Notes under the pieces: generated by a model
What the model was told of the DNA's origin: nothing
What the model saw: only the letters and a program-made list of their open reading frames with translations
Database searches by the model: none
IMG/VR virus record: IMGVR_UViG_3300009034_000017
Span: 1 to 64,000 of that record
Length of the DNA: 64,000 nt
Strand: one strand, 5' to 3'
From: a virus
Made by a program: the position numbers and the translations under genes
Shown here: positions 1-64,000 of the stretch, one piece after another
How positions within the stretch are numbered: position 1 is the stretch's first letter
How the letters are laid out: each line of letters opens with the position of its first letter

Positions 1-2
1 AA

Positions 3-356
3 ACCGACTTAACTGGCGCAAGTGAAGATTATTGGTATGTGAAAATAACCCCCGGGACAGCGGGGACTGATTGGGAACTCATTGAGTACGTAGCGGGGAC
101 CCCAACACAGCGGGCCAGTGGTGATGTGGATTGGTCAGTTTCAACTGCCTATGCCATTCGCGCCATTTGTGACGGGCAGGATATTGTTTGCTTGGCCGAT
201 GGCGGAGACAAGATTAGCTACGCATCGGCGACTTCTGGGGAAACGGCGACGAGCTTTGGGCTACGGGATGAAGGCAATGCTAACATGACATTTGACAATG
301 TGGCTTTGTTTGCTAGGACGAGCACCGTTTACGATGCTACGTTGGATAGTGTGTAG
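3..356 (+). CDS. C-terminal part of a lectin-like structural protein (partial)
   Basis: The frame is open from the left edge of the window, so only the last 117 codons are present; the GTG at 39 lies inside it and need not be a start. The visible part alternates polar and hydrophobic strands (TDWELIEY; closing strand MTFDNVALFAR), as concanavalin/LamG-like modules of phage structural proteins do. Lying just before the head-tail connector genes, it may decorate the capsid. The fold call rests on pattern only. Confidence 0.55.
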   Translation, partial: TDLTGASEDYWYVKITPGTAGTDWELIEYVAGTPTQRASGDVDWSVSTAYAIRAICDGQDIVCLADGGDKISYASATSGETATSFGLRDEGNANMTFDNVALFARTSTVYDATLDSV

Positions 357-365
357 GAGGGAGAC

Positions 366-620
366 ATGGCAAAATGGCAGGCCGCCATTGTGGGGCCATG
401 GGTAACTGACCCTGATGGGCAAAAGAGCAAAAAGCTATCGCGGGACTACGCAGGGTTGTTTATCAGCGATATAACGGGCCAACCCAGCGAGAATGTTACC
501 CCTAATCCCAACCTAGTAACTGTGCTGGTAACGTGTGAGGCGGCGGTTTTGGAGCAGATAGAAGCAAACAGCACGTACTTCATCCAGTATGCAGAGGAGA
601 TTGTGGAGGAGACGTTGTAA
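366..620 (+). CDS. small late protein of unknown function
   Basis: An 84-residue protein with a strong ribosome binding site (GGAGGGAGAC) just before its ATG. It sits between the structural protein ending at 356 and the connector genes, where small head-completion or capsid-accessory proteins are common. I do not recognise a family. The stop shares a base with the next start (TAATG), implying coupled translation. Confidence 0.75.
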   Translation: MAKWQAAIVGPWVTDPDGQKSKKLSRDYAGLFISDITGQPSENVTPNPNLVTVLVTCEAAVLEQIEANSTYFIQYAEEIVEETL

Positions 621-817
621 TGCCCAAATCTAAACCCAAGAATGGCATGCCGCCACAAAGCGAATTCGGCCAGCTCAGAGCATATCTGGCTCAGAATGGT
701 GTATCCCAAGAACAAATCAGGGCTGTCATCGGCACTGGGGCGCGTGGGCGTAGTAGAAACGAAATCGCACAGATATTGAGAGACTGGTTTAAGACTTTAC
801 CGAAGGGAACTGGATAG
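620..817 (+). CDS. small basic late protein, possible helix-turn-helix
   Basis: A 65-residue, lysine/arginine-rich protein. Residues 13-60 could form helices (FGQLRAYLAQNG, EEQ-type turn, RNEIAQILRDWF) resembling a small DNA-binding or head-tail adaptor domain, but no family is recognised. Both ends overlap neighbours: TAATG with the preceding gene and TAGTG with the GTG start of the connector gene, so the three are translationally coupled. Confidence 0.7.
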   Translation: MPKSKPKNGMPPQSEFGQLRAYLAQNGVSQEQIRAVIGTGARGRSRNEIAQILRDWFKTLPKGTG

Positions 818-1644
818 TGGCAGAAAGAAGCTATCGTCGCTACATTAGTCGTGAACAGTGCAAAAGAGCCTATGCTGAAATGACCCCGCTGGTAACTGAG
901 AAGGATACCAAGCTTGATGCCATGATTGATTCCGCGTCCCGCTGGATTGAGGAAGCAACTCGCACCTTCTTCTATCCCGTCATTGAAACGCGGTACTATG
1001 ATCATCCGGATGATGCTACTATCCTGAAATTTGACCAGTGGCTGCTCAGTGTAACAACCTTTACTACCAGCAATGGCGATGAGACAGTATCGTCGGACGA
1101 TTACTTTCTAATGTGTGGCAAGACCTATAACATTGCGCCCTATGACCGCATTGTGATGAAGTCGGACGGCGATAGAACTACTCTGCTATATTCTGGCACA
1201 GTGCAACAAGCCAACGCCATCACAGGGGCTTGGGGTTATTGCAATGACTATGTGAACACGGGCACTACCCTTGGCGCAGCCATCACTTCTACCACTACTA
1301 CCACAGTAACAGTGGCCGACGGTACAGCCATTGAAGTGGGATGGTTGCTCGTAATTGATGATGAACAAATGTTCGTGTCCAACATTAGCGATAACACCTT
1401 GACAGTAGTGCGCGACCAGGGCGGCACTGATGCGGCGGAACACGACAACAGCACAGCGGTTTACCGCTATGTGCCACCGCATGACATTGAGGCTCTGTGT
1501 GGAATATTGGTGGCAAGGCTCTTCCACCGAGGCAGCACGTCATGGGCTGATACCGTGGGGGCACCTGAGCGAGGAGTGATCTTTGTAAAAGAAGCCCCGT
1601 CTGAAGCCAGGGCTATCATAGAACGCTATAAACGCCGTTGGTAA
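817..1644 (+). CDS. head-tail connector (gp6/gp15-like adaptor) with an inserted beta domain
   Basis: A 275-residue protein starting at a GTG that overlaps the previous stop. The N-terminal helical part (about 1-50, with MIDSASRWIEEATRTFF) and the C-terminal helices (about 228-275, HDIEALCGILVARLFHRG) are the pattern of HK97 gp6/SPP1 gp15-type adaptors that join the portal to the neck. The middle, about residues 125-220, is a Thr/Val-rich beta segment absent from short adaptors and may be a surface-exposed insertion. Gene order supports the role; the exact subfamily is not certain. Confidence 0.7.
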   Translation: MAERSYRRYISREQCKRAYAEMTPLVTEKDTKLDAMIDSASRWIEEATRTFFYPVIETRYYDHPDDATILKFDQWLLSVTTFTTSNGDETVSSDDYFLMCGKTYNIAPYDRIVMKSDGDRTTLLYSGTVQQANAITGAWGYCNDYVNTGTTLGAAITSTTTTTVTVADGTAIEVGWLLVIDDEQMFVSNISDNTLTVVRDQGGTDAAEHDNSTAVYRYVPPHDIEALCGILVARLFHRGSTSWADTVGAPERGVIFVKEAPSEARAIIERYKRRW

Positions 1645-1653
1645 ATGGCTGCT

Positions 1654-2562
1654 TTATACTTGTATGCCACTAATAGCCTTGGTGATTGTATCAATACATA
1701 TATCCATGTCTTGTTTAATCTCAGCATCAGTAAAACGCAATACATGCCAGCCTAGCTTGGTTAAAGCAATGTCTTTTCTGGCATCTCGCTCCTGGGCTCT
1801 TGGCAAGTTATGCCAATAAGCACCATCGCATTCCACGACAAGCCAAAAGAGAGGGAGAGCAAAATCTACTACCATGCGGTCTATAGCATATTGTTCCAGA
1901 AACAGCCATTGGCGCTTCAATAATGCTTCACGCATGGCAATCTCAATGTTAGTAGGGGATTGCATGGCAGTACATTGATATGATCCGTGGCATTGGCGGG
2001 AACAGAAACGCGACCTATCTGCTCTTGCGGGAATAACATGAAAGGTCTTGCCGCACCATTCGCATATCTTAATTATCTTGGGTTTCCACAGCGAGCTGGC
2101 AGGGCCAGATGGGTGGCAACTAGTATAGGCACATTCATACGAACAATATTTGCGATTTTGGGAAGGATAGCCCTGGAATCTCTTCCCGCAGGCGGGGCAA
2201 ATATGATGGCTTCTCTTTCTCTGAGCAAGCCCAGAACATTTTCGGGAACAATACTTTCGACGCTTGACTCGGCTAGGCGTTACCCTGAATTCGCCGCCAC
2301 AATATTGGCAGATCATAGTAACTCTATTGGTCGCGTTGCGGAATTTATAGTTGCATTCTGGCGAACAACATCTTTGGGGCCGACGAGTTGTTGGTGGAAT
2401 AAATGTCTTGCCGCAACAAGCGCAGGCTACTTGCCGAGCCGCTATCCGTTTTGCTACCGCGGCATCAAAACACTGCCTTGAGCAATATTTGGATGTTTTT
2501 GCCTCACTGGGTATTCTAGTATAAGGCTTGCCACAGAATTGGCAACTTAGGTGAACTGGCAT
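1654..2562 (-). CDS. zinc-finger DUF559/Vsr-like endonuclease, probable homing endonuclease
   Basis: This 302-residue protein lies on the opposite strand inside the late operon. Residues 1-195 hold five repeats of the form CxxC(G)-x(15-20)-C(S)xxC, for example CQFCGKPY...YCSRQC and CEWCGKTF...FCSRQC, each a likely zinc finger. The C-terminal 100 residues match a DUF559/Vsr-like PD-(D/E)XK nuclease: VDFALP, VVECDGAYWH and RDARKD, then GWHVLRF. The ATG at 2562 is chosen over an upstream ATG because GAAAGGA precedes it and because the promoter at 2585-2612 would cut through a longer reading. EDxHD-type free-standing homing endonucleases have this architecture. It is probably a mobile intergenic insertion. 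Confidence 0.8.
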   Translation of the reverse strand: MPVHLSCQFCGKPYTRIPSEAKTSKYCSRQCFDAAVAKRIAARQVACACCGKTFIPPTTRRPQRCCSPECNYKFRNATNRVTMICQYCGGEFRVTPSRVKRRKYCSRKCSGLAQRKRSHHICPACGKRFQGYPSQNRKYCSYECAYTSCHPSGPASSLWKPKIIKICEWCGKTFHVIPARADRSRFCSRQCHGSYQCTAMQSPTNIEIAMREALLKRQWLFLEQYAIDRMVVDFALPLFWLVVECDGAYWHNLPRAQERDARKDIALTKLGWHVLRFTDAEIKQDMDICIDTITKAISGIQV

Positions 2563-2584
2563 AATCGTTTTCCTTTCAAGGTAT

Positions 2585-2612
2585 AGTATATACGATTCTG
2601 GAAGAATGTCAA
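2585..2612 (-). promoter_or_regulatory. sigma-70 promoter of the endonuclease gene
   Basis: On the minus strand TTGACA (2607-2612) and TATACT (2585-2590) are separated by 16 bp, 23 bp upstream of the endonuclease ATG. It gives the inserted gene its own transcription against the direction of the late operon. Confidence 0.75.
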
Positions 2613-2630
2613 GTAGGCAGAGGAAACTCA

Positions 2631-3098
2631 ATGGCATCTACAGTAACAATTGAAGTTAGGGGCCTAGACATATTACAGCAAAAGTTCAAGGCCGCGCCCG
2701 CCCTTATCCAGAAACATGGTCGCCCTGCATTGAAGAAAGCTGCTAAGTTTACCAAGGATGCTTTGCGAAGTTATACACAGACAGCACCCCCTAAGCCCAG
2801 AGATAGCAAATATGTCCGCACCTTCACCCTGAAGCGATCTATTCGCTATAAGACCAAGGCGCTCAAGCGAGGGCTAGAAGCTGTAGTGTATGCCGATCCC
2901 GCCATCGCTGATTATGCCCACAAAGTCATCGGGCATGGGACGCAAGAAGGCGGGGGGCAACCGCCCCACTCTGAGCGCTGGTGGACTGATAAGACCACTG
3001 CTGAGGCTGTAGCACCTATCATTGAGAAGTATTTCGCGGAAGCCATAGCGAATGTAGCAAAAGAGCTGGGACAAGCAACACCTTATTACTCATTCTAA
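2631..3098 (+). CDS. HK97 gp10-like neck/head-tail joining protein
   Basis: A 155-residue basic protein. The start GLDILQQKFKAAPALIQKHG, the run of lysine-rich helix (ALKKAAKFTKDALR), and a beta section ending in a positively charged helix resemble the HK97 gp10 family of head-closure/tail-completion proteins. It was presumably adjacent to the connector gene before the endonuclease insertion: the late series resumes here with its own AGAGGAAA ribosome binding site. About 155 residues is usual for the family. Confidence 0.72.
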   Translation: MASTVTIEVRGLDILQQKFKAAPALIQKHGRPALKKAAKFTKDALRSYTQTAPPKPRDSKYVRTFTLKRSIRYKTKALKRGLEAVVYADPAIADYAHKVIGHGTQEGGGQPPHSERWWTDKTTAEAVAPIIEKYFAEAIANVAKELGQATPYYSF

Positions 3099-3107
3099 GG
3101 ATTTGAT

Positions 3108-3530
3108 ATGGCCGGCGAGCTAGATGATTGCATAGATGCAGTTGCAAGCTTGTTAGACGAGATAACCACATACACGCAGGTACACAAACGAGAACCCGAC
3201 CAGGTGACTACCAAATGCGAGGTTGCCGTGCTGATGGACACGGGTACCCACGGGCAGGCCGGGATGAGCTTGCACCGTCAGAGCCACATGTTGTTGCTGC
3301 GCACTTATATGCCAATAGGAGCCTACCCGGATGGGCCGGAAGATACAATTAGGTTGTTGTGGAACTTGCTCATTGACAAATTCAACTTGCATGTCACACT
3401 GGACGGAACGGCAACCCGAAGCAATCTTGAAAGTTACACTACAGGATATATGAATATTGCCGGTGTTATTTGTCGCATCATGGATGCTGCCCTAGAAGTG
3501 ATGATCGTTGTAGCAACAGCGTATGAGTGA
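3108..3530 (+). CDS. probable tail terminator / tail completion protein
   Basis: A 140-residue protein directly after the gp10-like gene and before the tail tube genes, the usual slot of the tail terminator. N-terminal helix DDCIDAVASLLDEI is followed by alternating strands and a closing hydrophobic strand (DAALEVMIVVATAY), consistent with the ferredoxin-like alpha/beta fold of terminator proteins. The call is mainly positional. Confidence 0.55.
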   Translation: MAGELDDCIDAVASLLDEITTYTQVHKREPDQVTTKCEVAVLMDTGTHGQAGMSLHRQSHMLLLRTYMPIGAYPDGPEDTIRLLWNLLIDKFNLHVTLDGTATRSNLESYTTGYMNIAGVICRIMDAALEVMIVVATAYE

Positions 3531-3538
3531 GGTGAAAT

Positions 3539-3748
3539 ATGCAACAAAGTATGCACGAATTGCTGCCAGAAATGGCGTGGCAGGTAGGGGTATTGAAAAG
3601 GCTTGATAGAATCATTGAGCTATTGGGAAGCATAGAGGCTGGCCTGTCTATCAAATTGGAAGTACCCGTTGATGTTGACCCAGCTATCTTTGATGATATT
3701 ATAGACTGGGAATCAACAGACGTAACAGATTATGTGAGTATGCAATAG
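3539..3748 (+). CDS. small late protein of unknown function
   Basis: A 69-residue acidic protein between the terminator-like gene and the tail tube genes, with a GAGGTGAAAT ribosome binding region. The first half is helical (MAWQVGVLKRLDRIIELLGSI) and could oligomerise; the rest is acidic. No family recognised. Confidence 0.65.
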   Translation: MQQSMHELLPEMAWQVGVLKRLDRIIELLGSIEAGLSIKLEVPVDVDPAIFDDIIDWESTDVTDYVSMQ

Positions 3749-3759
3749 GAGGTCTAATT

Positions 3760-4614
3760 ATGGCTAATCTAGTAGGAACTTGTTTCGGTGTCGTGGAGTT
3801 TCCGCAGGGGACAACCGTGCCAGGGCTCACCGTTACTACGGGGGGGGCTGATTACCTTCGGTTTCATCTCTTCCCTGCCTCTGACGGTTTCGGCGGCCCG
3901 GTGGTTTATCCTGAGAAGATCAAATCTAGGCCGGAACTAACTGTCAGCGGCTATCTATCCAGCGGTGTCATCAGTACCATTAGTGGTATGTGCGGATGCG
4001 GCGCGGCTGCTGATTTCACTGCTCTACGCACACCGTCTGCCGCAGTCATAGACTACGGCGATACAATCACGGGGGGCTTTACGACAACTGGATGTGTTGG
4101 CACAAGGCTGACCATCACAGGGCGTCCCAACGAGTTGGTGGAATTCACGCTGGATTGCTTTGGGCTGACAACCGCTGCTGGCGCTGTGTCGGCGTACACT
4201 GTTGCAGATACGGTGTTCTTTCCCTTCGAGCGGGGTACCCACGGTATCGGGGCTGATACCTTGCTGGGATTCACCCTGACTTTCGACACAGGATATGTCC
4301 CCGTCTACGCAATGGACGGGCTTGCTGAGACTGGGTACGCCGCGATAGGGGAAAGCGGGGCGAACGTCACGCTGGAACTTGTGCTTGCCCACAATACCAC
4401 GTCCTATACTACAGAATATGGCAAATATACCGGTGTCACGGCGGTAAATCCAGTCATTGTGGTGACAGGCAGCGATGACACTGCGACCTGCACGATTGAC
4501 GTGGACGGCTATTACACGGCGTGGGGCTTCCCTGGTGATGTTGACGGCCTGATAGTGCATACCGCCACTGTTACTGGGCACATCGCAACTACTACCTTGC
4601 TTCAAATATCATAG
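3760..4614 (+). CDS. major tail tube protein, copy 1
   Basis: A 284-residue beta-rich protein, paralogous over its whole length to the next gene. Shared blocks are GxFTTTGCxGTRL, GRPNELVxF, FFPFERGT, DTLLGFTxTF, LAHNxTSYxTEYG and GYYTxW. Two large beta-sheet proteins just upstream of a G/GT-type chaperone pair is the position of the tail tube in siphophages. A well-placed GGAGG precedes the ATG. Which copy builds the tube shaft is unknown; one may be a minor or decorating subunit. Confidence 0.65.
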   Translation: MANLVGTCFGVVEFPQGTTVPGLTVTTGGADYLRFHLFPASDGFGGPVVYPEKIKSRPELTVSGYLSSGVISTISGMCGCGAAADFTALRTPSAAVIDYGDTITGGFTTTGCVGTRLTITGRPNELVEFTLDCFGLTTAAGAVSAYTVADTVFFPFERGTHGIGADTLLGFTLTFDTGYVPVYAMDGLAETGYAAIGESGANVTLELVLAHNTTSYTTEYGKYTGVTAVNPVIVVTGSDDTATCTIDVDGYYTAWGFPGDVDGLIVHTATVTGHIATTTLLQIS

Positions 4615-4623
4615 GGAGGGTTA

Positions 4624-5472
4624 ATGACTACTCTCGGCCCTACCTGTTTCTCGGTTGTGTCAGTTGGCGGAACAGCGCAGCAAGGCAGCGTCCTGACGCG
4701 GGCCAACGCAACCTATCACCGTTACCATATTTATGATAACGAGACCACGGGATACAGCGCCATAGTTTCCAAGCCCGGCGACATGAATGATATGCCGCAA
4801 CTTACTTGGTCAGGGTATCTGACCGCCGCCAATAAGTCTACCATCGCGGGGCTGTGTGCCCTTAGCAGCACACCTGATTTCAGCGCCAGTCTTGTATCTA
4901 GCATCAGCAAGAAGACTGTCATCTATGGCGACACACAGGTAGGAGCCTTCTCAACCACGGGATGCTTTGGGACTAGGTTGCAAATCAGTGGGCGGCCCAA
5001 CGAACTCGTTCGCTTCTCGGTGGATATGATAGGCAGTACTACGACCAAGACGACCGTATCCGCTGCCGCCATCACCGACGTGGAGTTCTTCCCGTTTGAG
5101 AGGGGGACGCAAACCTTCAACGATGATACCCTGTTGGGTTTCACCATCACCTTTAACGCGGGCTTTTATCCGCGCTTTTCCATGGATGCCTCAACGGGAT
5201 ATAGCGGTGTCAGCGAGGGGATGCACTCACTGATTGCCGAATTCGTGCTGGCTCACAACTCCACATCATACAGCACGGAATACGGCAGGTATAGCGCGCT
5301 TACAAGGGTTGACCCGACGATCACCCTGATCGGGACGCAGGGATCAACGTGTGTCATCGCCTTGGGCGGGTATTATACGGATTGGCAATATGGGGATTTT
5401 GAGGGAATAATGACGGCGCGAGCTATCCTATCAGGGGTCTATGGCGGCGGCAGGATGATTTCAATAAATTAG
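4624..5472 (+). CDS. major tail tube protein, copy 2
   Basis: A 282-residue tandem paralog of the preceding gene, only 9 bp downstream and preceded by GGGAGGG. It keeps the same ordered motifs (YGDTxxGxFSTTGCFGTRL, GRPNELVRF, FFPFERGT, TSYSTEYGRY, GGYYTDW). Similar length and spread-out substitutions suggest an old duplication with both copies under selection, not a recent tandem error. Confidence 0.65.
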   Translation: MTTLGPTCFSVVSVGGTAQQGSVLTRANATYHRYHIYDNETTGYSAIVSKPGDMNDMPQLTWSGYLTAANKSTIAGLCALSSTPDFSASLVSSISKKTVIYGDTQVGAFSTTGCFGTRLQISGRPNELVRFSVDMIGSTTTKTTVSAAAITDVEFFPFERGTQTFNDDTLLGFTITFNAGFYPRFSMDASTGYSGVSEGMHSLIAEFVLAHNSTSYSTEYGRYSALTRVDPTITLIGTQGSTCVIALGGYYTDWQYGDFEGIMTARAILSGVYGGGRMISIN

Positions 5473-5502
5473 CAGGGCTAGAACAGAAAGGAGTCCAAGC
5501 AA

Positions 5503-5910
5503 ATGAGTAGGTTTATAACCAATCAGCAAACAAAGGTCATTCAAAGAGAATCATGGATTGAGGATGATGAGCATGTCACTATTCGTCGTTGGACAATAGG
5601 CCAAAGAGATAAAATGAATGCTTCGATGCGTCGTATTGCTGGGCAAATGGGCGAGATTCCAGAGGTTGTCATTCACGCGGCAATAGTCCCTGTGCTTATT
5701 GCGGGCGTAAGGGAATGGAATTTCAAGGACGAGCAGGGCAATTTAATCCCTGTCAACGAACATTGGATTTCGCGCCTTGATCCCGACGATGCAGACTTCA
5801 TCGCCACCGAGGTATACATCTTCAACGGGGGGGCGACCGAGGAGGAGCGCCAACAGTTTTTTCGCGGAACTGAAGGCAGTGATGCTGACGGGGGGGAAGT
5901 TGCCGCCTGA
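5503..5910 (+). CDS. tail assembly chaperone, short form (gpG-like)
   Basis: A 135-residue acidic protein placed between the tail tube and tape measure genes, where lambda-type gpG acts with gpGT to chaperone the tape measure. The reading ends at TGA 5908-5910, but an overlapping frame continues to 6103 and carries protein-like sequence. Two G7 runs and a T6 run lie in the overlap, so part of the ribosomes probably shift and make a longer form. Confidence 0.72.
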   Translation: MSRFITNQQTKVIQRESWIEDDEHVTIRRWTIGQRDKMNASMRRIAGQMGEIPEVVIHAAIVPVLIAGVREWNFKDEQGNLIPVNEHWISRLDPDDADFIATEVYIFNGGATEEERQQFFRGTEGSDADGGEVAA

Positions 5911-6103
5911 ACTCACGCCTATTGAAGTAATGCGGTATATGGGGGGATGGTCTTGTGAGGATTACGCGAATGCGCCCGAATATATCGTAGACCTCGCCAT
6001 TCTTGAAATGAACGCGGAGCGGTGGGCGGCGGAACAACGCCGAGAAAACCAGGGCACAGGCGCTAGGATGGTAGCCCGCCAGGGGAGATACGGCAGATTT
6101 TAG
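5777..6103 (+). CDS. tail assembly chaperone, T part of the frameshifted GT form
   Basis: This frame is offset +1 (equivalently -2) from the gpG-like gene. Downstream of 5888 it reads LTGGKLPPELTPIEVMRYMG, then a helical, charged tail ending at 6103, typical of the T extension. The listed start is only where the frame opens; no ribosome binding site precedes it, so it is expected to be made solely as an extension of the upstream protein, giving a fusion of about 200 residues if the shift occurs at the second G7. Confidence 0.65.
   Translation: MIPTMQTSSPPRYTSSTGGRPRRSANSFFAELKAVMLTGGKLPPELTPIEVMRYMGGWSCEDYANAPEYIVDLAILEMNAERWAAEQRRENQGTGARMVARQGRYGRF
5827..5897 (+). promoter_or_regulatory. 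candidate programmed frameshift region of the tail chaperone gene
   Basis: Within the overlap of the two frames lie C GGG GGG G at 5827-5833, TTT TTT C at 5857-5863 and C GGG GGG G at 5890-5896, all in phase with the upstream frame. Moving into the downstream frame needs a +1 or -2 step. A -2 slip on G-runs is known for the Mu-type G/GT pair; a +1 slip on UUU-C is also possible. The second G7 lies only 12 bp before the zero-frame stop. Confidence 0.5.
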
Positions 6104-6147
6104 TGGGCAGGCGGGGAGCTTGCCCATTGTAATTTAGGAGCAGATTG

Positions 6148-8016
6148 GTGGCCAATCAAGCAGTCGTGCAGATTCTCATAAAGGCGCGTGACGAGGCGAG
6201 TCGCGTCCTTGAGGGTGTCGCCGCGAGTGGTGACAGGCTGAATCTTGCCCTGAGTGCCATTGGCGCGGCTGGAATGGCCGTGGCTACCAAACTGACACTG
6301 ACTGCCGCCCGTACCGAGGAACTGGGCGTGGTAGTGGAAGCTATGGGCAGGGCTCATGGATATTCAGTTGAGAAGATAGCCCTTCTTGAGGAAAGCCTAA
6401 AACGAATGGGCATTAGAACTCAGGCAGCGCGACTTCTTACTGCTCAATTGATTGGCTCACAGGTCGGCCTGGCCCGTGCTACAGATATTGCCCGGGCCGC
6501 GCAGGACTTAGCAACATTGGGCGCTGTAGAAAGTTCCGAGGCGGCTGCCGACCTTGCTTACTCCATTGCCTCTTTGCAGCCTCGGTTGCTCAGAAAATAC
6601 CGCATTTATATTAGCCTAGTGAATGTCTATCGTAAAGCCGCTCAAGAACTGGACAAAAACATTCTCGCCTTAACAGAAACAGAAAAACGGCAAGCCTTCC
6701 TAAATGCTGTTTTAGAGGAGGCTGCCCGATATGCCAATCTCTATGAAACTGCTATGACTACGGCAGGAAAGTTGATACGCTCCATGCCGCGGTATGTAGA
6801 AGAATTGGCCAATGAATTCGGCGAACATTTGTTGCCCATACTCAAGGGCACTATAGTTACAATTCAGGACACTATCGCTTGGCTTACAGCCCTGCCTGAT
6901 CCTCTGCAATCTGCAATGATGTATACGGTGGCATTGGGTGGGGCCTTCCTAGTTTTAAGGTCAACCATTGCTACGTTCGTGCCTATGCTTCTGAACGCTA
7001 TTATGAGCTTTACCGGGCTGAAAACAGCGTTGTTGGCTGTAGGACTTGCCGCGTTGGAAATGCCGGGGATACTTGCAGCCATAACCGTGGCTTTGGGGTA
7101 TGGCATAGTGAAGTTCAAAGAGATAGAGCGCACTGCGAAGGATAAAGAGAAAGCAATTATATCACTCACCAAGACCTATGACCGCTATCGGGAAAAGATG
7201 ATTGATATGCTTGAGGTCGAGGGTAGAATTACCAAGGGGGCAGCCATATACGCTCGTGCCAGCGATGATTTGCTGGGCGGGCTGATAAAAACACAGGAAG
7301 AGTTTAAGGAAGCCAAGATAGGTATTGAGGGTTATGATATGGCCATTAGGGCGGTCCCTGGCAGCCTTGAGGGCTTCAATAATATGCTGAAGCAAGTGGG
7401 AAAAACTGTGGCACAACAACGTACTGTGATGGAGGGGTTGGCCTCGGCAATGCTCATACCGATGACGCTGGCCTATTCGGATGCCGAGCGCGCCACCGAG
7501 CAATACCACGGGAATGTGCTGACTATGGAGCGTCGCAAAGCCTACTTGCAAGAGCAACTGATGAAGAAAGGGTATGATGATGCCTTAGTGGCTGAAATAG
7601 AGGGGATCAACAAACAGATTCACGAGGCAGAAAGAGGGCAACAGGAAATGGAGCGGATATTCCGGCGGCAAATTGCCATGATGGCCGTTACCGCCTTGCA
7701 ACAAATTCTGCCACCGGTGGAAGCGCTACAGGCTGGGATAGAGTTGTTGGGACGAGCACAAATAATCAGCCCTGCCACGCTGGGGGCAGGACGGGGTCTA
7801 ATAGGGGAATTGGGACGGGTGCAGACTGGCCAAATAACGGGCATGGAATTCGCAGAAAGGGCGGGAGGGATTCTTGCTCCAACACCCACTGGCGCACCAG
7901 CGGGTGGCGTTAGTGTCGTCATCGGCAACCTCTATGGCACGGACAGAACGGCTGCCACTAAATTCGGGCAACAGATAGGGCGGGATTTGTTATCATTGGG
8001 AGTGAGGACACGATAA
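6148..8016 (+). CDS. tape measure protein
   Basis: A 622-residue helical protein that sets tail length and occupies the tube lumen. It follows the chaperone pair and precedes the hub. Helical repeats fill the first 300 residues, a hydrophobic block near residues 260-320 (ALGGAFLVLRSTIATFVPML and AAITVALGYGIVKF) is typical of the membrane-interacting part, and coiled-coil segments follow. A TTG at 6145 is in frame, but the GTG at 6148 is better spaced from AGGAG at 6136-6140. The modest length implies a short tail. Confidence 0.85.
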   Translation: MANQAVVQILIKARDEASRVLEGVAASGDRLNLALSAIGAAGMAVATKLTLTAARTEELGVVVEAMGRAHGYSVEKIALLEESLKRMGIRTQAARLLTAQLIGSQVGLARATDIARAAQDLATLGAVESSEAAADLAYSIASLQPRLLRKYRIYISLVNVYRKAAQELDKNILALTETEKRQAFLNAVLEEAARYANLYETAMTTAGKLIRSMPRYVEELANEFGEHLLPILKGTIVTIQDTIAWLTALPDPLQSAMMYTVALGGAFLVLRSTIATFVPMLLNAIMSFTGLKTALLAVGLAALEMPGILAAITVALGYGIVKFKEIERTAKDKEKAIISLTKTYDRYREKMIDMLEVEGRITKGAAIYARASDDLLGGLIKTQEEFKEAKIGIEGYDMAIRAVPGSLEGFNNMLKQVGKTVAQQRTVMEGLASAMLIPMTLAYSDAERATEQYHGNVLTMERRKAYLQEQLMKKGYDDALVAEIEGINKQIHEAERGQQEMERIFRRQIAMMAVTALQQILPPVEALQAGIELLGRAQIISPATLGAGRGLIGELGRVQTGQITGMEFAERAGGILAPTPTGAPAGGVSVVIGNLYGTDRTAATKFGQQIGRDLLSLGVRTR

Positions 8017-9962
8017 TGGGCTTGTGGGGCGACGGCAAGAAATGGGGAGACGGCACGAGGTGGGGCGAACTCCACGAGTGGGGAGCTGGCGACAAGTGGG
8101 GTGATGGGACGCTGTGGGGCGAGAGGCCCTTTAAGTACCCGCGCGGGAATCACATCAGTTTAGAGATCAGGACGGCCAGCGGTTCGGATTACACGGACAA
8201 GGCCATTGATACCTCTTGGCGCATTGAGAGCGTCTTGTCTCAGCGTGCCAGCCGATGCTATTTCACATTCAGGGATACCAGCGCATCAGACATTGACGAA
8301 CACGATGAGGTAATCGTCCTTGACCAATCACAGACACGGCTCTTTGCAGGGTTCGTGGAGTCTTTTGACGCGCGGCCTGACGGCGTGGAGATTGAGTACG
8401 ATGTGACCTGCGTGGATTACTCGTGGCTGCTTGATCATCCCACTTCCAAAATCACCAAGATATATGAAGGCGGCACGGCGGACTCAGCCATCATCGCTGA
8501 TTTTGCCGATTATCTCATTAATGATGCTACAGGACTCAGCGAGATAGACTTTGCGACCAATGTTGATACAATTGAATCCTCCTTGGAGCGAGAATACTAC
8601 GAAAACATGACCCCGCGCCAGATATTGGAACTGCTCTGCAAGCGCACAGGGGGCCAGTGGTACGTTGACTATGGGGGCGCGGGGAGTTATAAGGCAGCTC
8701 TCCATTATTATGCGCCGGGGAGTGCCGATGCGCCATTCTCTCTGGTCGACGGCATCAATCTCACCCCGTCAACCGCATTTCCTTATGGCAACTTGCGGAA
8801 GATGCGGAAGCATGGCACTTGTACCAAGGTGGTTGTGGAAGGGCGGCCAACGCTAGTAGAAGTCTCTTTGCAGGGGCGGTGTACAGGCGAGGCAGACAGC
8901 ACAAAGAAACGCTTTGATTTGCCCTATAGGATAATCGCGTTAGAGGACGAGGTTCGCCCCTTGGTCTATGTGACAGACGGCGCGGATGGTTATGATTGGC
9001 AAAAAGTGGGTTGGGGTGGGACACAGGATAGCTTGGGCGATCCAAATGAAATCGGCCTGTATGATGTACTATATTATTTTGAAGACAAGTATCTGGAGTT
9101 CTATACAGCACCGCCTACTTATAGCGGTGTTGCCTTCAAGTACAGCGCAGTTGAGATACGCCCGACCGAGGGGGAAGCCGAAGACGCTACAGGGGAAACT
9201 AAGTATGGCCGGCATCTTGAAATCAGGGTTATAGATGATACTGTACACGATAGTGCTACTGCGGATTTAGTGGCTGCCGAACTCTTAGCTAGGTGGAAGG
9301 GTGAGCAGGACACTTACACCTGCGTCTGTTGGGAGCATGGCTTGAGGGCGGGGCAAGTCATTGAGTTGACCAATGCGGATTTGAGTCTAAGTGCTGAGGA
9401 ACTGGTCATCCAACGGGTAGTTAGCCGTGGCATTGGCGGCGATCTCTGGGAACACGACTTAGAATTGGGCAAATACAATCCTGACATTGTAGATGTCGTG
9501 GAGGATATAGTCAGGCACAAATCTGGCGAGGAGGAGTTGGGACTAAACGAATCGAGCAAGCCGCCCATCATCGGGCAGATTATGTTCGCTGTGCCAGGAA
9601 CATTGAGCGTGGATACCGATCCGGCTCCTTGGTATATTTGTGCTGTCAATGCACTACAGATACTGAGCACACAACTGGTGGTTAAGACCGCGCCCGTGGG
9701 GGCCAATATCAATATCAAGGCATATAGGCAGTTTAATGACTCGGCTCACGCAAAGTATGGAACAGGCTGGTGGTCAATCTATTCGGCGGGCAATGAACCC
9801 TATATTGAGGATGGCGAAACGATTGGGGTAGACGGGACGCTATCTACTCTAGCCGGTGAGCCGTGGCTTCAGGAGGGCGACTTTATTAAGATCGCCGTTG
9901 ACCAAGTGGGCTCTACCACGGCGGGGGCTGATTTGACGGTGAGCTTGAAGGTACGGCAATAA
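8016..9962 (+). CDS. tail hub / baseplate protein with N-terminal WGDG repeats
   Basis: A 648-residue protein whose start overlaps the tape measure stop (TAATG). Residues 2-37 are a Trp/Gly repeat (LWGDGKKWGDG, RWGE, EWGAGDKWGDG, LWGE). The remainder begins with short beta strands and SRCYFTFRDTSAS, then ITKIYEGGTADSAIIADFADY and NMTPRQILELLCKRTGGQWYV, the pattern of gp27/gp44-like hub domains that bind the tail tip. The last 150 residues are beta-rich and may be a receptor- or fibre-binding domain. It probably caps the tail and anchors the following fibres. Confidence 0.65.
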   Translation: MGLWGDGKKWGDGTRWGELHEWGAGDKWGDGTLWGERPFKYPRGNHISLEIRTASGSDYTDKAIDTSWRIESVLSQRASRCYFTFRDTSASDIDEHDEVIVLDQSQTRLFAGFVESFDARPDGVEIEYDVTCVDYSWLLDHPTSKITKIYEGGTADSAIIADFADYLINDATGLSEIDFATNVDTIESSLEREYYENMTPRQILELLCKRTGGQWYVDYGGAGSYKAALHYYAPGSADAPFSLVDGINLTPSTAFPYGNLRKMRKHGTCTKVVVEGRPTLVEVSLQGRCTGEADSTKKRFDLPYRIIALEDEVRPLVYVTDGADGYDWQKVGWGGTQDSLGDPNEIGLYDVLYYFEDKYLEFYTAPPTYSGVAFKYSAVEIRPTEGEAEDATGETKYGRHLEIRVIDDTVHDSATADLVAAELLARWKGEQDTYTCVCWEHGLRAGQVIELTNADLSLSAEELVIQRVVSRGIGGDLWEHDLELGKYNPDIVDVVEDIVRHKSGEEELGLNESSKPPIIGQIMFAVPGTLSVDTDPAPWYICAVNALQILSTQLVVKTAPVGANINIKAYRQFNDSAHAKYGTGWWSIYSAGNEPYIEDGETIGVDGTLSTLAGEPWLQEGDFIKIAVDQVGSTTAGADLTVSLKVRQ

Positions 9963-10984
9963 TGGCAGATTGGACTATTGAAACTGTAGATAGCACAGGG
10001 GATGTCGGCCAATATTGCTCCTTGGCCTTGGATGGGAGCGGATATTCCCATATCAGCTACTTTGATCTTAGCAATTACGATCTGAAGTACGCTTACTGGG
10101 ATGGTTCAAGTTGGAATGTTGAGACTGTACTTAGCACAGGATATGTTGGTTACTTTTCATCTTTAGCCTTGGACGGAAGCGGATACCCCCATATTGCCCA
10201 TTACGAGGGCTGGCCCAACTACAATCTGAAGTACGCCTATAAAGATATTTCGGGCTGGAATTTTGAGGCCGTGGACAGCGGGGGGGATGTTGGTGAGTTT
10301 GCCTCGCTGGTCTTAGATGAGGACGGCTACTCTCACATCAGCTATTGGGATGATACTAACAACGACTTGAAATACGCCTATAGGGATGGCGGCTGGAATG
10401 TTGAAACCGTGGACAGCGATGACGATGTTGGTCGCTATACTGCCATTGCCGTGGATGCGTCTGAATATCCTCACATCAGCTATTATGATGATACCAACAA
10501 TGATTTAAAGTATGTCTACAAGGATGGCGATGGTTGGCATATTGAGACCGTGGATAGCGGAGGGATTGTCGGCTCTTTATCCTCTATTGCCTTGGATAGC
10601 AGTGGGTATCCCCACATCAGCTATTGGGATAGCACCAATGAGAATATAAAATACGCTTATAAGGATGGCGATGGCTGGACTATTGAGGCTGTAGATAGTG
10701 AAGTTTATGGCTGGAACCCTTCTATTACTTTAGACGGAGACGGGTATCCCCACATCAGCTACTATGATAATGATAATGACACCTTAAGGTATACCTACAA
10801 AGACGGTTCTGGCTGGCACGCCGAAACCGTAGATGATGCGGCGGATGTCGGCTATTATTCATCCTTGGCTTTAGATGGAGATGGGTATCCCCGTATTGGC
10901 TACTACGATTTTGATAATGGGGATCTCAAGCACGCTTATGTGGCAGTAGTAGCTGTCGCACGGACTTATTTCTTCTTAGCATAG
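9962..10984 (+). CDS. seven-repeat beta-propeller-like tail protein
   Basis: The 340 residues are almost entirely seven tandem repeats of about 45-48 residues, each of the form W-x-x-E-(T/A)-V-D...VG...SLALDGxGYPHISYYD...DLKYAYKDG. Seven blades is the classic number for a closed beta-propeller, a common carbohydrate- or protein-binding scaffold. The gene overlaps the hub gene (TAATG), suggesting a tail-tip or receptor-binding part. A short hydrophobic tail (VAVVAVARTYFFLA) closes the chain. Confidence 0.7.
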   Translation: MADWTIETVDSTGDVGQYCSLALDGSGYSHISYFDLSNYDLKYAYWDGSSWNVETVLSTGYVGYFSSLALDGSGYPHIAHYEGWPNYNLKYAYKDISGWNFEAVDSGGDVGEFASLVLDEDGYSHISYWDDTNNDLKYAYRDGGWNVETVDSDDDVGRYTAIAVDASEYPHISYYDDTNNDLKYVYKDGDGWHIETVDSGGIVGSLSSIALDSSGYPHISYWDSTNENIKYAYKDGDGWTIEAVDSEVYGWNPSITLDGDGYPHISYYDNDNDTLRYTYKDGSGWHAETVDDAADVGYYSSLALDGDGYPRIGYYDFDNGDLKHAYVAVVAVARTYFFLA

Positions 10985-10993
10985 GAGGCTAAA

Positions 10994-13846
10994 ATGGCAG
11001 CAAGTTTTCCAGCAACATTATGGACATGGACAGATCAGGTTGACAGCACATCCACGATGGACGCGGCGGATGTCAACGCGCCCTCCGCCGAGATAATAGC
11101 TATGGAGACACACTTCGGCGCAGGTAGCATCGTCGCTGGGCAGATTATCTTGAATTCCGCCGCGGGCGTTGACCCTTGGGTTTCCCTGCAAATCAACAGT
11201 GTGGAGAAGTTCCGCCTCGGGGTTGATGACAGCGACAGCGATAAGCTTAAAATCCATACTGGGGCCTTGGCTGACCCATCATTATGGGAGATGAGTTCAA
11301 CAGGACACATTGAGTTGACCAATGTGGCAGAGACAGCATCTGACCCAGGGCGGCATCTTTACCTACAGCGAACTCACACTGGCGCAGTGGGTTCGGGCAA
11401 GGGTCTGACGGGCGTAGAGGTACGGTCTACCTTTAACGGTAGCGCTGATGCTTTGACCGCAGAAGTTAAGGGTGGCGAGTTCAAGGCCCGGCATACAACT
11501 GGCAACACCTACGATGTGGGAACGTTCAAGGGTGTCATTGGTAATGTGGACGTAAAAAACGGCACTGTTACCACGGGCTGGGCAGTGGAAGGAGCAATTG
11601 ACGTTAGCGCTGGCGGGACATTCACTACAGCAGCTTGTTTCCACGGCAACCTGAACAACAGCGGCACGGTGACCAGTAGCTACGGCGTCTATGTGCATGG
11701 ACTGAGTGGCTATACTCTGACACGCGGCCTATATGTTGATTACGCCACCACGGGCATCTATCTGGATAATTGCACCACCGACATTAGGCTTCAGGACGGC
11801 GCTACGATTGTGAACACTACCACTAACGGGGGCACTTTGACTGTCACCGAGGACAATATAGTACTCGTCGGGGGCGGCTGGGGAAAGATTGCCTTTGGTG
11901 GGTATACCGATTGGGGAACTGGGGCTACTGGCACAGATATTGACGGAACTGGTTACGATTGGGTCACTTCCACGGTCGGACACGTAGATTCCGGCGCACT
12001 TGCTGCAGCTTGTGCCGCCTCATACGATGCTTTGACTATAGTTGCCACGAGTCACTCAACAGCCAGCTCTTTCTTCGGAGTATGGTCTGAGCTGTATATT
12101 AAGAACTCTGTTGACCTAACTAATGCGGCCAATGTCGCTTCGGTGTGGGGTCATGTTGAGGCTGGCACCGGGGTAACGCTTTCAGACTCAGGAGACTTCA
12201 CATGCGGGGTCTATGCCGATATAGTGGCTGGCTCCACACTTACGATTGCTTCTGGGCACTCGTGTAATGGTTTTCGGGCCCAGGCGGAAATTTCGGCAGT
12301 TACCAATAACGGTACACTGGCAGCATTTGAGTGTCTTAAGAATGGTGGAGTAGATTGGGAATACGGTTTGTATATTGCGAATGCCGCCACCGGTATCAAC
12401 ATCACGGCTTGTACGACGGCTGCTATCAACATAGAAACTGCTCAAGTAACCGGTATCAATATTGCTGGGGCGATGACTACCGCAGGCATCAATATAGTTG
12501 GCGGAATTGCTGCTGGCCATGCGATCTTGGTTGGCAGTTCCACTACAGGAATTCAAGTAGACGGCACACCTGATTATGCTGTCGAGGTATATGCAGATGT
12601 TCCGACGGGGGCCCAGAGTCTCGCAAATGTGGGGTCCTTCAACAGCCAGACGACCATCGCCGCCGCCTCGGTTATTACTTCGACCAGCTATATTACCGCT
12701 TCGTACAATCGGATGGAAATTGAAGGTGGCAATACTGACTTAGGCACTCCTTGGGTAACAGCGATACTTGGTTACTTCAAGAATCCTAGCGGCACCTGTG
12801 ATGCTACCTCGGCGACGTGCTCTGCCATCAACGGCTTGGTCAATGTGGGCGCGGATTATACCGATGGTGCTGCATCATGGACTTCTGCCTATGTCGCGGC
12901 CAGTTACAGCAATGCCAGCGCTACTATCCCTAGGTATCCTGCCTACCTCGTCGTAGACCTTGGGCTGAAGGAATTCACTCATGGCTTCTATTGTGCTAAT
13001 GACGCTGCGGCCATTGGGCTTTACGTCGGGACTTGTACAACTGCTATATCATTAGGTGGCACAATAACGACTGGCATTGATTTCGCGAGTACAATCACGG
13101 AGGGTATTGACTTTGGTAGCGCCACTCTCACCTCGGATGCCTCTAGGGAGAATTCCTTTATCAAGTGTGGCACTTATACGACGCAGAAGGAAATGACCCC
13201 GACCGATCAGGCCTATCTCTTCCAGATGAATGTTCAGATTATGGCTGATCTTACTAGCGATAAGAGAGTAATTGGGCATTATAACAAGCTGGAAACTGGC
13301 GCTGCGTTGACAGCCACAAGGCTGAAGGTCAATGAGAACTACTGTGTGGTTGGCCATGCGGTTAAGGATGCCCATGTTGTTTACGGTGAGCTTTACTATG
13401 CTTCAGGCTACACAGAGGGAGGGGTGAGCAACGAGGGCTTCGGCGGTGCGTTCACAGTAGATACCAACGGCGGCTCAACCCCGACAGGGTTGCTTTACGG
13501 GATCAAGGCAAGGATCAAAGGCACCAACCTTAATACCGGTGGCTTTGCCCATTGTGCTGCCTTCTTCGTGACTGAAAATAGCACATTCACTAACACGAGG
13601 TTTACGAATCTTAGTGGCGCGACGATCACGAACATGATTGATTCAAATCAGGCTGGAACGTGTACCAACTTCATCGCGCTGACCGGCGCCTTCACCAACC
13701 TGTGGAACTTTGATGCTGCATCTGGGTTCATTACCTCTGGTGGGACCGACTGTACTGCTTCGGGTGCAACCGATCCCAGTTATACGGCCAAAGTTATCAC
13801 GCCAGATGGCAATGCCGGGTATATCCGTATCTGGGCTGCTGCATAG
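10994..13846 (+). CDS. large repetitive tail fibre
   Basis: A 950-residue Gly/Thr/Ala-rich protein with AGGAGG before its ATG. The N-terminal 90 residues look like a non-repetitive attachment part. The rest is strand-turn repeats, with many TGIxIxxCTTxI-type units around residues 240-260 and 450-520, the pattern of beta-helical or trimeric fibre shafts. No peptidase or lyase motif was seen. It probably forms one of the long side or tip fibres. Confidence 0.65.
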   Translation: MAASFPATLWTWTDQVDSTSTMDAADVNAPSAEIIAMETHFGAGSIVAGQIILNSAAGVDPWVSLQINSVEKFRLGVDDSDSDKLKIHTGALADPSLWEMSSTGHIELTNVAETASDPGRHLYLQRTHTGAVGSGKGLTGVEVRSTFNGSADALTAEVKGGEFKARHTTGNTYDVGTFKGVIGNVDVKNGTVTTGWAVEGAIDVSAGGTFTTAACFHGNLNNSGTVTSSYGVYVHGLSGYTLTRGLYVDYATTGIYLDNCTTDIRLQDGATIVNTTTNGGTLTVTEDNIVLVGGGWGKIAFGGYTDWGTGATGTDIDGTGYDWVTSTVGHVDSGALAAACAASYDALTIVATSHSTASSFFGVWSELYIKNSVDLTNAANVASVWGHVEAGTGVTLSDSGDFTCGVYADIVAGSTLTIASGHSCNGFRAQAEISAVTNNGTLAAFECLKNGGVDWEYGLYIANAATGINITACTTAAINIETAQVTGINIAGAMTTAGINIVGGIAAGHAILVGSSTTGIQVDGTPDYAVEVYADVPTGAQSLANVGSFNSQTTIAAASVITSTSYITASYNRMEIEGGNTDLGTPWVTAILGYFKNPSGTCDATSATCSAINGLVNVGADYTDGAASWTSAYVAASYSNASATIPRYPAYLVVDLGLKEFTHGFYCANDAAAIGLYVGTCTTAISLGGTITTGIDFASTITEGIDFGSATLTSDASRENSFIKCGTYTTQKEMTPTDQAYLFQMNVQIMADLTSDKRVIGHYNKLETGAALTATRLKVNENYCVVGHAVKDAHVVYGELYYASGYTEGGVSNEGFGGAFTVDTNGGSTPTGLLYGIKARIKGTNLNTGGFAHCAAFFVTENSTFTNTRFTNLSGATITNMIDSNQAGTCTNFIALTGAFTNLWNFDAASGFITSGGTDCTASGATDPSYTAKVITPDGNAGYIRIWAAA

Positions 13847-13861
13847 CGAAGGAACTGAAAA

Positions 13862-14209
13862 ATGACAACAGAAAACCAAGATTTTACCATGTGGTCGGGT
13901 GATAGCAAGGTGCTTGAAGTCACCCTCACGGACGTTGATGATGATGCCGTAAACCTCACTGGGGCGAGTATCAGCTACATACTCCAGAAAAGCTCGCAGG
14001 GAGGAGAGGCGATTATATCTAAGTCTGTGGACGATGGCATCTCAATCACCAGCCCAGCGACAGGGGGCCTATTCGAGATCACGATAGACGCGACAGATAC
14101 CGATGACTTAGCAGGCGAGTATTACCACGAGTGCCAGGTGACAGATAGCAGTAGCAACGTCAGCACTGTCTTCGTTGGCACCGTGACCATAAAAGTTGAC
14201 ATGATATGA
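13862..14209 (+). CDS. BppU-like N-terminal domain protein
   Basis: A 115-residue immunoglobulin-like beta protein. The start FTMWSGDSKVLEVTLTD, then VNLTGASISYILQ, and the ending YYHECQVTDSSSNVSTVFVG match the N-terminal domain of baseplate upper proteins (BppU/DUF2479-like), in which GD...L.V.D.dG...dLTGa is diagnostic. Here it is a separate gene. Its TGA overlaps the next ATG (ATGA). Confidence 0.6.
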   Translation: MTTENQDFTMWSGDSKVLEVTLTDVDDDAVNLTGASISYILQKSSQGGEAIISKSVDDGISITSPATGGLFEITIDATDTDDLAGEYYHECQVTDSSSNVSTVFVGTVTIKVDMI

Positions 14210-14640
14210 GTTGCGTATCGCTAACCGGCACGTTTGTGACTTCCGTGCCACTGGTCGGTACATTTATTATCTCTGTGCCGCTGGCTGGCACGTTTGTCAC
14301 TCCCGTCTCATCAACTGGCACATTTATCGCCCCTGTGTCATTGACCGGTGCGTTTATTACCCCTGTGTCATTGACTGGCACATCCATCATTCCCATATCA
14401 TTGACCAGCACGGTTATCATTCCCGTGTCATTGACTGGCACATCTATTATCCCTATATCACTAACTGGCACGGCTATCACTCCTGTGTCGTTAACTGGTA
14501 CGTCTATCATTCCCGTATCACTGACTAGCACATCTATACTTTCTGTTTCCCTCAGCGGCGACGTGTGCATATTCCGCGAGGCGGGCAAGCTTGACTTTTC
14601 AGACAAATATCAATCGGGCTGGCTGTGGTACATCGCATAA
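14206..14640 (+). CDS. decapeptide-repeat protein (SLTGTxIxPV)
   Basis: Of 144 residues, about 110 are roughly eleven copies of a ten-residue unit, SLTGTxIxPV, encoded by a 30 bp DNA repeat. The unit alternates Thr/Ser turns with beta-branched strands, suggesting a narrow beta-solenoid or fibre shaft. A short unique tail (from SLSGDVCIFREAGKLDFSD to WLWYIA) follows. It is translated in overlap with the BppU-like gene, so it may be a shaft attached to the baseplate. The function is inferred from context only. Confidence 0.6.
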   Translation: MSCVSLTGTFVTSVPLVGTFIISVPLAGTFVTPVSSTGTFIAPVSLTGAFITPVSLTGTSIIPISLTSTVIIPVSLTGTSIIPISLTGTAITPVSLTGTSIIPVSLTSTSILSVSLSGDVCIFREAGKLDFSDKYQSGWLWYIA

Positions 14641-14652
14641 TGGAGGTTTAAT

Positions 14653-16752
14653 ATGGCAAACTTAAAAGTCCTAGATGGGGATGCGGCTGCTAAGTATTTA
14701 AGTACGGATGGTGCTGGGACAGATGCTGACCCGCACGTTTCCCACCATGTTCTTGATGCAAACACGGACGGGGTGTATATCGGTGACATCAAGTTTGGGG
14801 AGGGCCTGCCTGCCAATTCTGGTGTTGATATTGGTGATGTGACTATCAATAATGTTGCCGGATCGGGAGTGTATGTTCAGCCAGGAACTTCTGCCACTTG
14901 GGATGTTTCAGACAGAGCAGCTAGATTAGTTGGGCAAGTCTATGGTTCACAAAGTGCAGTTTTACAACAGAAAGTCACGACCAATGATTTAATTGTTACT
15001 TTGGATGGGGAAACCGTATCCGTAACCGAAAGCAGCCCAATATCAGGATTTGCAACTTCAGCCAAACAGTTGGCAGATGGACATAACGTCACTGTAGACA
15101 ACGCTGCTGGGGCCGCGGCGGTTAATATCCAAGATGGCGGAAATACAATTACGGTTGACGGAACTGTTGCTGCCACGCAATCTGGCACTTGGAATGTCGG
15201 AACTGTCACTACCGTGACTGGTGTGACCACTGTTTCAACATTGACCACAATTACCAATCCCGTCGGCATTAAAAACGCTGCCGCGGATACGGTAACAGGC
15301 ATCTCAGGAACTTATGATACCATTGATGTGTCATTGACTAATGGGACTTACAGGGCGATTATAGATTCAAGTGGATACTTGACTACTAATATCAACGGCA
15401 CTATCACAGTTGATGGCTCTGTAACCGCAGACACAGAATTGCCTGCTGCCGCAGCGTTAAGCGATGCTCTTGCCAATCCGACCACTTCCATGATCGGCGC
15501 GGCTTTGCTGGGCTACGATAACACAAATAGCCAATGGGAAAGATTGCGCACCAATGATTCGGGAGTCTTAAGGATTGTCGGCAATGGCACTGCTGGTTCC
15601 GCCGATGCCGCCGTGGTTACTGTCCAAGGCGTTGCTTCGGCTACGCCAGTTATAGTTACAGGCGATTCGGCGGGCTCGCTTACCGTTGACCAAGCCACGG
15701 CTGCTAATTTGAAGGCCACCATATATGGGGCTGGATCAGCGGGCAGCGCTGACGCTGGGGTTATGACAATTCAAGGCATCGCTTCAATGACTCCTATTCT
15801 TGCCACTCTACAAGCCAGCGATGGTACGGACATCGGAAACGTGGATGTGGCTTCCGTGATTCCGGGGACTGGGGCTACCAATCTCGGCAAGGCAGAGGAT
15901 GCCCAGCACGCCTCGGGTGATGTGGGGGTAATGATGCTGGCAGTCAGGAATGATACTCTCGCCACCTTGGTCGCGACCGACGGCGATTATGCACCCTTAC
16001 AGGTCGACGCTTCGGGGGCCTTGTATGTCAATCTTTCCGGTGAAGGAATTGACATGGACATTGAGGGTGTGGCTGCTGAAGATGCGAATGCTGCTGGGAA
16101 TCCAGTATTGATCGGCGGCAGATATGATGCTACCCCCAGGACATTGGATGATACTGATGTGGGGGCCATTGCCCTAGATGCTGATGGCGCGGTTCATATT
16201 TCCGATGGGGGGAACACGATAACGGTAGATGGGACGGTGACAGCAACCCCGTCAGGGATTCAGGAAATTGAGGGCGATGAGGCCGAGGGTTCTGGCAACC
16301 TTCCCCAGCCAGTACTGATCGGCGGGGACGACGGCACAGACATCAAAAACATCAGCGTTGACGCAACCACTGGTGACGTTCAGGTTGATGTGACCAACCA
16401 AGTGGATGTAGGAGGGGCTACTCCAGTCGTTACCCCCGTCACAGGCAATGCTAGTCCTTTCAGTACCAGCTATGCGCCTTCCGCCGATTTCTGGCTGGAA
16501 TCAATCACCTTGCACCTGTCAGCGGCAGGCACGACCAGTGAGGCTTTCACTGTTACTTTGAATGCTACTGATGGGGGTGTCTATGACACGGTGTTATTCA
16601 GTCAGGATTTAAGCAAGGGAGCTGTCACCGATCTCGTATGGGTGCCCGAGGGCGGGCCGATGCTATTTGAGAACGGCGATGCGATTGACGTGGCTTGGAA
16701 CAACGCCGAGGGTCGCACCTATGGGCTACGGGCGGTGACGCGGCTGGCATAG
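14653..16752 (+). CDS. large tail fibre / structural protein
   Basis: A 699-residue protein with GGAGG before the ATG. Repeated short modules occur, such as NIQDGGNTITVDGTV (near 155 and 515), GSADAxVxTxQGxAS (twice near 310 and 365) and EDANAAGNPVLIGG/EAEGSGNLPQPVLIGG. The C-terminal 110 residues are non-repetitive (SPFSTSYAPSADFWLESITL) and resemble a terminal jelly-roll head. It is probably a fibre or virion surface protein; no enzymatic motif was seen. Confidence 0.6.
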   Translation: MANLKVLDGDAAAKYLSTDGAGTDADPHVSHHVLDANTDGVYIGDIKFGEGLPANSGVDIGDVTINNVAGSGVYVQPGTSATWDVSDRAARLVGQVYGSQSAVLQQKVTTNDLIVTLDGETVSVTESSPISGFATSAKQLADGHNVTVDNAAGAAAVNIQDGGNTITVDGTVAATQSGTWNVGTVTTVTGVTTVSTLTTITNPVGIKNAAADTVTGISGTYDTIDVSLTNGTYRAIIDSSGYLTTNINGTITVDGSVTADTELPAAAALSDALANPTTSMIGAALLGYDNTNSQWERLRTNDSGVLRIVGNGTAGSADAAVVTVQGVASATPVIVTGDSAGSLTVDQATAANLKATIYGAGSAGSADAGVMTIQGIASMTPILATLQASDGTDIGNVDVASVIPGTGATNLGKAEDAQHASGDVGVMMLAVRNDTLATLVATDGDYAPLQVDASGALYVNLSGEGIDMDIEGVAAEDANAAGNPVLIGGRYDATPRTLDDTDVGAIALDADGAVHISDGGNTITVDGTVTATPSGIQEIEGDEAEGSGNLPQPVLIGGDDGTDIKNISVDATTGDVQVDVTNQVDVGGATPVVTPVTGNASPFSTSYAPSADFWLESITLHLSAAGTTSEAFTVTLNATDGGVYDTVLFSQDLSKGAVTDLVWVPEGGPMLFENGDAIDVAWNNAEGRTYGLRAVTRLA

Positions 16753-16778
16753 CGGAGGATTAACATAAGGAGGTTGAC

Positions 16779-18914
16779 ATGGGATTGACACTTAATGGTA
16801 GAAAGGTGCTGGATCGTACCCTGTTGCGCGGCCAAGAATTCATCTTGGACGCTGATGAGGATTCGTCTTTAACGGCAGACACGGACGACCAGCTTGACTT
16901 GCGGCTGGGCGGCAATGACGTGTTCGTGTTCAAAACATCGGAACTGGATATAAGTGGCGTTAATATCGTCAACTGTGGCGACATCGCGTTGGATTCCATT
17001 AGTGACGACGACGGTACAGGCATTAATATCGCCATGATGGATGCCAGTGCAACCGCCCTTACTATCAAGGAAGCCACCACCGCCTACTTGACATTTGACA
17101 CCTCCAATGGCACAGAGAATATCATCCTAGGCAAGAAACTGACTGGGGGCGCGGTTGAAATAGAGGGTTCGGCATTTGACATAAACGGGGGCACAGTAGA
17201 CGGCATAACCTCTCTGACTGTAGGGACAGATGGAAGCGGCGCTGACGTTTACTTCTATTCGGCTACGGGAGGCGACCACCTGTTTTGGGACTCGTCTGAG
17301 GAACTGCTCACCATCACGGGAACGAACGGGCAGATGGCCCTTAATGTGGCTGATGGCAACGTGATAATAGTGGATACCCTCTACCTTTTCGATGCAGGTG
17401 GCGAATCCCTGTCCAGTGACGGCACAGACCTTACAATAGCTTCAGGCGCACTCATCAATCTCACTGCTACATCAGACATCGTTATCCCTGTCAATATCGG
17501 GCTTATTTTTGGCGATGGTGCCGAAAAGATTGAAAGTAACAATACTGATTTTACCATCAATAGTGGAGGAGAACTGAACCTTACGGCTACAAGTGACGTT
17601 GTGATTCCAGTCAATGTAGGGCTTCATCTAGGAGACGGGGCAGAGAAGTTAGAGAGTAATAATACAGATTTAACGATCAACTCTGGCGTAGATATTAACC
17701 TGACTGCAACGACCGACATCAATGTGCCCGCAAACGTGGGGATGACTTTCGGAGATGATGGGGAAAAGATTGAGGGAGATGGCACCGACCTGACCATAGC
17801 ATCCAGTGGCATGCTGAACCTAAATGCAACGAGCGGGATTGCCATAAATGGGCCCCTCACGATAACTCCAGGGGTAGCGGGAACGTTCCTCGACTTTGAG
17901 CTAGAGACTGAGTGGGTGAGTGGCACACTTATCAGAGCGGACTTTGGTGGTGCAACAACTCTAAATAATGATACTGTTGTTGTTGGCCTAGACTTTAACT
18001 CAAACGTCAGCCTTACTACTGACAAAGACCTGACGGGCTATCAAATCAAGCTACCGGCCTTCACCCAAAGCGCGGCCAACACTACAACTATCATGGGATT
18101 TAACTTGCCGACTGCGGGGGCATTAGTACAGGACACTGCTGCTGGCACGCTTGCTTGGAAGGGCATCAATATCCAGATGCCCAATATCACTCAAACCACA
18201 GGAACCGTAACCTCAACAGGCATTACAATCACTGGCGGGACGGTAGCTTCGGGAACATCCTACGGTTTGATAATTGATGCCAATGCTGGCAACGTCGGCA
18301 TCGGGATGGCGGGGCCAAGCAAGAAACTGGAGGTCTACGATGGGGAATTTGCCCTTTCCAACACAGCTGTTGATCATAGCGTCACCGATAAGGCGACAGC
18401 GAACATACATTGTCTTATGGAAATAACGAGTGCAAGTTATGGCGGGACAATAATATCTGGCATCACCGATGGGCCTACGATTCCGCTCATCTTGAGAGGC
18501 ATACACGGCGAAGCAGACCCTACCGACACGCTTGAGGCGGTCAGGATTCAGGCGATGAAATATGATGGTGGAACGGGTATTACTGCCGTAGGTGCCGCAG
18601 AAGAAGTATTCCAAATGTTTAACAACACAACCTCTCTGTTGACAGTTTTGGGAAGCGGCAACGTCGGCATCAACATCGCCGCGTCGCTTCTCGGCAAGCT
18701 CCACATTGACCAATCAAGTACCTCGGCGGCAATTCCTCCACTCGTTCTTGACCAAGCGGATCTCAGTGAGGAGCTTATCAAATTCATCACGACCATTGGC
18801 GTGGGGAATCCCATAGAAGCCATTGGCGGGAAAACCTTGACGACGACACACTTCATCAGGGTTGAAATTCCTGGCCCGGCGTATGTGTATATCCCGGCTG
18901 GAACGATTGCATAA
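16779..18914 (+). CDS. large repetitive tail fibre
   Basis: A 711-residue acidic protein. The middle (roughly residues 200-360) has four repeats of about 44 residues built from GDGAEKIESNNTDLTINSG, LNLTATSDVVIPVNVGL. Downstream repeats (GLDFNSNVSL, ITGGTVASGTSYGLIID, GNVGIG) are like the shaft-to-tip region of other phage fibres and end in a short unique tail. Well-placed AAGGAGG precedes the ATG. Confidence 0.6.
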   Translation: MGLTLNGRKVLDRTLLRGQEFILDADEDSSLTADTDDQLDLRLGGNDVFVFKTSELDISGVNIVNCGDIALDSISDDDGTGINIAMMDASATALTIKEATTAYLTFDTSNGTENIILGKKLTGGAVEIEGSAFDINGGTVDGITSLTVGTDGSGADVYFYSATGGDHLFWDSSEELLTITGTNGQMALNVADGNVIIVDTLYLFDAGGESLSSDGTDLTIASGALINLTATSDIVIPVNIGLIFGDGAEKIESNNTDFTINSGGELNLTATSDVVIPVNVGLHLGDGAEKLESNNTDLTINSGVDINLTATTDINVPANVGMTFGDDGEKIEGDGTDLTIASSGMLNLNATSGIAINGPLTITPGVAGTFLDFELETEWVSGTLIRADFGGATTLNNDTVVVGLDFNSNVSLTTDKDLTGYQIKLPAFTQSAANTTTIMGFNLPTAGALVQDTAAGTLAWKGINIQMPNITQTTGTVTSTGITITGGTVASGTSYGLIIDANAGNVGIGMAGPSKKLEVYDGEFALSNTAVDHSVTDKATANIHCLMEITSASYGGTIISGITDGPTIPLILRGIHGEADPTDTLEAVRIQAMKYDGGTGITAVGAAEEVFQMFNNTTSLLTVLGSGNVGINIAASLLGKLHIDQSSTSAAIPPLVLDQADLSEELIKFITTIGVGNPIEAIGGKTLTTTHFIRVEIPGPAYVYIPAGTIA

Positions 18915-18925
18915 GGAGGTAAAGT

Positions 18926-19180
18926 ATGGCTTTCACACCAGAACAACCAAAAACACCAGCGTCCATCGGCGACATCAGCATCGTGCTTACCGATTATGCT
19001 GACATAGAGGAACTAGATACTGCCGATTATGAAATCCAAGTATTGCAGGCAGATGGCTCACTATTCCACTTGGCAAGCGGCAACCTTGTACCCCACCTGA
19101 CAGCGGGGCAAATCAGCACATTGCAGGCTTTCATAGCAGACATGAGGGCTAAAGCCATAGCGGAAATCCTTGGGGAATAA
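18926..19180 (+). CDS. small conserved-type protein after the fibre genes
   Basis: An 84-residue protein with AAGGAGG before its ATG. The pattern SIGDISIVLTDYADI...YEIQVLQADGS...GNLVPHLTAGQI...LQAFIADMRAKA is one seen in small proteins that end phage tail-fibre operons; their function is unknown. It may help fold or attach fibres. Confidence 0.65.
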   Translation: MAFTPEQPKTPASIGDISIVLTDYADIEELDTADYEIQVLQADGSLFHLASGNLVPHLTAGQISTLQAFIADMRAKAIAEILGE

Positions 19181-19185
19181 CAGAG

Positions 19186-19266
19186 ATGGGCGGGGACACA
19201 ACTAAACATAGGGTGGCTATTGCAATTGATGGCGTGACCGTTTTCAGTGACTATCTAAATGTCTAG
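19186..19266 (+). CDS. possible 26-residue peptide at the end of the late operon
   Basis: An ATG five bases after the preceding stop opens a short frame (MGGDTTKHRVAIAIDGVTVF...) ending at 19266, overlapping the 3' end of the first minus-strand gene by 4 bp. No good ribosome binding site precedes it, so it may be translated by reinitiation or not at all. Confidence 0.3.
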   Translation: MGGDTTKHRVAIAIDGVTVFSDYLNV

Positions 19267-19281
19267 CCACCCCTTTTCTTT
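19211..19281 (+). terminator. possible long-loop terminator between the late and early blocks
   Basis: GGGTGGCT (19211-19218) is the exact reverse complement of AGCCACCC (19265-19272), which is followed by CTTTTCTTT. The loop is 46 nt, longer than usual for intrinsic terminators, but the site lies exactly where the plus-strand late genes meet the minus-strand block. Confidence 0.3.
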
Positions 19282-19520
19282 GCGTCGGTCAAGCACCGCC
19301 CCAGCGCGGCCAGCAATACTTTAGCCCCATAATCGCCCAGCCCAAGGCAGAAGCGTGATAGAGACCTCGTGGAATTCTCCAGAGTTGCCTTCTCATAGGG
19401 GGACAGACTATCCCATGCTCCGTCTATGGCTTCCTTGCGTAGTGCGCGTCGCTGACCTAGCGGGGCACACCTGATCAGAGTTTCAAATTCGCCGCTGCTA
19501 GTCCATTCAGGTATCGTCAT
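19263..19520 (-). CDS. hypothetical helical protein
   Basis: An 85-residue, mostly helical protein that ends the minus-strand block. The ATG overlaps the TGA of the 27-residue gene upstream (ATGA). No family recognised; the segment YEKATLENSTRSLSRFCLGLG suggests an amphipathic helix bundle. Confidence 0.6.
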   Translation of the reverse strand: MTIPEWTSSGEFETLIRCAPLGQRRALRKEAIDGAWDSLSPYEKATLENSTRSLSRFCLGLGDYGAKVLLAALGRCLTDAKKRGG

Positions 19521-19600
19521 TTGTCAGCCTCCATCGCTATGTGTTCTTCCAATATCATTCTCGCCTCCATCTTAGCCATGATTGCCAAGTTGTCATTCAT
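19517..19600 (-). CDS. 27-residue coupled peptide gene
   Basis: A 27-residue frame (MNDNLAIMAKMEARMILEEH...) whose start codon overlaps the end of the upstream gene and whose TGA overlaps the next ATG. The double overlap and its amphipathic helical composition argue that it is translated. Function unknown. Confidence 0.55.
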   Translation of the reverse strand: MNDNLAIMAKMEARMILEEHIAMEADK

Positions 19601-19862
19601 AGTCTCGAGGCAACGTGAACCAAGACGCGAATAGTTTGTCAGACTCGTCCTCGGCTGGGGGCGCAAAGATGCAGCCATGTTCCCGAGAGGCATAGGGTGC
19701 CCGTGGGCAGTCGGGACAGAAATGTTCCTCGCGAGTGAGGTAGGCTAATTGTCTCACCCCGCGCTCCTTAACCATCCTGATGGGAAGCGGCTTGAGGCTG
19801 TGCGTTGCGTCGCGACAGGCTGCTGGGTGTTCTTCAAGCCATTCAAGGCTGGGTGAGGTCAT
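19593..19862 (-). CDS. hypothetical protein with CPDC motif
   Basis: An 89-residue protein with HFCPDCPRAPYASREHGC, which could be a zinc site. Its ATG shares a base with the stop of the upstream gene (TAATG). No family recognised. Confidence 0.6.
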   Translation of the reverse strand: MTSPSLEWLEEHPAACRDATHSLKPLPIRMVKERGVRQLAYLTREEHFCPDCPRAPYASREHGCIFAPPAEDESDKLFASWFTLPRDYE

Positions 19863-20299
19863 TATGCTCTTTTTCTTCGGCGTGCATGTGCATGATAATG
19901 ATCAGGTATGCAGCGTTGTCGTTCATCAATGTAGTAATCCTCGGAAATGAAATGCCATAGGGCTGTCCCGTCAAGAATTCTAAGCATGTGGTATCGCTCC
20001 TCGCCGGTGGGCCTAGCATCATGCCGCCTTAACACAACCATAGGCACCCCACAGGTCTTACAGAGACAACACCAGCATGTGTCATCTTCGTGGAACCGTT
20101 TTGTCAGGTGTTCGGCAGCACAGAGCGGGCAAGGCGGTATTAACTTTCCCCCCGTGATAGCGGGTGGACAGTGACACTTCCCCCATCGCTTGCCGCAATC
20201 AGGACAACGCCACTTCGTTATGTCACATTGCGATTTTATATAGCGCGGATCAGGCCCATCATCCGTAACGATCACCAAGCAATCCATTTCATCTTCCAT
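19862..20299 (-). CDS. zinc-ribbon protein with HIT-like C-terminus
   Basis: A 145-residue protein. Residues 25-65 contain CPDCGKRWGKCHC and CPLC, a probable zinc ribbon. The second half reads FHEDDTCW...PMVVLRRHDA and ends DHYHAHARR. The HxHxH ending and the strand-strand-H pattern recall HIT hydrolases, in which the central histidine attacks a nucleotide phosphate. The match is short and some HIT features are not clear, so the enzymatic call is tentative. Confidence 0.45.
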   Translation of the reverse strand: MEDEMDCLVIVTDDGPDPRYIKSQCDITKWRCPDCGKRWGKCHCPPAITGGKLIPPCPLCAAEHLTKRFHEDDTCWCCLCKTCGVPMVVLRRHDARPTGEERYHMLRILDGTALWHFISEDYYIDERQRCIPDHYHAHARRRKRA

Positions 20300-20312
20300 C
20301 TTTGTTCTATCC

Positions 20313-21230
20313 TTAGATCGGCATACCGACTTGCTCTATTGGTATCCGCTGTGGCTTATCGCCTCCGTAGCCAAAGTCCCTGAACGGGATGGGGCTAGTA
20401 AATCTCAGGTTTTGCCAATATCTCATATACCGCTTGAGTTCAGCCTCTGTCCAGCTAGGAGCAACGTATTGATTCTTCCGAATTGCATTCAATGGTTGAT
20501 ACCGCATTGGGTTTGGGAAGGCTCCTAGGCCCCAGATTGTCTCTAGCCTATATAGTGCATCTTCTGGCGTATCCTTGTAGCCAATCAGGCAATAGACCCG
20601 AATCTTGCTCGGCCTGATTCCCGCTTTAATCAACCGCTCAAAGCCTCTTCTAAACAGCGGCTCGTCCCTAGTATGATCCCACGCCAGCCGTGCACACCGC
20701 AAGTCAAGTTCTGCCAACCGCTCTGCGTGGTAGGAAGTGAGCAGCCTAGCATCAAGGCCCTGATTAAAGTCAACTTGAGGCACAGGCTTCAGACGATCCA
20801 TTACGCGATCAAAATGCCTGCGCGAACATGCCAACAAGTTGTTGTCACAAACAATGGGGCGGACAGGCCAGTTATCCAGTTCCACTAAATCGCCCTCAAT
20901 GACTGGCACGAGACAGAATTTACACTGGCGGACACATCCTCTGCTTGTGAAGGTTGCTCGCGGGTTGTGATGTGGCAACGCATTGACCTCCCCGCCAATG
21001 CCAGTAACACTTTGTAGATATTCAGGATTAAAGGATACCGCTGGGCCGCCGGCCCGCACTCTGTAGCCTTGTGCTTTGAGGAATACTGCCCGCTGATAGG
21101 CATTAGACAGGCCCCAAGAAAATACTACAGAAAGAAAGGCTGTATCTCCCTCTATCCACTCTGCAAGACCGTTGTGCTTCCAGCCGCTCCGTTGTCGTAT
21201 TCTTTGCCATTCGTTCATTGGGCAAGGCAC
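20313..21230 (-). CDS. radical SAM protein
   Basis: A 305-residue protein with the cluster-binding motif CVRQCKFC (CxxxCxxC) near residue 96, followed by the usual barrel motifs (VDFNQGLDARLLT, RVYCLIGYKDTPEDA). The N-terminal 80 residues (FSWGLSNAYQRAVFLKAQGY, AGGPAVSFN) look like a reduced cobalamin-binding-type domain. It probably cleaves S-adenosylmethionine; the substrate is unknown. The GTG at 21230 has GGGAG upstream. It neighbours a second CxxC-cluster gene, the Gp37/Gp68-type protein. Confidence 0.78.
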   Translation of the reverse strand: MPCPMNEWQRIRQRSGWKHNGLAEWIEGDTAFLSVVFSWGLSNAYQRAVFLKAQGYRVRAGGPAVSFNPEYLQSVTGIGGEVNALPHHNPRATFTSRGCVRQCKFCLVPVIEGDLVELDNWPVRPIVCDNNLLACSRRHFDRVMDRLKPVPQVDFNQGLDARLLTSYHAERLAELDLRCARLAWDHTRDEPLFRRGFERLIKAGIRPSKIRVYCLIGYKDTPEDALYRLETIWGLGAFPNPMRYQPLNAIRKNQYVAPSWTEAELKRYMRYWQNLRFTSPIPFRDFGYGGDKPQRIPIEQVGMPI

Positions 21231-21232
21231 TA

Positions 21233-21427
21233 CTAATTCTCCCGATGATTATAAGTCCAAGCAAATAGATACAAACTTGCTAAAAACGCCAATAGCCCAC
21301 CATTCCACCACGACGAAGCCCCAAAGTCAAATGCTGCTGGCGTGAAGCCGTCTTTGAGCCCAGCAAGAATGTATGCCGTTGGGACTACGAGGAATAATAG
21401 GGTGTATGCTGTGATTTTTCTTAGCAT
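21233..21427 (-). CDS. small membrane protein with two transmembrane segments
   Basis: A 64-residue protein with hydrophobic segments AYTLLFLVVPTAYILAGL and GGLLAFLASLYLFAWTY. The ATG at 21427 overlaps the stop of the Gp37/Gp68-like gene (ATGCTAA); an upstream ATG at 21442 is possible. Role unknown. Confidence 0.65.
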   Translation of the reverse strand: MLRKITAYTLLFLVVPTAYILAGLKDGFTPAAFDFGASSWWNGGLLAFLASLYLFAWTYNHREN

Positions 21428-22440
21428 GGAAACCCGTTCCATTCTTTTCCGTCAAGCAGGCGGCCTGCGCGTTTCTTGCCGACATGAGCCATTACATATT
21501 CTCTCTCTGGCGATTCTTCACCCTGCCTTCCATTCCATGGTGTCGTCAGCGGAAACCAATTTCCTTCATCATCCAGTGTCCCCCATTTATTAGGGCAAGT
21601 CGTGATGTCTGGGAATAGCATTCGCGGCAACCATGCCCCCCATTGCTTAAAGAAGAATGGCGTACCTGCTTCTTGGCACTGGTCTCTGATGCTCCTAGCC
21701 CAATCAGGATGCATTGGTCTTGCGCCTGGGCCTGATTCTCCGCCAACGATGACCCAATCAATCCCCCTTGTGCCTTCGCCCCTAGCTGAAATAGTCCCCC
21801 TGCCGATTACGGGACGATGAGCTGGGCCAGCATGTTCATCACAATGCTCACAATATGGACATTTGATCTTCAGCGCTTTTAAGCTATGGCGGAATACATG
21901 ATTGCACTCACCACACACATGGCCTTTCAAGTCTATTGGCTCCAACAGCGGCTCACAACTTACAAACCGTACAGCGGCAGGTGTCTGAAGTAGTAGCGGG
22001 ATTTGCTCATCGGCCCTCGCTTGGTTCTCAGCAGTGACACCAAGCCAGATATTGGGAAACGCCATCACAACCTCATCACGCACAAACTGAAGCATCCTAG
22101 CTGGCCTCTTGGTAAGAACCTGAAAGGTATGCTGCTCGGCCTTCATCATTACACCCCAAATATGTGCAATCCAATCTGTCTCCACATCCCTATGAAAAAG
22201 GTCGGACATAGAGCAAGCGAAGTACATCGTTGGCTTTTTGCGCTTGAGTGGCGCGTTCAACTTGTCAGGATGCAATGTTACATTGAAATGGTGCGGCGAC
22301 TTTGGATACCCATACCTTCCGGCCAGCCGCCTTGCCATGCGTTGAGCATAACAGAAGTCGCATCCCGGAGACCCAGCATGGCTACATCCTGTTATAGGGT
22401 TATAACTATGTTCTGTCCACTCTATTGTTGTTTTACTCAT
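21421..22440 (-). CDS. phage Gp37/Gp68-type protein (DUF5131)
   Basis: A 339-residue protein with the family's hallmark start (KTTIEWTEHSYNPITGC, then PGCDFCYAQRMARR) and later blocks MYFACSMSDLFH, WLGVTAENQ, RFVSCEPLLEP, WVIVGGESGPGARPM and FFKQWG. The clustered cysteines resemble a radical-SAM-like iron-sulfur site. The family is frequent in phages and archaea, function unproven. A second set of cysteines (CGEC...CPYCEHC) inside the protein may bind zinc. Confidence 0.88.
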   Translation of the reverse strand: MSKTTIEWTEHSYNPITGCSHAGSPGCDFCYAQRMARRLAGRYGYPKSPHHFNVTLHPDKLNAPLKRKKPTMYFACSMSDLFHRDVETDWIAHIWGVMMKAEQHTFQVLTKRPARMLQFVRDEVVMAFPNIWLGVTAENQARADEQIPLLLQTPAAVRFVSCEPLLEPIDLKGHVCGECNHVFRHSLKALKIKCPYCEHCDEHAGPAHRPVIGRGTISARGEGTRGIDWVIVGGESGPGARPMHPDWARSIRDQCQEAGTPFFFKQWGAWLPRMLFPDITTCPNKWGTLDDEGNWFPLTTPWNGRQGEESPEREYVMAHVGKKRAGRLLDGKEWNGFPC

Positions 22441-23008
22441 TCGCTGTTTCCTTTTGGGCTATATTCCTTGCGCTGCTTAGAATCTCAAACAAAACTGGAT
22501 TATCCCAACCATAGATTCTCGTATATCTATCCTCATTTTGGTTCCAAGGCTGCGAAAAGAGAATCGCTTTTCCCATAAATCCCTCAAAATTGTGTGGGCC
22601 ATCATCAATCAAAACATCAACCCGAACGAGGCTTTTCCTCTTCGTGAATACTAGTGATTCGTACATATCCCGAAAGTGTTCACTGAGCCATTCCAATGTC
22701 CAGACTTTCTGAAGGTAAGTTGGTTGGTATGTAACTATCACGATTTCATTTAGCTTGTGTAGCTTGGTTATAGCATCTATGGCTCCCAATACGGGAGGAG
22801 CGTGTCGCCAAATCTGAAGTCTCTTAAACCACAACTGACGAAATCCTTTTGGCAGCAATCCCACAGCGGCAATGTCAAGGCATTCATAAAATGCCCATTT
22901 ATCAATGTCTTCTCTGCGCTTCTTGATACCTGTCATTCGTTCTCACCATTTAAGGGTCGGTGGGATTATGTCTCTTAGTACAGAATCTACATCAATGCCG
23001 ATTATCAT
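22433..23008 (-). pseudogene. NT5C-type HAD nucleotidase interrupted by an in-frame TGA
   Basis: Read through one stop codon, this is a 5'(3')-deoxyribonucleotidase-like HAD protein of about 190 residues. The first 21 codons (23008-22946) encode MIIGIDVDSVLRD, the catalytic DxD motif (D6 and D8), ending in TLKW. TGA follows at 22943-22945, and the frame continues as ERMTGIKKRREDIDKWAFYE, with motif II (EIVIVTYQP) and motif III (VDVLIDDGPHNFEG). An ATG at 22936 could make only the part without the catalytic aspartates. Either the gene is decaying, or TGA is read through, or the base is a sequencing error. Confidence 0.72.
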
Positions 23009-23030
23009 TTTTCTGCGAATCCGTTGATTA

Positions 23031-23831
23031 TTAAATCGTGAACAGCGGTGGGTTGGCTTGCCTCACCCGCAACCGTGCCAGCCCCACATATTCTTCTGAT
23101 ATGTCAAAGCCTATCCATAGGCGGCCTAACTGCTTTGCCATCTTTAAGGTAGTGCCTGAGCCACAGAGAGGATCTAAAACCACGTCGCCAGGATTTGACC
23201 AACTCAGGATGTGGTCACGGGCCAGGGCCTCAGGGAATGGGGCAGGATGATCTGTTCTATCACTTCTATTAGTTGGGTGAATAGTCCATACGTTGGTACG
23301 AAATCCAAATCTGGGAGTGATTATGTTTTTCCTCATCACCCGCGTACCCATCCCTGATGCCTTCGGGGTAGGGTTATTTACCTGTCCCGCCTTTTTGTTT
23401 TTCCTGTCTTTAAGCCGATTGACAGTTTTTGGCCTGCCCCTTGAAAGTACAAACATATACTCAAATGCTTGCCAATAAGCATAATTGCTACCCTTGGCCC
23501 CTGTGCCATCTACGTGGTAGATCATTGTGTCATGCAGCTTAAAACCCAACCCCATGAATCTCAGTGCCTGCCTGAAGCTTGTCCCTGTTTCTGATCCATT
23601 TACCGTTGCATCACCCACTACCCATACTACTATACCACCTTGCTTCGTCACCCTGAACAACTCGGCGGCTATCGGCCTAAAGTCAAAGATATAACCCTTG
23701 TAATCTCGGAGATTGTCATAGGGAGGCGAAGTCACAGTCAAGTCTATGCAGGCATCAGGCAACTTTATCAAGAGATCTTTGGCATTGCCAGCATAGATTT
23801 GATTTAATTTATAGGGGCCTAGTGAATCCAT
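23031..23831 (-). CDS. DNA methyltransferase, TSPPY type (orphan)
   Basis: A 266-residue amino-methyltransferase. Catalytic motif TSPPY is near residue 34 and the AdoMet-binding motif DPLCGSGTTL near 223, the beta-class order (catalytic motif first); SPPY favours N4-cytosine. The start reads LGPYKLNQIYAGNAKDLL and the end RVRQANPPLFTI. Both ends are shared with the decayed copy at 33610-34065. The middle, about 110-200, is the likely target recognition part. No restriction enzyme adjoins it. Confidence 0.85.
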   Translation of the reverse strand: MDSLGPYKLNQIYAGNAKDLLIKLPDACIDLTVTSPPYDNLRDYKGYIFDFRPIAAELFRVTKQGGIVVWVVGDATVNGSETGTSFRQALRFMGLGFKLHDTMIYHVDGTGAKGSNYAYWQAFEYMFVLSRGRPKTVNRLKDRKNKKAGQVNNPTPKASGMGTRVMRKNIITPRFGFRTNVWTIHPTNRSDRTDHPAPFPEALARDHILSWSNPGDVVLDPLCGSGTTLKMAKQLGRLWIGFDISEEYVGLARLRVRQANPPLFTI

Positions 23832-23923
23832 AGTTTACCTACCAAAGTATGCATAATTACAGAAGCGCCCATAACCTGGATTTTGTGCCGCCAATGGCGG
23901 CGCTCATCATCCTTCTCAGCCAT
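23819..23923 (-). CDS. possible 34-residue peptide overlapping a methyltransferase start
   Basis: A frame from ATG 23923 (MAEKDDERRHWRHKIQ...) ends 13 bp inside the methyltransferase gene. A longer reading to 24049 exists but would cross a hairpin-rich region with an unusual composition. Its ribosome binding site is poor; translation is doubtful. Confidence 0.25.
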   Translation of the reverse strand: MAEKDDERRHWRHKIQVMGASVIMHTLVGKLWIH

Positions 23924-23931
23924 GTTGGCCG

Positions 23932-24085
23932 GCTCCCTATTCTCTAGGGAGCTGCGACTCCCACTAGCGCCTGGTTCGCCAGTGCCCCTAGAGCCTCGCT
24001 GCCCGCTTGGGCAGTCCAGAGTTTCCTCAAGCAACGGTCTCTGCCCCACCAGAGATGTTACCTGCGATGAGCTAGGCGCTCCTAG
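23932..24085 (-). other. hairpin-rich intergenic region with two alternative folds
   Basis: This stretch has at least five perfect short stems: 23932-23939 with 23945-23952, 23942-23949 with 23986-23993, 23999-24004 with 24009-24014, 24038-24043 with 24050-24055, and 24072-24076 with 24081-24085. The first two share bases 23942-23952, so they exclude each other. It lies between two minus-strand genes and is likely transcribed. I know no matching RNA family; it may be a leader RNA or attenuator. Confidence 0.4.
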
Positions 24086-24089
24086 ATTG

Positions 24090-24713
24090 TTATTCAGATG
24101 ATTTAGCTATGGCTTCTTGCAGAAGCTTAATGGCATCACGGATATTGGCAAAAAAGGCTAGATCGGGTTCCTCTTCCTGCTGCGTGGGCCAATCATCAAA
24201 CGGGCCCTTGTATCGCTCATAGTCAGGCACATATTCTTCAAGCACCTGTTCGCCACTCACGAAGCGTTTCTTCTCTGGCTTTCTTGGACCATGCCAAGGA
24301 CCCGATATTTCCTCAAGGCGCTGCCAAAGTTCTCGCCTGCTATATAGATAGGCACAGAGCGATTTCAGGGGATTGTCGGTATCACAGACACGTGCGCTGT
24401 TTACCACCATGGTAAACTTGTGGCATTTGCGCTCTGGGTCTACACGCACCATGACATGATAGCCCTTCTCGCCCAGCTTCTGCATCAGGTCAACCAGTGT
24501 GAATCTGGGAAATGGATACCTTGGGCAAGGCCCTGGCTTTACTGGTTGCCCGCACCAATCACAAGAATACCATGATTCACATGTTCCATCAGATGAAGCC
24601 AAGCCGCTACCTGTTATACCCCAGCAGCCCCCTCGCTCAAATCCCATCACATGTTCGGCTACCCAATCGCTGGAATTCATTGTCGATTGGCCCTCAACAG
24701 GGATCATGGTCAT
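24090..24713 (-). CDS. phage ABA-sandwich (BC1872-like) domain protein
   Basis: A 207-residue protein. WVAEHVMGFERGG...PFPRFTLVDLMQKLGEKGYHVMVRVDPE...CAYLYSR fits the ABA-sandwich pattern of small phage proteins (xxVAexVMGW...yS.d...a..v...l...g). A CxxC-like pair (CDWCGQPVKPGPC) is inserted and a 70-residue C-terminal extension is charged. Start ATG 24713 is chosen for its AAGGAGG site; an ATG at 24731 is in frame. Function unknown. Confidence 0.6.
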   Translation of the reverse strand: MTMIPVEGQSTMNSSDWVAEHVMGFERGGCWGITGSGLASSDGTCESWYSCDWCGQPVKPGPCPRYPFPRFTLVDLMQKLGEKGYHVMVRVDPERKCHKFTMVVNSARVCDTDNPLKSLCAYLYSRRELWQRLEEISGPWHGPRKPEKKRFVSGEQVLEEYVPDYERYKGPFDDWPTQQEEEPDLAFFANIRDAIKLLQEAIAKSSE

Positions 24714-24741
24714 CTCTAGTTCCTCCTTCATTGGTATTTAA

Positions 24742-24993
24742 CTAAACCCCAACTAACTCTTGATCTCCTTTGTCTCGCGGATAGATTGTAAATTGTTGCC
24801 ATGCTTCCGCGTTAGGCATAAAAAACGGCCCAACTTCAATCAGTTCATTGCTCTCAAAGGGAATGTGCAAAATGGCATTGATGGGCCAAGAGAAACGGGG
24901 GAATGCTATTGGTGCTTCTTTGGGGTGATGTACTGTAATCTTGAACGAATTGGTATCTAGCCTAGTCACTTGGACTTCGCCTTTTATTTTCAT
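24742..24993 (-). CDS. hypothetical protein
   Basis: An 83-residue, beta-rich protein (KITVHHPKEAPIAFPRFSWP) between the ABA-sandwich gene and the large fusion gene, with AGGAGAGCAAGGCC before its ATG. No family recognised. Confidence 0.65.
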   Translation of the reverse strand: MKIKGEVQVTRLDTNSFKITVHHPKEAPIAFPRFSWPINAILHIPFESNELIEVGPFFMPNAEAWQQFTIYPRDKGDQELVGV

Positions 24994-25005
24994 GGCCTTG
25001 CTCTC

Positions 25006-27657
25006 CTAATAGTACACTATGTGGATATTATCATACTCATTCTCGCGACACCAAGCCATGGCTGTCCAGAAAAACTGGTGGACAAATACTTTGGAGTCGC
25101 GTGTTTTGCGCAACTCTTTGCTAAAAGGCAGGCCAAGCGGCGGCCTCGCATTCCGCGCAGCTCGTGCCAAGCTAGTATGTGGATTATATTCTACCCGCTC
25201 ATGCCAAAGACGAAGCTGCTGATCCATCCCCTCCAACAGCCATTCGCCAATGTCTGCCTCTGGGGGCGGAGGGCTGGGCGTTTCCTCATCCGAAAGGTGG
25301 GCATGGGGATAGTAGAACTTCAGAATCTCACGCCATGACTTGCCTTGCTCGGCGGAGACTTTGGCGCCATACTGACACATCCGCCCAGGCCATTGTTTTC
25401 CATCATGCCCTGGCCGACCCTCGCAGTATGGACATGGCCCCAAACCACACTTGGAAATGTACTGGGCTTGGATAACCTTGTTGCTTGCGTCAAGCAAGTG
25501 GATACCCCTCGTCTCCGTGACTGCCCGAATGCTCTTATCCGTGATGTTTGACTCCCTGTACTGCTGACAGCAAGTTTCGGTACAAAGGTCTGCGCCCTGT
25601 GATGGATGCTTGCCACCATGTTCTCGATGGTACATTACATACGCACGGGCAGCAACTGCCTGAACCTTAAGGGCTTCAAGCAGCCAGCTACAGTACATCT
25701 CTGAACACACCACGCCTCCCAAGTAAGCTTCCACATCCATGGTTTGAACTGGGAGACCAGGAAGGTCTCTACGCCAAATTCTTGCTTGCATTCCGTCACC
25801 TCCGTTAAATATCCAATTTGTTGGTACTTCAAATTGCCTCTTTGTTGCATCTCGCAAAGCCCCGATGAGCTTCGGCTTGTTGTAATAGTTAAAGTGATCA
25901 TTTTCTGGGCCCCAGTTCCACATGAAGAGAGTCCCTCCCAAAACGTAAGGAAACTCGGACTCCAATATGTTGAACCATTCAATGATGTCTTGGGCCGTCC
26001 CCTCTGGTTGAACATTGGTCGGCCCGCACTCCGATATGAATATGTACTTATCAGGGAATAACTTGTGATGCCAGAGCATCCGGCGTCCAAACCAAGGCTC
26101 AAAGCGCTCAGGATGTCGCGAAGGCCAGTAGACATGCTGATCTAGGATGTCGCAAGCCGCAATGGCATCCCGACAGTATTCTAAGCCTGGCGGATCCATT
26201 GCGGGATCTATCCCCTCACGCATGAGTTCCATGAGCTCCTTGTCTTTCCTACCAAGGCCCCTTCTTACAATGAGTTCCTCTAGCCAAGTATCAACTATCA
26301 TCTTCCTCAGAGGGTAATCAATTACGTCAGGATCATCCCCCACTCCAGGAGACACTGCCGGGAAGTGCAGTATCACCTCGGGCAGATTTTGCCTGACTAC
26401 CTCGGCTGTCTTTAGGACCCATTCGTTCATCTTCTTCCAAGAATCTGGATTCTGTGCTTCAAATGGCCCCTCGATATTCAACTCGTTTCCTATGACCAAG
26501 TGCTTCGTTTTGTCTAAGAACTGTATGGCGTGGTCGCAAGCCTGTTGCGCGATTACCACGGGGTCGGTTGCTAGCCCCCCTGTGAAGTATGGTCGTAGGA
26601 GAATAAGAGCATTGGGTCGAGCCGCGCGAATCTGGCTGACTTGCTCCCATTTATCGACTACTGTGTAACAATCCATTCCCAATGAAACCATGCTGCTTAT
26701 ATTCGTGGGGTCTTTATTCGGCCCATGCATCCCCCACTTACAGTATGTCTTTGTCACTTCGTCAGGCGGCGGGGGATCCTCGGTATCCAAATTCAGAATC
26801 TCAATGACGTACTCGATAGGCGAGTAACATGTGACCATATCTGATCCCGCGAAAAGCAGGCCCACTATCTTTCGGCCCATATCCAATAACACCGAACCAG
26901 AGTCTCCCCCTTTGGACATGCACCCAGTTATAATCTGATCGTGGAACATAGCCACTTGATTGCCGGAATAGGCTACCTGAACCGTAACGCCTATTTGTTG
27001 AACGGTGCCCGTGGTTACGCCTGTTGTTCGCCCTGATTTTTGAACCGCCATTCCTAATTGCACTTCACCATACCCAGCGGGTTCCCCGATCCCCAAAATT
27101 TCACTGCTTACATCTTTCTGATAATCAGGCCAAGCAATGGCGCAGTCAACATAGTTTGGCTCACCTGCAAAATTGATGGATCTGAAATCCGCAAGATCGC
27201 CAATCCTGTCATCAACGGCCCCACCGTCTGCAGTCCCTGGCTGTAAAATGGTGTCCCCCAATCGGCCTATGTTGCAATCGGCAAGTACATGATTGTTGGA
27301 TAGGATGCACCAGCCCTGTTCACCCTTAACCCGCACGCGGCAGCCCAGCGTTCCGGCACTGACCTGATAGTGACCAATTGATACCCCGCCCGGTGCTGGC
27401 CGCCATTTGTCGGCCCGGGACTGAAGTGCCACGATCTTGCCGACCTCAATCACGTCAGTCTCTAGGTTTGTGAGGCTGGATATTTTGTGCCAAGGCCAGA
27501 TGAGGCGCTGCTTCTTCTCAACTCCCACTATTATGCATTTTCGATCAAGTTGCTTCCCGTTCTTGACCTTGTATCCCCATCCCACACTGACCACTCCGGG
27601 AACGGAGAATAGCTTGGCTAGTAGCTTGGCCTGTATAGATAATCTACTCTTTCTCAT
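25006..27657 (-). CDS. serine protease / glycosidase-like / SpoIID three-part fusion protein
   Basis: An 883-residue protein. Residues about 90-290 are a trypsin-like protease with an intact triad: H123 (SNNHVLA), D171 (VDCAIAW) and S253 (GGDSGSVLL). After a Pro-rich linker, 305-610 look like a TIM-barrel glycosidase of the clan-A type, with the proton-donor motif GNELNIE (E392) and the nucleophile motif ISECGPT (E543). Residues 640-780 match SpoIID, the septal lytic transglycosylase domain: DVEAYLGGVVCSEMYCSW (E653) and ALKVQAVAARAYVMYH, then RMCQYGA. A Pro-rich linker and about 85 residues of unknown fold end it. No signal peptide is visible. GGAGG precedes the ATG. Cell-wall degradation with self- or partner-processing is inferred. 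Confidence 0.75.
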   Translation of the reverse strand: MRKSRLSIQAKLLAKLFSVPGVVSVGWGYKVKNGKQLDRKCIIVGVEKKQRLIWPWHKISSLTNLETDVIEVGKIVALQSRADKWRPAPGGVSIGHYQVSAGTLGCRVRVKGEQGWCILSNNHVLADCNIGRLGDTILQPGTADGGAVDDRIGDLADFRSINFAGEPNYVDCAIAWPDYQKDVSSEILGIGEPAGYGEVQLGMAVQKSGRTTGVTTGTVQQIGVTVQVAYSGNQVAMFHDQIITGCMSKGGDSGSVLLDMGRKIVGLLFAGSDMVTCYSPIEYVIEILNLDTEDPPPPDEVTKTYCKWGMHGPNKDPTNISSMVSLGMDCYTVVDKWEQVSQIRAARPNALILLRPYFTGGLATDPVVIAQQACDHAIQFLDKTKHLVIGNELNIEGPFEAQNPDSWKKMNEWVLKTAEVVRQNLPEVILHFPAVSPGVGDDPDVIDYPLRKMIVDTWLEELIVRRGLGRKDKELMELMREGIDPAMDPPGLEYCRDAIAACDILDQHVYWPSRHPERFEPWFGRRMLWHHKLFPDKYIFISECGPTNVQPEGTAQDIIEWFNILESEFPYVLGGTLFMWNWGPENDHFNYYNKPKLIGALRDATKRQFEVPTNWIFNGGDGMQARIWRRDLPGLPVQTMDVEAYLGGVVCSEMYCSWLLEALKVQAVAARAYVMYHREHGGKHPSQGADLCTETCCQQYRESNITDKSIRAVTETRGIHLLDASNKVIQAQYISKCGLGPCPYCEGRPGHDGKQWPGRMCQYGAKVSAEQGKSWREILKFYYPHAHLSDEETPSPPPPEADIGEWLLEGMDQQLRLWHERVEYNPHTSLARAARNARPPLGLPFSKELRKTRDSKVFVHQFFWTAMAWCRENEYDNIHIVYY

Positions 27658-27682
27658 GTTCTTAACCTCCTATTTGGTGATT

Positions 27683-28345
27683 TCACAATAGAGTTAACTG
27701 AGAACGCCTCAATCTGTCTTGGCCGATTCTGTCAAGGCTCATTTTGACATAATCAGGATTGATGTCGCAGCCAAAGAACTTGCGGTCTAGGCGGTCGGCG
27801 GCTACAGCGGTTGTGCCGCTGCCTATAAAGGGATCAAAAATTAAGGCGCTTGGATCAGACAAATTCTCAATTAAATGGGTGGCCCAAGTCATATTCTGAG
27901 CCCACGGATGTTTTGTCTGATCTGGCGACCGTGTTCGGGGGATGCCGTCACACATAACTTTGTGTGTTGCCTTGCCCTTGCGGAAGTACAAGATAGGCTT
28001 CCATGTTACCATAAAATTTACACCAAACAATCGAGGATAGCTACGATTTTCCAGAGACCCCATCCAGTGATAATCAAGGTGCGGACACATCAATGACAAT
28101 ACCTCTGGTATTTGATAGTGCCCACAGAGGGTAACAAGCCATGATTTGTCTTTCATTACCCGTTGCCCACCAATAGCCAAGTTCCCAAATAGCAAAAGAG
28201 ACTCTCGTTTATAGGGCGGATCAGTCACCACCAAGTCTACACACCCATCAGGCATAGCGGCCATTACTTCCAAGCAATCACCGCAGACTATATCGCCCCG
28301 AACCTCCCCGCTTAACACTCTCTCAAATCTCTGTGCAAAGCCCAT
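27683..28345 (-). CDS. DNA methyltransferase, TDPPY type (orphan)
   Basis: A 220-residue beta-class amino-methyltransferase with TDPPY (near 41) and FDPFIGSGTTAVAADRL. The N-terminal GDIVCGDCLEVM and the C-terminal FGCDINPDYVKMSLDRI, RSQLTLL are nearly the same as in the genes at 31793 and 37234, while the middle differs. DPPY favours N6-adenine (also N4-cytosine in some). No adjacent endonuclease. The small middle suggests a short recognition sequence. Confidence 0.85.
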   Translation of the reverse strand: MGFAQRFERVLSGEVRGDIVCGDCLEVMAAMPDGCVDLVVTDPPYKRESLLLFGNLAIGGQRVMKDKSWLVTLCGHYQIPEVLSLMCPHLDYHWMGSLENRSYPRLFGVNFMVTWKPILYFRKGKATHKVMCDGIPRTRSPDQTKHPWAQNMTWATHLIENLSDPSALIFDPFIGSGTTAVAADRLDRKFFGCDINPDYVKMSLDRIGQDRLRRSQLTLL

Positions 28346-28394
28346 ACTCGGCCCTTTTTGTCTTTGTGCTTCCTATCTAAGAAGCCTTCGCAAC

Positions 28395-28613
28395 TCAATC
28401 CAAATTTCTTTGCTTGACAAGAGTGGGCTCCGTGCTTATTCGCTGCATTGTAGCCACGGCCCTTTCTGCCTTAATGCGTTCGGCCAACACAATGATGATA
28501 TTCCCTGCCTCATGCATATCCGCCACGCCAGAGGCAGGCGAACCACCCTTGCAACCATAGGGTGGCCATAGCAATTGCGCCGCTTCCATTTCTGCCCATA
28601 CACAGATGTCCAT
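28395..28613 (-). CDS. hypothetical small protein
   Basis: A 72-residue protein (MDICVWAEMEAAQLLWPPYG...). A helix near residues 35-60 (AGNIIIVLAERIKAERAVATM) is its clearest element. It lies in a run of minus-strand genes; an overlapping frame (28510-28710) is less protein-like and has a lower-quality start. No family recognised. Confidence 0.5.
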   Translation of the reverse strand: MDICVWAEMEAAQLLWPPYGCKGGSPASGVADMHEAGNIIIVLAERIKAERAVATMQRISTEPTLVKQRNLD

Positions 28614-28666
28614 TCTGCCTCCCCTTATCCCTTTTAATCAGAGCTACAGGCCAGTTTCCCCGCCCG

Positions 28667-28858
28667 TCACAAAGATAGCCCCAGAAGCCAGCGACCCAGT
28701 GTGTAGGCAACGATGAGTAGAACTATAAACACTACAACAAACTCAACCCAGCGCGGATTTCTATTGACTGTATCCAATACCCACATTAGGAATAGCACAA
28801 ACGCAGTCCCTGCCAGTAAAGCACATATCCCCAACACTAGATACCTAAGATGCTCCAT
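28667..28858 (-). CDS. small membrane protein with two transmembrane segments
   Basis: A 63-residue protein: LGICALLAGTAFVLFLMWVL and VEFVVVFIVLLIVAYTLGRW are two clear membrane helices joined by a short charged loop, with both ends probably on the same side. The gene follows a hairpin-rich leader (28885-28990). Role unknown. Confidence 0.65.
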   Translation of the reverse strand: MEHLRYLVLGICALLAGTAFVLFLMWVLDTVNRNPRWVEFVVVFIVLLIVAYTLGRWLLGLSL

Positions 28859-28884
28859 GTCCTCATCCCCTTTCAGCCTGCTTT

Positions 28885-28990
28885 TAGGCAGTCGCTCGCC
28901 TAGGAAGCGACCGCCATTGCCTACTACTGCCTAGGCTAGGTCTGACAAAGGAGGAAGTGTCCCTGCCGAAAGGGCTTGAACTTCCCTCTC
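28885..28990 (-). other. structured leader upstream of a small membrane protein gene
   Basis: TAGGCAGT (28885-28892) pairs exactly with ACTGCCTA (28926-28933), enclosing GTCGCT/AGCGAC (28891-28896, 28906-28911). A second, two-tier hairpin pairs GAGGAAGT (28951-28958) with ACTTCCCTC (28980-28988, one bulge) around CCCT/AGGG (28961-28964, 28971-28974). It could be a leader RNA for the gene at 28667-28858; no known family is recognised. Confidence 0.4.
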
Positions 28991-29010
28991 TTAGCAGACA
29001 AACAAGCTTA

Positions 29011-29235
29011 TTACCCCTTCCGTATCCCCGCGTTGTACCAGTCCACAAGCTGATTGAAGATTTCTCGGGGTATAGGTATGGTAACCCCAGCCAAAGCAGA
29101 GTCCTCCAGCACTTCTTGGGCTAAGGTCGCATCCTGCTCATCAAGCATTAGCGAGTATGGCCCAATTTCAATTACCACATTGTCAATCTCCAATGCACGT
29201 ATTTCGTCAAGCGTTCTTGCATCTCTGGGTTTCAT
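29011..29235 (-). CDS. hypothetical protein
   Basis: A 74-residue acidic protein (DNVVIEIGPYSLMLDEQDATLAQEV...). The ATG overlaps the upstream TGA (ATGA), so it is coupled to the gene at 29232. No family recognised. Confidence 0.65.
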   Translation of the reverse strand: MKPRDARTLDEIRALEIDNVVIEIGPYSLMLDEQDATLAQEVLEDSALAGVTIPIPREIFNQLVDWYNAGIRKG

Positions 29236-29528
29236 CCTTCCTCCAATAGGACGATCACTTCCTCACTCTTATCACAATAAGCCGCCCAGTCACTAAACAT
29301 GCCCATATCCCACTTTACGATTCCCTCGGTCGCAACCCTGATCGCAATCTGGTCAAAGCGGCCCTCCTCCACATTATAGCGCACCTGGTCAATGACGCCG
29401 TCAATGTAGATTGGGAAAATGACGAACTTGGACTCAAATTCCCTGCCAGCAACATACTCATCCAACTTGGGCTTGCATCGGTTGTATTCGGCGAGTATTC
29501 TGCTTCTTAGCTCGTCAGATATTTCCAT
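29232..29528 (-). CDS. hypothetical protein
   Basis: A 98-residue protein starting MEISDELRSRILAEYNRC. A longer reading to 29651 exists, but ATG 29528 overlaps the end of the upstream gene by 14 bp and gives a better protein-like start. The beta-rich part (FVIFPIYIDGVIDQVRYNV) is unassigned. Confidence 0.62.
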   Translation of the reverse strand: MEISDELRSRILAEYNRCKPKLDEYVAGREFESKFVIFPIYIDGVIDQVRYNVEEGRFDQIAIRVATEGIVKWDMGMFSDWAAYCDKSEEVIVLLEEG

Positions 29529-30120
29529 GTTGCAATGCCCAATATTCTTCCCTGCCGATAAACTCAGCGTTATCGGGAAATTGCCCAGACAGCCAATCAG
29601 GGATAGTCCCTTGCCCCCACAGGTCGTCGGTTCGATGTATTGCCCCGTCATTTATCTTGACGAAAAACTCCCGCCCAGCGAAGCCCTTAAATGGCCCACC
29701 GTGACGTTGAGAAACAGCCTTCTCATCTGGCAAAAGTGTCTTTTTGGGTATATAGCTTCTGCCATTGACACGCCACCACAGCGGATCATTACCATGCTTC
29801 TCAACCATATTGTGCCAGAAAGCGCACCCAAAACAGATGTGCTTCCCCCGCATCAAGGTTAGCTCGCGGCAGTCGCTGTAATGTTCATAGTATAGGGAGC
29901 CGCATTGTTTACATTGGCTTCTTTCCAATTCAACGATTCCCTTGGCATTCATAACTATAGATTGACTAGACGAGCTTGCGCTTTCATGAACGCGAAGGCT
30001 TTTGCCTTTGAGTTCAACCAAAATGTCATGGCCGTTGACATTGATTAGGGATTCGCCCGCCGGAACGGTGAGTGTATGGGGGATTTCCCCCACAATTAAG
30101 CGCAGGGTAGCTTGTTCCAT
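29515..30120 (-). CDS. zinc-binding hypothetical protein
   Basis: A 201-residue protein. ATG 30120 follows AAAGGAGAG, so the upstream ATG is ignored. The first 60 residues are a beta-rich domain (LRLIVGEIPHTLTVPAGESL). Then CKQCGSLYYEHYSDC and CFGC could bind zinc, and the C-terminal block (GGPFKGFAGREFFVKINDG, RTDDLWGQGTIPDWL, DNAEFIGR) is a pattern I associate with phage proteins of unknown function. Confidence 0.65.
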   Translation of the reverse strand: MEQATLRLIVGEIPHTLTVPAGESLINVNGHDILVELKGKSLRVHESASSSSQSIVMNAKGIVELERSQCKQCGSLYYEHYSDCRELTLMRGKHICFGCAFWHNMVEKHGNDPLWWRVNGRSYIPKKTLLPDEKAVSQRHGGPFKGFAGREFFVKINDGAIHRTDDLWGQGTIPDWLSGQFPDNAEFIGREEYWALQHGNI

Positions 30121-30155
30121 TTTCTCTCCTTTCAAAGTTATCAAGCAAGGCCGCG

Positions 30156-30267
30156 GGCTAGTCTTTCACCTAGCCGACGGGGGCCTGTGTGACTAGGAAG
30201 CCTCTCCGCCGTAGCCTGTCCCACCTACTGCGTTTCATAAGCGCAACGCCGCCGCAGCCCTTCCTAG
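30156..30267 (-). other. structured intergenic region upstream of the zinc-binding gene
   Basis: GGCTAG (30156-30161) pairs with CTAGCC (30170-30175), and CTAGGAAG (30193-30200) pairs with CTTCCTAG (30260-30267) around an inner GCGTT/AACGC stem (30230-30234, 30245-30249). It lies between the genes at 30264 and 29515, whose start is at 30120. It resembles the other hairpin-rich gaps in this block. Confidence 0.35.
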
Positions 30268-30476
30268 AGCCTAATCTGAAGCGCGTTGCCCCATCGTTCC
30301 ATGACTAGCCCACACTGGCACTTGTGCCGCTCACCGTGGGGAATGTCTGCCTGATCTTGCCCACACCTTGGGCAAGTCAGTGTGCCAGCATTGTAATCAG
30401 TGATTTGCAAGCCGGGTATAATCGCTGATTCATGTACCAATGGCTTAAAGTATTTGCTGTAGTTCAAGGTTTCCAT
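30264..30476 (-). CDS. small zinc-ribbon protein
   Basis: A 70-residue protein with CPRCGQDQADIPHGERHKCQCG, a four-cysteine zinc ribbon. ATG 30476 is chosen because AAAGGAGAGG precedes it. Zinc ribbons this small often bind nucleic acids or partner proteins; the target is unknown. Confidence 0.68.
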   Translation of the reverse strand: METLNYSKYFKPLVHESAIIPGLQITDYNAGTLTCPRCGQDQADIPHGERHKCQCGLVMERWGNALQIRL

Positions 30477-30505
30477 TTCCTCTCCTTTCAAATTCCCTAC
30501 TGATT

Positions 30506-30700
30506 TCAACCAGGCTTTGGCTGCATCATATTTAGCGTCCCGCGGCCAATAAGCTCTAGCGCTTCTCTCCTAGAAAAGCCCTCCTTCATATAGGCATGCA
30601 GGAGCTTTCTAGCTATGACGGCGATACATTGCCATAACTCATCGTCATCGGCCATCACCTTGTAGATGCCCGCGACTAGCTCTGTCACTTCACCCACCAT
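30506..30700 (-). CDS. hypothetical helical protein
   Basis: A 64-residue helical protein (ELVAGIYKVMADDDELWQCI, FSRREALELI). Its start overlaps the 3' end of the upstream gene by 11 bp and is preceded by AAAGGAG. No family recognised. Confidence 0.6.
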   Translation of the reverse strand: MVGEVTELVAGIYKVMADDDELWQCIAVIARKLLHAYMKEGFSRREALELIGRGTLNMMQPKPG

Positions 30701-30914
30701 TCATTTCTCCTTTCAAAGCTGTTTGATTTTGCCAAGCATCTCGCTGGCACCTCGCACGCTGTTTATTATCTCTATCAACTTGGGCCTTCAGCCAGCCGCG
30801 CCTATAGCAAGTTACAAAGCAAGTACGACAAGAGCGGCCCTGAGACCATATTGCTTCTAAACACTCTTTGTCTGCTGGAACGGTTCTAAAATGGCAAAGG
30901 TGCATCATACGCAT
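30690..30914 (-). CDS. small cysteine-rich protein
   Basis: A 74-residue basic protein with CxxC-type pairs (RSCRTCFVTC) and HLCHFRTVPADKECLE. ATG 30914 follows GAGGAGGAG; the longer frame to 30965 is not needed. It may bind zinc; no family recognised. It lies just downstream of the large RNA-like fold. Confidence 0.55.
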   Translation of the reverse strand: MRMMHLCHFRTVPADKECLEAIWSQGRSCRTCFVTCYRRGWLKAQVDRDNKQRARCQRDAWQNQTALKGEMNGG

Positions 30915-30978
30915 AACTCCTCCTCGCTGCCCCCATACTAGGCAACCGCCCTGCGGCACAAGCACATTCTTTGTTTGA

Positions 30979-31200
30979 TACTTGGGCTGGTTACTCCTCC
31001 CTGGCTTTCGCTAACTGATATTTCGTTGGGCAGCCTGAGACAGGGTCCGGGAACACTGATCCAATTGGCATGCACATTCTAGACTCAGTAGTCAACCCCA
31101 CCTCGTCACCTCAGTAGCCTCACCAGCCCAAGTACCAATCCTGCCCTGCCGTCTAGCCGCCTTGTTCGTCAGTGGGCACGTCACGAACAGGACAGGCGGC
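30979..31200 (-). ncRNA. candidate large structured RNA (unnamed)
   Basis: This 220 bp gap has no convincing gene and folds strongly. A perfect 13 bp closing stem joins 30979-30991 (TACTTGGGCTGGT) with 31122-31134, enclosing 130 nt with small stems such as CCTG/CAGG. On its upstream side a two-part hairpin pairs 31156-31162 with 31194-31200 and 31163-31169 with 31183-31189, with a 13-nt loop and a GGAC bulge. The neighbours are minus-strand genes (downstream start 30914, upstream gene end 31207), so a minus-strand transcript is likely. I recognise no known RNA family. Confidence 0.5.
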
Positions 31201-31206
31201 TTCGTT

Positions 31207-31494
31207 CTACTGGTAGCAATCCTTCTTTTGCACAGCCAGCTTATAGGCACCCGTCGTGCCAAGAACCGCGCCCAGAACCGAGAAGACGAACTGCACAACA
31301 GCTACGACGTAGGATGTCGTCTCAGGCCAGTAGTACATAACTCCCACTAGGGCCGCCCAGACTATGCCCAGCACTAAGTTGGCCTGCTTGGCCGCGTTCT
31401 CACTATTGATGATCCCCCAATTCTTGAGCGCCTCGATGATAAGCGCGGCAAGGGCACCAAAAGCAACTGTGCCGATCACTGGTAGCCAATCCAT
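31207..31494 (-). CDS. holin-like membrane protein
   Basis: A 95-residue protein. WLPVIGTVAFGALAALIIEAL and LVLGIVWAALVGVMYYW, then VVAVVQFVFSVLGAVLGTTGA are three membrane segments; a charged tail (KLAVQKKDC) follows. Size and layout fit a phage holin that would release lytic enzymes, but the muramidase gene is 24 kb away and the nearest wall-active gene is the double-psi barrel protein at 32778. AAGGAGGTGAG precedes the ATG. Confidence 0.55.
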   Translation of the reverse strand: MDWLPVIGTVAFGALAALIIEALKNWGIINSENAAKQANLVLGIVWAALVGVMYYWPETTSYVVAVVQFVFSVLGAVLGTTGAYKLAVQKKDCYQ

Positions 31495-31526
31495 TGTTTC
31501 TCACCTCCTTCCATAAAGTAATATTA

Positions 31527-31790
31527 TTAACACCCTAAATGCAGAGTGTCGATACAACCATCTTCATTCAGTATCTCAGAGACTACTTGTTGCGTGGAGA
31601 CTTGCCCTCGTAATGGCTCACTAGCTTTATCGCGGAATTGTTCTAGCAAATCTCGAACGTTCGGTGGATTGCCCGATACAGTGCATATTTTTCGCCAAGC
31701 CTTGATGTGGGACAAACCGCCGCAACCCATGTCATACATTGCGGCAGCCCCACGCCTATATGCTTCCTTGATAGCCTGTTCTACTGTCAT
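31527..31790 (-). CDS. hypothetical protein
   Basis: An 87-residue helical protein (VEQAIKEAYRRGAAAMYDMG). It starts just after the stop of the methyltransferase gene (TAATTATG). A second half with LRDLLEQF-like helix and cysteines. No family recognised. Confidence 0.6.
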   Translation of the reverse strand: MTVEQAIKEAYRRGAAAMYDMGCGGLSHIKAWRKICTVSGNPPNVRDLLEQFRDKASEPLRGQVSTQQVVSEILNEDGCIDTLHLGC

Positions 31791-31792
31791 AA

Positions 31793-32554
31793 TTACAATA
31801 GCTCCAATTGTGCACGGCTCTCTCTATCTCGCCGCAGTCTTTCTAGGGCCATCCTGACATAGCTGGGGTTGATGTCGCAGCCGAAGAAGCGGCGGCCTAG
31901 TCGGTCGGCGGCTACGGCGGTGGTGCCGCTACCAATAAAGGGGTCAAATAGAAGCTCACAGGGCATACCATCCAGCAGTTCAAGTATTAGGCTAATCGGC
32001 TTTTGTGGTTCTATCAGCCGTTCTTTGGAAGGTACGGGCTTGCATTTCAAAACATCGGGTTTGTTGTTGCGTCTATCTAGGGGCGGGGCACCATGGCCGC
32101 GGAGGTATAGTATCAACTCAAACTGTTTGCGGAAATCAGTGCCAAAGCCTATTCGCCCTTTGTCCCACACTAGAAGCTGTTGATACCATCGTTCATAAGT
32201 CGCAGCAAATAATACTGGGTAGAAATTCGCATCGCAAAACACAAACAGGCGGCCCGTGGGCTTGGTTACTCTCTCAAGCTCTGCGAATACAAGGGACATT
32301 TGGCACGAGGATGCTGAAAAATCCCCAAGGTTACGGATTAGCTTGCGTGAAGCCGCTGTATAAACTGGCAGGGTAAACAGCGGATCCGTCACCACCAAAT
32401 CCACACACTCATCCGGCATCTGCCCCATCACTTCTAGGCAGTCGCCCGCCACTATTGTGTTTTCCGAATAAGGCCCCAAATCAATCAGGTGCTGCTGCCC
32501 CTTAACAAAACCTTGGCTATATCGCTCGGTATTTCTGCATTGCTTCCTGAACAT
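31793..32554 (-). CDS. DNA methyltransferase-like protein with altered DPLF motif
   Basis: A 253-residue beta-class methyltransferase relative. The N-terminal LGPYSENTIVAGDCLEVMGQ and the C-terminal FDPFIGSGTTAVAADRLGRRF, RMALERLRRDR are family-typical, but the catalytic motif reads TDPLF, not DPPF/DPPY. The second proline is normally invariant, so activity is doubtful. The gene overlaps the upstream one by 38 bp. Its conserved ends match the genes at 27683 and 37234. Confidence 0.75.
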   Translation of the reverse strand: MFRKQCRNTERYSQGFVKGQQHLIDLGPYSENTIVAGDCLEVMGQMPDECVDLVVTDPLFTLPVYTAASRKLIRNLGDFSASSCQMSLVFAELERVTKPTGRLFVFCDANFYPVLFAATYERWYQQLLVWDKGRIGFGTDFRKQFELILYLRGHGAPPLDRRNNKPDVLKCKPVPSKERLIEPQKPISLILELLDGMPCELLFDPFIGSGTTAVAADRLGRRFFGCDINPSYVRMALERLRRDRESRAQLELL

Positions 32555-32765
32555 CTTTAAGGATTTCCCGCCCCAAGTTCCTGCTTGGGTGCACTGTGGC
32601 CAGATTCATTTCCAACCGGATGTTTAATGGGATTTGCTTCGCCTGCACTAAGGCTTGCGTAATCCTCGCTATGGCCCATCCTTCCTCTGGCAAAGGGCCC
32701 TTAAACCACATTTGCCCCATCAATGTTCGCAGCAATTCTTCCGCAATATCTTCTAGCCGAGCCAT
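32517..32765 (-). CDS. hypothetical protein
   Basis: An 82-residue helical protein (LEDIAEELLRTLMGQMWFKG, GREILKDVQEAMQKY) with GAGGAGGG before its ATG. It overlaps the start of the methyltransferase-like gene. No family recognised. Confidence 0.62.
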   Translation of the reverse strand: MARLEDIAEELLRTLMGQMWFKGPLPEEGWAIARITQALVQAKQIPLNIRLEMNLATVHPSRNLGREILKDVQEAMQKYRAI

Positions 32766-32777
32766 CTAACCCTCCTC

Positions 32778-33332
32778 TTAATCACCCAACAATAAAGATT
32801 CGGCAGAGCCCCAATCAATTTCTAAAAGCAATTGGACCCTTCCTTTTGCCCCCTCTGCCTTTCTTGTCTTCATAATCCTCACCGAAACTTCACAGATTCC
32901 CAACCGATCTCGCATCGCGGAAGAACCCGCAAGGGCGGCAAACGCTGCTGGCCAGAGATCAAAATCAACTGGCGCGTCCCAGGGCAATCGGTCAATGACC
33001 GTAACGGTGACGGTGTTTCCAATGAGATCGTTCAGTTCGGGCTTGGCCCATTTTGGCAGGTCGGTGATTCGCAACTCCAATCGGGCGCAAAACGGGATGG
33101 CCCGAGACCGAGTGGCCGCGCCGAAATGAGAATCATCTACCGTCTCCGGGAACCCGGGACACGTCTGCCCCCACCACGAAGCGGCGTGGCGTTTGCCCAA
33201 GTAGCCGTCAGTCGTTGTGCCGTAGTAGGTACAGAGGCCATCTTCTATTTCGGGATTATCTGCAAATGTTAAAGTTGGCCCCAATATTGCCATCACTAAG
33301 GTGATGGCTAGGGCTTGTATCAGTGGTTTCAA
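32778..33332 (-). CDS. secreted double-psi beta-barrel (RlpA-like) protein
   Basis: A 184-residue protein using TTG at 33332, whose last bases form the TGA of the upstream gene (TTGA), the usual coupling pattern here; an ATG far upstream would overlap that gene entirely. Residues 1-22 are a signal peptide (LIQALAITLVMAILGPTLTFA, cut before DNPE). The mature part has YYGTTTDGYLGKRHAASWWG, CARLELRI and VTVTVIDRLPWDAPVDFDLW, the RlpA/expansin-like barrel that binds or cleaves peptidoglycan, with the conserved aspartate in the ID motif. It may help wall lysis together with the holin-like protein. Confidence 0.65.
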   Translation of the reverse strand: MKPLIQALAITLVMAILGPTLTFADNPEIEDGLCTYYGTTTDGYLGKRHAASWWGQTCPGFPETVDDSHFGAATRSRAIPFCARLELRITDLPKWAKPELNDLIGNTVTVTVIDRLPWDAPVDFDLWPAAFAALAGSSAMRDRLGICEVSVRIMKTRKAEGAKGRVQLLLEIDWGSAESLLLGD

Positions 33333-33592
33333 GATTGTTCCCGAAGCGCTTGCAGCACCGCCGGTGGCGGGGCAACCACTTCCCCTTCGTCTATTCCTGC
33401 AAGCGCCTCCGCAGCCGCGTCCGATATTGTACGCAAGGTCAGCCAAGCGGCTACCCACCCAGCACCGCCATCTTCAAGTTCTACAATCAATAACCGCTTT
33501 TGTTCTTCAGGTAATTTGCCCACAAACTTTGCCCCGGCCTCAAGCCCGCCCCTTGCTATTGCGTTCCCGAATTCTTCTAGTGTGTTACTCAT
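33329..33592 (-). CDS. hypothetical protein with HTH-like C-terminal helix
   Basis: An 87-residue protein starting MSNTLEEFGNAIARGGLEAG; ATG 33592 is preceded by AGAAGGAGA. The ending AVLQALREQS repeats the last helix of the ATPase-associated helix-turn-helix encoded near 34078-34240 in the shifted frame (TVLQALREQ). It overlaps the barrel gene through TTGA. Unknown function. Confidence 0.6.
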   Translation of the reverse strand: MSNTLEEFGNAIARGGLEAGAKFVGKLPEEQKRLLIVELEDGGAGWVAAWLTLRTISDAAAEALAGIDEGEVVAPPPAVLQALREQS

Positions 33593-33609
33593 TATTCTCC
33601 TTCTGCAAA

Positions 33610-34065
33610 ATTGTCGGATTGCAAACAGCGGCGGGTTGGCTTGGCTCACTCGCACAAGTAAAGCATTGTATCTAAAAGGTTGAATCCACATACTTCAACA
33701 AAGTATATGGCTTGCTTGAAACTTGTCAGGCTCTCACAAAAGTTCTTCGTTGCATCGCCCACCACCCACACTACTGTGCCGCCGGGCCGCGCTGCCCTGA
33801 ATAATTCAGAGGCTATCGATTTGAATCGAAAAGAGTAACCTTTGTAGTCTCGGAGATCGTCATAGAGGGGCGAAGTCACAGTTAGGTCTATGCAAGCTTC
33901 GGGCAGCTCTGCCAAAAGGTCTTTTGCATCCCCTGCGATGATGCTATTCAACTTATACGGCCCTGGGGCGCTTCTCAACTTGGGGCGGGGCACATCTTCT
34001 AGCCCCCTACTCATAGCATGGCAGGCATCTAACTTCTGATCACAAATGTCGGCTGCGTCTCTCAT
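33610..34065 (-). pseudogene. DNA methyltransferase remnant with internal deletion
   Basis: The frame starting at 34065 reads a fused leader (MRDAADICDQKLDAC...), then GPYKLNSIIAGDAKDLLAEL, TSPLYDDLRDYKGY and VVWVVGDATKN, closely matching the first 100 residues of the methyltransferase at 23031, but stops at 33646. Just beyond, in another frame, RVSQANPPLFAI (about 33615-33650) is the last part of the same protein. About 120 codons including the AdoMet motif are missing. The catalytic motif is also altered (SPLY). It is a dead copy, although its start is still coupled to the ATPase gene. Confidence 0.75.
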
Positions 34066-35156
34066 ATCTCTTCCCTCTTATTGTTCCCGAAGTGCCTGCA
34101 ACACTGTTGGTAGCGCGATGTCCAGTTCCTTCGCGATTTCCCGCGGCTTCTTGCCAGCCGCAGCAAGTTCAAGGACATCTGGGTTACTTTCCGCTGCCTT
34201 TGTTGCAGGACTGACGGCCTTTGCCTTTGACGTTCTTCTGCTTGCATAGCCAGCTTGATATAATCTATTTGTTCCCGCGAGAGCTTTTTGTCAAATGGAT
34301 CACTTTCTTCGCTAGCAGAAACTTCACCAGACTCTGGATTTGCCAAGTCGGCAGGCTCATGGAGGTATCTGCGGATTTCCTGAAAGGTGCATTTTGAGAG
34401 GCGCAAAGGGAGTCTGCGCCTGCAGTCGTGGCCCATTTTGCCCTCAAGCATCGATTTTATCTCTTCGGGAGTCGGTTCCCGATTGATACTGATTAGGCCC
34501 AGGGCTTCTTTCCGAACAATCGCGGTGGGAATAGGAACGACATCCCCTGGCACTAGGATAAGGGTCAAAATGCTTAAATCTTGCCAGCGATCAGCCCCCT
34601 TCATATTATACTTATTCGGAATGGGGCCCGTTGGGGCCCAGCGAGAACTTATGTGTGAGGTTGCGACAACAAGTTTTATACCCTTGCCAAAGAGGCTATG
34701 GCATACTTCGCTAATCAAATAATTCACTACGGATTTCACGCCGCCGAATCGGCCAGCCATCACATTGGATTTCACGAGCCCGAACGCTCGGCAATAATGG
34801 TCAACGTCTCTATAGGCGGCTGCTTGCAAGGCCAGCTCAAAAGGCGATACGTTATCCAGGACAGCCACCGTAAACTGATCTTGGGCCAGGCTATCAAAGG
34901 CAACCATAGTTATGTCATGCAACCTGATTGGATCTGCCTTGCGCCTGCCCGATGGCGTAGCCTCAGCGGTCAGGGCCCGGTACAAGCCAAACTTCAAGTT
35001 GGAATCAATGCCCTTGCCTTTTTCCTCAAAGTCAAAAAATGCGATGTTTTGTGGCAAATCAGCTTGAGAAGCCAGAAAACTCTTGCCGATGCCACGGTAG
35101 CCACTGATGAACATGACTCCACACATTTCGGGGGGCAGGATAGAAGGCTTACTCAT
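34062..35156 (-). CDS. RecA-like P-loop ATPase with a frameshifted HTH tail
   Basis: A 364-codon frame with a Walker A motif GYRGIGKS (near 18-25), a Walker B-like strand ITMVAFDSLAQD, and KLVVATSHISSRW, like phage RecA-type recombination or DNA-packaging-accessory ATPases (Sak4-like). After MQAEE near 34240 this frame becomes basic and odd. The frame shifted by one base encodes NPDVLELAAAGKKPREIAKELD, then IALPTVLQALREQ and a TAA at 34078, a clean helix-turn-helix. So a one-base shift seems to have separated the DNA-binding tail, or a programmed shift joins it. AAAGGAGG precedes the start. Confidence 0.68.
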   Translation of the reverse strand: MSKPSILPPEMCGVMFISGYRGIGKSFLASQADLPQNIAFFDFEEKGKGIDSNLKFGLYRALTAEATPSGRRKADPIRLHDITMVAFDSLAQDQFTVAVLDNVSPFELALQAAAYRDVDHYCRAFGLVKSNVMAGRFGGVKSVVNYLISEVCHSLFGKGIKLVVATSHISSRWAPTGPIPNKYNMKGADRWQDLSILTLILVPGDVVPIPTAIVRKEALGLISINREPTPEEIKSMLEGKMGHDCRRRLPLRLSKCTFQEIRRYLHEPADLANPESGEVSASEESDPFDKKLSREQIDYIKLAMQAEERQRQRPSVLQQRQRKVTQMSLNLLRLARSRGKSRRNWTSRYQQCCRHFGNNKREEI

Positions 35157-35230
35157 GTTAGTTTCCTCCTTTCAATCACCCATAAAATTTAAGATTGCTT
35201 GTCGTGCCGCCATCCCATAATGGCAATCTT

Positions 35231-36271
35231 TCAGATACCTAACCCCATCTGCGCTCTTTGTTCACGGTCTCTTGCCAAGCGGGCAAGGGCAAGGCTTACT
35301 GCTTCAGGATTAATGTCACAACCAAAATATCTGCGCCCCAGCTTGGCTGCTACAGCTAACGTTGTTCCACTGCCGCAGAAGAAATCGGCGACCAGGTCGC
35401 CTTCGTTGGAGGAGGCCTGGATGGTGCGTTCCAGCAGGGCTTCGGGTTTTTGAGTGGGGTAATTCAATCGTTCTATGGCTTGAGAATTGAGTGGATAGAT
35501 ATCATTCCATATTGTTTGAACCCTTTTACCCTTATCTGGGTCCAGATACTGTATTAACCGGGGTGTACCTTCAGAGGTAAATACGATTTTACTCTCAGCC
35601 CAAAGCTTGTCAATGGTAGCTTGAGAATATTTCCAGGCATTGCCATCGGGATAGTATTGTTTACCATTAATAACTCGCAATTCCTTGTTACCTGTTTTCG
35701 CGCTCATACTGATAAGTTGATAATGCCTACCATACTCATCAGTTTTTGAATAATGGGATTTCAAATACTTCTCAGATTGATCCATATATGCATCATTCCA
35801 AGTATAGGTTTCTGCTTTTGTGTAAAAGAAAATCGTGTCATGGATATTACCAAAGCGGTTAGCATCGCTGTGCGCCCAGATGCGTCGCCAAACTATTTCA
35901 TTTCTGAATCGGTCTGCCCCAAATATTTCTGTTAATATGCTGCGTATGTAATTATTCACCCTCCAGTCACAATGCACATAAATACTTCCATCCTCAGCCA
36001 GCAGATCCCGCATCAACACCAGCCGCTCGTGCATAAAATAGAGATAATGTGCAAGCCGCCTCCTTTTCTTGATGTTTTGAACACATTGCCCAAAATATTC
36101 ATCAAACCACCGTAAGTGCTCTTCAGTTGCGTTCCAATATAAGCCAAGCTGTTTATCAACGGCATTATCACCAAAGGGTGGGTCTATATAAATCAAATTC
36201 ACTGCCTCGCTTGGCATTTCAGCCATTATCTGTAAACAGTCACCATGCACTACTCGGTTGATAAAGTCCAT
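35231..36271 (-). CDS. DNA methyltransferase, IDPPF type (orphan)
   Basis: A 346-residue beta-class methyltransferase closest in layout to the Mod subunits of type III systems: IDPPFG near 29, a long middle (YLYFMHERLVLMRDLLAEDGSIYVHCDW), NYPTQKPEALLERTI and FFCGSGTTLAVAAKLGRRYFGCDINPEAVSLAL at the C-terminus. No Res-type helicase or nuclease is present. It probably methylates adenine. Its N-terminus does not share the LGPY start of the paralogs, but GDCLQIMAEMPSEAVNL is related. Confidence 0.86.
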   Translation of the reverse strand: MDFINRVVHGDCLQIMAEMPSEAVNLIYIDPPFGDNAVDKQLGLYWNATEEHLRWFDEYFGQCVQNIKKRRRLAHYLYFMHERLVLMRDLLAEDGSIYVHCDWRVNNYIRSILTEIFGADRFRNEIVWRRIWAHSDANRFGNIHDTIFFYTKAETYTWNDAYMDQSEKYLKSHYSKTDEYGRHYQLISMSAKTGNKELRVINGKQYYPDGNAWKYSQATIDKLWAESKIVFTSEGTPRLIQYLDPDKGKRVQTIWNDIYPLNSQAIERLNYPTQKPEALLERTIQASSNEGDLVADFFCGSGTTLAVAAKLGRRYFGCDINPEAVSLALARLARDREQRAQMGLGI

Positions 36272-36354
36272 ATACTTTTTTCAAAAACTGCCATGGCCTC
36301 ACTTATTATCGTATTCTCTAAACGTACACCAAGCCCTTGACGGGATAGGGCCAT
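36250..36354 (-). CDS. possible 34-residue peptide before a methyltransferase gene
   Basis: A frame from ATG 36354 (MALSRQGLGVRLENTIISEA...) ends inside the next gene start (overlap 22 bp) and has GAGG five bases before it. A second mini-frame from ATG 36377 (19 residues, stop at 36318) has a better AAAGGAG site but overlaps it. One of the two may be translated and coupled to the methyltransferase. Confidence 0.35.
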   Translation of the reverse strand: MALSRQGLGVRLENTIISEAMAVFEKSIWTLSTE

Positions 36355-36388
36355 AAAGCCTCAAATTCTTTGGTCATTGCTTCTCCTT

Positions 36389-37207
36389 TCACCTATCCTG
36401 GGTTTCTTCACCAAGAAGTGCAATCATCTTCTCCCTAGCAACCCGCGCTTGAGTCCATAGCTTCTCCATCTGCTCGCGGTCAAGTTTCCCATGCATGACA
36501 AGTTCTTGTATCGCTTGGGTTGTTTCCACGAGCCGCTTAAGTCGCGCTTCTAAAAATTGGCGTCCTATTATGCCGCCTAGGTTGACAGGCGGCGGGTTAC
36601 TGAAATGGGGCAACGCCTTGCAAATTCCAAGGGCGTCAAGTTCCTTACCACAGATGCAGCACTGCTTAGCCGCGTCAGATGCCGTCTCTTCTCTGCCCTC
36701 CTGTAGATCTACGGAAGGCGGGTGCATATCATCAACCAGCTTGCGTAGCCTCTGCGGTGTCCATCCGAATGCTTTAGCATAGACTTTTGGGTCATTGGAC
36801 ACTAGCACGCTTGCGAAACAACGCAGTGCCCGCTGTGCCTTATGCCTAAGGTGTCTGTCCATTTTCTCCTCCCCCCATTGACAATCTAACATAGTGCTTA
36901 ATGTGTGGACTTCTGCTTCCAATTCAAGAACCTGCTCTTTTAGGCCATAAGCCCCAGAGATAATACTCTGCCACTCCTCAGCAGAGAGATCCTCGGGCAG
37001 GATGTGGTGAAGGTCCTCAATAGGATCTCCATCGTACTCTAGGGCACGCGAGCGTCCTTCTTGCCCGATGGCCCAGAGGCGTTTCCGTATTCGCAGCCAC
37101 GCTGCTTGGTACGCAGGCTCCAATTCCTCAACAGCGGCCCGAAACTCTGGGTCTTTCATTCGCTCAGCTTCCCAGTCCTCAAAGTGAATGATGATGTTAG
37201 AAGTCAT
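36389..37207 (-). CDS. hypothetical protein with helical N-terminus and zinc knuckle
   Basis: A 272-residue protein. The start (HFEDWEAERMKDPEFRAAVEELEPAYQ) resembles the first helices of antitoxin-type XRE proteins, but no DNA-binding helix-turn-helix follows. The middle is coiled-coil-like, CCICGKELDALGIC is a possible zinc site and the end is helical (TQARVAREKMIALLGEE). ATG 37207 has GAGG upstream. Function unknown. Confidence 0.55.
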   Translation of the reverse strand: MTSNIIIHFEDWEAERMKDPEFRAAVEELEPAYQAAWLRIRKRLWAIGQEGRSRALEYDGDPIEDLHHILPEDLSAEEWQSIISGAYGLKEQVLELEAEVHTLSTMLDCQWGEEKMDRHLRHKAQRALRCFASVLVSNDPKVYAKAFGWTPQRLRKLVDDMHPPSVDLQEGREETASDAAKQCCICGKELDALGICKALPHFSNPPPVNLGGIIGRQFLEARLKRLVETTQAIQELVMHGKLDREQMEKLWTQARVAREKMIALLGEETQDR

Positions 37208-37233
37208 CTTGGCTTGCCTCGTTTTGACTAAAA

Positions 37234-38154
37234 TCAAATGCCTTCAAGCGCTAATTGAGAGCGCTTCAATCTGTCTTGTCTGATTCTGTCAAGGCTCATT
37301 TTGACGTACTGAGGGTTGATGTCACAGCCGAAGAAGCGGCGACCTAGCCGGTCGGCGGCCACGGCAGTTGTACCGCTGCCTATGAACGGGTCAAAGACAA
37401 TTGGCTCTGGCAGGTCTTGGGTATTGGCCCGATGGACGAACAGCTGGATCAATCTTGATGGCAATTCCAGAGGGAAAGTGGCAGGGTGCTCCTTGGCCGA
37501 TACAGGCGGGAGAAACCACACATCCTTTGTCTCCTCCAAGAAAGGCACAGCTTCTTTGCCGCGCCGACCTGTCCCTCCATCGTGATACCAACGGCCCTTT
37601 GAGCCCAGCAGGATGATTTCATGGGCGGGCCTCATATATGGGTCACTGTCACAGCCCATTCGGTAATCTGAGCATATCGCGTTGCCCTCGCTACCCTTAA
37701 CCCAGATTATAGGCTCACGCATTTTGAAGCCGATTCGCTCCATTTGCCCAAACACCCGAAAGCCTAGCGGCTCTATTCGTCCCTTGCCTCTCTGATTGTG
37801 TTGGCTACCCACATGGGTCAGGTACTCCGGGTCGTAATCTGACCATGTATCTCTGTAAGTGTGATCCCGTTGCCAACGGACTACCAAGGGGACATTCAGG
37901 GCTATTACTCCGCCAGGTCGCAATATCCGATAGCAACCCTGAAGTGCGCTGTCAATCAATTGATACCAGTCTTGCCACGGTAGCTGGTCATCGGAGACCC
38001 CGTAGGCCATTCGACAATTGTAGGGTGGGCTTGTCACCACTAAATCCACACACTCGTCTGGCATCTGCCCCATCACTTTTAGGCAGTCGCCACAAACTAT
38101 ATCCCCCTGAGCCTCCCTGCCCAAAACCTTTTCAAATCTCTGTGCAAAGTCCAT
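37234..38154 (-). CDS. DNA methyltransferase, TSPPY type (orphan)
   Basis: A 306-residue beta-class methyltransferase with TSPPYN (near 41), RILRPGGVIALNVP, HPATFPLELPSRLI and FDPFIGSGTTAVAADRLGR. SPPY favours N4-cytosine. The N-terminus (DFAQRFEKVLGREAQGDIVC) and C-terminus (KMSLDRIRQDRLKRSQLALE) are those of the genes at 27683 and 31793; the 150 middle residues are unique. ATG 38154 has GAGGGATTGA upstream. The XPF-type nuclease gene adjoins it, but I see no proof of a restriction pair. Confidence 0.86.
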   Translation of the reverse strand: MDFAQRFEKVLGREAQGDIVCGDCLKVMGQMPDECVDLVVTSPPYNCRMAYGVSDDQLPWQDWYQLIDSALQGCYRILRPGGVIALNVPLVVRWQRDHTYRDTWSDYDPEYLTHVGSQHNQRGKGRIEPLGFRVFGQMERIGFKMREPIIWVKGSEGNAICSDYRMGCDSDPYMRPAHEIILLGSKGRWYHDGGTGRRGKEAVPFLEETKDVWFLPPVSAKEHPATFPLELPSRLIQLFVHRANTQDLPEPIVFDPFIGSGTTAVAADRLGRRFFGCDINPQYVKMSLDRIRQDRLKRSQLALEGI

Positions 38155-38165
38155 AATCAATCCCT

Positions 38166-38990
38166 CTAACTCACCTCGTTTTGCCCCCTAGTATAAACCT
38201 TCAATTCAAGATCCGCCTGATCTCCAAAGAGCCATCGCCTCGCAGCCAGAAAGGTCTTGGGGCCAATGCCTTTGAGCGATTGCTTTTTACCCTCACTAAG
38301 ATAGGCCAGTGACCATGCTAGTGATCCACAATGGTTAAGAATCAAGGCGGCCTTATCATCACCAATTTCTTCGCACATTGCCAAGGTACGAAGCGTACGC
38401 GCCCTATCTGTATCCGCCCCTATGGGCAGCCTTGGGAAGCGTTGCTTGACAGTCCTTTCGGGATGTTCCCGAAGCAATCGCAACCTAGCTAGCTGGTTGT
38501 CAACCCAAGGCGCAATCAGGCCGTCGCGGCTCAGAAATGTGACACAGCCGCCTCTTGAACCATCTTTGGGCCGTTGCCAACTAGTCAAGGCTCCTTGGAT
38601 AGCCGCGTAGGAAAAGTGGCTATCTTGCCCATCAATTATCGCCATCCCGTTCACATCACATTTCAGGATACCCACGAAAAGCAGTTCCGGGGAATCAGTC
38701 CAGCGCAACATCTTGTCACGGATTTGAGACAGTCTGGGCACACTGTTTGCCAGATCGCGACCAGTTTTTCGCTGTATCAGCCGGCCAGCCTCGCAATGTT
38801 TGCGTAGAATAAGCTGATGTGGCAATGCATTTGTAATCCATTCTAACCTAGGCTTTCTCAAAGGACTAATGAGCATATCGCCACCCGTCACTGCCTCTAG
38901 ATTTGGTATTGGCTCCGCGATCTTGACTATCGCCGACGGCATCCTAGAACCCTCCCTAGCCTCACTGGGGTCAATAAAAATGAAGGGCAT
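38166..38990 (-). CDS. XPF/ERCC4-type nuclease with HhH tail
   Basis: A 274-residue protein. FIFIDPSEAREGSRMPSAIV, GGDMLIS and LIQRKTGRDLANSV follow the order of the ERCC4 nuclease core (D..E..., GD, ERKxxxD). In the last motif the usual Glu is Gln (QRKTGRD), so catalysis may be weak or altered. A helix-hairpin-helix-like end (KQSLKGIGPKTFLAARRWLF) probably grips DNA. Such proteins cut branched DNA and may act in phage recombination or repair. Confidence 0.6.
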   Translation of the reverse strand: MPFIFIDPSEAREGSRMPSAIVKIAEPIPNLEAVTGGDMLISPLRKPRLEWITNALPHQLILRKHCEAGRLIQRKTGRDLANSVPRLSQIRDKMLRWTDSPELLFVGILKCDVNGMAIIDGQDSHFSYAAIQGALTSWQRPKDGSRGGCVTFLSRDGLIAPWVDNQLARLRLLREHPERTVKQRFPRLPIGADTDRARTLRTLAMCEEIGDDKAALILNHCGSLAWSLAYLSEGKKQSLKGIGPKTFLAARRWLFGDQADLELKVYTRGQNEVS

Positions 38991-38998
38991 AATGTTAC

Positions 38999-39223
38999 TT
39001 AAGTGAAAGAATCTAGTTCAAAAGCCACTGGCGACGTGGCTATCAGGCGATTAGGTGTGCGATCCAGACGGTCAAAGGCCAAGCCCCGCTCGCCTGTTAT
39101 GTGGCTAAAACCGCTTGCCCAGAAATGCCAATCGTGTTGCTTAGCCAAGGCAACCAAGGCGGTGTCAAAGCTTGAGTCTATACGCCCTTCAATTGTGTAC
39201 CGAATATGCAACTCCTCTTTCAT
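38999..39223 (-). CDS. hypothetical protein
   Basis: A 74-residue protein (ELHIRYTIEGRIDSSFDTALV...) with GGGAGGTG before the ATG. It has a ferredoxin-like beta-alpha-beta look (GHITGERGLAFDRL). No family recognised. Confidence 0.62.
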   Translation of the reverse strand: MKEELHIRYTIEGRIDSSFDTALVALAKQHDWHFWASGFSHITGERGLAFDRLDRTPNRLIATSPVAFELDSFT

Positions 39224-39233
39224 GTCACCTCCC

Positions 39234-39467
39234 TTATTCTGGTATGTAGGCCACTTCGTCGCGGCTTTCTGGATTCTTATGATAATCGCCTACCCGTCGC
39301 TTGAAACACTTAATAATGGTTTGTACTCTGTCAGCAGTATCTAGAAAACCACTATCAAACTCCCAGCCGTCTTTGATGCGCATAACAGAATAGTACAGAA
39401 GGGTATAGCCAGCCATGCACTTGTCTCTGTGGGCATCTATTTCAAAACCGCGGTAATTGACTTTCAT
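39234..39467 (-). CDS. hypothetical protein
   Basis: A 77-residue protein (KVNYRGFEIDAHRDKC, LYYSVMRIKDGWEFDSGFLD, TIIKCFKRRVGDYHKNPE) coupled to the upstream coiled-coil gene (TGAGATG). The pattern is one I have seen in small phage proteins of unknown role. Confidence 0.65.
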   Translation of the reverse strand: MKVNYRGFEIDAHRDKCMAGYTLLYYSVMRIKDGWEFDSGFLDTADRVQTIIKCFKRRVGDYHKNPESRDEVAYIPE

Positions 39468-39468
39468 C

Positions 39469-40248
39469 TCAACCTTCTTCTATCCCCCGCCACTTCTTCA
39501 CAGCCTCAACTAGCTTGATGAAATCGCGCTCGTCGCCGGTTTCAACGTATGTCTGGGCTGCCCTTGCTACACCTAGTGCTTTCTCGTGATCCTGCTCAAT
39601 CTCGTATAGCCTCTCATCATGATTAGCCCAACGTCGTTTTATTCCGTCTAGCCGTTTATAGTAATCAGCCAATTGTGCGTCTATGTTTGGCCACTTATTC
39701 TCCATCTCGGCTGCGTAAGCCTCAATCTTGGCCTCAACACTGTCCGCCAGTTCCTCAGCCAAGCCCTCGCGGGCTGGCATAAGGTAGTAATCACTCTCCT
39801 TAAATCCCAGCCAGCCTAGGAGCCACTCAGCCAAGTCCTCGGCGTTGGTGAGGGCCACCCTGGCCACCTTAAACTCCCCGTCCTCTACCACATAGCCATC
39901 TTTCAGTGGTACAATCATAATGGGTGTCTTCACCTCAACCTTGCTGGACACGTCTGGCCTAGGGAACTGCCAGTGCCCAGCGACATCTACGTTGGAATCG
40001 GATCCCCCAGTAGCCCACGGGCCATCGTCGTATTCTGTGTATTCCGTCTTTGGCACTTCCTTCTCCTTATCTAGCACATTGAGGGCATCGGCCAGTGCTT
40101 CCCATGCCTGTGCTGACACATCCATCTCCACGATGTAATCAGAGCGGTCGCCCTCAGCACCATAGGCCGCTGTTACATCGGCAGCCTCACACATCGCCTG
40201 CGCTGCAATTGCCACATCTTCTAGCCTCTGCAATTCCAAGTCATCCAT
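39469..40248 (-). CDS. hypothetical coiled-coil protein
   Basis: A 259-residue acidic protein with helical ends (LEDVAIAAQAMCEAADV and HEKALGVARAAQTYVETGDE) around a beta section (KTPIMIVPLKDGYVVEDGEF). The helical segments could pair with each other. It sits just after the candidate ssDNA-binding gene, so it may belong to replication or recombination; that is only positional. GGAGGGGCA precedes the ATG. Confidence 0.55.
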   Translation of the reverse strand: MDDLELQRLEDVAIAAQAMCEAADVTAAYGAEGDRSDYIVEMDVSAQAWEALADALNVLDKEKEVPKTEYTEYDDGPWATGGSDSNVDVAGHWQFPRPDVSSKVEVKTPIMIVPLKDGYVVEDGEFKVARVALTNAEDLAEWLLGWLGFKESDYYLMPAREGLAEELADSVEAKIEAYAAEMENKWPNIDAQLADYYKRLDGIKRRWANHDERLYEIEQDHEKALGVARAAQTYVETGDERDFIKLVEAVKKWRGIEEG

Positions 40249-40281
40249 TGCCCCTCCCTCCCATCATTAGATTGTTACAAT

Positions 40282-40309
40282 GGCAACTGCTTGCTTGGGA
40301 GCAGTTGCC
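40282..40309. other. perfect 10 bp hairpin between early genes
   Basis: GGCAACTGCT (40282-40291) pairs exactly with AGCAGTTGCC (40300-40309) around an 8-nt loop. No T-run follows on either strand, so it is not an intrinsic terminator; it could be a processing site or protein-binding site. Confidence 0.45.
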
Positions 40310-40355
40310 TACTCACCCGCCCAAGCCGAGTTAAACAAGGAGGTGAAGATGTTTT

Positions 40356-40973
40356 CTACACTTCGTCCCACCATGTCAAGAAGTCATCCGGGCTGGCCGC
40401 GTACTCTTCCAGCAATTTCCCCTCACGGCCCTGGAGTGCTTTGGCGACGACAGCCTTGGGCTTGCCCTCAAATTCTTCCTTCACGGCTTGGACGGCGGCC
40501 TTCCACTCTTCCTCAATGCCTTCCCAAGCATCGGGTACAGCTAAGCCACCAGTAGTTGTGGCCACCGTAGTCACTGATATGCCCTCGCCCGATGCAGCCA
40601 TTGCAAGCTCCTCGGTTGCGTACTTCTCAACTGGGGTCAGCCTCTCCTTCGATCCAGTTGGATAGGTATATTCCCTGTTCTCCCACAGGTAGAAGTTGCC
40701 CTCTAAGATCGCGCAGAGCTTCTTGAGCGCCTTTTCCCTCTGGCTGAAATCCAGCAGGTCTGCTTCGGGTTCTAGCTCCGCGACTGCCAGAATCCAGCGC
40801 CCCAGTGTAGTGCCCTTGGTGATTCGCTCTGGGATGGGAATCCACACCATGCGATCAGGGGAATCGTCTAGCCTGGTGATTTCCCCCTCGATCTGAGGCC
40901 CGAAGTCGCCCTCCTTGACGATCATGCTGGTTACTTCGCCAACAAAGTTTTCCCTTTCAAATACTGGACTCAT
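40356..40973 (-). CDS. hypothetical protein, possible OB-fold DNA-binding domain
   Basis: A 205-residue acidic protein. The N-terminal half (FVGEVTSMIVKEGDFGPQIEGEI, RMVWIPIPERITKGTTLGRWI) has the strand pattern of OB-folds, and the C-terminus is acidic and helical (EEYAASPDDFLTWWDEV), as in ssDNA-binding proteins. It lies two genes from coiled-coil and recombination-type genes. Tentative. Confidence 0.4.
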   Translation of the reverse strand: MSPVFERENFVGEVTSMIVKEGDFGPQIEGEITRLDDSPDRMVWIPIPERITKGTTLGRWILAVAELEPEADLLDFSQREKALKKLCAILEGNFYLWENREYTYPTGSKERLTPVEKYATEELAMAASGEGISVTTVATTTGGLAVPDAWEGIEEEWKAAVQAVKEEFEGKPKAVVAKALQGREGKLLEEYAASPDDFLTWWDEV

Positions 40974-41047
40974 TTTACTGCAATTCTCCTTTCATTCTGA
41001 TAGATGTTTCAGGATAAGCTTTTGTGTGACTGTTAAGTTTGACTTGC

Positions 41048-41284
41048 TTAATCACCTCCCTCTAGTGGACTAGCAATCTCTTTCTTATCTTCATCCCATC
41101 CCTCCATGAACGCTTCAACCTCATCCAATCTATCCAAAATGGCAGCCTTGATGAACTGGTATTCTGACTGTTGACACCACTCGGCAGCGGTCTGCACTCT
41201 ATTGACTAGGGTGGTCGGCCCAATGAGTAGAGGCCCTGTCTCTTTGCCCTCTGGGACTTCGTGAACCACGATGATTTCAGACAT
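41048..41284 (-). CDS. hypothetical protein
   Basis: A 78-residue acidic protein (MSEIIVVHEVPEGKETGP, FIKAAILDRLDEVEAFMEGW). ATG 41284 follows AAGGAGG. No family recognised; a small intergenic fold (41339-41376) lies upstream. Confidence 0.62.
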   Translation of the reverse strand: MSEIIVVHEVPEGKETGPLLIGPTTLVNRVQTAAEWCQQSEYQFIKAAILDRLDEVEAFMEGWDEDKKEIASPLEGGD

Positions 41285-41338
41285 CAAGAATCCTCCTTAA
41301 TGCGCTGTTATTTGTACTTCATCCACGCTGTTCACTTG

Positions 41339-41376
41339 TCGCTTCCGGGAGTTCCCAAAAGCGAGGCTAGAGAGCC
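41339..41376 (-). other. short paired element upstream of a small gene
   Basis: TCGCTT (41339-41344) pairs with AAGCGA (41359-41364) around GGGA/TCCC, directly followed by GGCT/AGCC (41365-41368, 41373-41376). It may be a leader structure of the gene at 41048. Confidence 0.3.
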
Positions 41377-41395
41377 TTGGCGTATCCACCCCGCG

Positions 41396-41578
41396 TCAAT
41401 ACTTTTCGCATTTGAGAAAACCTCGGACGGCGGCATCTATTTCTGTGCTAGAATATCCATGCAGCTCTAGGTGTCTTCTAAACGATTCCTCGCGACTCTC
41501 AAGATAGGTGTGTCTCAGATACCAGATCCACACCGCGGTGACTATAAGAACAAGGGCGCCAAAAATTGCCATTATCAT
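41396..41578 (-). CDS. small single-pass membrane protein
   Basis: A 60-residue protein with one N-terminal membrane helix (IFGALVLIVTAVWIWYL) and a charged tail (HRHL-like). GGAGAAAGAAGA precedes the ATG. Could be a small effector or lysis helper; unknown. Confidence 0.6.
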   Translation of the reverse strand: MIMAIFGALVLIVTAVWIWYLRHTYLESREESFRRHLELHGYSSTEIDAAVRGFLKCEKY

Positions 41579-41609
41579 TCTTCTTTCTCCGCCGTTGCTA
41601 ATGCCAAAA

Positions 41610-41804
41610 TCATTCCGACTCAGGCTTATGAGAGTTCCTCAAGGGCCCAACAGTCTTACCCACAACAATCATATTATCAAGCCAGCCTTGCAAAAGCCAA
41701 CGCACCACTTGGCTGAGGGAAACTTGGCCTTGAGCAGCTTTTACTTTGAGGGCTGTATGCAGCTCCTTGGTTACTCGAACGGTAAGTGTTTTTTCCATAG
41801 ACAT
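41610..41804 (-). CDS. ribbon-helix-helix DNA-binding protein (CopG/Arc-like)
   Basis: A 64-residue protein: TLTVRVTKELHTALKVKAAQ and VSLSQVVRWL are the strand, helix and second helix of a dimeric ribbon-helix-helix domain, which binds the major groove of operators. The C-terminal 15 residues are basic. It is the second gene after the promoter at 42141-42169, so it may autoregulate the early block. Confidence 0.78.
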   Translation of the reverse strand: MSMEKTLTVRVTKELHTALKVKAAQGQVSLSQVVRWLLQGWLDNMIVVGKTVGPLRNSHKPESE

Positions 41805-41834
41805 TTCTTTAGTGATGTCAGTCCATGACCTCTA

Positions 41835-42047
41835 TTATTGCTTCTGCACGAACTCCCACCTAGCGGGCAGGTCGTCTGTTTGCACTTTTTGAACTAATGT
41901 GCCTAGAAACAAAGATGTTCCAGGAGGCGCATATTTCATGAATAGTTTAGCCCTCTCCAAGAATGTTAGCGGACCCATGTCTGCAAGCATATCATAGAAC
42001 TCTTCCGGAGTAGCACTTTGCTTCCATTGCTCCGAGAGCCAACTCAT
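41835..42047 (-). CDS. hypothetical protein, first gene of an early transcript
   Basis: A 70-residue protein (TPEEFYDMLADMGPLTFLER, KYAPPGTSLFLGTLVQKV) with AAGGAGC before its ATG. It is the first gene after the strong promoter at 42141-42169. No family recognised. Confidence 0.65.
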   Translation of the reverse strand: MSWLSEQWKQSATPEEFYDMLADMGPLTFLERAKLFMKYAPPGTSLFLGTLVQKVQTDDLPARWEFVQKQ

Positions 42048-42106
42048 TTTTGCTCCTTCCCCTGCCCCTCATTCTCTTTGGCACAGCTCTAACTGTGCCC
42101 GTCGCT

Positions 42107-42133
42107 GTAATGAAATCTAGTCGTAATGAAATC
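42107..42133. repeat. tandem 16 bp-period repeat, candidate operator
   Basis: GTAATGAAATC occurs at 42107-42117 and again at 42123-42133, period 16 bp. It begins near the expected transcription start of the minus-strand promoter, so a protein bound there would block it. A ribbon-helix-helix protein encoded on either side is a candidate ligand. Confidence 0.5.
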
Positions 42134-42140
42134 CGTACAC

Positions 42141-42169
42141 ACTATATCACAGAACCAGAATTTTGTCAA
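42141..42169 (-). promoter_or_regulatory. strong sigma-70 promoter for the left early block
   Basis: On the minus strand TTGACA (42164-42169) and TATAGT (42141-42146) are separated by exactly 17 bp. Transcription would run into 42047 and the genes to its left. A box TTTTAAGGTTG (see 42200-42214) lies 30 bp upstream. Confidence 0.8.
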
Positions 42170-42199
42170 GTTCAATCAGGGCTTTCAAGCATCTTCGCA

Positions 42200-42214
42200 A
42201 AAATTTTAAGGTTG
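42200..42214. promoter_or_regulatory. shared upstream box (AAAATTTTAAGGTTG)
   Basis: AAAATTTTAAGGTTG at 42200-42214 is the exact reverse complement of 63243-63257. Related TTAAGGT elements occur at 62288-62295 and 47397-47406. All lie upstream of minus-strand promoters, suggesting binding of an activator or repressor. Confidence 0.5.
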
Positions 42215-42310
42215 TTTGTGTTTAGCCTATCCATGCCGCTTTTTGGTGAGGGGACATACTACCAGTAGCGGCGCAGGAATATCAAGGGTAACTTTTAAGA
42301 CACTGGCAAC

Positions 42311-42339
42311 TTGACAGTTTCTGGCATTTCGGTTAAAAT
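42311..42339 (+). promoter_or_regulatory. sigma-70 promoter for the plus-strand regulator and ATPase
   Basis: TTGACA (42311-42316) and TAAAAT (42334-42339) are 17 bp apart. An AGGAGG ribosome binding site and the ATG at 42369 follow. It is divergent from the promoter at 42141-42169. Confidence 0.75.
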
Positions 42340-42368
42340 TAGCGTTATCAGTACATAGGAGGCTATCA

Positions 42369-42560
42369 ATGGAAAAGAGACTGAACGTATGGGTGTCCGA
42401 GGACCTTCTGAGAAGGACTAAGGCCCAAGCTGCCTTGGGGGGCCACACGCTCAAGCGAATGGTGACGCTTGCCCTAGAAGAGTTCCTAGATAATAAGGAA
42501 ATGGGCACTGTAGCGCACAAAATTCCGAGCGGGGGGATGCCCAATGACAAAGCTGGATAG
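42369..42560 (+). CDS. ribbon-helix-helix regulator (CopG-like)
   Basis: A 63-residue protein with the pattern RLNVWVSEDLLRRTKAQAAL, HTLKRMVTLALEEFL of a ribbon-helix-helix DNA-binding domain. It is the first gene of the plus-strand transcript and overlaps the ATPase gene by 17 bp. It probably controls the divergent region at 42.1-42.4 kb. Another member of this family is encoded at 41610. Confidence 0.75.
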   Translation: MEKRLNVWVSEDLLRRTKAQAALGGHTLKRMVTLALEEFLDNKEMGTVAHKIPSGGMPNDKAG

Positions 42561-43653
42561 ATGCAAGGCAGTCTACAAGAAATGGCTACTGATTAGCGAC
42601 GAGGATGTATTGGATATTCTATTTGCCGCTGCGCTTTCATTGTGGCTTCCAGGCGATAGAGTTTGGCTATTTCTAATTGCGCCGCCTGGGGGAACGAAAA
42701 CAGAATTGCTCCGGGCGCTGGGCGGGCTTCCTGAAGCTTACTCGCTCAGCTCATTGACCGCCCACTCGCTCATTTCTGGAATCTCCAAGAAAGAATCCTA
42801 CGATCTATTGCCGAGGTTAGACGGGAAGCTGTTCATTGTGAAAGATTTTACCGTCATTCTATCTAGGCCCAGCGTTGAACAGGCCGAGATTTTCAGCCAA
42901 CTCCGGGATGCCTATGACGGCTATCACGCGAAGTTTTTCGGGTCTGGCGTGGGAAAGAAAGAGTATAATGCGAGCTTTGTTTTAATCGCTGGGGTAACGC
43001 CCGTGATAGAAAAGTTGCGAGAAGTTCACCAGACTCTGGGAGAGAGATTCTTAAAACTCCGAATTCGACATGAGGAGACTGCTACGATAAAGAGGGCTTG
43101 GCAACTGGCTGGGCGCGAAGACAAAATGCGGGAAGAGTTGGCCAATGCCACTTGTGAGTTTTTCTCATGGGCACAGAGACGAGCTGGGAGATTCGGCGAC
43201 TCCGCAAGATTTGAGGGCCCGTTAACAGCACTTGCGGAGTTGACGGCCAAGTTGCGCTCAACGGTGGAACGCGATCATTACCATGAGGTCGCCTTGTTGC
43301 CAGAGCCCGAAATAGGCACGCGATTAGCCAAACAATTCAGAGTGCTGCTCAGGGCAATATTCAGTTTGTACGAGCAGCCAGAGCCAGAAAGGTGTCTTGC
43401 ATTGATCAGGAGGGTCGCTGGCGATACCGTGCCCCCCGAAAGACTGCGCGTGTTGCGTTCAATCGCACACCGTAATTGTTCTGTTTCAAAACAAGTGCAA
43501 GCCTCGGTACGGCTGCCCCGCTCCACAACGGAGCGAATGCTGGAAGATCTGTGGCTTCTGGGCTTGCTGGATCGGGCTGGAGAAAAGCCTATTTCTTGGT
43601 CATTGACAAGAAAAACACAAGAACTCTTGGGAGCCTCAAAACTTTTAACCTGA
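42544..43653 (+). CDS. replication-type P-loop ATPase with winged-helix tail
   Basis: A 369-residue protein. The P-loop region reads FLIAPPGGTKTELLRAL, with Thr where GK normally has Gly, a variant seen in some phage helicase-loader-like ATPases. Further blocks are LFIVKDFTVILSR (Walker B-like), FVLIAGVTPVIE (sensor) and GERFLKLRIRHEE (arginine finger-like). The last 90 residues (CSVSKQVQASVRLPRSTTERML, LLGLLDRAGEKPISWSL) are a winged helix. Placed next to a possible origin region, it may be the replication initiator or loader. Confidence 0.6.
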   Translation: MTKLDRCKAVYKKWLLISDEDVLDILFAAALSLWLPGDRVWLFLIAPPGGTKTELLRALGGLPEAYSLSSLTAHSLISGISKKESYDLLPRLDGKLFIVKDFTVILSRPSVEQAEIFSQLRDAYDGYHAKFFGSGVGKKEYNASFVLIAGVTPVIEKLREVHQTLGERFLKLRIRHEETATIKRAWQLAGREDKMREELANATCEFFSWAQRRAGRFGDSARFEGPLTALAELTAKLRSTVERDHYHEVALLPEPEIGTRLAKQFRVLLRAIFSLYEQPEPERCLALIRRVAGDTVPPERLRVLRSIAHRNCSVSKQVQASVRLPRSTTERMLEDLWLLGLLDRAGEKPISWSLTRKTQELLGASKLLT

Positions 43654-43689
43654 TTCTATTGCTCCGCAACAGCAGAGGCTGATAGGGGG

Positions 43690-43790
43690 TATATACATAT
43701 ATAATATCTGTATGTATAGTATTGCGGAACAATGGCCCTATTTATGTCAAGCCATTGCCGTGCGCTACAAGAATCAGCTATTGTTCCGCC
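43690..43790. repeat. AT-rich repeat region X, candidate replication origin
   Basis: After an AT-rich run (TATATACATATATAATAT) come GCGGAACAAT and, about 40 bp later, its reverse complement ATTGTTCCGC (43780-43789), with TTATGTCAAGCCATTGC (43742-43758) in between. This last element recurs as TTATGTTAAGCCATTGC at 44964-44980. Short repeated GC boxes next to AT-rich DNA and a replication ATPase gene suggest an origin. Confidence 0.4.
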
Positions 43791-43911
43791 CCCCCCCCAG
43801 TCTCCTTTAGCCAATAAGCGCACCACCAAAGTTTGAACAAGCCATATAGCAGAATGATAATAATCTTAACCAATTTTAGACTAATCATCTGTGTTCTGGT
43901 CATGTATTTAT

Positions 43912-44118
43912 CTATGTGCCCATCAATGTGTTGCTTATAGCCTCAAGCATTGCTTCCCAGATTGTCTCTGACGCAATATCCCAGAACTCCCGCCCCAGCA
44001 TACCGCTCAGGGCAGTGCGCAACTTGGGGTCGGGCACAATCTCAACATACCGCTCACGTGGCATTGGGAAAATGCTTTCTGGATACGGGCACTTAGGCCA
44101 CCAATCCGGTTTTTGCAT
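43912..44118 (-). CDS. conserved-type hypothetical phage protein
   Basis: A 68-residue protein, WWPKCPYPESIFPMPRERYV, EIVPDPKLRTALSGMLGREFW. ATG 44118 follows AGGGAG; a longer frame is not needed. The CPYPESxFPM pattern is one I know from small phage proteins with no assigned function. Confidence 0.65.
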   Translation of the reverse strand: MQKPDWWPKCPYPESIFPMPRERYVEIVPDPKLRTALSGMLGREFWDIASETIWEAMLEAISNTLMGT

Positions 44119-44137
44119 TTGTCTCCCTTGCACAAAG

Positions 44138-44887
44138 TTAGAATAGCGGATATTGCATTCGCTCCTTTTCAATTCTCGCTAAAGCTAGATTAACATATTC
44201 TTCGGAAATATCGCAACCAAAGAAGTTCCGATTGGCCCTTATGGCAGCCACGGCAGTCGTGCCAGAGCCCATGAAGGGATCAAATACGATATCGCCTAAG
44301 TTGCTTGATGCCAAGACGATACGTCTTAACAGTGCTATTGGACACTGGGTAGGATGCTTTACTCGTTGCTTACTACCGAATGCTACCCTTGGAATGTGCC
44401 AACAATCTGTTGGATTTTTACCGCCTGGATTGTTGCGGGAGTCTTTCGTTTTTGACGGAACACGTATATCATTTAAGTTAAAGGTGTGCCCCCTGCCTTT
44501 TGTAACAAACCATAGTGCTTCCCATCGCATGGAATAGCATTGCCTTGACGCTAATCCCCCTCCCTTCTGCCAGACAATGAGATTGCGAACTTCAACATCA
44601 TCTTGTGAACGAACAAGCTGGTCAAATTGCCCAATGTTATGCCAATGATTCTTCAGATAGCACGAGCCCCCATGCCGAACTATTCGCCAGACTTCTTTTA
44701 GCCAATCCGTTGTCCATCCCCAATAGTCATTTCGATAATCGTTGTAATAACCAAAGTCTTTTCCAATGTTAAATGGTGGATCAGCAAACACCAAATCTAC
44801 GCACCTATCTGGCATTTGTCTCATCACATTTAGGCAGTCATCGCATACTATTGAGTTGATAGAATACGGGCCTAGGTTTTTATTCAT
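44138..44887 (-). CDS. DNA methyltransferase, ADPPF type (orphan)
   Basis: A 249-residue beta-class methyltransferase with the ADPPFNIG motif near 36 and FDPFMGSGTTAVAAIRANRNFFGCDIS near the end. LGPYSINSIVCDDCLNVMRQ at the start is the shared module. SCYLKNHWHNIG and DCWHIPRV are typical of the HinfI/DpnA-like adenine group. The gene is flanked by the X and Y repeat regions. Confidence 0.86.
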   Translation of the reverse strand: MNKNLGPYSINSIVCDDCLNVMRQMPDRCVDLVFADPPFNIGKDFGYYNDYRNDYWGWTTDWLKEVWRIVRHGGSCYLKNHWHNIGQFDQLVRSQDDVEVRNLIVWQKGGGLASRQCYSMRWEALWFVTKGRGHTFNLNDIRVPSKTKDSRNNPGGKNPTDCWHIPRVAFGSKQRVKHPTQCPIALLRRIVLASSNLGDIVFDPFMGSGTTAVAAIRANRNFFGCDISEEYVNLALARIEKERMQYPLF

Positions 44888-44963
44888 CCAAACTTCCCAG
44901 CATGCTGGAACAACTTAATGGTCCCTAGCACCGCAGATTAAAGAGTTGTTGGCCCTCCCAAGA

Positions 44964-45080
44964 TTATGTTAAGCCATTGCTACGCATACTAGGTATATCC
45001 TTACCCCTTATATTTATTAAATACGCATATATATAACATTGCGTGTTAATAGATTGACATAAGAATTGGCCGTTGTTCCT
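44964..45080. repeat. AT-rich repeat region Y, related to region X
   Basis: It contains TTATGTTAAGCCATTGC (44964-44980), an AT-rich centre with TATATATATA-like runs, and an inverted end: read on the minus strand, GGAACAACGGCC (45075-45064) then TTCTTATGTCAA. Region X has GGAACAATAGC, then ATTCTTGT in the same orientation. X and Y are thus diverged copies with extra central sequence in Y. Confidence 0.4.
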
Positions 45081-45274
45081 TAGTTCATCCCGCTCTATGA
45101 GCACTTGTATTAACCTATTCTCCGCTGAGTCACCATAATGATTGCATTGGTGTAGCGGCCAGCCCCAGCACAGATGATCGCCCTCGCCAGGGGCATACTT
45201 ATCGTAGTCGCTGCCTGTGCCAGCAAGTGCTCACAATATGGACAGCGTGTTTCTCCCCATACCTTTTTCATCAT
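44964..45274 (-). pseudogene. zinc-ribbon-like gene broken by a frameshift
   Basis: From ATG 45274 the frame starts MMKKVWGETRCPYCEHLL and continues as unlikely sequence to a TAA at 45110. Shifted by one base after CEHLL it reads AGTGSDYDKYAPGEGDHLC, then WGWPLHQCNHYGDSAENRLI, restoring a CxxC...CxxxxxxC ribbon and a helical end that runs into region Y. Either the gene is broken or the region is only accidentally open. Confidence 0.4.
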
Positions 45275-45300
45275 ACTCTCTCAGCCCATTTCATCGCGTT

Positions 45301-45708
45301 TTACTCCATTCTAATTACTAATACTTTGGGAGGAACTTCAGAAGGAACTCCGGAGCCGCCCTGTGGGGGATTAGAAGGGTCAAGCTCACCATGTGTAGGC
45401 TGATAGCCGCCGATAGCTGTGCTGGGTGTAGCAGTGGCTGTGCGGCCTTCTGTTGCTGCACGAATTTCCTGCTTGATTTGATGTATGTTCTTAGGCAGGT
45501 TTCCCTCTTCTAAAAGATAGATTAGGGCCAGTGCTTGCCCTAGGGCATATCTGAGTTCTTTCATCGCTGGCCCCTTATTGTGCCGCCCCAATTTATCATA
45601 GAGTTTAGCTGGCAGGGCTGGCGTGGGCCTCTCAGGTCTTTGTACATCATCGGGGGGAGGATTATAGCCAGCAGGTTGCTTGTGTTCGGGCCCTCTCTTG
45701 AAAAACAT
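45301..45708 (-). CDS. hypothetical protein with Pro-rich ends
   Basis: A 135-residue protein with a basic, Pro-rich start (PEHKQPAGYNPPPDDVQRPE), a helical middle (MKELRYALGQALALIYLLEE) and a Pro/Gly-rich tail. The helix could dimerise. GGAGG precedes the start. Unknown function. Confidence 0.6.
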   Translation of the reverse strand: MFFKRGPEHKQPAGYNPPPDDVQRPERPTPALPAKLYDKLGRHNKGPAMKELRYALGQALALIYLLEEGNLPKNIHQIKQEIRAATEGRTATATPSTAIGGYQPTHGELDPSNPPQGGSGVPSEVPPKVLVIRME

Positions 45709-45746
45709 AGCACCTCCTTCATATTGCCATCCAAAAGCATGTATCT

Positions 45747-46091
45747 TTATCTAGCGTCTCCCTCCAACTCCCCTCGCAACGCACCGGGCAAGGACGACAG
45801 AATCGCAGTGGCCAAGCTGGGCCTAAACCTCGCGCTGTATCCAAGGGCGTGGGAGATCGCCTTTCCGGGGCTAGGGCGGGGTAGGTTTTGGATGATATTT
45901 CCGTTTTCGTCAACATGGTGATTGGTAGTACCACAGACTTTGCAGCGTGGCCTAGTCACACTAGGCGTATCTGACACATTTGATTCGGGCCATGCTAGGG
46001 GGTCGAGGCTCCATCTCAGCACCCCACATTGGCAGATTTGACTGTCAGGCTTGAAATAATGAAATTTGCGGGAGAGATCACATTGATTCAT
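45747..46091 (-). CDS. zinc-binding hypothetical protein
   Basis: A 114-residue protein with CQCGVLRWS and CKVCGTTNHHVDENGN, four cysteines that can form a zinc ribbon. The ATG overlaps the TGA of the 33-residue gene (ATGA). The C-terminal half is basic and variable. Confidence 0.6.
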   Translation of the reverse strand: MNQCDLSRKFHYFKPDSQICQCGVLRWSLDPLAWPESNVSDTPSVTRPRCKVCGTTNHHVDENGNIIQNLPRPSPGKAISHALGYSARFRPSLATAILSSLPGALRGELEGDAR

Positions 46092-46189
46092 GCTTTTAGA
46101 GCCTCGCTATAGACTTCATCTTCTTCCCAATTCAGCAACCGCCCTGGCTCGTGCCCCACAAGTACACCAGTGGGGTTTATAACAGCCAT
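46088..46189 (-). CDS. 33-residue coupled peptide gene
   Basis: MAVINPTGVLVGHEPGRLLN... is read from ATG 46189 to a TGA that overlaps the next ATG (ATGA). The overlap and the acidic helical tail favour a real gene; no family recognised. Confidence 0.5.
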   Translation of the reverse strand: MAVINPTGVLVGHEPGRLLNWEEDEVYSEALKA

Positions 46190-46304
46190 TGTTCTACTTA
46201 TCTATATCCTGATACCTAATGCGGCGGTAAACGGCCATGGGTGTCGCTAAAAGCGGTTTAAGAGGCAATTCTGGGACATTCACAGTAATCGCGCCATATA
46301 GCAA

Positions 46305-46586
46305 TCATGCTTGATTATAGAGAGCGGTTGGCCCCAGACACTCTTTGCAGAAGTAAACTGCCACGGCGCAACAATCGTGCAACCAACATCCCTCACCATC
46401 GGGGTCATTCGGGTGAAGATTGGACACAAATTGTTGCCCGGCTATTGGCTGATCCGACGGAACTTCGCGCACAACGAAAGCGATTCGTGAAATGCCCGAG
46501 CAACAATATACGCACTCTGTGGTTTCGGGGAATGCTGATTGCCACGAATATTCCAGTCCTTCTTTGCCGATAGCAACTTCAAACAT
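46305..46586 (-). CDS. zinc-ribbon-like hypothetical protein
   Basis: A 93-residue protein with CVYCC near residue 25 and CKEC near residue 82, plus paired CWLHDCC. Such spacing is like a circularly arranged ribbon. A GAGGGAGA site precedes the ATG. Role unknown. Confidence 0.62.
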   Translation of the reverse strand: MFEVAIGKEGLEYSWQSAFPETTECVYCCSGISRIAFVVREVPSDQPIAGQQFVSNLHPNDPDGEGCWLHDCCAVAVYFCKECLGPTALYNQA

Positions 46587-46628
46587 TGTCTCCCTCTAAG
46601 GGTTTAAGTGTGGACTCCAAATAGCGAT

Positions 46629-46823
46629 TCATCCGCCTTCTAACTCCGATCCAAACTCGGCAACCGCCCTAGCTATTTCTAGCCCATGCCTGAGCAACTC
46701 ACTTCGAAATGACACAATGGCAATCTGCGCAATGTTGGCAGCCAGCTCGTGGAATTCATTGGTATCCTCAACGCCCTGCCACTTGCCTATTGCTTCCGTC
46801 AGTTCTTCAATCTGTTTTTGCAT
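46629..46823 (-). CDS. small helical protein
   Basis: A 64-residue helical protein (KQIEELTEAIGKWQG, LAANIAQIAIVSFRSELLRHGL) with AAAGGGGG before its ATG. Its heptad-like pattern could mediate dimerisation. No family recognised. Confidence 0.6.
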   Translation of the reverse strand: MQKQIEELTEAIGKWQGVEDTNEFHELAANIAQIAIVSFRSELLRHGLEIARAVAEFGSELEGG

Positions 46824-46844
46824 TTGTCCCCCTTTGAGCTTGCT

Positions 46845-47024
46845 TTATTCTCTCGTAGACTCCAGATAGCGACTCAACATCTCCAAGCTGTATCGACGAT
46901 GGCCTCCAGGTGTACGGTATGGCTTGAGCGCGTTGCCTTTCTCTATTCGCCCCAGAGTGGCAAGGCTTATCCGCAGGTATTTCGCTGCCTCTCTGGCGGT
47001 CATTAAGGTTTCTTTTTCAGCCAT
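46845..47024 (-). CDS. MerR/excisionase-type HTH protein
   Basis: A 59-residue protein: LMTAREAAKYLRISLATLGRI, then YRTPGGHRRYSLEMLSRYLEST. This is the compact winged helix-turn-helix of MerR, excisionases and BldC, with the diagnostic wing PGGHRRY. It could be a transcription factor of the early block or an excisionase; no integrase is seen in the window. It was too short for long-ORF listings but is clear. Confidence 0.8.
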   Translation of the reverse strand: MAEKETLMTAREAAKYLRISLATLGRIEKGNALKPYRTPGGHRRYSLEMLSRYLESTRE

Positions 47025-47066
47025 AAGTTGTGGTCTCCGTTTTCTAACAACACTGCTACGCGGCAG

Positions 47067-47285
47067 TTATTCTTTGATATGCAACGCAACTTCTGGACAT
47101 TCTGTTCCGGGCCAAGCGTCAATGTCTACCTTGAAAGTCGCGTCAGGCTCAGCGATTTGTTCGACAGCCCCTGATTTTTGGTGGCATTGGCAGCAGACAT
47201 ACATGACACCGTAGATATGCGTAGCGTCTTCTCCGCAAATCTGACACTGCTTTCCCTCTACCTCACCTGCTGGGGTTATTGGCAT
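47067..47285 (-). CDS. zinc-ribbon protein at the head of a transcript
   Basis: A 72-residue protein with CQICGEDATH and CCQCHQ, a four-cysteine ribbon. ATG 47285 is chosen since GGAGGGG precedes it; a longer start at 47300 is possible. It begins about 20 bp after the predicted start site of the promoter at 47312-47340. Confidence 0.7.
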   Translation of the reverse strand: MPITPAGEVEGKQCQICGEDATHIYGVMYVCCQCHQKSGAVEQIAEPDATFKVDIDAWPGTECPEVALHIKE

Positions 47286-47311
47286 TTCCCCTCCCCCCAT
47301 TCTTGCCCTTA

Positions 47312-47340
47312 ACTATACCATACATCCCCCCAAATGTCAA
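47312..47340 (-). promoter_or_regulatory. sigma-70 promoter of the 47 kb transcript
   Basis: TTGACA (47335-47340) and TATAGT (47312-47317) on the minus strand are 17 bp apart. A related box (GTTTTAAGGTAG, 47396-47407) lies 55 bp upstream. Confidence 0.78.
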
Positions 47341-47398
47341 GCGAATTTACACCGTTTTGCTTAACATAAAGGTGTTTGAGCGCGATTGATTGAATGTT

Positions 47399-47575
47399 TT
47401 AAGGTAGATTATGTCTAGGGCCTTTGGCATATAGGGCAGCAAATATGATCCCTGTGCCTATTGCCATCACGGCTATAAGCCCGGCGCCTTCAAATTTTCC
47501 AGCCGTGATGCAGTCCCAAAATCCCCAAGCGTATATGGTGAAAATCACCAATGCGATCTGAGAAAAAAAGCTCAT
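47399..47575 (-). CDS. small membrane protein with two transmembrane segments
   Basis: A 58-residue protein (IALVIFTIYAWGFWDCITAG, AGLIAVMAIGTGIIFAALYA) with a perfect AAAGGAG site seven bases before ATG 47575. It ends within the upstream box of the next promoter. Role unknown. Confidence 0.72.
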   Translation of the reverse strand: MSFFSQIALVIFTIYAWGFWDCITAGKFEGAGLIAVMAIGTGIIFAALYAKGPRHNLP

Positions 47576-47749
47576 TGAAAATCTCCTTTAGCACTTTATT
47601 CTGCGCAAATACCCCCTAGCCAACTTGCTCAACAGCCTCGCTAGAGGTCTCCAACAAACAGGCTGTCTAAGCGCGTGTCTTTTATTGCGGAGCCAAGCTG
47701 TCATGGTTTGGGCCACCACCAGGGCCACTTCAATTGTGCCTGCTATTCT
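47576..47749 (-). other. gap without a convincing gene
   Basis: About 170 bp with no good coding frame. A 38-residue basic reading (ATG at 47703) has no ribosome binding site. A few short stems occur; nothing distinctive is visible. Confidence 0.4.
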
Positions 47750-47956
47750 CTATCTTGTACTATCATTCTTGAGTGGCCAATATGCCCTGAGTGCCCTTAG
47801 TAACGTTTCCCATTCCTTGGCGCACTTTGTACAAAGATCGTACTCTTCTGGATAACTGGCGAGAATATGGTCAATCATTGCGTGGGCAACTGTACTAGAC
47901 AAAGCATCTTCCCGCCTCTCATGTTGGCTACAACGGTCACATTGTATTGCCTTCAT
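47750..47956 (-). CDS. zinc-ribbon protein
   Basis: A 68-residue protein with CDRCSQHE near the start and CTKCAKEW near residue 42, a treble-clef-like pair. AAAGGAG precedes the ATG. Its start lies inside the end of the decayed methyltransferase gene. Confidence 0.68.
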   Translation of the reverse strand: MKAIQCDRCSQHERREDALSSTVAHAMIDHILASYPEEYDLCTKCAKEWETLLRALRAYWPLKNDSTR

Positions 47957-48582
47957 AAAAGCACTCCTTTATACCAGATCAGATCGTCACGGCTCACCCA
48001 GCCCATGTCATTAAGTGCAAAGCGAAGACGATAGGGGATGCCGAGTTTCATTTTGGGGATTTCGCCACACCGGGTAGGCCACTTAGAGGGTGGCGGGCCA
48101 GTATGCCCTGTTTGGCTTCCCGCAAACGTATCCCCTATATTCACGAACAAATTCCCTGTAGGCTTCAGCACTCTCCACCATTCACGGGCGCACTCGCAGA
48201 GGTGTTCTATATAAAGTTGCCATGTTGGTTCGAGCCCTAGCTGGCCGCGCCAGCACCCACATTTGGAACAGAAGGTTCCTTGGGGATACTCAGTTTGTAC
48301 AATATCCTCTAGTTTGTTGATGCTTCGCCCTTCATGGAGACCGCCAAAAGCCCCGCTTCTCTGGCGTTGCCTCCCTATGAGTTTTGAACTCCATGAATGT
48401 TTGCAGCCATCAGTGTCGTCCCAAACCGTTGTCACTTCTTCACCGTAATCTCTTTTGCCTCACCAGTAGGGAGGACTTGTCGCAATCATATCAATAGACT
48501 CATCAGCGATAGCGGAAAGATTGCGGGCGTCGCCAAGATACAACTTGACACGGCCATCAGGTGTTTCCCAATATAAATCCAC
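47953..48582 (-). pseudogene. truncated DNA methyltransferase with in-frame stop
   Basis: From GTG 48582 the frame reads DLYWETPDGRVKLYLGDARN and TSPPYW, then TGA (48460-48462), GKRDYGEE, WGLEP-like GLEPTWQLYIEHLCEC, LKPTGNLFVNIGDTFAG and GWVSRDDLIWYKGVLL, and stops at 47953. It is a beta-class methyltransferase lacking the C-terminal AdoMet motif, with a stop right after SPPYW. The 160-residue part downstream of the stop (GTG 48435) has no ribosome binding site of quality. It cannot make an active enzyme. Confidence 0.75.
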
Positions 48583-48617
48583 CCTAATTATCACCCCCTT
48601 TTACAGCGTGTCTATTA

Positions 48618-48818
48618 CTACCACTTCATCTCTGTACGCCTAAGCGGAAACATCTTCCGCAGTTCCTCCAAACTGGCACCGCCTTGCCATGCTATCTCAA
48701 TGCGCCTGAAGGTGCGTTCAAACATTGGCGCAGTGATTATGATAGTCAAACCATCTGTGTCTTTCCCACAGAGAGTGCCTTCAATGCCGTTCCATTCGAG
48801 AAGGATTTTATCTGACAT
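48618..48818 (-). CDS. hypothetical protein
   Basis: A 66-residue protein, beta-rich then helical (LEWNGIEGTLCGKDTDGLTIIIT, EELRKMFPLRRTE). No family recognised. Confidence 0.55.
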   Translation of the reverse strand: MSDKILLEWNGIEGTLCGKDTDGLTIIITAPMFERTFRRIEIAWQGGASLEELRKMFPLRRTEMKW

Positions 48819-48820
48819 CT

Positions 48821-49054
48821 CTAAGTATTCTTTTCAAGACTCTGCAGGAGCCGGACGAGCCATACGCTGAACATAGCTGTTTGCACACAAAGTGCAAACA
48901 CATCAGCCATTACCAATTTTGACAAGGCTGTCAAGGCATATTGTTCTGCTGTCGTTTCTTCTAGCAAGCCTGCTTGCCACAACTTATCAATTTCATAGAT
49001 TCTGCCATAGGCAACCCATCCTTGTGGGCTAATTCGGCACTCTTTCAGGTTCAT
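48821..49054 (-). CDS. hypothetical protein with hydrophobic C-terminus
   Basis: A 77-residue protein whose last 35 residues (VMADVFALCVQTAMFSVWLV) are hydrophobic and could span the membrane. The ATG overlaps the upstream stop (ATGA). Confidence 0.55.
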   Translation of the reverse strand: MNLKECRISPQGWVAYGRIYEIDKLWQAGLLEETTAEQYALTALSKLVMADVFALCVQTAMFSVWLVRLLQSLEKNT

Positions 49055-49482
49055 CGCTTGCCTCCTTCGGATTCATTTGATAGAGCTGCTAAGGTCGGTA
49101 CTGACTTTAGCGGAAGCGCCGCCCCCCACAGCTCTGCAAACTTAGCTTTGACCCATGCTATGTCTTCAGGGCGGTTAGCGTATGGATGTCGCTTATCGCC
49201 ATAAGGCAATATAGTCCCATGATCTGCTCTTAAAGCTGCGTAGTTCAAAGCTTGTATAATCCATTCTTGGCCGTTAAGCTTCCAATAGATCACTCCCAGC
49301 CACTCACGCGGGTATTTCAAAGCGCTTTCGGTAAACGGCCAGCGCCAGCCTTCGGGGTGGTCATCTGGACCAGCCCAGAAGTTTATCGCGCCTGACCGTG
49401 CATCGCAGTACCCATTGTTACTCAAGTCTCTCTTTTCGGCTTCTTTTAAGAGCCTCTGAAGTTCGTGTTCTTCTAGTTGCAT
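49051..49482 (-). CDS. hypothetical protein
   Basis: A 143-residue protein (EGWRWPFTESALKYPREWLG, PYANRPEDIAWVKAKFAELW) with AAGGAGAAGGAGA before its ATG. No family recognised. It follows the palindrome and the SbcC remnant. Confidence 0.6.
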   Translation of the reverse strand: MQLEEHELQRLLKEAEKRDLSNNGYCDARSGAINFWAGPDDHPEGWRWPFTESALKYPREWLGVIYWKLNGQEWIIQALNYAALRADHGTILPYGDKRHPYANRPEDIAWVKAKFAELWGAALPLKSVPTLAALSNESEGGKR

Positions 49483-49515
49483 GTACTGTCTCCTTCTCCT
49501 TATACTATAGTGTAT

Positions 49516-49535
49516 GTAGTATACTATTATACTAC
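49516..49535. promoter_or_regulatory. 8 bp palindrome, possible operator
   Basis: GTAGTATA (49516-49523) and TATACTAC (49528-49535) flank CTAT. It is AT-rich and lies just upstream of the gene at 49482. A TATAAT-like -10 element overlaps it, but no -35 was found. Confidence 0.3.
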
Positions 49536-49754
49536 AATTCGGTGATGATGGCCTCCAACTGGCCTTTGCGCTCGTTTAATTTGAAAGGTAGAGAGGGTCT
49601 TGCCCCATAGGGCCTAGGTCCATGCGTCCAAGAGGGCGGACTTGCCGTGGCCGTTGTCCCCAGCGAGGCAGGCTAGGTGGATGCCGGAGAAATCCAGAGG
49701 GTCAGGATCGCGGTAGCACATGAAGTTTCGCAGGCTCAATTTGAGCGGGAGCAT
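49532..49754 (-). pseudogene. SbcC/Rad50 ATPase remnant
   Basis: From ATG 49754 (good TTGGAGG site) the frame reads LKLSLRNFMCYRDPDPLDFSG and CLAGDNGHGKSALLDAWT, the N-terminal Walker A block of SbcC/Rad50, and meets TAG at 49614-49616, where a Trp (TGG) would complete DAxTWALWGK. The next codons ALWGKTLS still match the family, then only a few residues (ERKGQLEAIITEL) resembling an internal coiled-coil remain before 49532. Most of the gene (SMC arms and C-terminal ATPase half) is missing. Confidence 0.75.
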
Positions 49755-49808
49755 AGCTAACCTCCAAGTATTCAACTAGCTTACGGAACATAGTCCGCAA
49801 GTTATGTG

Positions 49809-49994
49809 TCAGTACCCTGGGAATTCTGGGAGATTCTTGTATTCCTTTTCGTCCATCTCATGAACTGCGATAGTAAAGGAATCCCCCACAGCCATCTCAG
49901 GCAGAACTGTCCTTAAATGGTCTAGGACAGACTCTACTTGATGAAACACACAGGGGCCACAGTATCCCTCAAGTTGTGTCTTGAACACTTTCAT
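49809..49994 (-). CDS. conserved-type hypothetical protein
   Basis: A 61-residue protein; the end (MAVGDSFTIAVHEMDEKEYKN) fits the small phage protein pattern xxPEMxxGDxxxIxxxEMxExEYxNLPEF. GGTCGGAAATG-type start. Function unknown. Confidence 0.6.
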   Translation of the reverse strand: MKVFKTQLEGYCGPCVFHQVESVLDHLRTVLPEMAVGDSFTIAVHEMDEKEYKNLPEFPGY

Positions 49995-50013
49995 TTCCGA
50001 CCTCCCATAGAAG

Positions 50014-50085
50014 TTAATTCCCAGGGGGATCCCCTTGGGCTTCCCGAAATATCTCGGCGGCGTGCTCCAATTTACTCTTGCTCAT
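50014..50085 (-). CDS. 23-residue coupled peptide gene
   Basis: MSKSKLEHAAEIFREAQGDP... starts at ATG 50085, overlapping the TGA of the ASCH gene (ATGA), and ends before the gene at 49994. Short and helical; may be a coupling or regulatory peptide. Confidence 0.4.
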   Translation of the reverse strand: MSKSKLEHAAEIFREAQGDPPGN

Positions 50086-50546
50086 ACGCTGACATCCTCA
50101 AGTTCCAAGACCCACACTTCAGGATTGTCCTGCCAGCGAGTGCCATTCTTGACATTAATAGAATCCCAGAGTTCTATGAACCACTCAAGTTCATCCCACC
50201 CCATCTGGTTAGGATCATTGATAAAAGGGCAACCCTCTTGTTGTATATCGGAGCGGTACATATAACCCCCACATGATATTTCTTGTAGCCTCTCTCTGCG
50301 AATCGCCATAATGCGGATACGGCCCATGGCCTTTTTGCCACGGCCTGGCTGGATGGCGTAGGTATTACCCACAGCCCATTTTAGCCTGCCGCATATCCCG
50401 CCACTGAAAACCATTTCAATGGGTAGTTCCGCATACCCCGGCGGCTTATGTATTGCTACCTCGTGATCTTCCACAAGCCACCGCGCTTGCGTCTTGGTCC
50501 CATCCAATATAGCTCGGCACATTTCTGGCTTGAATAGCATCGTCAT
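50082..50546 (-). CDS. ASCH-domain protein
   Basis: A 154-residue protein with the ASCH signature MLFKPEMCRAILDGTKTQ, NTYAIQPGRGKKAMGRIRIMAI and WDELEWFIELWDSI, then NPEVWVLELE. ASCH domains bind RNA or act on modified nucleosides (some hydrolyse N4-acetylcytidine). The T/R pair in the usual KTxTxR is ARW here, which may alter binding. It is coupled to the 23-residue gene. Confidence 0.75.
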   Translation of the reverse strand: MTMLFKPEMCRAILDGTKTQARWLVEDHEVAIHKPPGYAELPIEMVFSGGICGRLKWAVGNTYAIQPGRGKKAMGRIRIMAIRRERLQEISCGGYMYRSDIQQEGCPFINDPNQMGWDELEWFIELWDSINVKNGTRWQDNPEVWVLELEDVSV

Positions 50547-50561
50547 TTTCCCCCTAACAAA

Positions 50562-50867
50562 TCAGTATAGTAGACATGTGGAAAGGCACTTTTTGCGAGA
50601 CATTGGCCGGCCAAGATACCGCTGGTGCATTTCCTCGCACTCCCGGTGTAATTCTGCGTCTTCCTCAAGGTCCTGCTCAGGAATGCCCTTACACCAATAG
50701 AGCCAGTCATATTCTGGCGCAGGAATAGGATGGTCTTGCCAATAATCATGAACAAGGCAATCCCAGTCATTATTACAAACCCACCAAAAGGCAGCTTGTT
50801 GTATGTCAAACTCCAGATCGCCAGCGAATGCTAGTTGCATAAAGCGACCACAGCTAGGGCAATTCAT
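50562..50867 (-). CDS. zinc-ribbon-like protein
   Basis: A 101-residue protein starting MNCPSCGRFM with two further CxxC-like sites. The ATG overlaps the upstream stop (ATGA). Its middle is acidic and aromatic (IPAPEYDWLYWC). No family recognised. Confidence 0.62.
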   Translation of the reverse strand: MNCPSCGRFMQLAFAGDLEFDIQQAAFWWVCNNDWDCLVHDYWQDHPIPAPEYDWLYWCKGIPEQDLEEDAELHRECEEMHQRYLGRPMSRKKCLSTCLLY

Positions 50868-51280
50868 AGAAAACCCCTATCTATCTGCTGCCTGCGCAGC
50901 GATCCACAATTGGCACATTCCGAAAACCGGTAGATGGTCGTTGCCCCGCACTCTGGGCAGGGCCAGCCAGGAAGCGGCTCACCATCCCCGAACCATTCTA
51001 GGAACGTCCTTACATTCGGGATAATCACCAGCGCATCCAAGTACTCGTCACCAACATCATGCCACACGACGATTGGCAACTGATCATCCTCGGCGTTTGC
51101 ATTTGCCTGGGCTACCCACTCCTTAATATAGCCTGGCATTCTGCGATTGCACTTTATTTCTATAGCCAGCCATTCATGCACACAGTCGCTCTCGCCGTGC
51201 CCTGTTTGACCACGCCGTGTGCCGCCGAGCATGGCACATAGCTTCCTTTCAGCTTGCTTCCACAGCTTGCCCATCCCCAT
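50864..51280 (-). CDS. PD-(D/E)XK nuclease, Holliday-junction-resolvase-like
   Basis: A 138-residue protein: AERKLCAMLGGTRRG, GESDCVHEWLAIEIKCNRRMP and WVAQANANAE match a small PD-(D/E)XK core (acidic D, then E-I-K), followed by a C-terminal zinc ribbon (CPECGATTIYRFSECANC). Phage Holliday junction resolvases and VRR-type nucleases share this layout. The role may be branch resolution during packaging or repair. Confidence 0.6.
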   Translation of the reverse strand: MGMGKLWKQAERKLCAMLGGTRRGQTGHGESDCVHEWLAIEIKCNRRMPGYIKEWVAQANANAEDDQLPIVVWHDVGDEYLDALVIIPNVRTFLEWFGDGEPLPGWPCPECGATTIYRFSECANCGSLRRQQIDRGFL

Positions 51281-51641
51281 CCTCCCCGCAACGGTTAGCT
51301 AATTCTAACAGCGCATCGCCGTGGCACGGCTGGTCAAGTGGACACCAGCAGCACAGGTCTTTGCCACGGAGGTCTTCTAGTGCCCCTGACCAGACTAGCA
51401 TTTTGCCCAGATACGGGCTGCACCACAGGTCAGGATCATCATATAGGCCGTTGCGCCATTCTGTATCCTCAGCACTTACCTCGCCGTCAAGATAACGCCA
51501 GTATAGGTTGACACATTCTTGGGCATTACCGTGTTTTCCCAACCTGAACGGGTTGCCCCACTTCGTCGGCCTGCCTACGTACACTGTATTCGGCGGCATC
51601 CGCCATCCCTTGGTTCGTTTCCGCTGTATTCTCCTTGGCAT
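51249..51641 (-). CDS. DUF4326 protein
   Basis: A 130-residue protein. NTVYVGRPTKWGNPF, GNAQECVNLYWRYL and RGKDLCCWCPLDQPCHGDALL are the family's signature, including the invariant cysteine-rich end. ATG 51641 is chosen because GAGGAGTGGG precedes it; an upstream TTG/ATG is possible. The family is found in phages and plasmids; its biochemical role is unknown. Confidence 0.85.
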   Translation of the reverse strand: MPRRIQRKRTKGWRMPPNTVYVGRPTKWGNPFRLGKHGNAQECVNLYWRYLDGEVSAEDTEWRNGLYDDPDLWCSPYLGKMLVWSGALEDLRGKDLCCWCPLDQPCHGDALLELANRCGEDGDGQAVEAS

Positions 51642-51673
51642 CCCACTCCTCTGTGTCCGTACCACAAGGGCGG

Positions 51674-51943
51674 TCAAGCAAACACACCCACGGGATCAGA
51701 TACCTCGCCGCATAATGAGCAGTTATAGTATCGCGTAACGTCCGCAGCAATGATAATCTTTTTGCCGACAAGGCCGAATCGCGGATCATCATTGATGACT
51801 GAATCCTCCCACGGTTCTACACGGCATTCCTTCATGTTGATAAACCTACCGCATTGTGGGCATTTCAGCGATATGGGTGGCTCCTGCTCTTCGCCTGGCA
51901 ATGTCCTACATCCAGGTGGCAAACTCCATCCAAATTTACTCAT
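51674..51943 (-). CDS. zinc-ribbon protein
   Basis: An 89-residue protein with CPQCGRF and a second CSLCGE, a zinc ribbon, after a start (SKFGWSLPPGCRTLPGEE) I associate with small phage proteins. GAAAGGAAG precedes the ATG. Confidence 0.66.
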   Translation of the reverse strand: MSKFGWSLPPGCRTLPGEEQEPPISLKCPQCGRFINMKECRVEPWEDSVINDDPRFGLVGKKIIIAADVTRYYNCSLCGEVSDPVGVFA

Positions 51944-52002
51944 CTTCCTTTCCTCCGTGCGCCCCCCTCAGCGCCCGACAAACCCTCAGCGCAGTGAAGC
52001 GC

Positions 52003-52290
52003 TTACACCCTGGGCATCGGCGAATCGTCATAATCCTCCGTCGATGCACTGGCCAACACAAAGTTCAACTCCAGCACGCCGTCGGCGTATATGGCCTCAA
52101 GGCCACCGGTGCTATACCGTGGTTGCTTCTTGACCGCATCTTTTAACAGCATCTTTGCCGTGCGGCGCAGTTCTGTAAACGTGGGATAGTGACCAGGCCT
52201 GACTCCCCATTCCCAGCCCACCGCCCTCATGGCCTGCCACACCTTATCAAAGTCAAAGTTGTCCAGAACATACTCAATCTGATCCATCAT
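52003..52290 (-). CDS. conserved-type hypothetical protein
   Basis: A 95-residue protein (FDFDKVWQAMRAVGWEWG, FTELRRTAKMLLKDAV, YSTGGLEAIYADGVLEL). The helix-then-GGL pattern is typical of a small phage family of unknown function. Confidence 0.65.
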   Translation of the reverse strand: MMDQIEYVLDNFDFDKVWQAMRAVGWEWGVRPGHYPTFTELRRTAKMLLKDAVKKQPRYSTGGLEAIYADGVLELNFVLASASTEDYDDSPMPRV

Positions 52291-52314
52291 TCCTCCTTCC
52301 CCAGCGGCCTCACG

Positions 52315-52524
52315 TCACCGCTGGAGGTTTCCACTTTTAACAACTTCCTTCCTCATCAACTTGGCTGCATAGATAGCGTCGTTGTACGAGCAACAAAGTG
52401 TACAGTGAACAGTCTTGCTACGCAACTCTCTATCAGCCCAATCATAGGCGGCTTCCGCATTGTCGGCGGGGAAGATTGCCGCGATGGAGTCCAGTTTTGT
52501 CCAGATCAAGAGGACATCGCTCAT
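52315..52524 (-). CDS. hypothetical protein
   Basis: A 69-residue protein (SDVLLIWTKLDSIAAIFPAD). Its ATG overlaps the upstream TGA (ATGA). No family recognised. Confidence 0.58.
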   Translation of the reverse strand: MSDVLLIWTKLDSIAAIFPADNAEAAYDWADRELRSKTVHCTLCCSYNDAIYAAKLMRKEVVKSGNLQR

Positions 52525-52745
52525 ACATTTTCTCCTCCCTCCGTTATTTCAGCGGCTTCGCCTCCCATATTCTCTATTTTATCATACAGCCAGTAAAAAT
52601 ATGGATCGCTGCAAGTGATGCGCCCTACTTCAACTGGCCAGTGTTCATTAGGGTCGATTATCTCAATCCTTGCGGTGCGCATTCCTTCCCTTTCCCCGGG
52701 CCAAAATTCTTCAATGCATCTGATGTAGTAATTAACTTTCTCCAC
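52521..52745 (-). CDS. hypothetical protein
   Basis: A 74-residue protein starting at GTG 52745, beta-alpha type (YYIRCIEEFWPGE, RTARIEIIDPNEHWPVEV). It overlaps the next gene by ATGA. Unknown. Confidence 0.58.
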   Translation of the reverse strand: MEKVNYYIRCIEEFWPGEREGMRTARIEIIDPNEHWPVEVGRITCSDPYFYWLYDKIENMGGEAAEITEGGENV

Positions 52746-52853
52746 TTTCTCTCGGCCTCCTTATGTATTATTAACAACCCAAAAGCCGGCTATCCCCACA
52801 TCCATTTTCGTTCAATATTCCTTGGGCTACCCCTTGCCCTAGCTCCTTCTTCT

Positions 52854-53017
52854 TTAGGGGGATTGAATTGCCTTGTCCAACTTCTTGGAGGCGGCCTCAA
52901 CGTATTTGTTGGCATCGGTCGGGAGGCTGCTGACTAGAAATCGTTCTAGCCTATGTCTTTGCGCCCTTAGTTTTGCCTGTGGATTGTATGGTCGCGTACC
53001 CAGCTGGAAATATTCAT
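52854..53017 (-). pseudogene. possible frameshifted small gene
   Basis: ATG 53017 with AAAGGAG opens a 16-codon frame. Shifted, the region reads NEYFQLGTRPYNPQAKLRAQ, RHRLERFLVSS and DANKYVEAASKKLDKAIQSP before a TAA at 52854, with no start codon of its own. It looks like a small helical protein whose start frame was lost. Otherwise the 300 bp gap around it holds nothing convincing. Confidence 0.35.
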
Positions 53018-53043
53018 TCTCTCTCCTTTGTACAAAGATTTTG

Positions 53044-53277
53044 TCAGGGGCTGTATCGCCTCCCTGCTTCTATCCCTGCCAAGAACATATCCAATGCCCA
53101 ATCGCATACAGTAAAGCGGCTATCCTCCATTCCAAGGCCGCGTCTTTCCGTAAGCTGGATAATCTCGCTGACTTTTCCAACCAAAGTCAATTGGCATTGC
53201 ATATCATTATCCCCAGACGTAACTGCTGTATCCCACACGTCTCGGAGGATTTGTGTCAGTTTTTGGTAGTCATTCAT
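53044..53277 (-). CDS. hypothetical protein
   Basis: A 77-residue protein (MNDYQKLTQILRDVWDTAV, MFLAGIEAGRRY). Mostly helical. No family recognised. Confidence 0.58.
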   Translation of the reverse strand: MNDYQKLTQILRDVWDTAVTSGDNDMQCQLTLVGKVSEIIQLTERRGLGMEDSRFTVCDWALDMFLAGIEAGRRYSP

Positions 53278-53325
53278 TCTTAGTCCCCTTCACCAAGCTC
53301 AATTCCCATCTCATTATCGTAGCGA

Positions 53326-54258
53326 TCACAAATATCCTTTGAGCATAAGGGCAATCATACTCCCGACATTGAACACCTTGCGTTGGTTGCCCTGTGACAA
53401 AACAGCAACCTCCTCGCCAAAATCTTTCAGGAAGTCTTCTTCGGCATCCCCCAGCACGAGCCTGATGTATTCGCCGATCTGAGATGGCTCCTCAATCTTG
53501 CCGCATTGCGAGAATATGCTTTGCAAGCGGTTGTCGGTGATGTATGACCGAAATTCCAAATTCAGGCGTGCGATCACAGGATCGGCAGGCTGCTTTGGCT
53601 TGGGGGCCTTTATCTTTTCCGCGAACTTTTCGTTCTTCTTCTTTAGACAGAACCGCCTACCCAAACTGTCGTAATACACCTTATCAAAGGGGGCAATGAC
53701 TACCCCCTCACAAACGTTGCCCTCAATCGGATTCAGTAGGGAATCAAATTCAACATTGAAATCTAGAGCAACTTGCAATCCTGTAACGGTAGCAACTATC
53801 GGCAATGCATTTCGTTGTAATCCTATGAAATTGCAGTTGCGGAATGCCACTGGGGTCAAGAGTTCTTCATTTACCATCATGTCATAGAAGCCTATGCGCT
53901 TTTCCGTGTCATAGTTTACCCCTTTCTGCACGCCAGGGCCGTAGAGTTCGCCAAATAGCCGTACTGCGCTCACTGAATAGTGTGCGTCTAGCCAGCCTTG
54001 AATATCCTCAAATGTCTCAACATACTGTTGGGCCACATCTTGGGCGCCATAGAACTTCTCATCCCCTTTTAGAAAAGCTGTTCGTTTCCCATATTGCCAA
54101 GGCTCATGGGGCGAGAAAGAAATGGACAGATTGTTTCCGTGGACTTTTTCGACGACGACGAAGGTTGCTGTAAGCAATTCTGGATACAAGGATACAAAGC
54201 CAGCAATGAATTTCTCCCTGTATGAATTTTCTATGCTTGGATATTTCTTGAATTCCAT
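53326..54258 (-). CDS. T4 Rnl2-type RNA ligase
   Basis: A 310-residue nucleotidyltransferase. The order is motif I EKVHGNNLSISF (Lys nucleophile, K39), Ia GKRTAFLKGDEKFYG, III RLFGELYGPG, IIIa RIGFYDMMVN, IV CEGVVIAPF and V FCLKKKNEKFAEK, which is the Rnl2 family. The C-terminal helical part after motif V is present. Such ligases seal nicked double-stranded RNA and repair tRNA or RNA broken by host anti-phage nucleases. No partner kinase-phosphatase was found here. Confidence 0.88.
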   Translation of the reverse strand: MEFKKYPSIENSYREKFIAGFVSLYPELLTATFVVVEKVHGNNLSISFSPHEPWQYGKRTAFLKGDEKFYGAQDVAQQYVETFEDIQGWLDAHYSVSAVRLFGELYGPGVQKGVNYDTEKRIGFYDMMVNEELLTPVAFRNCNFIGLQRNALPIVATVTGLQVALDFNVEFDSLLNPIEGNVCEGVVIAPFDKVYYDSLGRRFCLKKKNEKFAEKIKAPKPKQPADPVIARLNLEFRSYITDNRLQSIFSQCGKIEEPSQIGEYIRLVLGDAEEDFLKDFGEEVAVLSQGNQRKVFNVGSMIALMLKGYL

Positions 54259-54370
54259 GCTTCCCCCTTATTATTTTCAAAGAGAGGCCCGATTGCAAGG
54301 GATCCGCTCTGGGGGGTATGTGGCCCTGATTGCCTTCTTCATGCGGTATCCAGCGACATCCCTTAATCTA

Positions 54371-54610
54371 TTATTTACCTTCGCATGGCCTCTCAATCTC
54401 CTTGGTATAGGTATGGTAAAGCCAAGACACAAACCCGTCTTCGTTGACGATCTTGCCAGTTCCACCCCGATTGAGGATTGCAGACCGATTCGGCGGGTCA
54501 AGTTCAACTAAGCCCCGCGGTATGATCAACATAATATAGGTCTGTGCAAAGTGGCCGTTTAATGAGTTCCACCACTGGATTGTTTTGCCTTCCTGTTCCT
54601 GAGTCAACAT
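54371..54610 (-). CDS. hypothetical protein
   Basis: A 79-residue protein, basic at the end (FVSWLYHTYTKEIERPCEGK). An alternative frame (54277-54507) is Arg-rich and less likely. Its ribosome binding site (GGAGC) is 11 bases away. Unknown. Confidence 0.45.
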   Translation of the reverse strand: MLTQEQEGKTIQWWNSLNGHFAQTYIMLIIPRGLVELDPPNRSAILNRGGTGKIVNEDGFVSWLYHTYTKEIERPCEGK

Positions 54611-54615
54611 TTTGT

Positions 54616-54804
54616 TTACGCTCCTTCCTCCTCAATCGCACTGCCATAAATCGGCAACCCGTGCATTATTCTGTTCCACAAATCCAGATAGACCGATGCC
54701 ATATCAATATCGTCTTCCCAATAGGGGAAGGCATCGTCGGCATTCTCGAAGTCAATCAAAGAATAGTCGGGTGTCATGTCGTCGCTTGGTGTTCCCTCAG
54801 TCAT
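54616..54804 (-). CDS. acidic small protein
   Basis: A 62-residue acidic protein (DYSLIDFENADDAFPYWEDD). ATG 54804 overlaps the upstream TGA (ATGA) and has GGGAGGGG, so the listed longer start is unlikely. It could be a DNA-mimic-like or chaperone-like protein, without proof. Confidence 0.58.
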   Translation of the reverse strand: MTEGTPSDDMTPDYSLIDFENADDAFPYWEDDIDMASVYLDLWNRIMHGLPIYGSAIEEEGA

Positions 54805-55238
54805 GGCCCCTCCCAAAACTCTAACACTTCATCATCTGTGGTTTGCCGCGCTCCCCGCTTGATCAGCCACTCAGAAAAGCCCAGATACGGTATCTTGTTG
54901 CCTGCCTGTAGTGCAGCGCAATACTGCTGATAATACCAGTCTTTGTGTGCTTGATGCTCTGCATCCAAATCCATGTCGCTGGGGACAACAAGGTGTTCCA
55001 CGGAAGCATCATACCAATCGCCCCCGCCCATAATTGCCACAATGCGCTTCTCCTCCTTAGTTGCTTTGCCCATTATTTCTCCTATGTCTAATATGCCAAG
55101 AGCACAAGGCTTGCAATCCTTCCAAGACAGAACCTCGTCATACCATGCATCCAGCAAGCAGTTATACATGTCACTGCCCCCATGGAACATATATAGGTTG
55201 CCGCGGATACGCAACACAGTGTAGGCATAGTTAGCCAT
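54801..55238 (-). CDS. hypothetical protein
   Basis: A 145-residue protein (YAYTVLRIRGNLYMFHGG, GGGDWYDASVEHLVVPS). It overlaps both neighbours (ATGGCTAA and ATGA). The start (MANYAYTVLRIRG) loosely resembles the DUF1281/Api92-like group. Function unknown. Confidence 0.58.
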   Translation of the reverse strand: MANYAYTVLRIRGNLYMFHGGSDMYNCLLDAWYDEVLSWKDCKPCALGILDIGEIMGKATKEEKRIVAIMGGGDWYDASVEHLVVPSDMDLDAEHQAHKDWYYQQYCAALQAGNKIPYLGFSEWLIKRGARQTTDDEVLEFWEGP

Positions 55239-55365
55239 TACCTATCCCCTTTAACCCCCTCGCCGCTAGATATACAATGTAAAGCCATATTGCCACAATC
55301 CAGATAAAGCCTACTATCTGCATCCCATCCAGCGGCGCGACTGGCATCATGCTTGTGTCCATCAT
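55231..55365 (-). CDS. small membrane protein next to the muramidase
   Basis: A 43-44-residue protein with one membrane segment (IVGFIWIVAIWLYIVYLAAR). Its ATG at 55365 or 55362 overlaps the TGA of the GH25 gene (ATGATG with AAGGAGGA upstream). Position right after a lysozyme suggests a lysis-timing or spanin/holin-type role. Confidence 0.6.
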   Translation of the reverse strand: MMDTSMMPVAPLDGMQIVGFIWIVAIWLYIVYLAARGLKGIGNG

Positions 55366-56216
55366 TCCTCCTTGCGCCCTAGGCTGCTCAAGTCTTGTAG
55401 CTCTCCAGCAAATACATTGAGATCAACATTGCCAGAGATGCCTGGCACAGAACCTCGGTTACTATACTGCCAGAAATCGTAGACTTCCCACCCCAAGGGC
55501 ATCGCTGGCACTGCTACGTCGTAATCTGCAACCCATAAAGGATATTTATGCCAACCCGGTGCCCAACCAACATTGGCTCCCCAGAAAGACTGAGCAGTAT
55601 AGATGATGGGCTTCCGCCCATCCTTTGCTTCCAATGCCAGAAGGACTTCCTCTACAACGGCTCCGATATTGTCCCCTGTCCCTTTTAATTCTACATCCAA
55701 GACTAGCGGGAAATCGGCTTCCCTTTCCCCCATGGTATTCAAGAGATGTTCAGCCTGCTTTGCCGCGGAGAGCTGGGGCCATAACATGTGGTAGGCACTG
55801 ACCAATAGCCCCGCTGTCTTTGCTTCATCCCAATTGGCAATGAAGGCGGGGTCTATGTAGGTTATACCTTCCGTGGCCTTGATGATAGCAAACTCAACAC
55901 CACTTTCCTTCACAGCTTTCCAGTCAATTGACCCTTGCCACTTGCTCACGTCAATGCCGACAATGGGGGCTGGATCAGAGGATGCGAGGCCGCTTGCTTG
56001 CACGATTGACTCTGTGACTAGCTGTTGGCGGTTTTGTCTATGGTAGTACGATCCTGGATCGGGGAACTTTTCACAAAAGAGTGGGATGCCGATCAAGACG
56101 AGCAATGCCCATAGGGGCACCGAGTATCGTTTCCGCAACTTTGTAGTGACAGCTTTCTTGGTCTGCCGACCAGCCTGCACACAGACCTTTTTCATCTGCC
56201 CTTTCTCCTTTCTCAT
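55362..56216 (-). CDS. GH25 muramidase (endolysin) with N-terminal membrane anchor
   Basis: A 284-residue protein. After a basic start, a membrane segment (VPLWALLVLIGIPLFCEKF) lies near residues 33-50. The catalytic domain, about 80-275, has GIDVSKWQGSIDW, AIIKATEGITY, ADFPLVLDVELKG (catalytic D/E), KPIIYTAQSFW, YPLWVADYD and YDFWQYSN. GH25 enzymes cleave the MurNAc-GlcNAc bond of peptidoglycan. The start ATG 56216 overlaps the upstream TGA (ATGA). The anchor implies signal-arrest-release or membrane-bound lysis. Confidence 0.88.
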   Translation of the reverse strand: MRKEKGQMKKVCVQAGRQTKKAVTTKLRKRYSVPLWALLVLIGIPLFCEKFPDPGSYYHRQNRQQLVTESIVQASGLASSDPAPIVGIDVSKWQGSIDWKAVKESGVEFAIIKATEGITYIDPAFIANWDEAKTAGLLVSAYHMLWPQLSAAKQAEHLLNTMGEREADFPLVLDVELKGTGDNIGAVVEEVLLALEAKDGRKPIIYTAQSFWGANVGWAPGWHKYPLWVADYDVAVPAMPLGWEVYDFWQYSNRGSVPGISGNVDLNVFAGELQDLSSLGRKEE

Positions 56217-56416
56217 CGGCTTTGCTCCTTGGCTATCTCCCGTGACCATTGTCTAATGGCATCTGACAATGCGAGGCGGAGTTTCGATAGTTGGCGGTCG
56301 AGGGGTCTAAGTAGACTCCCGCCTTGCATATAGTGAATCGTGGTGGCGTTGATTGCACCATCGGGATCATGCCCTACGATGTTAATAATGATCTGGTCTC
56401 CGTCTTGTGTTCTCAT
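56213..56416 (-). CDS. hypothetical protein
   Basis: A 67-residue protein (DQIIINIVGHDPDGAINATT, DRQLSKLRLALSDAI). Its start context ACCGATGAGA recurs at four other genes between 56.2 and 57.3 kb. Unknown. Confidence 0.58.
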   Translation of the reverse strand: MRTQDGDQIIINIVGHDPDGAINATTIHYMQGGSLLRPLDRQLSKLRLALSDAIRQWSREIAKEQSR

Positions 56417-56451
56417 CGGTTATTGCTCCTCCTTCTCACATCAGGTACAAT

Positions 56452-56652
56452 CTACTGCGGCCATGTGTGCGCCATCGCCTCGAGCCCACAGAACCCTGCT
56501 CGTGTAAAGTCGTCAGGGAAACCAAGCCGTTGGCAAAGGTATAAGTCAGAACACTCTGCACATTCTTTATAGGGCAGTGCGTCCTCTGGCTCTCTACTCA
56601 TAGCATCGTAAGCGTCTTGCTTTTGGTCGCAAATGTCGGCTGCGTCTCTCAT
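56452..56652 (-). CDS. small cysteine-rich protein with shared MRDAADICDQ start
   Basis: A 66-residue protein. The first 22 residues (MRDAADICDQKQDAYDAMSR) closely match the start of the decayed methyltransferase at 34065 and the gene at 58578. CAECSDLYLCQ is a possible zinc site. GGAGG precedes the start. Confidence 0.6.
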   Translation of the reverse strand: MRDAADICDQKQDAYDAMSREPEDALPYKECAECSDLYLCQRLGFPDDFTRAGFCGLEAMAHTWPQ

Positions 56653-56687
56653 TTATCATTCCTCCTTGGCTTTGTAGCCTTTCTCAT
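56649..56687 (-). CDS. possible 12-residue coupled peptide
   Basis: ATG 56687 overlaps the stop of the gene at 56684-57007 (ATGA), and the resulting frame MRKATKPRRNDK ends with a TGA overlapping the next ATG (ATGA at 56652). It may serve only to keep ribosomes moving across the junction. Confidence 0.35.
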   Translation of the reverse strand: MRKATKPRRNDK

Positions 56688-57007
56688 CGGTTATTCTCCT
56701 TGCCACCCCCACTACGCGAGCAGTCGCTGGGCGGGAACGGCTCTGGGCCTGGACAGCTTTCGTACCATTCACAGCCGCGACAGAGGATGTGAACATTGGC
56801 CTGTCTCCAATTATTGACGACCCGCTCAGCATCAATCTCATCTAGGTAGATATACAATTGAACGGACCGCTCCCCTGGCGCGTCACAATCTATCTTTAGA
56901 TAATAGCCCTCCTCATCATAGCCTACATCGCGCAATTTAGCATTCTCCAAGCGTTCCAAATGACGTGGCTGGCTTTGTTTAATAAAGGTGCCGATCAGCC
57001 TTCTCAT
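56684..57007 (-). CDS. hypothetical protein
   Basis: A 107-residue protein from ATG 57007 (GGAG site, ACCGATGAG context). RRLIGTFIKQSQPRHLERLE is basic; the end has CRGCEWYESCPGPEPFP, a possible zinc site. Unknown. Confidence 0.6.
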   Translation of the reverse strand: MRRLIGTFIKQSQPRHLERLENAKLRDVGYDEEGYYLKIDCDAPGERSVQLYIYLDEIDAERVVNNWRQANVHILCRGCEWYESCPGPEPFPPSDCSRSGGGKENNR

Positions 57008-57123
57008 CGGTTTCTCCTTTGCCAAATCCACTCGCCCAGCCAGCACCCGATTATCGTCCCCACGCATGACAACACCATGAGCCGGGTGATTGAGTTGATG
57101 TCGTCAAGTAGTTGGTTCAGCAT
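57004..57123 (-). CDS. 39-residue membrane protein
   Basis: ATG 57123 overlaps the end of the RMF-like gene and gives MLNQLLDDINSITRLMVLSC, GTIIGCWLGEWIWQRRNR, a single membrane helix flanked by charged ends. The longer listed frame is less plausible. Coupled to the next gene by ATGA. Confidence 0.5.
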   Translation of the reverse strand: MLNQLLDDINSITRLMVLSCVGTIIGCWLGEWIWQRRNR

Positions 57124-57295
57124 TGCCCACCCGCTTTTTCTCGGCAACCCCCTCCCGATGGCCCTTCTCGTATGCTTCCCACAACCTCTCCTGCTCCGGG
57201 GAGTTGAAAAAGTAATAAGGGTTAGCATTGATGTACCCATCATAGCCATCATCGAACCCTTCGCTGTACGCATCAAGTCTAGCTTGGTCGCTCAT
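57104..57295 (-). CDS. RMF-like small protein
   Basis: A 63-residue protein with AYSEGFDDGYDGYINANPYY, then LWEAYEKGHREG. The spacing G..G..G...NPY...LW..Y..G resembles the ribosome modulation factor domain; a related protein occurs at 59235. Whether it binds ribosomes is unknown. Confidence 0.58.
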   Translation of the reverse strand: MSDQARLDAYSEGFDDGYDGYINANPYYFFNSPEQERLWEAYEKGHREGVAEKKRVGNAEPTT

Positions 57296-57449
57296 CGGTC
57301 CACCTTGTTATGATAATGTCATGGCAGCCCTTATCTTGTTGTATCGTTAGGGGGCAAGCGACGACCTTGATTACATTGGGGTAGAGGGAAAAAGCGGGAT
57401 GATCAGTATCTTGTTCTACCATCTCCCTGCCACATACCCGGCATTCCAT
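57279..57449 (-). CDS. small cysteine-rich protein
   Basis: A 56-residue protein: MECRVCGREMVEQDTDHPAF, then PNVIKVVACPLTIQQDKGC. The four cysteines (CxxC ... C ... C) suggest a zinc site. AAGGAGG precedes ATG 57449. It overlaps the RMF-like gene by 17 bp. Confidence 0.65.
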   Translation of the reverse strand: MECRVCGREMVEQDTDHPAFSLYPNVIKVVACPLTIQQDKGCHDIIITRWTDERPS

Positions 57450-57494
57450 TTGTGTGCCTCCTTGATCTTCAGCCAGCCCCTCGCTGACCCCATC

Positions 57495-57938
57495 TCAATC
57501 TTCCTGCCCAAGATACGCCGACAGGTCGCTAACAATCCTTGTGCGGGGCTCTTTCGCCACAGTCACAAAGTCTAGCTCGATGGCCTTAGCAGCCTTCTCA
57601 AAAGCTCCCTTATTGAGCTTTAGGGCTTGGGGCAGATGCTGCCGAGCATAGTTTAGCGCGTCGCTCGGATCGTAGTCTAAGACTGTAGAGAATACAACCT
57701 TAACGGCAGTGTGTGGCTGTTTGTTGCCAGTGAGTTCATGCCGCGCCAAGGCAGCATGGCGCACCCTTTCTTCAGCATCCAGCTTACTCAACCGCGCTGT
57801 GCCCAATTGGTCTTTTGCCCCAGCAAGCTGCCAGCCCAGATCGCTGATTGCCACTAGGCTCTCAAGTCTTTCAACCTCTTGTGCCAGCGTAGCCTCTAGG
57901 TTACGTGCAAAGGCAAGTTCGCGAATTTCCTGATCCAT
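57495..57938 (-). CDS. hypothetical coiled-coil protein
   Basis: A 147-residue protein with a long N-terminal helix (EATLAQEVERLESLVAISDL) and a C-terminal block (SDALNYARQHLPQALKLNKG, LDFVTVAKEPRT). I know this layout from early phage genes, without a function. AAAGGAG is near the start. Confidence 0.62.
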   Translation of the reverse strand: MDQEIRELAFARNLEATLAQEVERLESLVAISDLGWQLAGAKDQLGTARLSKLDAEERVRHAALARHELTGNKQPHTAVKVVFSTVLDYDPSDALNYARQHLPQALKLNKGAFEKAAKAIELDFVTVAKEPRTRIVSDLSAYLGQED

Positions 57939-58009
57939 CTTTCAATTCTCCTTTAATATCCCCATACTATATCTTCCAAATCTCCACAATTTGGGATGGG
58001 AATAGTTGT

Positions 58010-58273
58010 CTATTTCTTTGGCGGTTTCCAATGGTAACACTCATCACTATGCGCGATACCAGCGAAGCCAATACGATGGTGAATCGGGCGCCCCTCATGT
58101 TCTAGCGGCTCACTTTGACCCGACGCTGGCCGAGCATCCAATTCATAGATATTTATCCAGCCGTAACATCCTTTGAGTGCCAAGAACTTGTTGCCAAGTT
58201 CATATTTGAGCCTAGCATACTTACAGCCGTTACAGCGCGGCCCCCGCAGGCCCATTTCATATAGGTATGACAT
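58010..58273 (-). CDS. cysteine-rich hypothetical protein
   Basis: An 87-residue protein; CNGCKYARLKYELGNK, GCYGWINIYEL and HSDECYHW may form a small zinc site. Its ribosome binding site is provided by the repeated AAAGGAGG element (58283-58315). No family recognised. Confidence 0.58.
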   Translation of the reverse strand: MSYLYEMGLRGPRCNGCKYARLKYELGNKFLALKGCYGWINIYELDARPASGQSEPLEHEGRPIHHRIGFAGIAHSDECYHWKPPKK

Positions 58274-58314
58274 TTCAATTTCCTCCTTTACGCTGTGTCA
58301 AGCTCAGGCATGCC

Positions 58315-58578
58315 TCACCACATATCCCATCCCCAGTCATCAAACTCGTCCCGCTCGTAATAGCCCAGTGGCTCATCACCTTTCAGGCGACGGACAATGT
58401 TCCCAACGAGCCTCTTGGTTTGTTGCCAGAAGCCTTCCCCGCGGTCATAATAGTGCCTCAGAATCTCGGGCTCTGGCCGATCAAATATGCCCCCCGAAGA
58501 GGGCATATCCTCTGGGCCTTGACTCATGGCATGGTAACCATTGATAACCTGATCATAGATGTCCGCGGAATCTCTCAT
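58315..58578 (-). CDS. hypothetical protein with shared MRDSADIYDQ start
   Basis: An 87-residue protein beginning MRDSADIYDQVINGYHAMSQ, related to the starts at 34065 and 56652. The rest is unrelated (PEILRHYYDRGEGFWQQTKR) and the end is acidic and aromatic. Confidence 0.58.
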   Translation of the reverse strand: MRDSADIYDQVINGYHAMSQGPEDMPSSGGIFDRPEPEILRHYYDRGEGFWQQTKRLVGNIVRRLKGDEPLGYYERDEFDDWGWDMW

Positions 58579-58592
58579 TTTTCCTTCCTTTC

Positions 58593-58901
58593 CTAAGCCT
58601 CAATAACACTCCAGAGATGAATGCCAGATATTGCCGCTCGCCCCTTTTCGGTGGATTCAACGTAGCCACTTGGAGTGATCCACCCCCAAGCCCGCAGGGC
58701 TGTTATCTGGTGACGTTTTGCCAAATCCGACCATTGGAAATGTTCCGCGAGTTTCGTGGATGGGATCGGCTCATTTTCCACAATGTAAAGCATTACCTCG
58801 TGACAGTATCCCATAGGTATTCCCCCCTTGCTCTGTGTCAAGCTCAGGCGGGTCGTTGCACCCGTGCCGAGCAACAGGAGTTCTAGCGCTGCCTTGCTCA
58901 C
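58593..58901 (-). CDS. winged-helix-like protein with fused repeat leader
   Basis: From GTG 58901 the first 27 residues (ALELLLLGTGATTRLSLTQS) are the repeated leader also found at 59167-59241. The part from MGYCHEV on (MLYIVENEPIPSTKLAEHFQ, AKRHQITALRAWGWITP, VESTEKGRAAI) looks like a winged helix and has its own AAGGGGGG site. Either start could be used. Confidence 0.55.
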   Translation of the reverse strand: MSKAALELLLLGTGATTRLSLTQSKGGIPMGYCHEVMLYIVENEPIPSTKLAEHFQWSDLAKRHQITALRAWGWITPSGYVESTEKGRAAISGIHLWSVIEA

Positions 58902-59167
58902 TCGATCTCCTCAATGGCAAGGATTTCCCAATCGGGCTGTTCAACAATCTGCGCGCTACTATCGGGCAAGTCGGCCCATCCATCAAGCATTGACAAGTGA
59001 ACATGATTGATAACCAAGTTATAAGCGATGTGTTTTGCTATGTCCGTTGGTGAATGTAGGTCATAAAGCACGGAGCGCCACTCGTCATCCACGCGGCTAA
59101 TCACATCATCGCCTAACACTATAATCGCCTCCCCCCCCAAACTTACCCTAAACGTTCTGTCTGCCAT
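58898..59167 (-). CDS. hypothetical protein
   Basis: An 89-residue beta-rich protein (FRVSLGGEAIIVLGDDVISR, YDLHSPTDIAKHIAYNLVIN) from ATG 59167, which overlaps the leader peptide's TGA (TGATG). Unknown. Confidence 0.58.
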   Translation of the reverse strand: MADRTFRVSLGGEAIIVLGDDVISRVDDEWRSVLYDLHSPTDIAKHIAYNLVINHVHLSMLDGWADLPDSSAQIVEQPDWEILAIEEIE

Positions 59168-59241
59168 CAATATCCTCCTTTACGCTGGGTCAGGCTCAGG
59201 CGGGTGGTTACGCCCTTGCCCAACAGCATGAGTTTTAGCAT
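59167..59241 (-). CDS. 24-residue repeated leader peptide
   Basis: ATG 59241 overlaps the upstream stop (ATGCTAA) and the frame reads MLKLMLLGKGVTTRLSLTQR, ending KGGY. The same sequence with changes is fused in frame to the gene at 58593, and a truncated copy lies at 58283-58315. Its last codons contain AAAGGAGG, the ribosome binding site of the next gene. It is either a mobile leader or a translational coupling element. Confidence 0.5.
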   Translation of the reverse strand: MLKLMLLGKGVTTRLSLTQRKGGY

Positions 59242-59579
59242 TGAGGATTCTCCTTGAACCTCATGCCCTGTTGGTAGCCAAGCTCGTAAATCTTCCACAG
59301 GCTGGCCTCGCCGGGATCGTCATAGCAGTAAGGATTGGCTTTGATGTGTCCTCTTTGGCCGGCGTCCCACCCCAAAGTTTCCGCATGACCTTCCTCTTGG
59401 AACCTCTCGCAGTCGTCAAGCTCTTTGTGAGCACTCAGGCGGTGCCCACACTTAGGGCAAGCGCCAGGGTGTTTGGCACACCACCACTCCGATAGAGTTG
59501 GGCGCTGACTGATTTCGTACTTCTCCTCGCGTACATTGTACCAATGCTTGGTTCTTCTATCTACGGGGGTCTCGGCCAT
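59235..59579 (-). CDS. RMF-like protein with zinc site
   Basis: A 114-residue protein from ATG 59579 (AAAGGAG site). CAKHPGACPKCGHRLSAHKE is a zinc-binding segment, and the end (GWDAGQRGHIKANPYCYDD, LWKIYELGYQQGM) is clearly related to the RMF-like protein at 57104. Unknown role; the NPY and Y..G pattern is the shared part. Confidence 0.58.
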   Translation of the reverse strand: MAETPVDRRTKHWYNVREEKYEISQRPTLSEWWCAKHPGACPKCGHRLSAHKELDDCERFQEEGHAETLGWDAGQRGHIKANPYCYDDPGEASLWKIYELGYQQGMRFKENPQC

Positions 59580-59769
59580 CTTGCTTCTCCTTTGTAGATC
59601 CGCCCAAGGCACTAGAGACCTTTGGGCTAAAGCCATAGGCATCCCACTGAGTATCGCACTTTGGACAAGTACCATACGCGGTCACATATAGTGAGCCCGT
59701 ATGTGTTTGGACATAAACCGCGAATGACATTAGCTGCCCGCAGTTAGGACATGGCTCCGTACAACTCAT
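59557..59769 (-). CDS. zinc-ribbon protein
   Basis: A 70-residue protein, CPNCGQLMSF and CPKCDTQWD, a compact ribbon with strands between. Overlaps the RMF-like gene start. Possibly a nucleic-acid binding microprotein. Confidence 0.68.
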   Translation of the reverse strand: MSCTEPCPNCGQLMSFAVYVQTHTGSLYVTAYGTCPKCDTQWDAYGFSPKVSSALGGSTKEKQDGRDPRR

Positions 59770-59774
59770 AGTAC

Positions 59775-59888
59775 TTACCTCCTAGTCGCCAAGCCATCTA
59801 CCTTGCCAGCCTCGTAGCCCAAGGCGTAGATTTCGCATTCAAGGTTAGGAGTTCCGTCGCACCACCGTTGGACAACGCGCCCCAGCAT
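59775..59888 (-). CDS. possible 37-residue protein
   Basis: The frame from ATG 59888 (MLGRVVQRWCDGTPNLECEI, YALGYEAGKVDGL) overlaps the end of the zinc-rich gene. YxxGxxxG is again the small helical pattern of the RMF-like proteins. A much longer frame to 60059 is probably a shadow. Confidence 0.4.
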   Translation of the reverse strand: MLGRVVQRWCDGTPNLECEIYALGYEAGKVDGLATRR

Positions 59889-60036
59889 GAAACAAATCAC
59901 GCAAATCCCAATCCAGTATGCAATCGTCACAGTACACACGGCCAGATTCGCACATGCAAACGGAAAACACTTTGCCACAGCCCTCACAAATGACTTCCCA
60001 AAAGTCGTAGCCACAATAGTCACAGTAGACATCCAT
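59845..60036 (-). CDS. cysteine-rich zinc protein
   Basis: A 63-residue protein with CDYCGYD, CEGCGKVFSVCMC and CDDC, at least nine cysteines, so two zinc sites are likely. GGAGGTAGG precedes the ATG. No family recognised. Confidence 0.68.
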   Translation of the reverse strand: MDVYCDYCGYDFWEVICEGCGKVFSVCMCESGRVYCDDCILDWDLRDLFHAGARCPTVVRRNS

Positions 60037-60133
60037 TTACCTACCTCCATAAAGCTCAAGGGCTACAATCACAGCCAAGAACAGCCCTAGCCAAACTGTC
60101 AGAAATAGCTAGGTGATTCTACTTTTCACGGGG

Positions 60134-60373
60134 CTACTCTATTAGGGGCACTCCGCTATCTAGACAGCCCTCTGAATAGCCGGGCTTGGGCATGCGCGTC
60201 CAATGCCACCCTTGCCCATCACAACGGAACCATCCCCCGCTGCCCCAACAAGCCCAAGCCAACCTCCATGCACTTGCCTTAGTCAGATTGTAGCATCTGA
60301 GCCTGTCGCCTTGATGTATGTAAACAAACGGGCGACACTTGACATACATATAAACCGAAACGTGGTCAATCAT
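60134..60373 (-). CDS. hypothetical protein
   Basis: A 79-residue protein rich in aromatics (WRLAWACWGSGGWFRCDGQG). No family recognised; a strand-turn pattern with Trp suggests a small beta domain. Confidence 0.5.
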   Translation of the reverse strand: MIDHVSVYMYVKCRPFVYIHQGDRLRCYNLTKASAWRLAWACWGSGGWFRCDGQGWHWTRMPKPGYSEGCLDSGVPLIE

Positions 60374-60434
60374 GCTTCCTCCTGTGTCTCTTTTGTGAAA
60401 TGCCTGCCCACTTAAATTTATGGCGTGTCTATAC

Positions 60435-60635
60435 TTAGTGCCGAGATATGAAATACAAGTTGTACCATCCCGTGTCTTTTATCTCATCCACTATACCGTC
60501 TTGCCACTTGTCTCCTTTTTGGTATGGAAATGGCCGAAACTTGATGGCATCGCCAACGCTTGGCTGGTAATGTTTCCATCCAACGAGGATCACTTTGCCG
60601 CCGTGTGTGCCGATTTTCGCGTGCAATCTTAACAT
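60435..60635 (-). CDS. hypothetical protein
   Basis: A 66-residue protein from ATG 60635, which overlaps the upstream TAA (ATGTTAA) and has TTGGAG. GWKHYQPSVGDAIKFRPFPY, then WQDGIVDEIKDTGWYNLYF. SH3-like beta pattern, unassigned. Confidence 0.55.
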   Translation of the reverse strand: MLRLHAKIGTHGGKVILVGWKHYQPSVGDAIKFRPFPYQKGDKWQDGIVDEIKDTGWYNLYFISRH

Positions 60636-60889
60636 AATTCTCCAATTTGGCTGCCAAGTAGCAGGACACCATTCAGCAACTCCGCCACAACCTCCCCAGG
60701 GGCATTGTAAAGCCGAATTCTCAAACCCTCTGGGCACAGTTCTGCCTTGAATCCGCCGAGCAGATAGACCTCGCCATTGCGATTGTGATCCTTGCGCCAG
60801 ATAGTGATGTTGGCTTCGCCATCGGCCCCGTGTTCATGGTAAGCAGTGGAATCCGTCCCGCAACCGATGTAGAACTGTCGGTATCTCAT
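60629..60889 (-). CDS. hypothetical protein
   Basis: An 86-residue beta-rich protein (RQFYIGCGTDSTAYHEHG, GGFKAELCPEGLRIRLYNAP). The ATG overlaps the upstream TGA (ATGA). Unknown. Confidence 0.58.
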   Translation of the reverse strand: MRYRQFYIGCGTDSTAYHEHGADGEANITIWRKDHNRNGEVYLLGGFKAELCPEGLRIRLYNAPGEVVAELLNGVLLLGSQIGELC

Positions 60890-61245
60890 GCCTTTAGCCC
60901 CTCAAGTATAACCCTTCCGTCCTTGGGATTCTCAATTAGATGAACTACCCCGTCAATCTCAACCTTCCCCGGCGCAATGCCCATAATCGTACAACCAATC
61001 TTGTCTTGCATAAAGATGGCATGGTTAGATAGCCATCGCGCTAGAGCGGGTTTATTCTTGTGGTAGGCATTCGCACTACCATAGATCGCGGCAGAATATA
61101 GGCCGCAGGGATGACTATAAGTTTCTGCAAAAGATAGCAGGGCCAGCGTAAGCGTTTCCCCTTGGGCAAAGCCCGTAGACCTATCTGAGAAAAATGGTGC
61201 CGCAAAGCTGTTAGCGACAACAAAGTATTCAAAGCATTCTTTCAT
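60886..61245 (-). CDS. conserved-type hypothetical protein
   Basis: A 119-residue protein (AETYSHPCGLYSAAIYGSAN, YHKNKPALARWLSNHAIF). The combination AYHKxxxALARWLSN is one I have seen in phage early genes without function. Coupled by ATGA to the next gene. Confidence 0.62.
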   Translation of the reverse strand: MKECFEYFVVANSFAAPFFSDRSTGFAQGETLTLALLSFAETYSHPCGLYSAAIYGSANAYHKNKPALARWLSNHAIFMQDKIGCTIMGIAPGKVEIDGVVHLIENPKDGRVILEGLKA

Positions 61246-61274
61246 AACCGAACCTCCCTTTGTCTCTTACTGAG

Positions 61275-61517
61275 CTACTTAGTGATGTGCCAATAGCGTT
61301 CTAGCGGTACCCATCTGCCCTCCGTGATTTCTACAAAGCAACCACCCAAGAATCTCCACTGGCAGTCTATGCCTAAGATCTCGCCAGTATTGGAACACGC
61401 CGCGCGTGCTAAGATGGCAGCAAGCGTAGCGGTACCGACAAACAAAATGACCGTTGCCGCTATGGAAAAAAGCACGATGGCGAGAAATGTCCATTCGCCC
61501 CACTGGTCCTTAAGCAC
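61275..61517 (-). CDS. single-pass membrane protein
   Basis: An 80-residue protein starting at GTG 61517 after AAAGGAGGTGA. One or two membrane helices (FLAIVLFSIAATVILFVGTA, TLAAILARAAC) and a soluble aromatic tail (GRWVPLERYWHITK). Unknown. Confidence 0.62.
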   Translation of the reverse strand: MLKDQWGEWTFLAIVLFSIAATVILFVGTATLAAILARAACSNTGEILGIDCQWRFLGGCFVEITEGRWVPLERYWHITK

Positions 61518-61619
61518 TTTAGGTCACCTCCTTTTTAATAGGCCGCCTCATTGCCCAGACTTCCTCATGGCAAGGGCCAGCCCGCCCACTCGTTACCGCT
61601 GGCGCGACCGCCAGCTTGA

Positions 61620-61952
61620 TTATGTCACTTCCTCGCACCATGCGTCATCAACCCAAGAGCCAGCATGGTGATACTTGCCCCCGCGCCAGCCGCCCTCGCG
61701 ACGGGGCTGGAGACCAGATAGGGTCAGAGCAAGGTCATAGTACACAGGTTTATAGCCCGTTAAAAGCTGGAGCGCAGGCACAAATGTTCCATCACTCTCG
61801 CCAAGAATCACTGCTAGATTGCGCTGACTCTCAACACCATGCCTGCGTATCACCATGCCAACCCGCAAATCCTCAGCAAAGATGCGGCTAGGATGATCGG
61901 TTGGCTTCTGAGCCTCTATGGGCTTGTAGTTCACACAGGTTTTACAGTCCAT
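61620..61952 (-). CDS. hypothetical protein
   Basis: A 110-residue protein from ATG 61952 (GAAAGGAGG site), starting MDCKTCVNYKPIEAQKPTDH. A CxxC near the start and a beta-rich middle (LRVGMVIRRHGVESQRNLAV). The listed longer start is unlikely. Confidence 0.6.
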   Translation of the reverse strand: MDCKTCVNYKPIEAQKPTDHPSRIFAEDLRVGMVIRRHGVESQRNLAVILGESDGTFVPALQLLTGYKPVYYDLALTLSGLQPRREGGWRGGKYHHAGSWVDDAWCEEVT

Positions 61953-61963
61953 CTTGCCTCCTT

Positions 61964-62179
61964 TCAGCAGAATAGCTCTATAACAAGCCACGCCACTAGC
62001 CCACACGTAACCAAGGAGGCAATAAGCTGCACGGCTAGAAATATAACTTGGCAGCCAGTACAGATTATGCCGCTTCGGGAGTAGTCGAACGTGACTTGGG
62101 GCGGTTGTTGCCTACATATTATACATTTGAACCGTCGCCCTTGGGCCTTGGCGAAATTGGCACAAGTACTGGTATCCAT
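61964..62179 (-). CDS. zinc-ribbon membrane protein
   Basis: A 71-residue protein with CIICRQQPPQVTFDYSRSG, IICTGC, then a membrane helix (VIFLAVQLIASLVTCGLVAW). A zinc ribbon tethered to the membrane. GAAAGGA precedes the ATG. Unknown function. Confidence 0.6.
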   Translation of the reverse strand: MDTSTCANFAKAQGRRFKCIICRQQPPQVTFDYSRSGIICTGCQVIFLAVQLIASLVTCGLVAWLVIELFC

Positions 62180-62223
62180 TATGTTCCTTTCAAAATTTCC
62201 TTAATTTGCCCCGCTTTGCCCAT

Positions 62224-62251
62224 ACTATAATCACTTTTAGGCAAATTGCAA
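62224..62251 (-). promoter_or_regulatory. sigma-70-like promoter
   Basis: On the minus strand TTGCAA (62246-62251) and TATAGT (62224-62229) are 16 bp apart. The next gene start is at 62179. A dyad with the shared box lies at 62270-62295. Confidence 0.55.
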
Positions 62252-62269
62252 GTGCTTGCAAGGCTATCT

Positions 62270-62295
62270 ACCTTAAAAGTTTTAATTCTTTAAGG
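62270..62295. promoter_or_regulatory. inverted repeat with shared TTAAGGT box
   Basis: ACCTTAAA (62270-62277) and TTTAAGGT (62288-62295) are exact reverse complements, spaced 10 bp, directly upstream of the promoter at 62224-62251. The half-site TTAAGGTTG also occurs at 42206-42214 and 63243-63251 (complement). Confidence 0.5.
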
Positions 62296-62319
62296 TTGGG
62301 GATAGGCGCTTGCAGAGGA

Positions 62320-62604
62320 CTATGCAGGAATGCGGATTGCATCACAGATTACCCGTTGGCCCTTGCGACTACGCACCTTACCCTCTATGGGGACAACCTT
62401 CATGTCGGGGGGGATTGGCAATCTTGTGCGTCGCTTGGCATCCCTGATGATATTATTGGCCGCAGCCCATGTTGTGCAGGCAAAGAGTCCAAGCATCCCC
62501 CCGCTTATCCATGTACCCCTTGGCAGTGGGATTACCCGCGCTGGCCCCATACCAAGCGAATAGTAGCCTCCCGCTATTTCTGAAACTGCTTTAAACAATT
62601 GCAT
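62320..62604 (-). CDS. membrane-associated hypothetical protein
   Basis: A 94-residue protein from ATG 62604 (GGTAGG site). A hydrophobic block (WISGGMLGLFACTTWAAANN) is followed by a basic region (RDAKRRTRLPIPPDMK, GKVRSRKGQRVICDAI). It ends about 25 bp upstream of the box at 62270-62295. Unknown. Confidence 0.55.
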   Translation of the reverse strand: MQLFKAVSEIAGGYYSLGMGPARVIPLPRGTWISGGMLGLFACTTWAAANNIIRDAKRRTRLPIPPDMKVVPIEGKVRSRKGQRVICDAIRIPA

Positions 62605-62611
62605 GGCTGGC

Positions 62612-62809
62612 CTACCAATGGTCAGCGAAAAAGCAGGTGACCCCAAACATTATCGCAAGACTGCCGAAGATCATCCCCATCACTGGTAAAATAAGCCAGG
62701 ATGCATTTTGGTTCTGGAATGAGAGTATTGCCCACCAGCAACTTGCATAAATGGCCCCGAAGACAAATGCCAGCCCATACTTAATGCCTTGCATTGGGCT
62801 GTTTTTCAT
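62612..62809 (-). CDS. small membrane protein with two transmembrane segments
   Basis: A 65-residue protein from ATG 62809 (overlaps the upstream TGA by ATGA). KYGLAFVFGAIYASCWWAIL and LILPVMGMIFGSLAIMFGVT are two membrane helices. Unknown. Confidence 0.6.
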   Translation of the reverse strand: MKNSPMQGIKYGLAFVFGAIYASCWWAILSFQNQNASWLILPVMGMIFGSLAIMFGVTCFFADHW

Positions 62810-63000
62810 TTTTCTTCGTTGCTGTGCGCCTGCTGGAATTCGCCACACCCAAGCTCGCTCCACGCAACCTGCGGATACAGAGTATCATAGAGAATGCGTG
62901 GGAACCTCTGTGTCAGGATTAACTTGGGCGGATACCTTACACAATGGCCGTATCCAGAGTCTATTATGTAGTAGTATTTGCAGTGTCTACATTTCGTCAT
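62806..63000 (-). CDS. conserved-type zinc-site protein
   Basis: A 64-residue protein: TKCRHCKYYYIIDSGYGHC, VRYPPKL and WSELGCGEF. CRxCKYY...GHCxRYPP...CGEF is a widespread small phage pattern likely binding a metal or cluster. ATGA overlaps it with the next gene. Confidence 0.7.
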   Translation of the reverse strand: MTKCRHCKYYYIIDSGYGHCVRYPPKLILTQRFPRILYDTLYPQVAWSELGCGEFQQAHSNEEK

Positions 63001-63163
63001 CTTTTTTCTCCTTTGCCCCTTCTTCCATTTTATCTAAGTACTGTTCCAAGGCAAAACGGACAATTGCTGCCTTGGAACGCCGTTCTAATTTGGCCCGTGC
63101 CACCAAACGGGCACTGAGATCGGCACTAAGAGGTACTCCCACAAATTCATTCAATCTATCCAT
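62987..63163 (-). CDS. ribbon-helix-helix regulator
   Basis: A 58-residue protein missed by long-ORF listings: FVGVPLSADLSARLVARAKL, ERRSKAAIVRFALEQYLDKM, an Arc/CopG-type domain with an acidic-basic tail. GGAGGGATAGAGA precedes ATG 63163. It is the first gene after the perfect promoter at 63208-63236 and may regulate it. Confidence 0.78.
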   Translation of the reverse strand: MDRLNEFVGVPLSADLSARLVARAKLERRSKAAIVRFALEQYLDKMEEGAKEKKDDEM

Positions 63164-63207
63164 TCTCTATCCCTCCATACATTAAAAGTGTTTCAGGCTC
63201 CTATAAT

Positions 63208-63236
63208 ATTATACCATATTTTGAGGCATTTGTCAA
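63208..63236 (-). promoter_or_regulatory. consensus sigma-70 promoter of the right early transcript
   Basis: On the minus strand TTGACA (63231-63236) and TATAAT (63208-63213) are separated by 17 bp, a perfect consensus. It faces left into the ribbon-helix-helix gene and the genes after it. The shared box lies 7 bp upstream of the -35 element. Confidence 0.88.
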
Positions 63237-63242
63237 GCCCCC

Positions 63243-63257
63243 CAACCTTAAAATTTT
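63243..63257. promoter_or_regulatory. shared upstream box (complement of AAAATTTTAAGGTTG)
   Basis: CAACCTTAAAATTTT at 63243-63257 is the exact complement of the box at 42200-42214. It sits between two divergent promoters (63208-63236 and 63287-63315), so one regulator could affect both. Confidence 0.55.
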
Positions 63258-63286
63258 CAGGCAACTTTACTCTGCCATAGCCAAAC

Positions 63287-63315
63287 TTGACATTTTTCAA
63301 TAAATAATGTATAAT
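63287..63315 (+). promoter_or_regulatory. consensus sigma-70 promoter of the plus-strand block
   Basis: TTGACA (63287-63292) and TATAAT (63310-63315) are separated by 17 bp, a perfect consensus. The start codon at 63486 is about 165 bp downstream, leaving a long leader without a recognised element. Confidence 0.85.
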
Positions 63316-63485
63316 GCGGCTAATGCAGCTTGTTTTCAATCGCTTGGCTACACTCTTGTTACAATGGTGGGTGGTGAGGGCAAATAAGTTGGGCGGGGTT
63401 GGGGTTGAGACATCGCACTGCTCACCTATATTGAACAAGTTCGACCTGTCATGTCTTGTTAGAATTATCTTGAAAGGAGAAAGAT

Positions 63486-64000
63486 ATGGCTGGACTTCCT
63501 TGGGCAGATTGTCCGCGTCAACTGCAACTACTTGAAAGTCTAGTTAAAGCTGGCAACCTAACTTGGGCAGAAATAGCCAAGACTGTTAGTAAGGAGGGTG
63601 CGAAGCGATCTGGTGATTCCTGTCGTTCAAAGGCTTCACTGGAGGGATGGTCTGCTGCCGTTGACTTGGAACTGCTGACAGACGAGCAGGTGGCCGAATA
63701 TGTAGATGAACGGGTTAAGGTTGTCAAGTCCGAAGCATTAGTCCGACACTATAAGAGCATGTATACGACGTTGGTGAAGCAGCAAGCCGATGTCCACAAC
63801 TTGGTGGAGAGGATGAAAGATTCGTTGGAATCCATCAAGCCCATGCCTCCTATGAAGATACGGGAACCCATAGTTGAAGGACAAGAGGAAGAAGAAGTGA
63901 TCCTTCTTGTTTCAGACATCCAGCTAGGCACCAAGTCTATTGGTGCCGAGATTGGACTGACGGAGCCACGGGTATGGGGCGCATTTGGCGCCTATGACTT
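63486..64000 (+). CDS. metallophosphoesterase-like protein (partial)
   Basis: 171 codons are visible, running off the right edge. Well-placed AAAGGAG precedes the ATG. The start has a helix-turn-helix-like region (LESLVKAGNLTWAEIAKTVS), a helical middle and then VILLVSDIQLGTKSIGAEIG, the first metal-binding motif of calcineurin-like phosphoesterases, normally DxHxG; here it is DIQLG, with Gln for His. Such proteins often precede the terminase genes. The rest of the domain is outside the window. Confidence 0.6.
   Translation, partial: MAGLPWADCPRQLQLLESLVKAGNLTWAEIAKTVSKEGAKRSGDSCRSKASLEGWSAAVDLELLTDEQVAEYVDERVKVVKSEALVRHYKSMYTTLVKQQADVHNLVERMKDSLESIKPMPPMKIREPIVEGQEEEEVILLVSDIQLGTKSIGAEIGLTEPRVWGAFGAYD

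Follow-up and report, generated by a model that had tools for sequence, protein, structure and literature searches.

SpoIID is known from spore engulfment. In the C. difficile enzyme, E101 and C140 are required for activity, and the protein alone fails on intact peptidoglycan, on which a prior amidase cut is required (PMC6221140). The Waddlia SpoIID is active on intact sacculi (PMC6635528). Phages with spoIID homologues were noted earlier, and an endolysin role was suggested (PMC10294663). Furthermore, SpoIID-type domains are listed in the polyvalent proteins of phages; for these, as for lysozyme domains, a role at entry was proposed (PMC5512222). Among the glycosidase domains of metagenomic endolysins, PF11790 was remarked on as unusual (PMC5968864). 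No report of a fusion between an endolysin and a trypsin-type protease, and no description of a phage function for a protease of the NAL1 type, was found in the literature searched; the main text of two large endolysin surveys mentions neither "trypsin" nor "SpoII."

The protein analyzed here is a probable lysin of 883 residues, in which a serine protease, a GH-A-like part, a SpoIID domain and a tail follow each other. Its gene lies at positions 25006 to 27657 on the minus strand of the window, by which we mean the whole stretch of 64,000 nucleotides that was analyzed (bases 1 to 64000 of a viral record of 74,956 bases, in which the gene matches once). It is a single uninterrupted frame with no stops. 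A strong Shine-Dalgarno sequence (AGGAGG) is located 8 nt 5′ of the ATG, and a second ribosome site, which overlaps the stop codon, precedes the next small gene. GC content by codon position follows one and the same pattern throughout the four segments of the frame, which argues against an assembly join of two genes. Given this uniformity, the single frame and module borders that fall at Pro-rich linkers, such a join, which the initial annotation had named as a possible flaw, was ruled out. All residues listed in that annotation (H123, D171, S253, E392, E543, E653 and MCQYGA at 760) were verified in place, and its core observation of protease and SpoIID domains in one gene is confirmed, the barrel between them being probable only.

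Since the gene begins 25 nt behind a DNA methyltransferase gene, it looks like a member of an operon. By eye, at least seven DNA methyltransferase-like genes with D/SPPY and FDPFxGSGTT motifs, one of them a short copy, were recognized (23031-23831, 27683-28345, 31793-32554, 33646-34065, 35231-36271, 37234-38160 and 44138-44887 in the window), which is unusually many for a record of 75 kb.

Residues 1 to 291 (26785-27657, minus strand) match the PHROG family 20754, "protease" (phrog_20754; E 2.8e-57). In Pfam, the match to Trypsin_2 is weak (E 0.003) and falls short of the cut-off; a relative in the uncultured phage contig L046 exceeds the Pfam Trypsin cut-off. A His-Asp-Ser triad with GDSG is present, and H123, D171 and S253 are invariant in 22 of 22 aligned family members. 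The AlphaFold model, with pLDDT above 90 over most of residues 81 to 290, predicts the double-barrel trypsin fold. Its best solved match in Foldseek was rice NARROW LEAF 1 (NAL1; 8hau, E 4.8e-17), followed by streptogrisin and alpha-lytic-type proteases (TMt 0.73 to 0.81; 0.80 for 2sfa). In line with this, NAL1 and streptogrisin were also matched in the profile search. We conclude that the trypsin-type protease with an intact triad, as first proposed, is real and by fold and triad belongs to the NAL1/streptogrisin type (PF13365, PF00089, phrog_20754); proteolytic activity is predicted from the model. In contrast to the known proteases of this type, it is joined to wall-hydrolase modules.

Relatives of the protease were found in Aeropyrum coil-shaped virus, a 484-kb metagenomic phage, bacterial plasmids and 35 IMG/VR contigs, and a VGVGxGxK region at the N terminus is common to phage and plasmid members. 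Most phage members stand alone with approximately 330 residues, and some adjoin tail genes. On bacterial plasmids, family members fused to a DNA/RNA non-specific endonuclease were observed (L014, 2896-4794, from a Tsukamurella plasmid; also Streptomyces and Rhizobium plasmids).

Residues 637 to 783 (25309-25749, minus strand) constitute a compact SpoIID lytic transglycosylase domain. This part is matched by PF08486 (E 6e-20; 72 bits, three times the cut-off of 23) and by TIGR02669 (E 2e-32; 113 against a cut-off of 83), and no PHROG family matched it convincingly. The model, with pLDDT of about 65 to 94, was matched by Foldseek to 5i1t (E 3.1e-6). When aligned to C. difficile SpoIID (5i1t/5txu), E653 corresponds to the catalytic E101, C692 to C140, C696 to H145 and C697 to C146. 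Thus, of the zinc site C140/H145/C146, a feature of C. difficile that is not universal, two ligands are retained as C692 and C697, whereas H145 is replaced by C696. The fold and the C-terminal (M/S)QYGA-type motif are those of the SpoIID/LytB family (C. difficile and B. anthracis structures 5i1t, 5txu and 4rwr), but the stretch before QYGA is shortened and a membrane anchor is lacking. In the shortened form, a Cys-rich loop, KCGLxxCPxC, takes the place of the long region before the motif; here it is seen as an extra Cys cluster, KCGLGPCPYC, at residue 736, and the same compact form is common to the phage contigs L003, L060 and L061. The SpoIID domain noted at the outset with E653 and MCQYGA is therefore real, both in its fold and in its catalytic Glu, and from the sequence we predict glycan cleavage.

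Between these two domains, the assignment is more guarded. A Pro-rich linker, TEDPPPPDE, at residues 292 to 300 (26758-26784, minus strand), where model confidence collapses, leads into a part of residues ~305 to 610 (25828-26745, minus strand) for which no Pfam, NCBIfam or PDB sequence match was found. It contains GNELN (with E392 as putative acid/base), HVYW at 508 and SECG (with E543 as putative nucleophile), in the order of clan GH-A. This motif order and spacing arose in approximately 1 of 6,000 to 10,000 shuffles (1.7e-4 for the spacing pattern, a post hoc value), and the His-to-Glu spacing is alike in the 883-residue protein, L060, L064 and L003. Scored with a profile of the three other phage GH-like domains, in contrast, this domain ranked 55 of 2001 among shuffles, which is not significant, and hhalign against such domains was weak (P 0.011). 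The models show alternating strands and helices with pLDDT mostly below 50. After SpoIID matches, Foldseek listed GH128 (probability 0.98, E 0.06) and then GH2, GH26 and GH5 among others, mostly of clan GH-A, all for this low-confidence region. The GH128 (Glyco_hydro_cc, PF11790) match covers the half with strands 6 to 8, and E392 and E543 fit the strand 4 and strand 7 positions of the Glu residues in that family. However, at E <= 10 the PF11790 profile matched neither this record nor the related ones, and the substrate of GH128 is beta-1,3-glucan. A search for further relatives retrieved only the two already known. Nothing in BFVD was matched at E <= 0.001, which may be due to the poor quality of half of the model used. 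Of the proposed TIM barrel, the motifs and GH-A fold matches were thus recovered, but no sequence match and no significant profile score; since the model is of low confidence, we regard a (beta/alpha)8 glycosidase of clan GH-A as quite likely rather than demonstrated.

The C-terminal residues 784 to 883 (25009-25308, minus strand) comprise another Pro-rich linker, TPSPPPPEA, and a mostly helical tail. As already noted from the sequence, the last ~85 residues lack a known match: no relative among all fetched ORFs, no Pfam match and no recognized wall-binding domain was found. The tail could be a wall-binding part.

We compared this arrangement to those of other phages. Two uncultured phage contigs, L046 and L048, carry within a lysis cassette a wall hydrolase whose N-terminal part is the same protease (phrog_291, endolysin; E 5e-29). 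There, the protease is followed by GH25 and two SH3 domains, where the 883-residue protein has GH-A-like, SpoIID and unmatched tail parts. In L046 (5893-7866; the same position in L048), the start of the fusion is overlapped by a gene for a holin-like protein with two transmembrane (TM) segments, and direct reading showed a tail-fibre assembly gene upstream and an M23-like sequence downstream. With L046/L048, a protease is seen joined to a lysin a second time, and independently, among uncultured phages. In another case, L041, the protease is fused to a C-terminal extension of unmatched sequence.

The other half of the protein also recurs. Four other distinct phage proteins (L003/4/5, L060, L063 and L064) show the same order of a GH-like part and a compact or full SpoIID domain, with ~41 to 47% identity over SpoIID and similar acid/base and nucleophile motifs, but they have no protease, their GH sequence is hardly alignable and their tails are different. 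Their genes are located after tail-type genes, and the L060 copy adjoins a holin-like gene for a 2-TM protein. In gut phages, SpoIID is fused to Amidase_2 and LysM in an endolysin whose gene immediately follows a holin-like TM gene (L069-L074 and L079, from 4938) or, in another form, to PG_binding_1 with a weak NlpC/P60 match. The former combines, in a single chain, the amidase and SpoIID activities, which sporulating cells divide between SpoIIP and SpoIID.

The initial annotation knew of no characterized phage protein with this order. This holds for the full three-part order, of which whole-protein and domain scans of viral and genome contigs revealed no second copy at the sensitivity used (single-protein scans pick up close relatives only), but not for its pairs, since GH-like plus SpoIID recurs. 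A match in a genome contig was an ordinary Prochlorococcus SpoIID without the architecture. A Paenibacillus "family 10 glycosylhydrolase" with SpoIID is no close parallel, because it has 1,895 residues, another domain order and a place in an amino-sugar operon. The 883-residue protein is thus built of shuffled modules, all of them seen elsewhere in lysin-like proteins.

The tail block of the virus (tape measure, baseplate hub) occupies 817-19180 on the plus strand, and the 883-residue gene lies ~6 kb beyond it on the opposite strand. Within the plus-strand part, the frame at 14206-14640 encodes a protein built of TGTFI(T/I)PVSL repeats, and the opposite strand is likewise open there over a long stretch. 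The gene had been called early-strand and outside the tail operon; its location outside the tail block was confirmed, but the label "early" is not established, because the same strand also bears a GH25 endolysin gene with a TM segment (55362-56249, minus strand; phrog_291 endolysin, 8e-45). Two genes for holin-like proteins with two TM segments each are located upstream on the same strand, ~1.0 kb (63 residues; 28667-28858, minus strand; Phage_holin_3_6, E 5e-5, below the curated cut-off) and ~3.5 kb away (95 residues; 31207-31494, minus strand). The latter protein has 39% identity over 44 residues to the 2-TM protein encoded next to the L060 GH-SpoIID gene (pairwise E 0.001). Both are set apart from the 883-residue gene by other genes, and no holin match above the curated cut-off was obtained. 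The minus strand further carries a gene for a TM-anchored protein with a weak DPBB/RlpA-like profile match (32778-33458). RlpA acts on denuded glycan, and the phage may therefore hold two enzymes with this preference. No amidase was found in the scanned genes of the virus. Since no terminase, portal or capsid gene was recognized among the scanned genes of the record, the latter is probably incomplete.

Taken together, we consider the 883-residue protein to be an endolysin-type phage lysin of modular build, with a probability of roughly 0.68; it is perhaps a second lysin of this phage, beside the GH25 lysin. It would be synthesized in the cytoplasm, since no signal peptide or TM segment was found in it, and would reach the wall through a holin lesion; we infer this route, and the timing of action, from the context. 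There, SpoIID would cleave the MurNAc-GlcNAc backbone via E653 as a lytic transglycosylase, and the GH-A-like domain would probably attack another glycan bond or else a polysaccharide of the wall. Judged by sequence and fold, SpoIID with its catalytic Glu would be the peptidoglycan-cleaving catalytic domain expected of an endolysin. The protease and SpoIID folds, the protease-GH25-SH3 fusions and the GH-like plus SpoIID proteins support this reading, and the context argues for it because the same protease and SpoIID modules recur in lysin-like proteins beside holin-like genes. The suggested cutting of the wall by two catalytic parts is thus well supported by analogy to unrelated phages. Action from inside the cell fits well, given the lack of signal and TM segments, the two holin-like genes upstream and the location outside the tail block, while the suggested modification of the host surface gained no specific support. 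Against an endolysin stand the GH25 lysin candidate in the same phage, the operon with a DNA methyltransferase and without a holin directly beside the gene, the amidase requirement of C. difficile SpoIID in a virus with no amidase among the scanned genes, the lack of a recognized wall-binding domain and the weak matches of the GH part.

The N-terminal protease would be an added module with one of two targets: proteins or peptides in the envelope, or the Pro-rich linkers within its own chain. Proteolytic release of parts is possible, and a cut in envelope protein or in peptide bridges would agree with the data just as well. That the protease releases or activates separate wall hydrolases is a tentative idea. 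Pro-rich linkers are indeed found at the protease/GH and SpoIID/tail borders, and by general reasoning a cell would tolerate a cytoplasmic protease only if its specificity is narrow, but no cleavage site is predictable from the sequence, GH-SpoIID proteins of other phages do without a protease, and most protease-family members, standing alone, have nothing to release. Similarly doubtful is a protease that is itself lytic, with wall protein or peptide bridges as its target; proteases that share its fold and are bacteriolytic include the alpha-lytic and Lysobacter lytic enzymes. Such an activity would complement the two glycan-cutting parts, the L046 protease-GH25 fusion follows the same logic, and alpha-lytic protease and the Lysobacter L1/L5 lytic endopeptidases are among the Foldseek and profile neighbors. 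However, the nearest fold, NAL1, is that of a regulatory protease of plants that is not known to be lytic, and because the fold is widespread, this resemblance says little about the substrate.

Two further explanations depart from an endolysin. The protein could be packaged in the virion and open the wall locally, its protease cutting surface (S-layer) protein at entry. The archaeal host of Aeropyrum coil-shaped virus has no peptidoglycan, and a family member in this virus would suit such a role, as would the stand-alone proteases encoded next to tail genes in L026 and L037 and the unmatched C-terminal extension in L041. The entry role proposed for the lysozyme and SpoIID-type domains of polyvalent proteins (PMC5512222) points in the same direction. 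We nevertheless find a virion-associated lysin unlikely, since the gene is not encoded in the plus-strand tail module and its closest fused relatives, in L046 and L048, sit in the holin-endolysin position. Even less probable is an early intracellular protein for host takeover or conflict, whose wall domains only bind or are inactive: the operon with a DNA methyltransferase and the plasmid-borne relatives, which stand alone or are fused to DNA/RNA nucleases, would agree with it, but the catalytic Glu and Cys ligands of SpoIID are kept, the modules keep lytic company elsewhere, and the same strand holds the GH25, DPBB-like and holin-like genes.

One may speculate, with considerable reserve, that a widespread class of lysins has gone unrecognized, in which a NAL1-type protease is a third working part that opens proteinaceous layers or peptide bridges, in addition to two glycan-cutting domains, one of them SpoIID. 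Of the members found to date, the 883-residue protein would then be the most elaborate. A lysin that has both a protease and SpoIID would imply that, on some hosts, phages have protein or peptide layers to breach as well. The protease family occurs in 35 records of viral contigs, an archaeal virus among them, which raises the question of what the phage NAL1-type protease cuts. The same virus has a second serine protease gene (L008, 7511-8386; 67510-68385 of the record), which is HtrA-like and matches other families.
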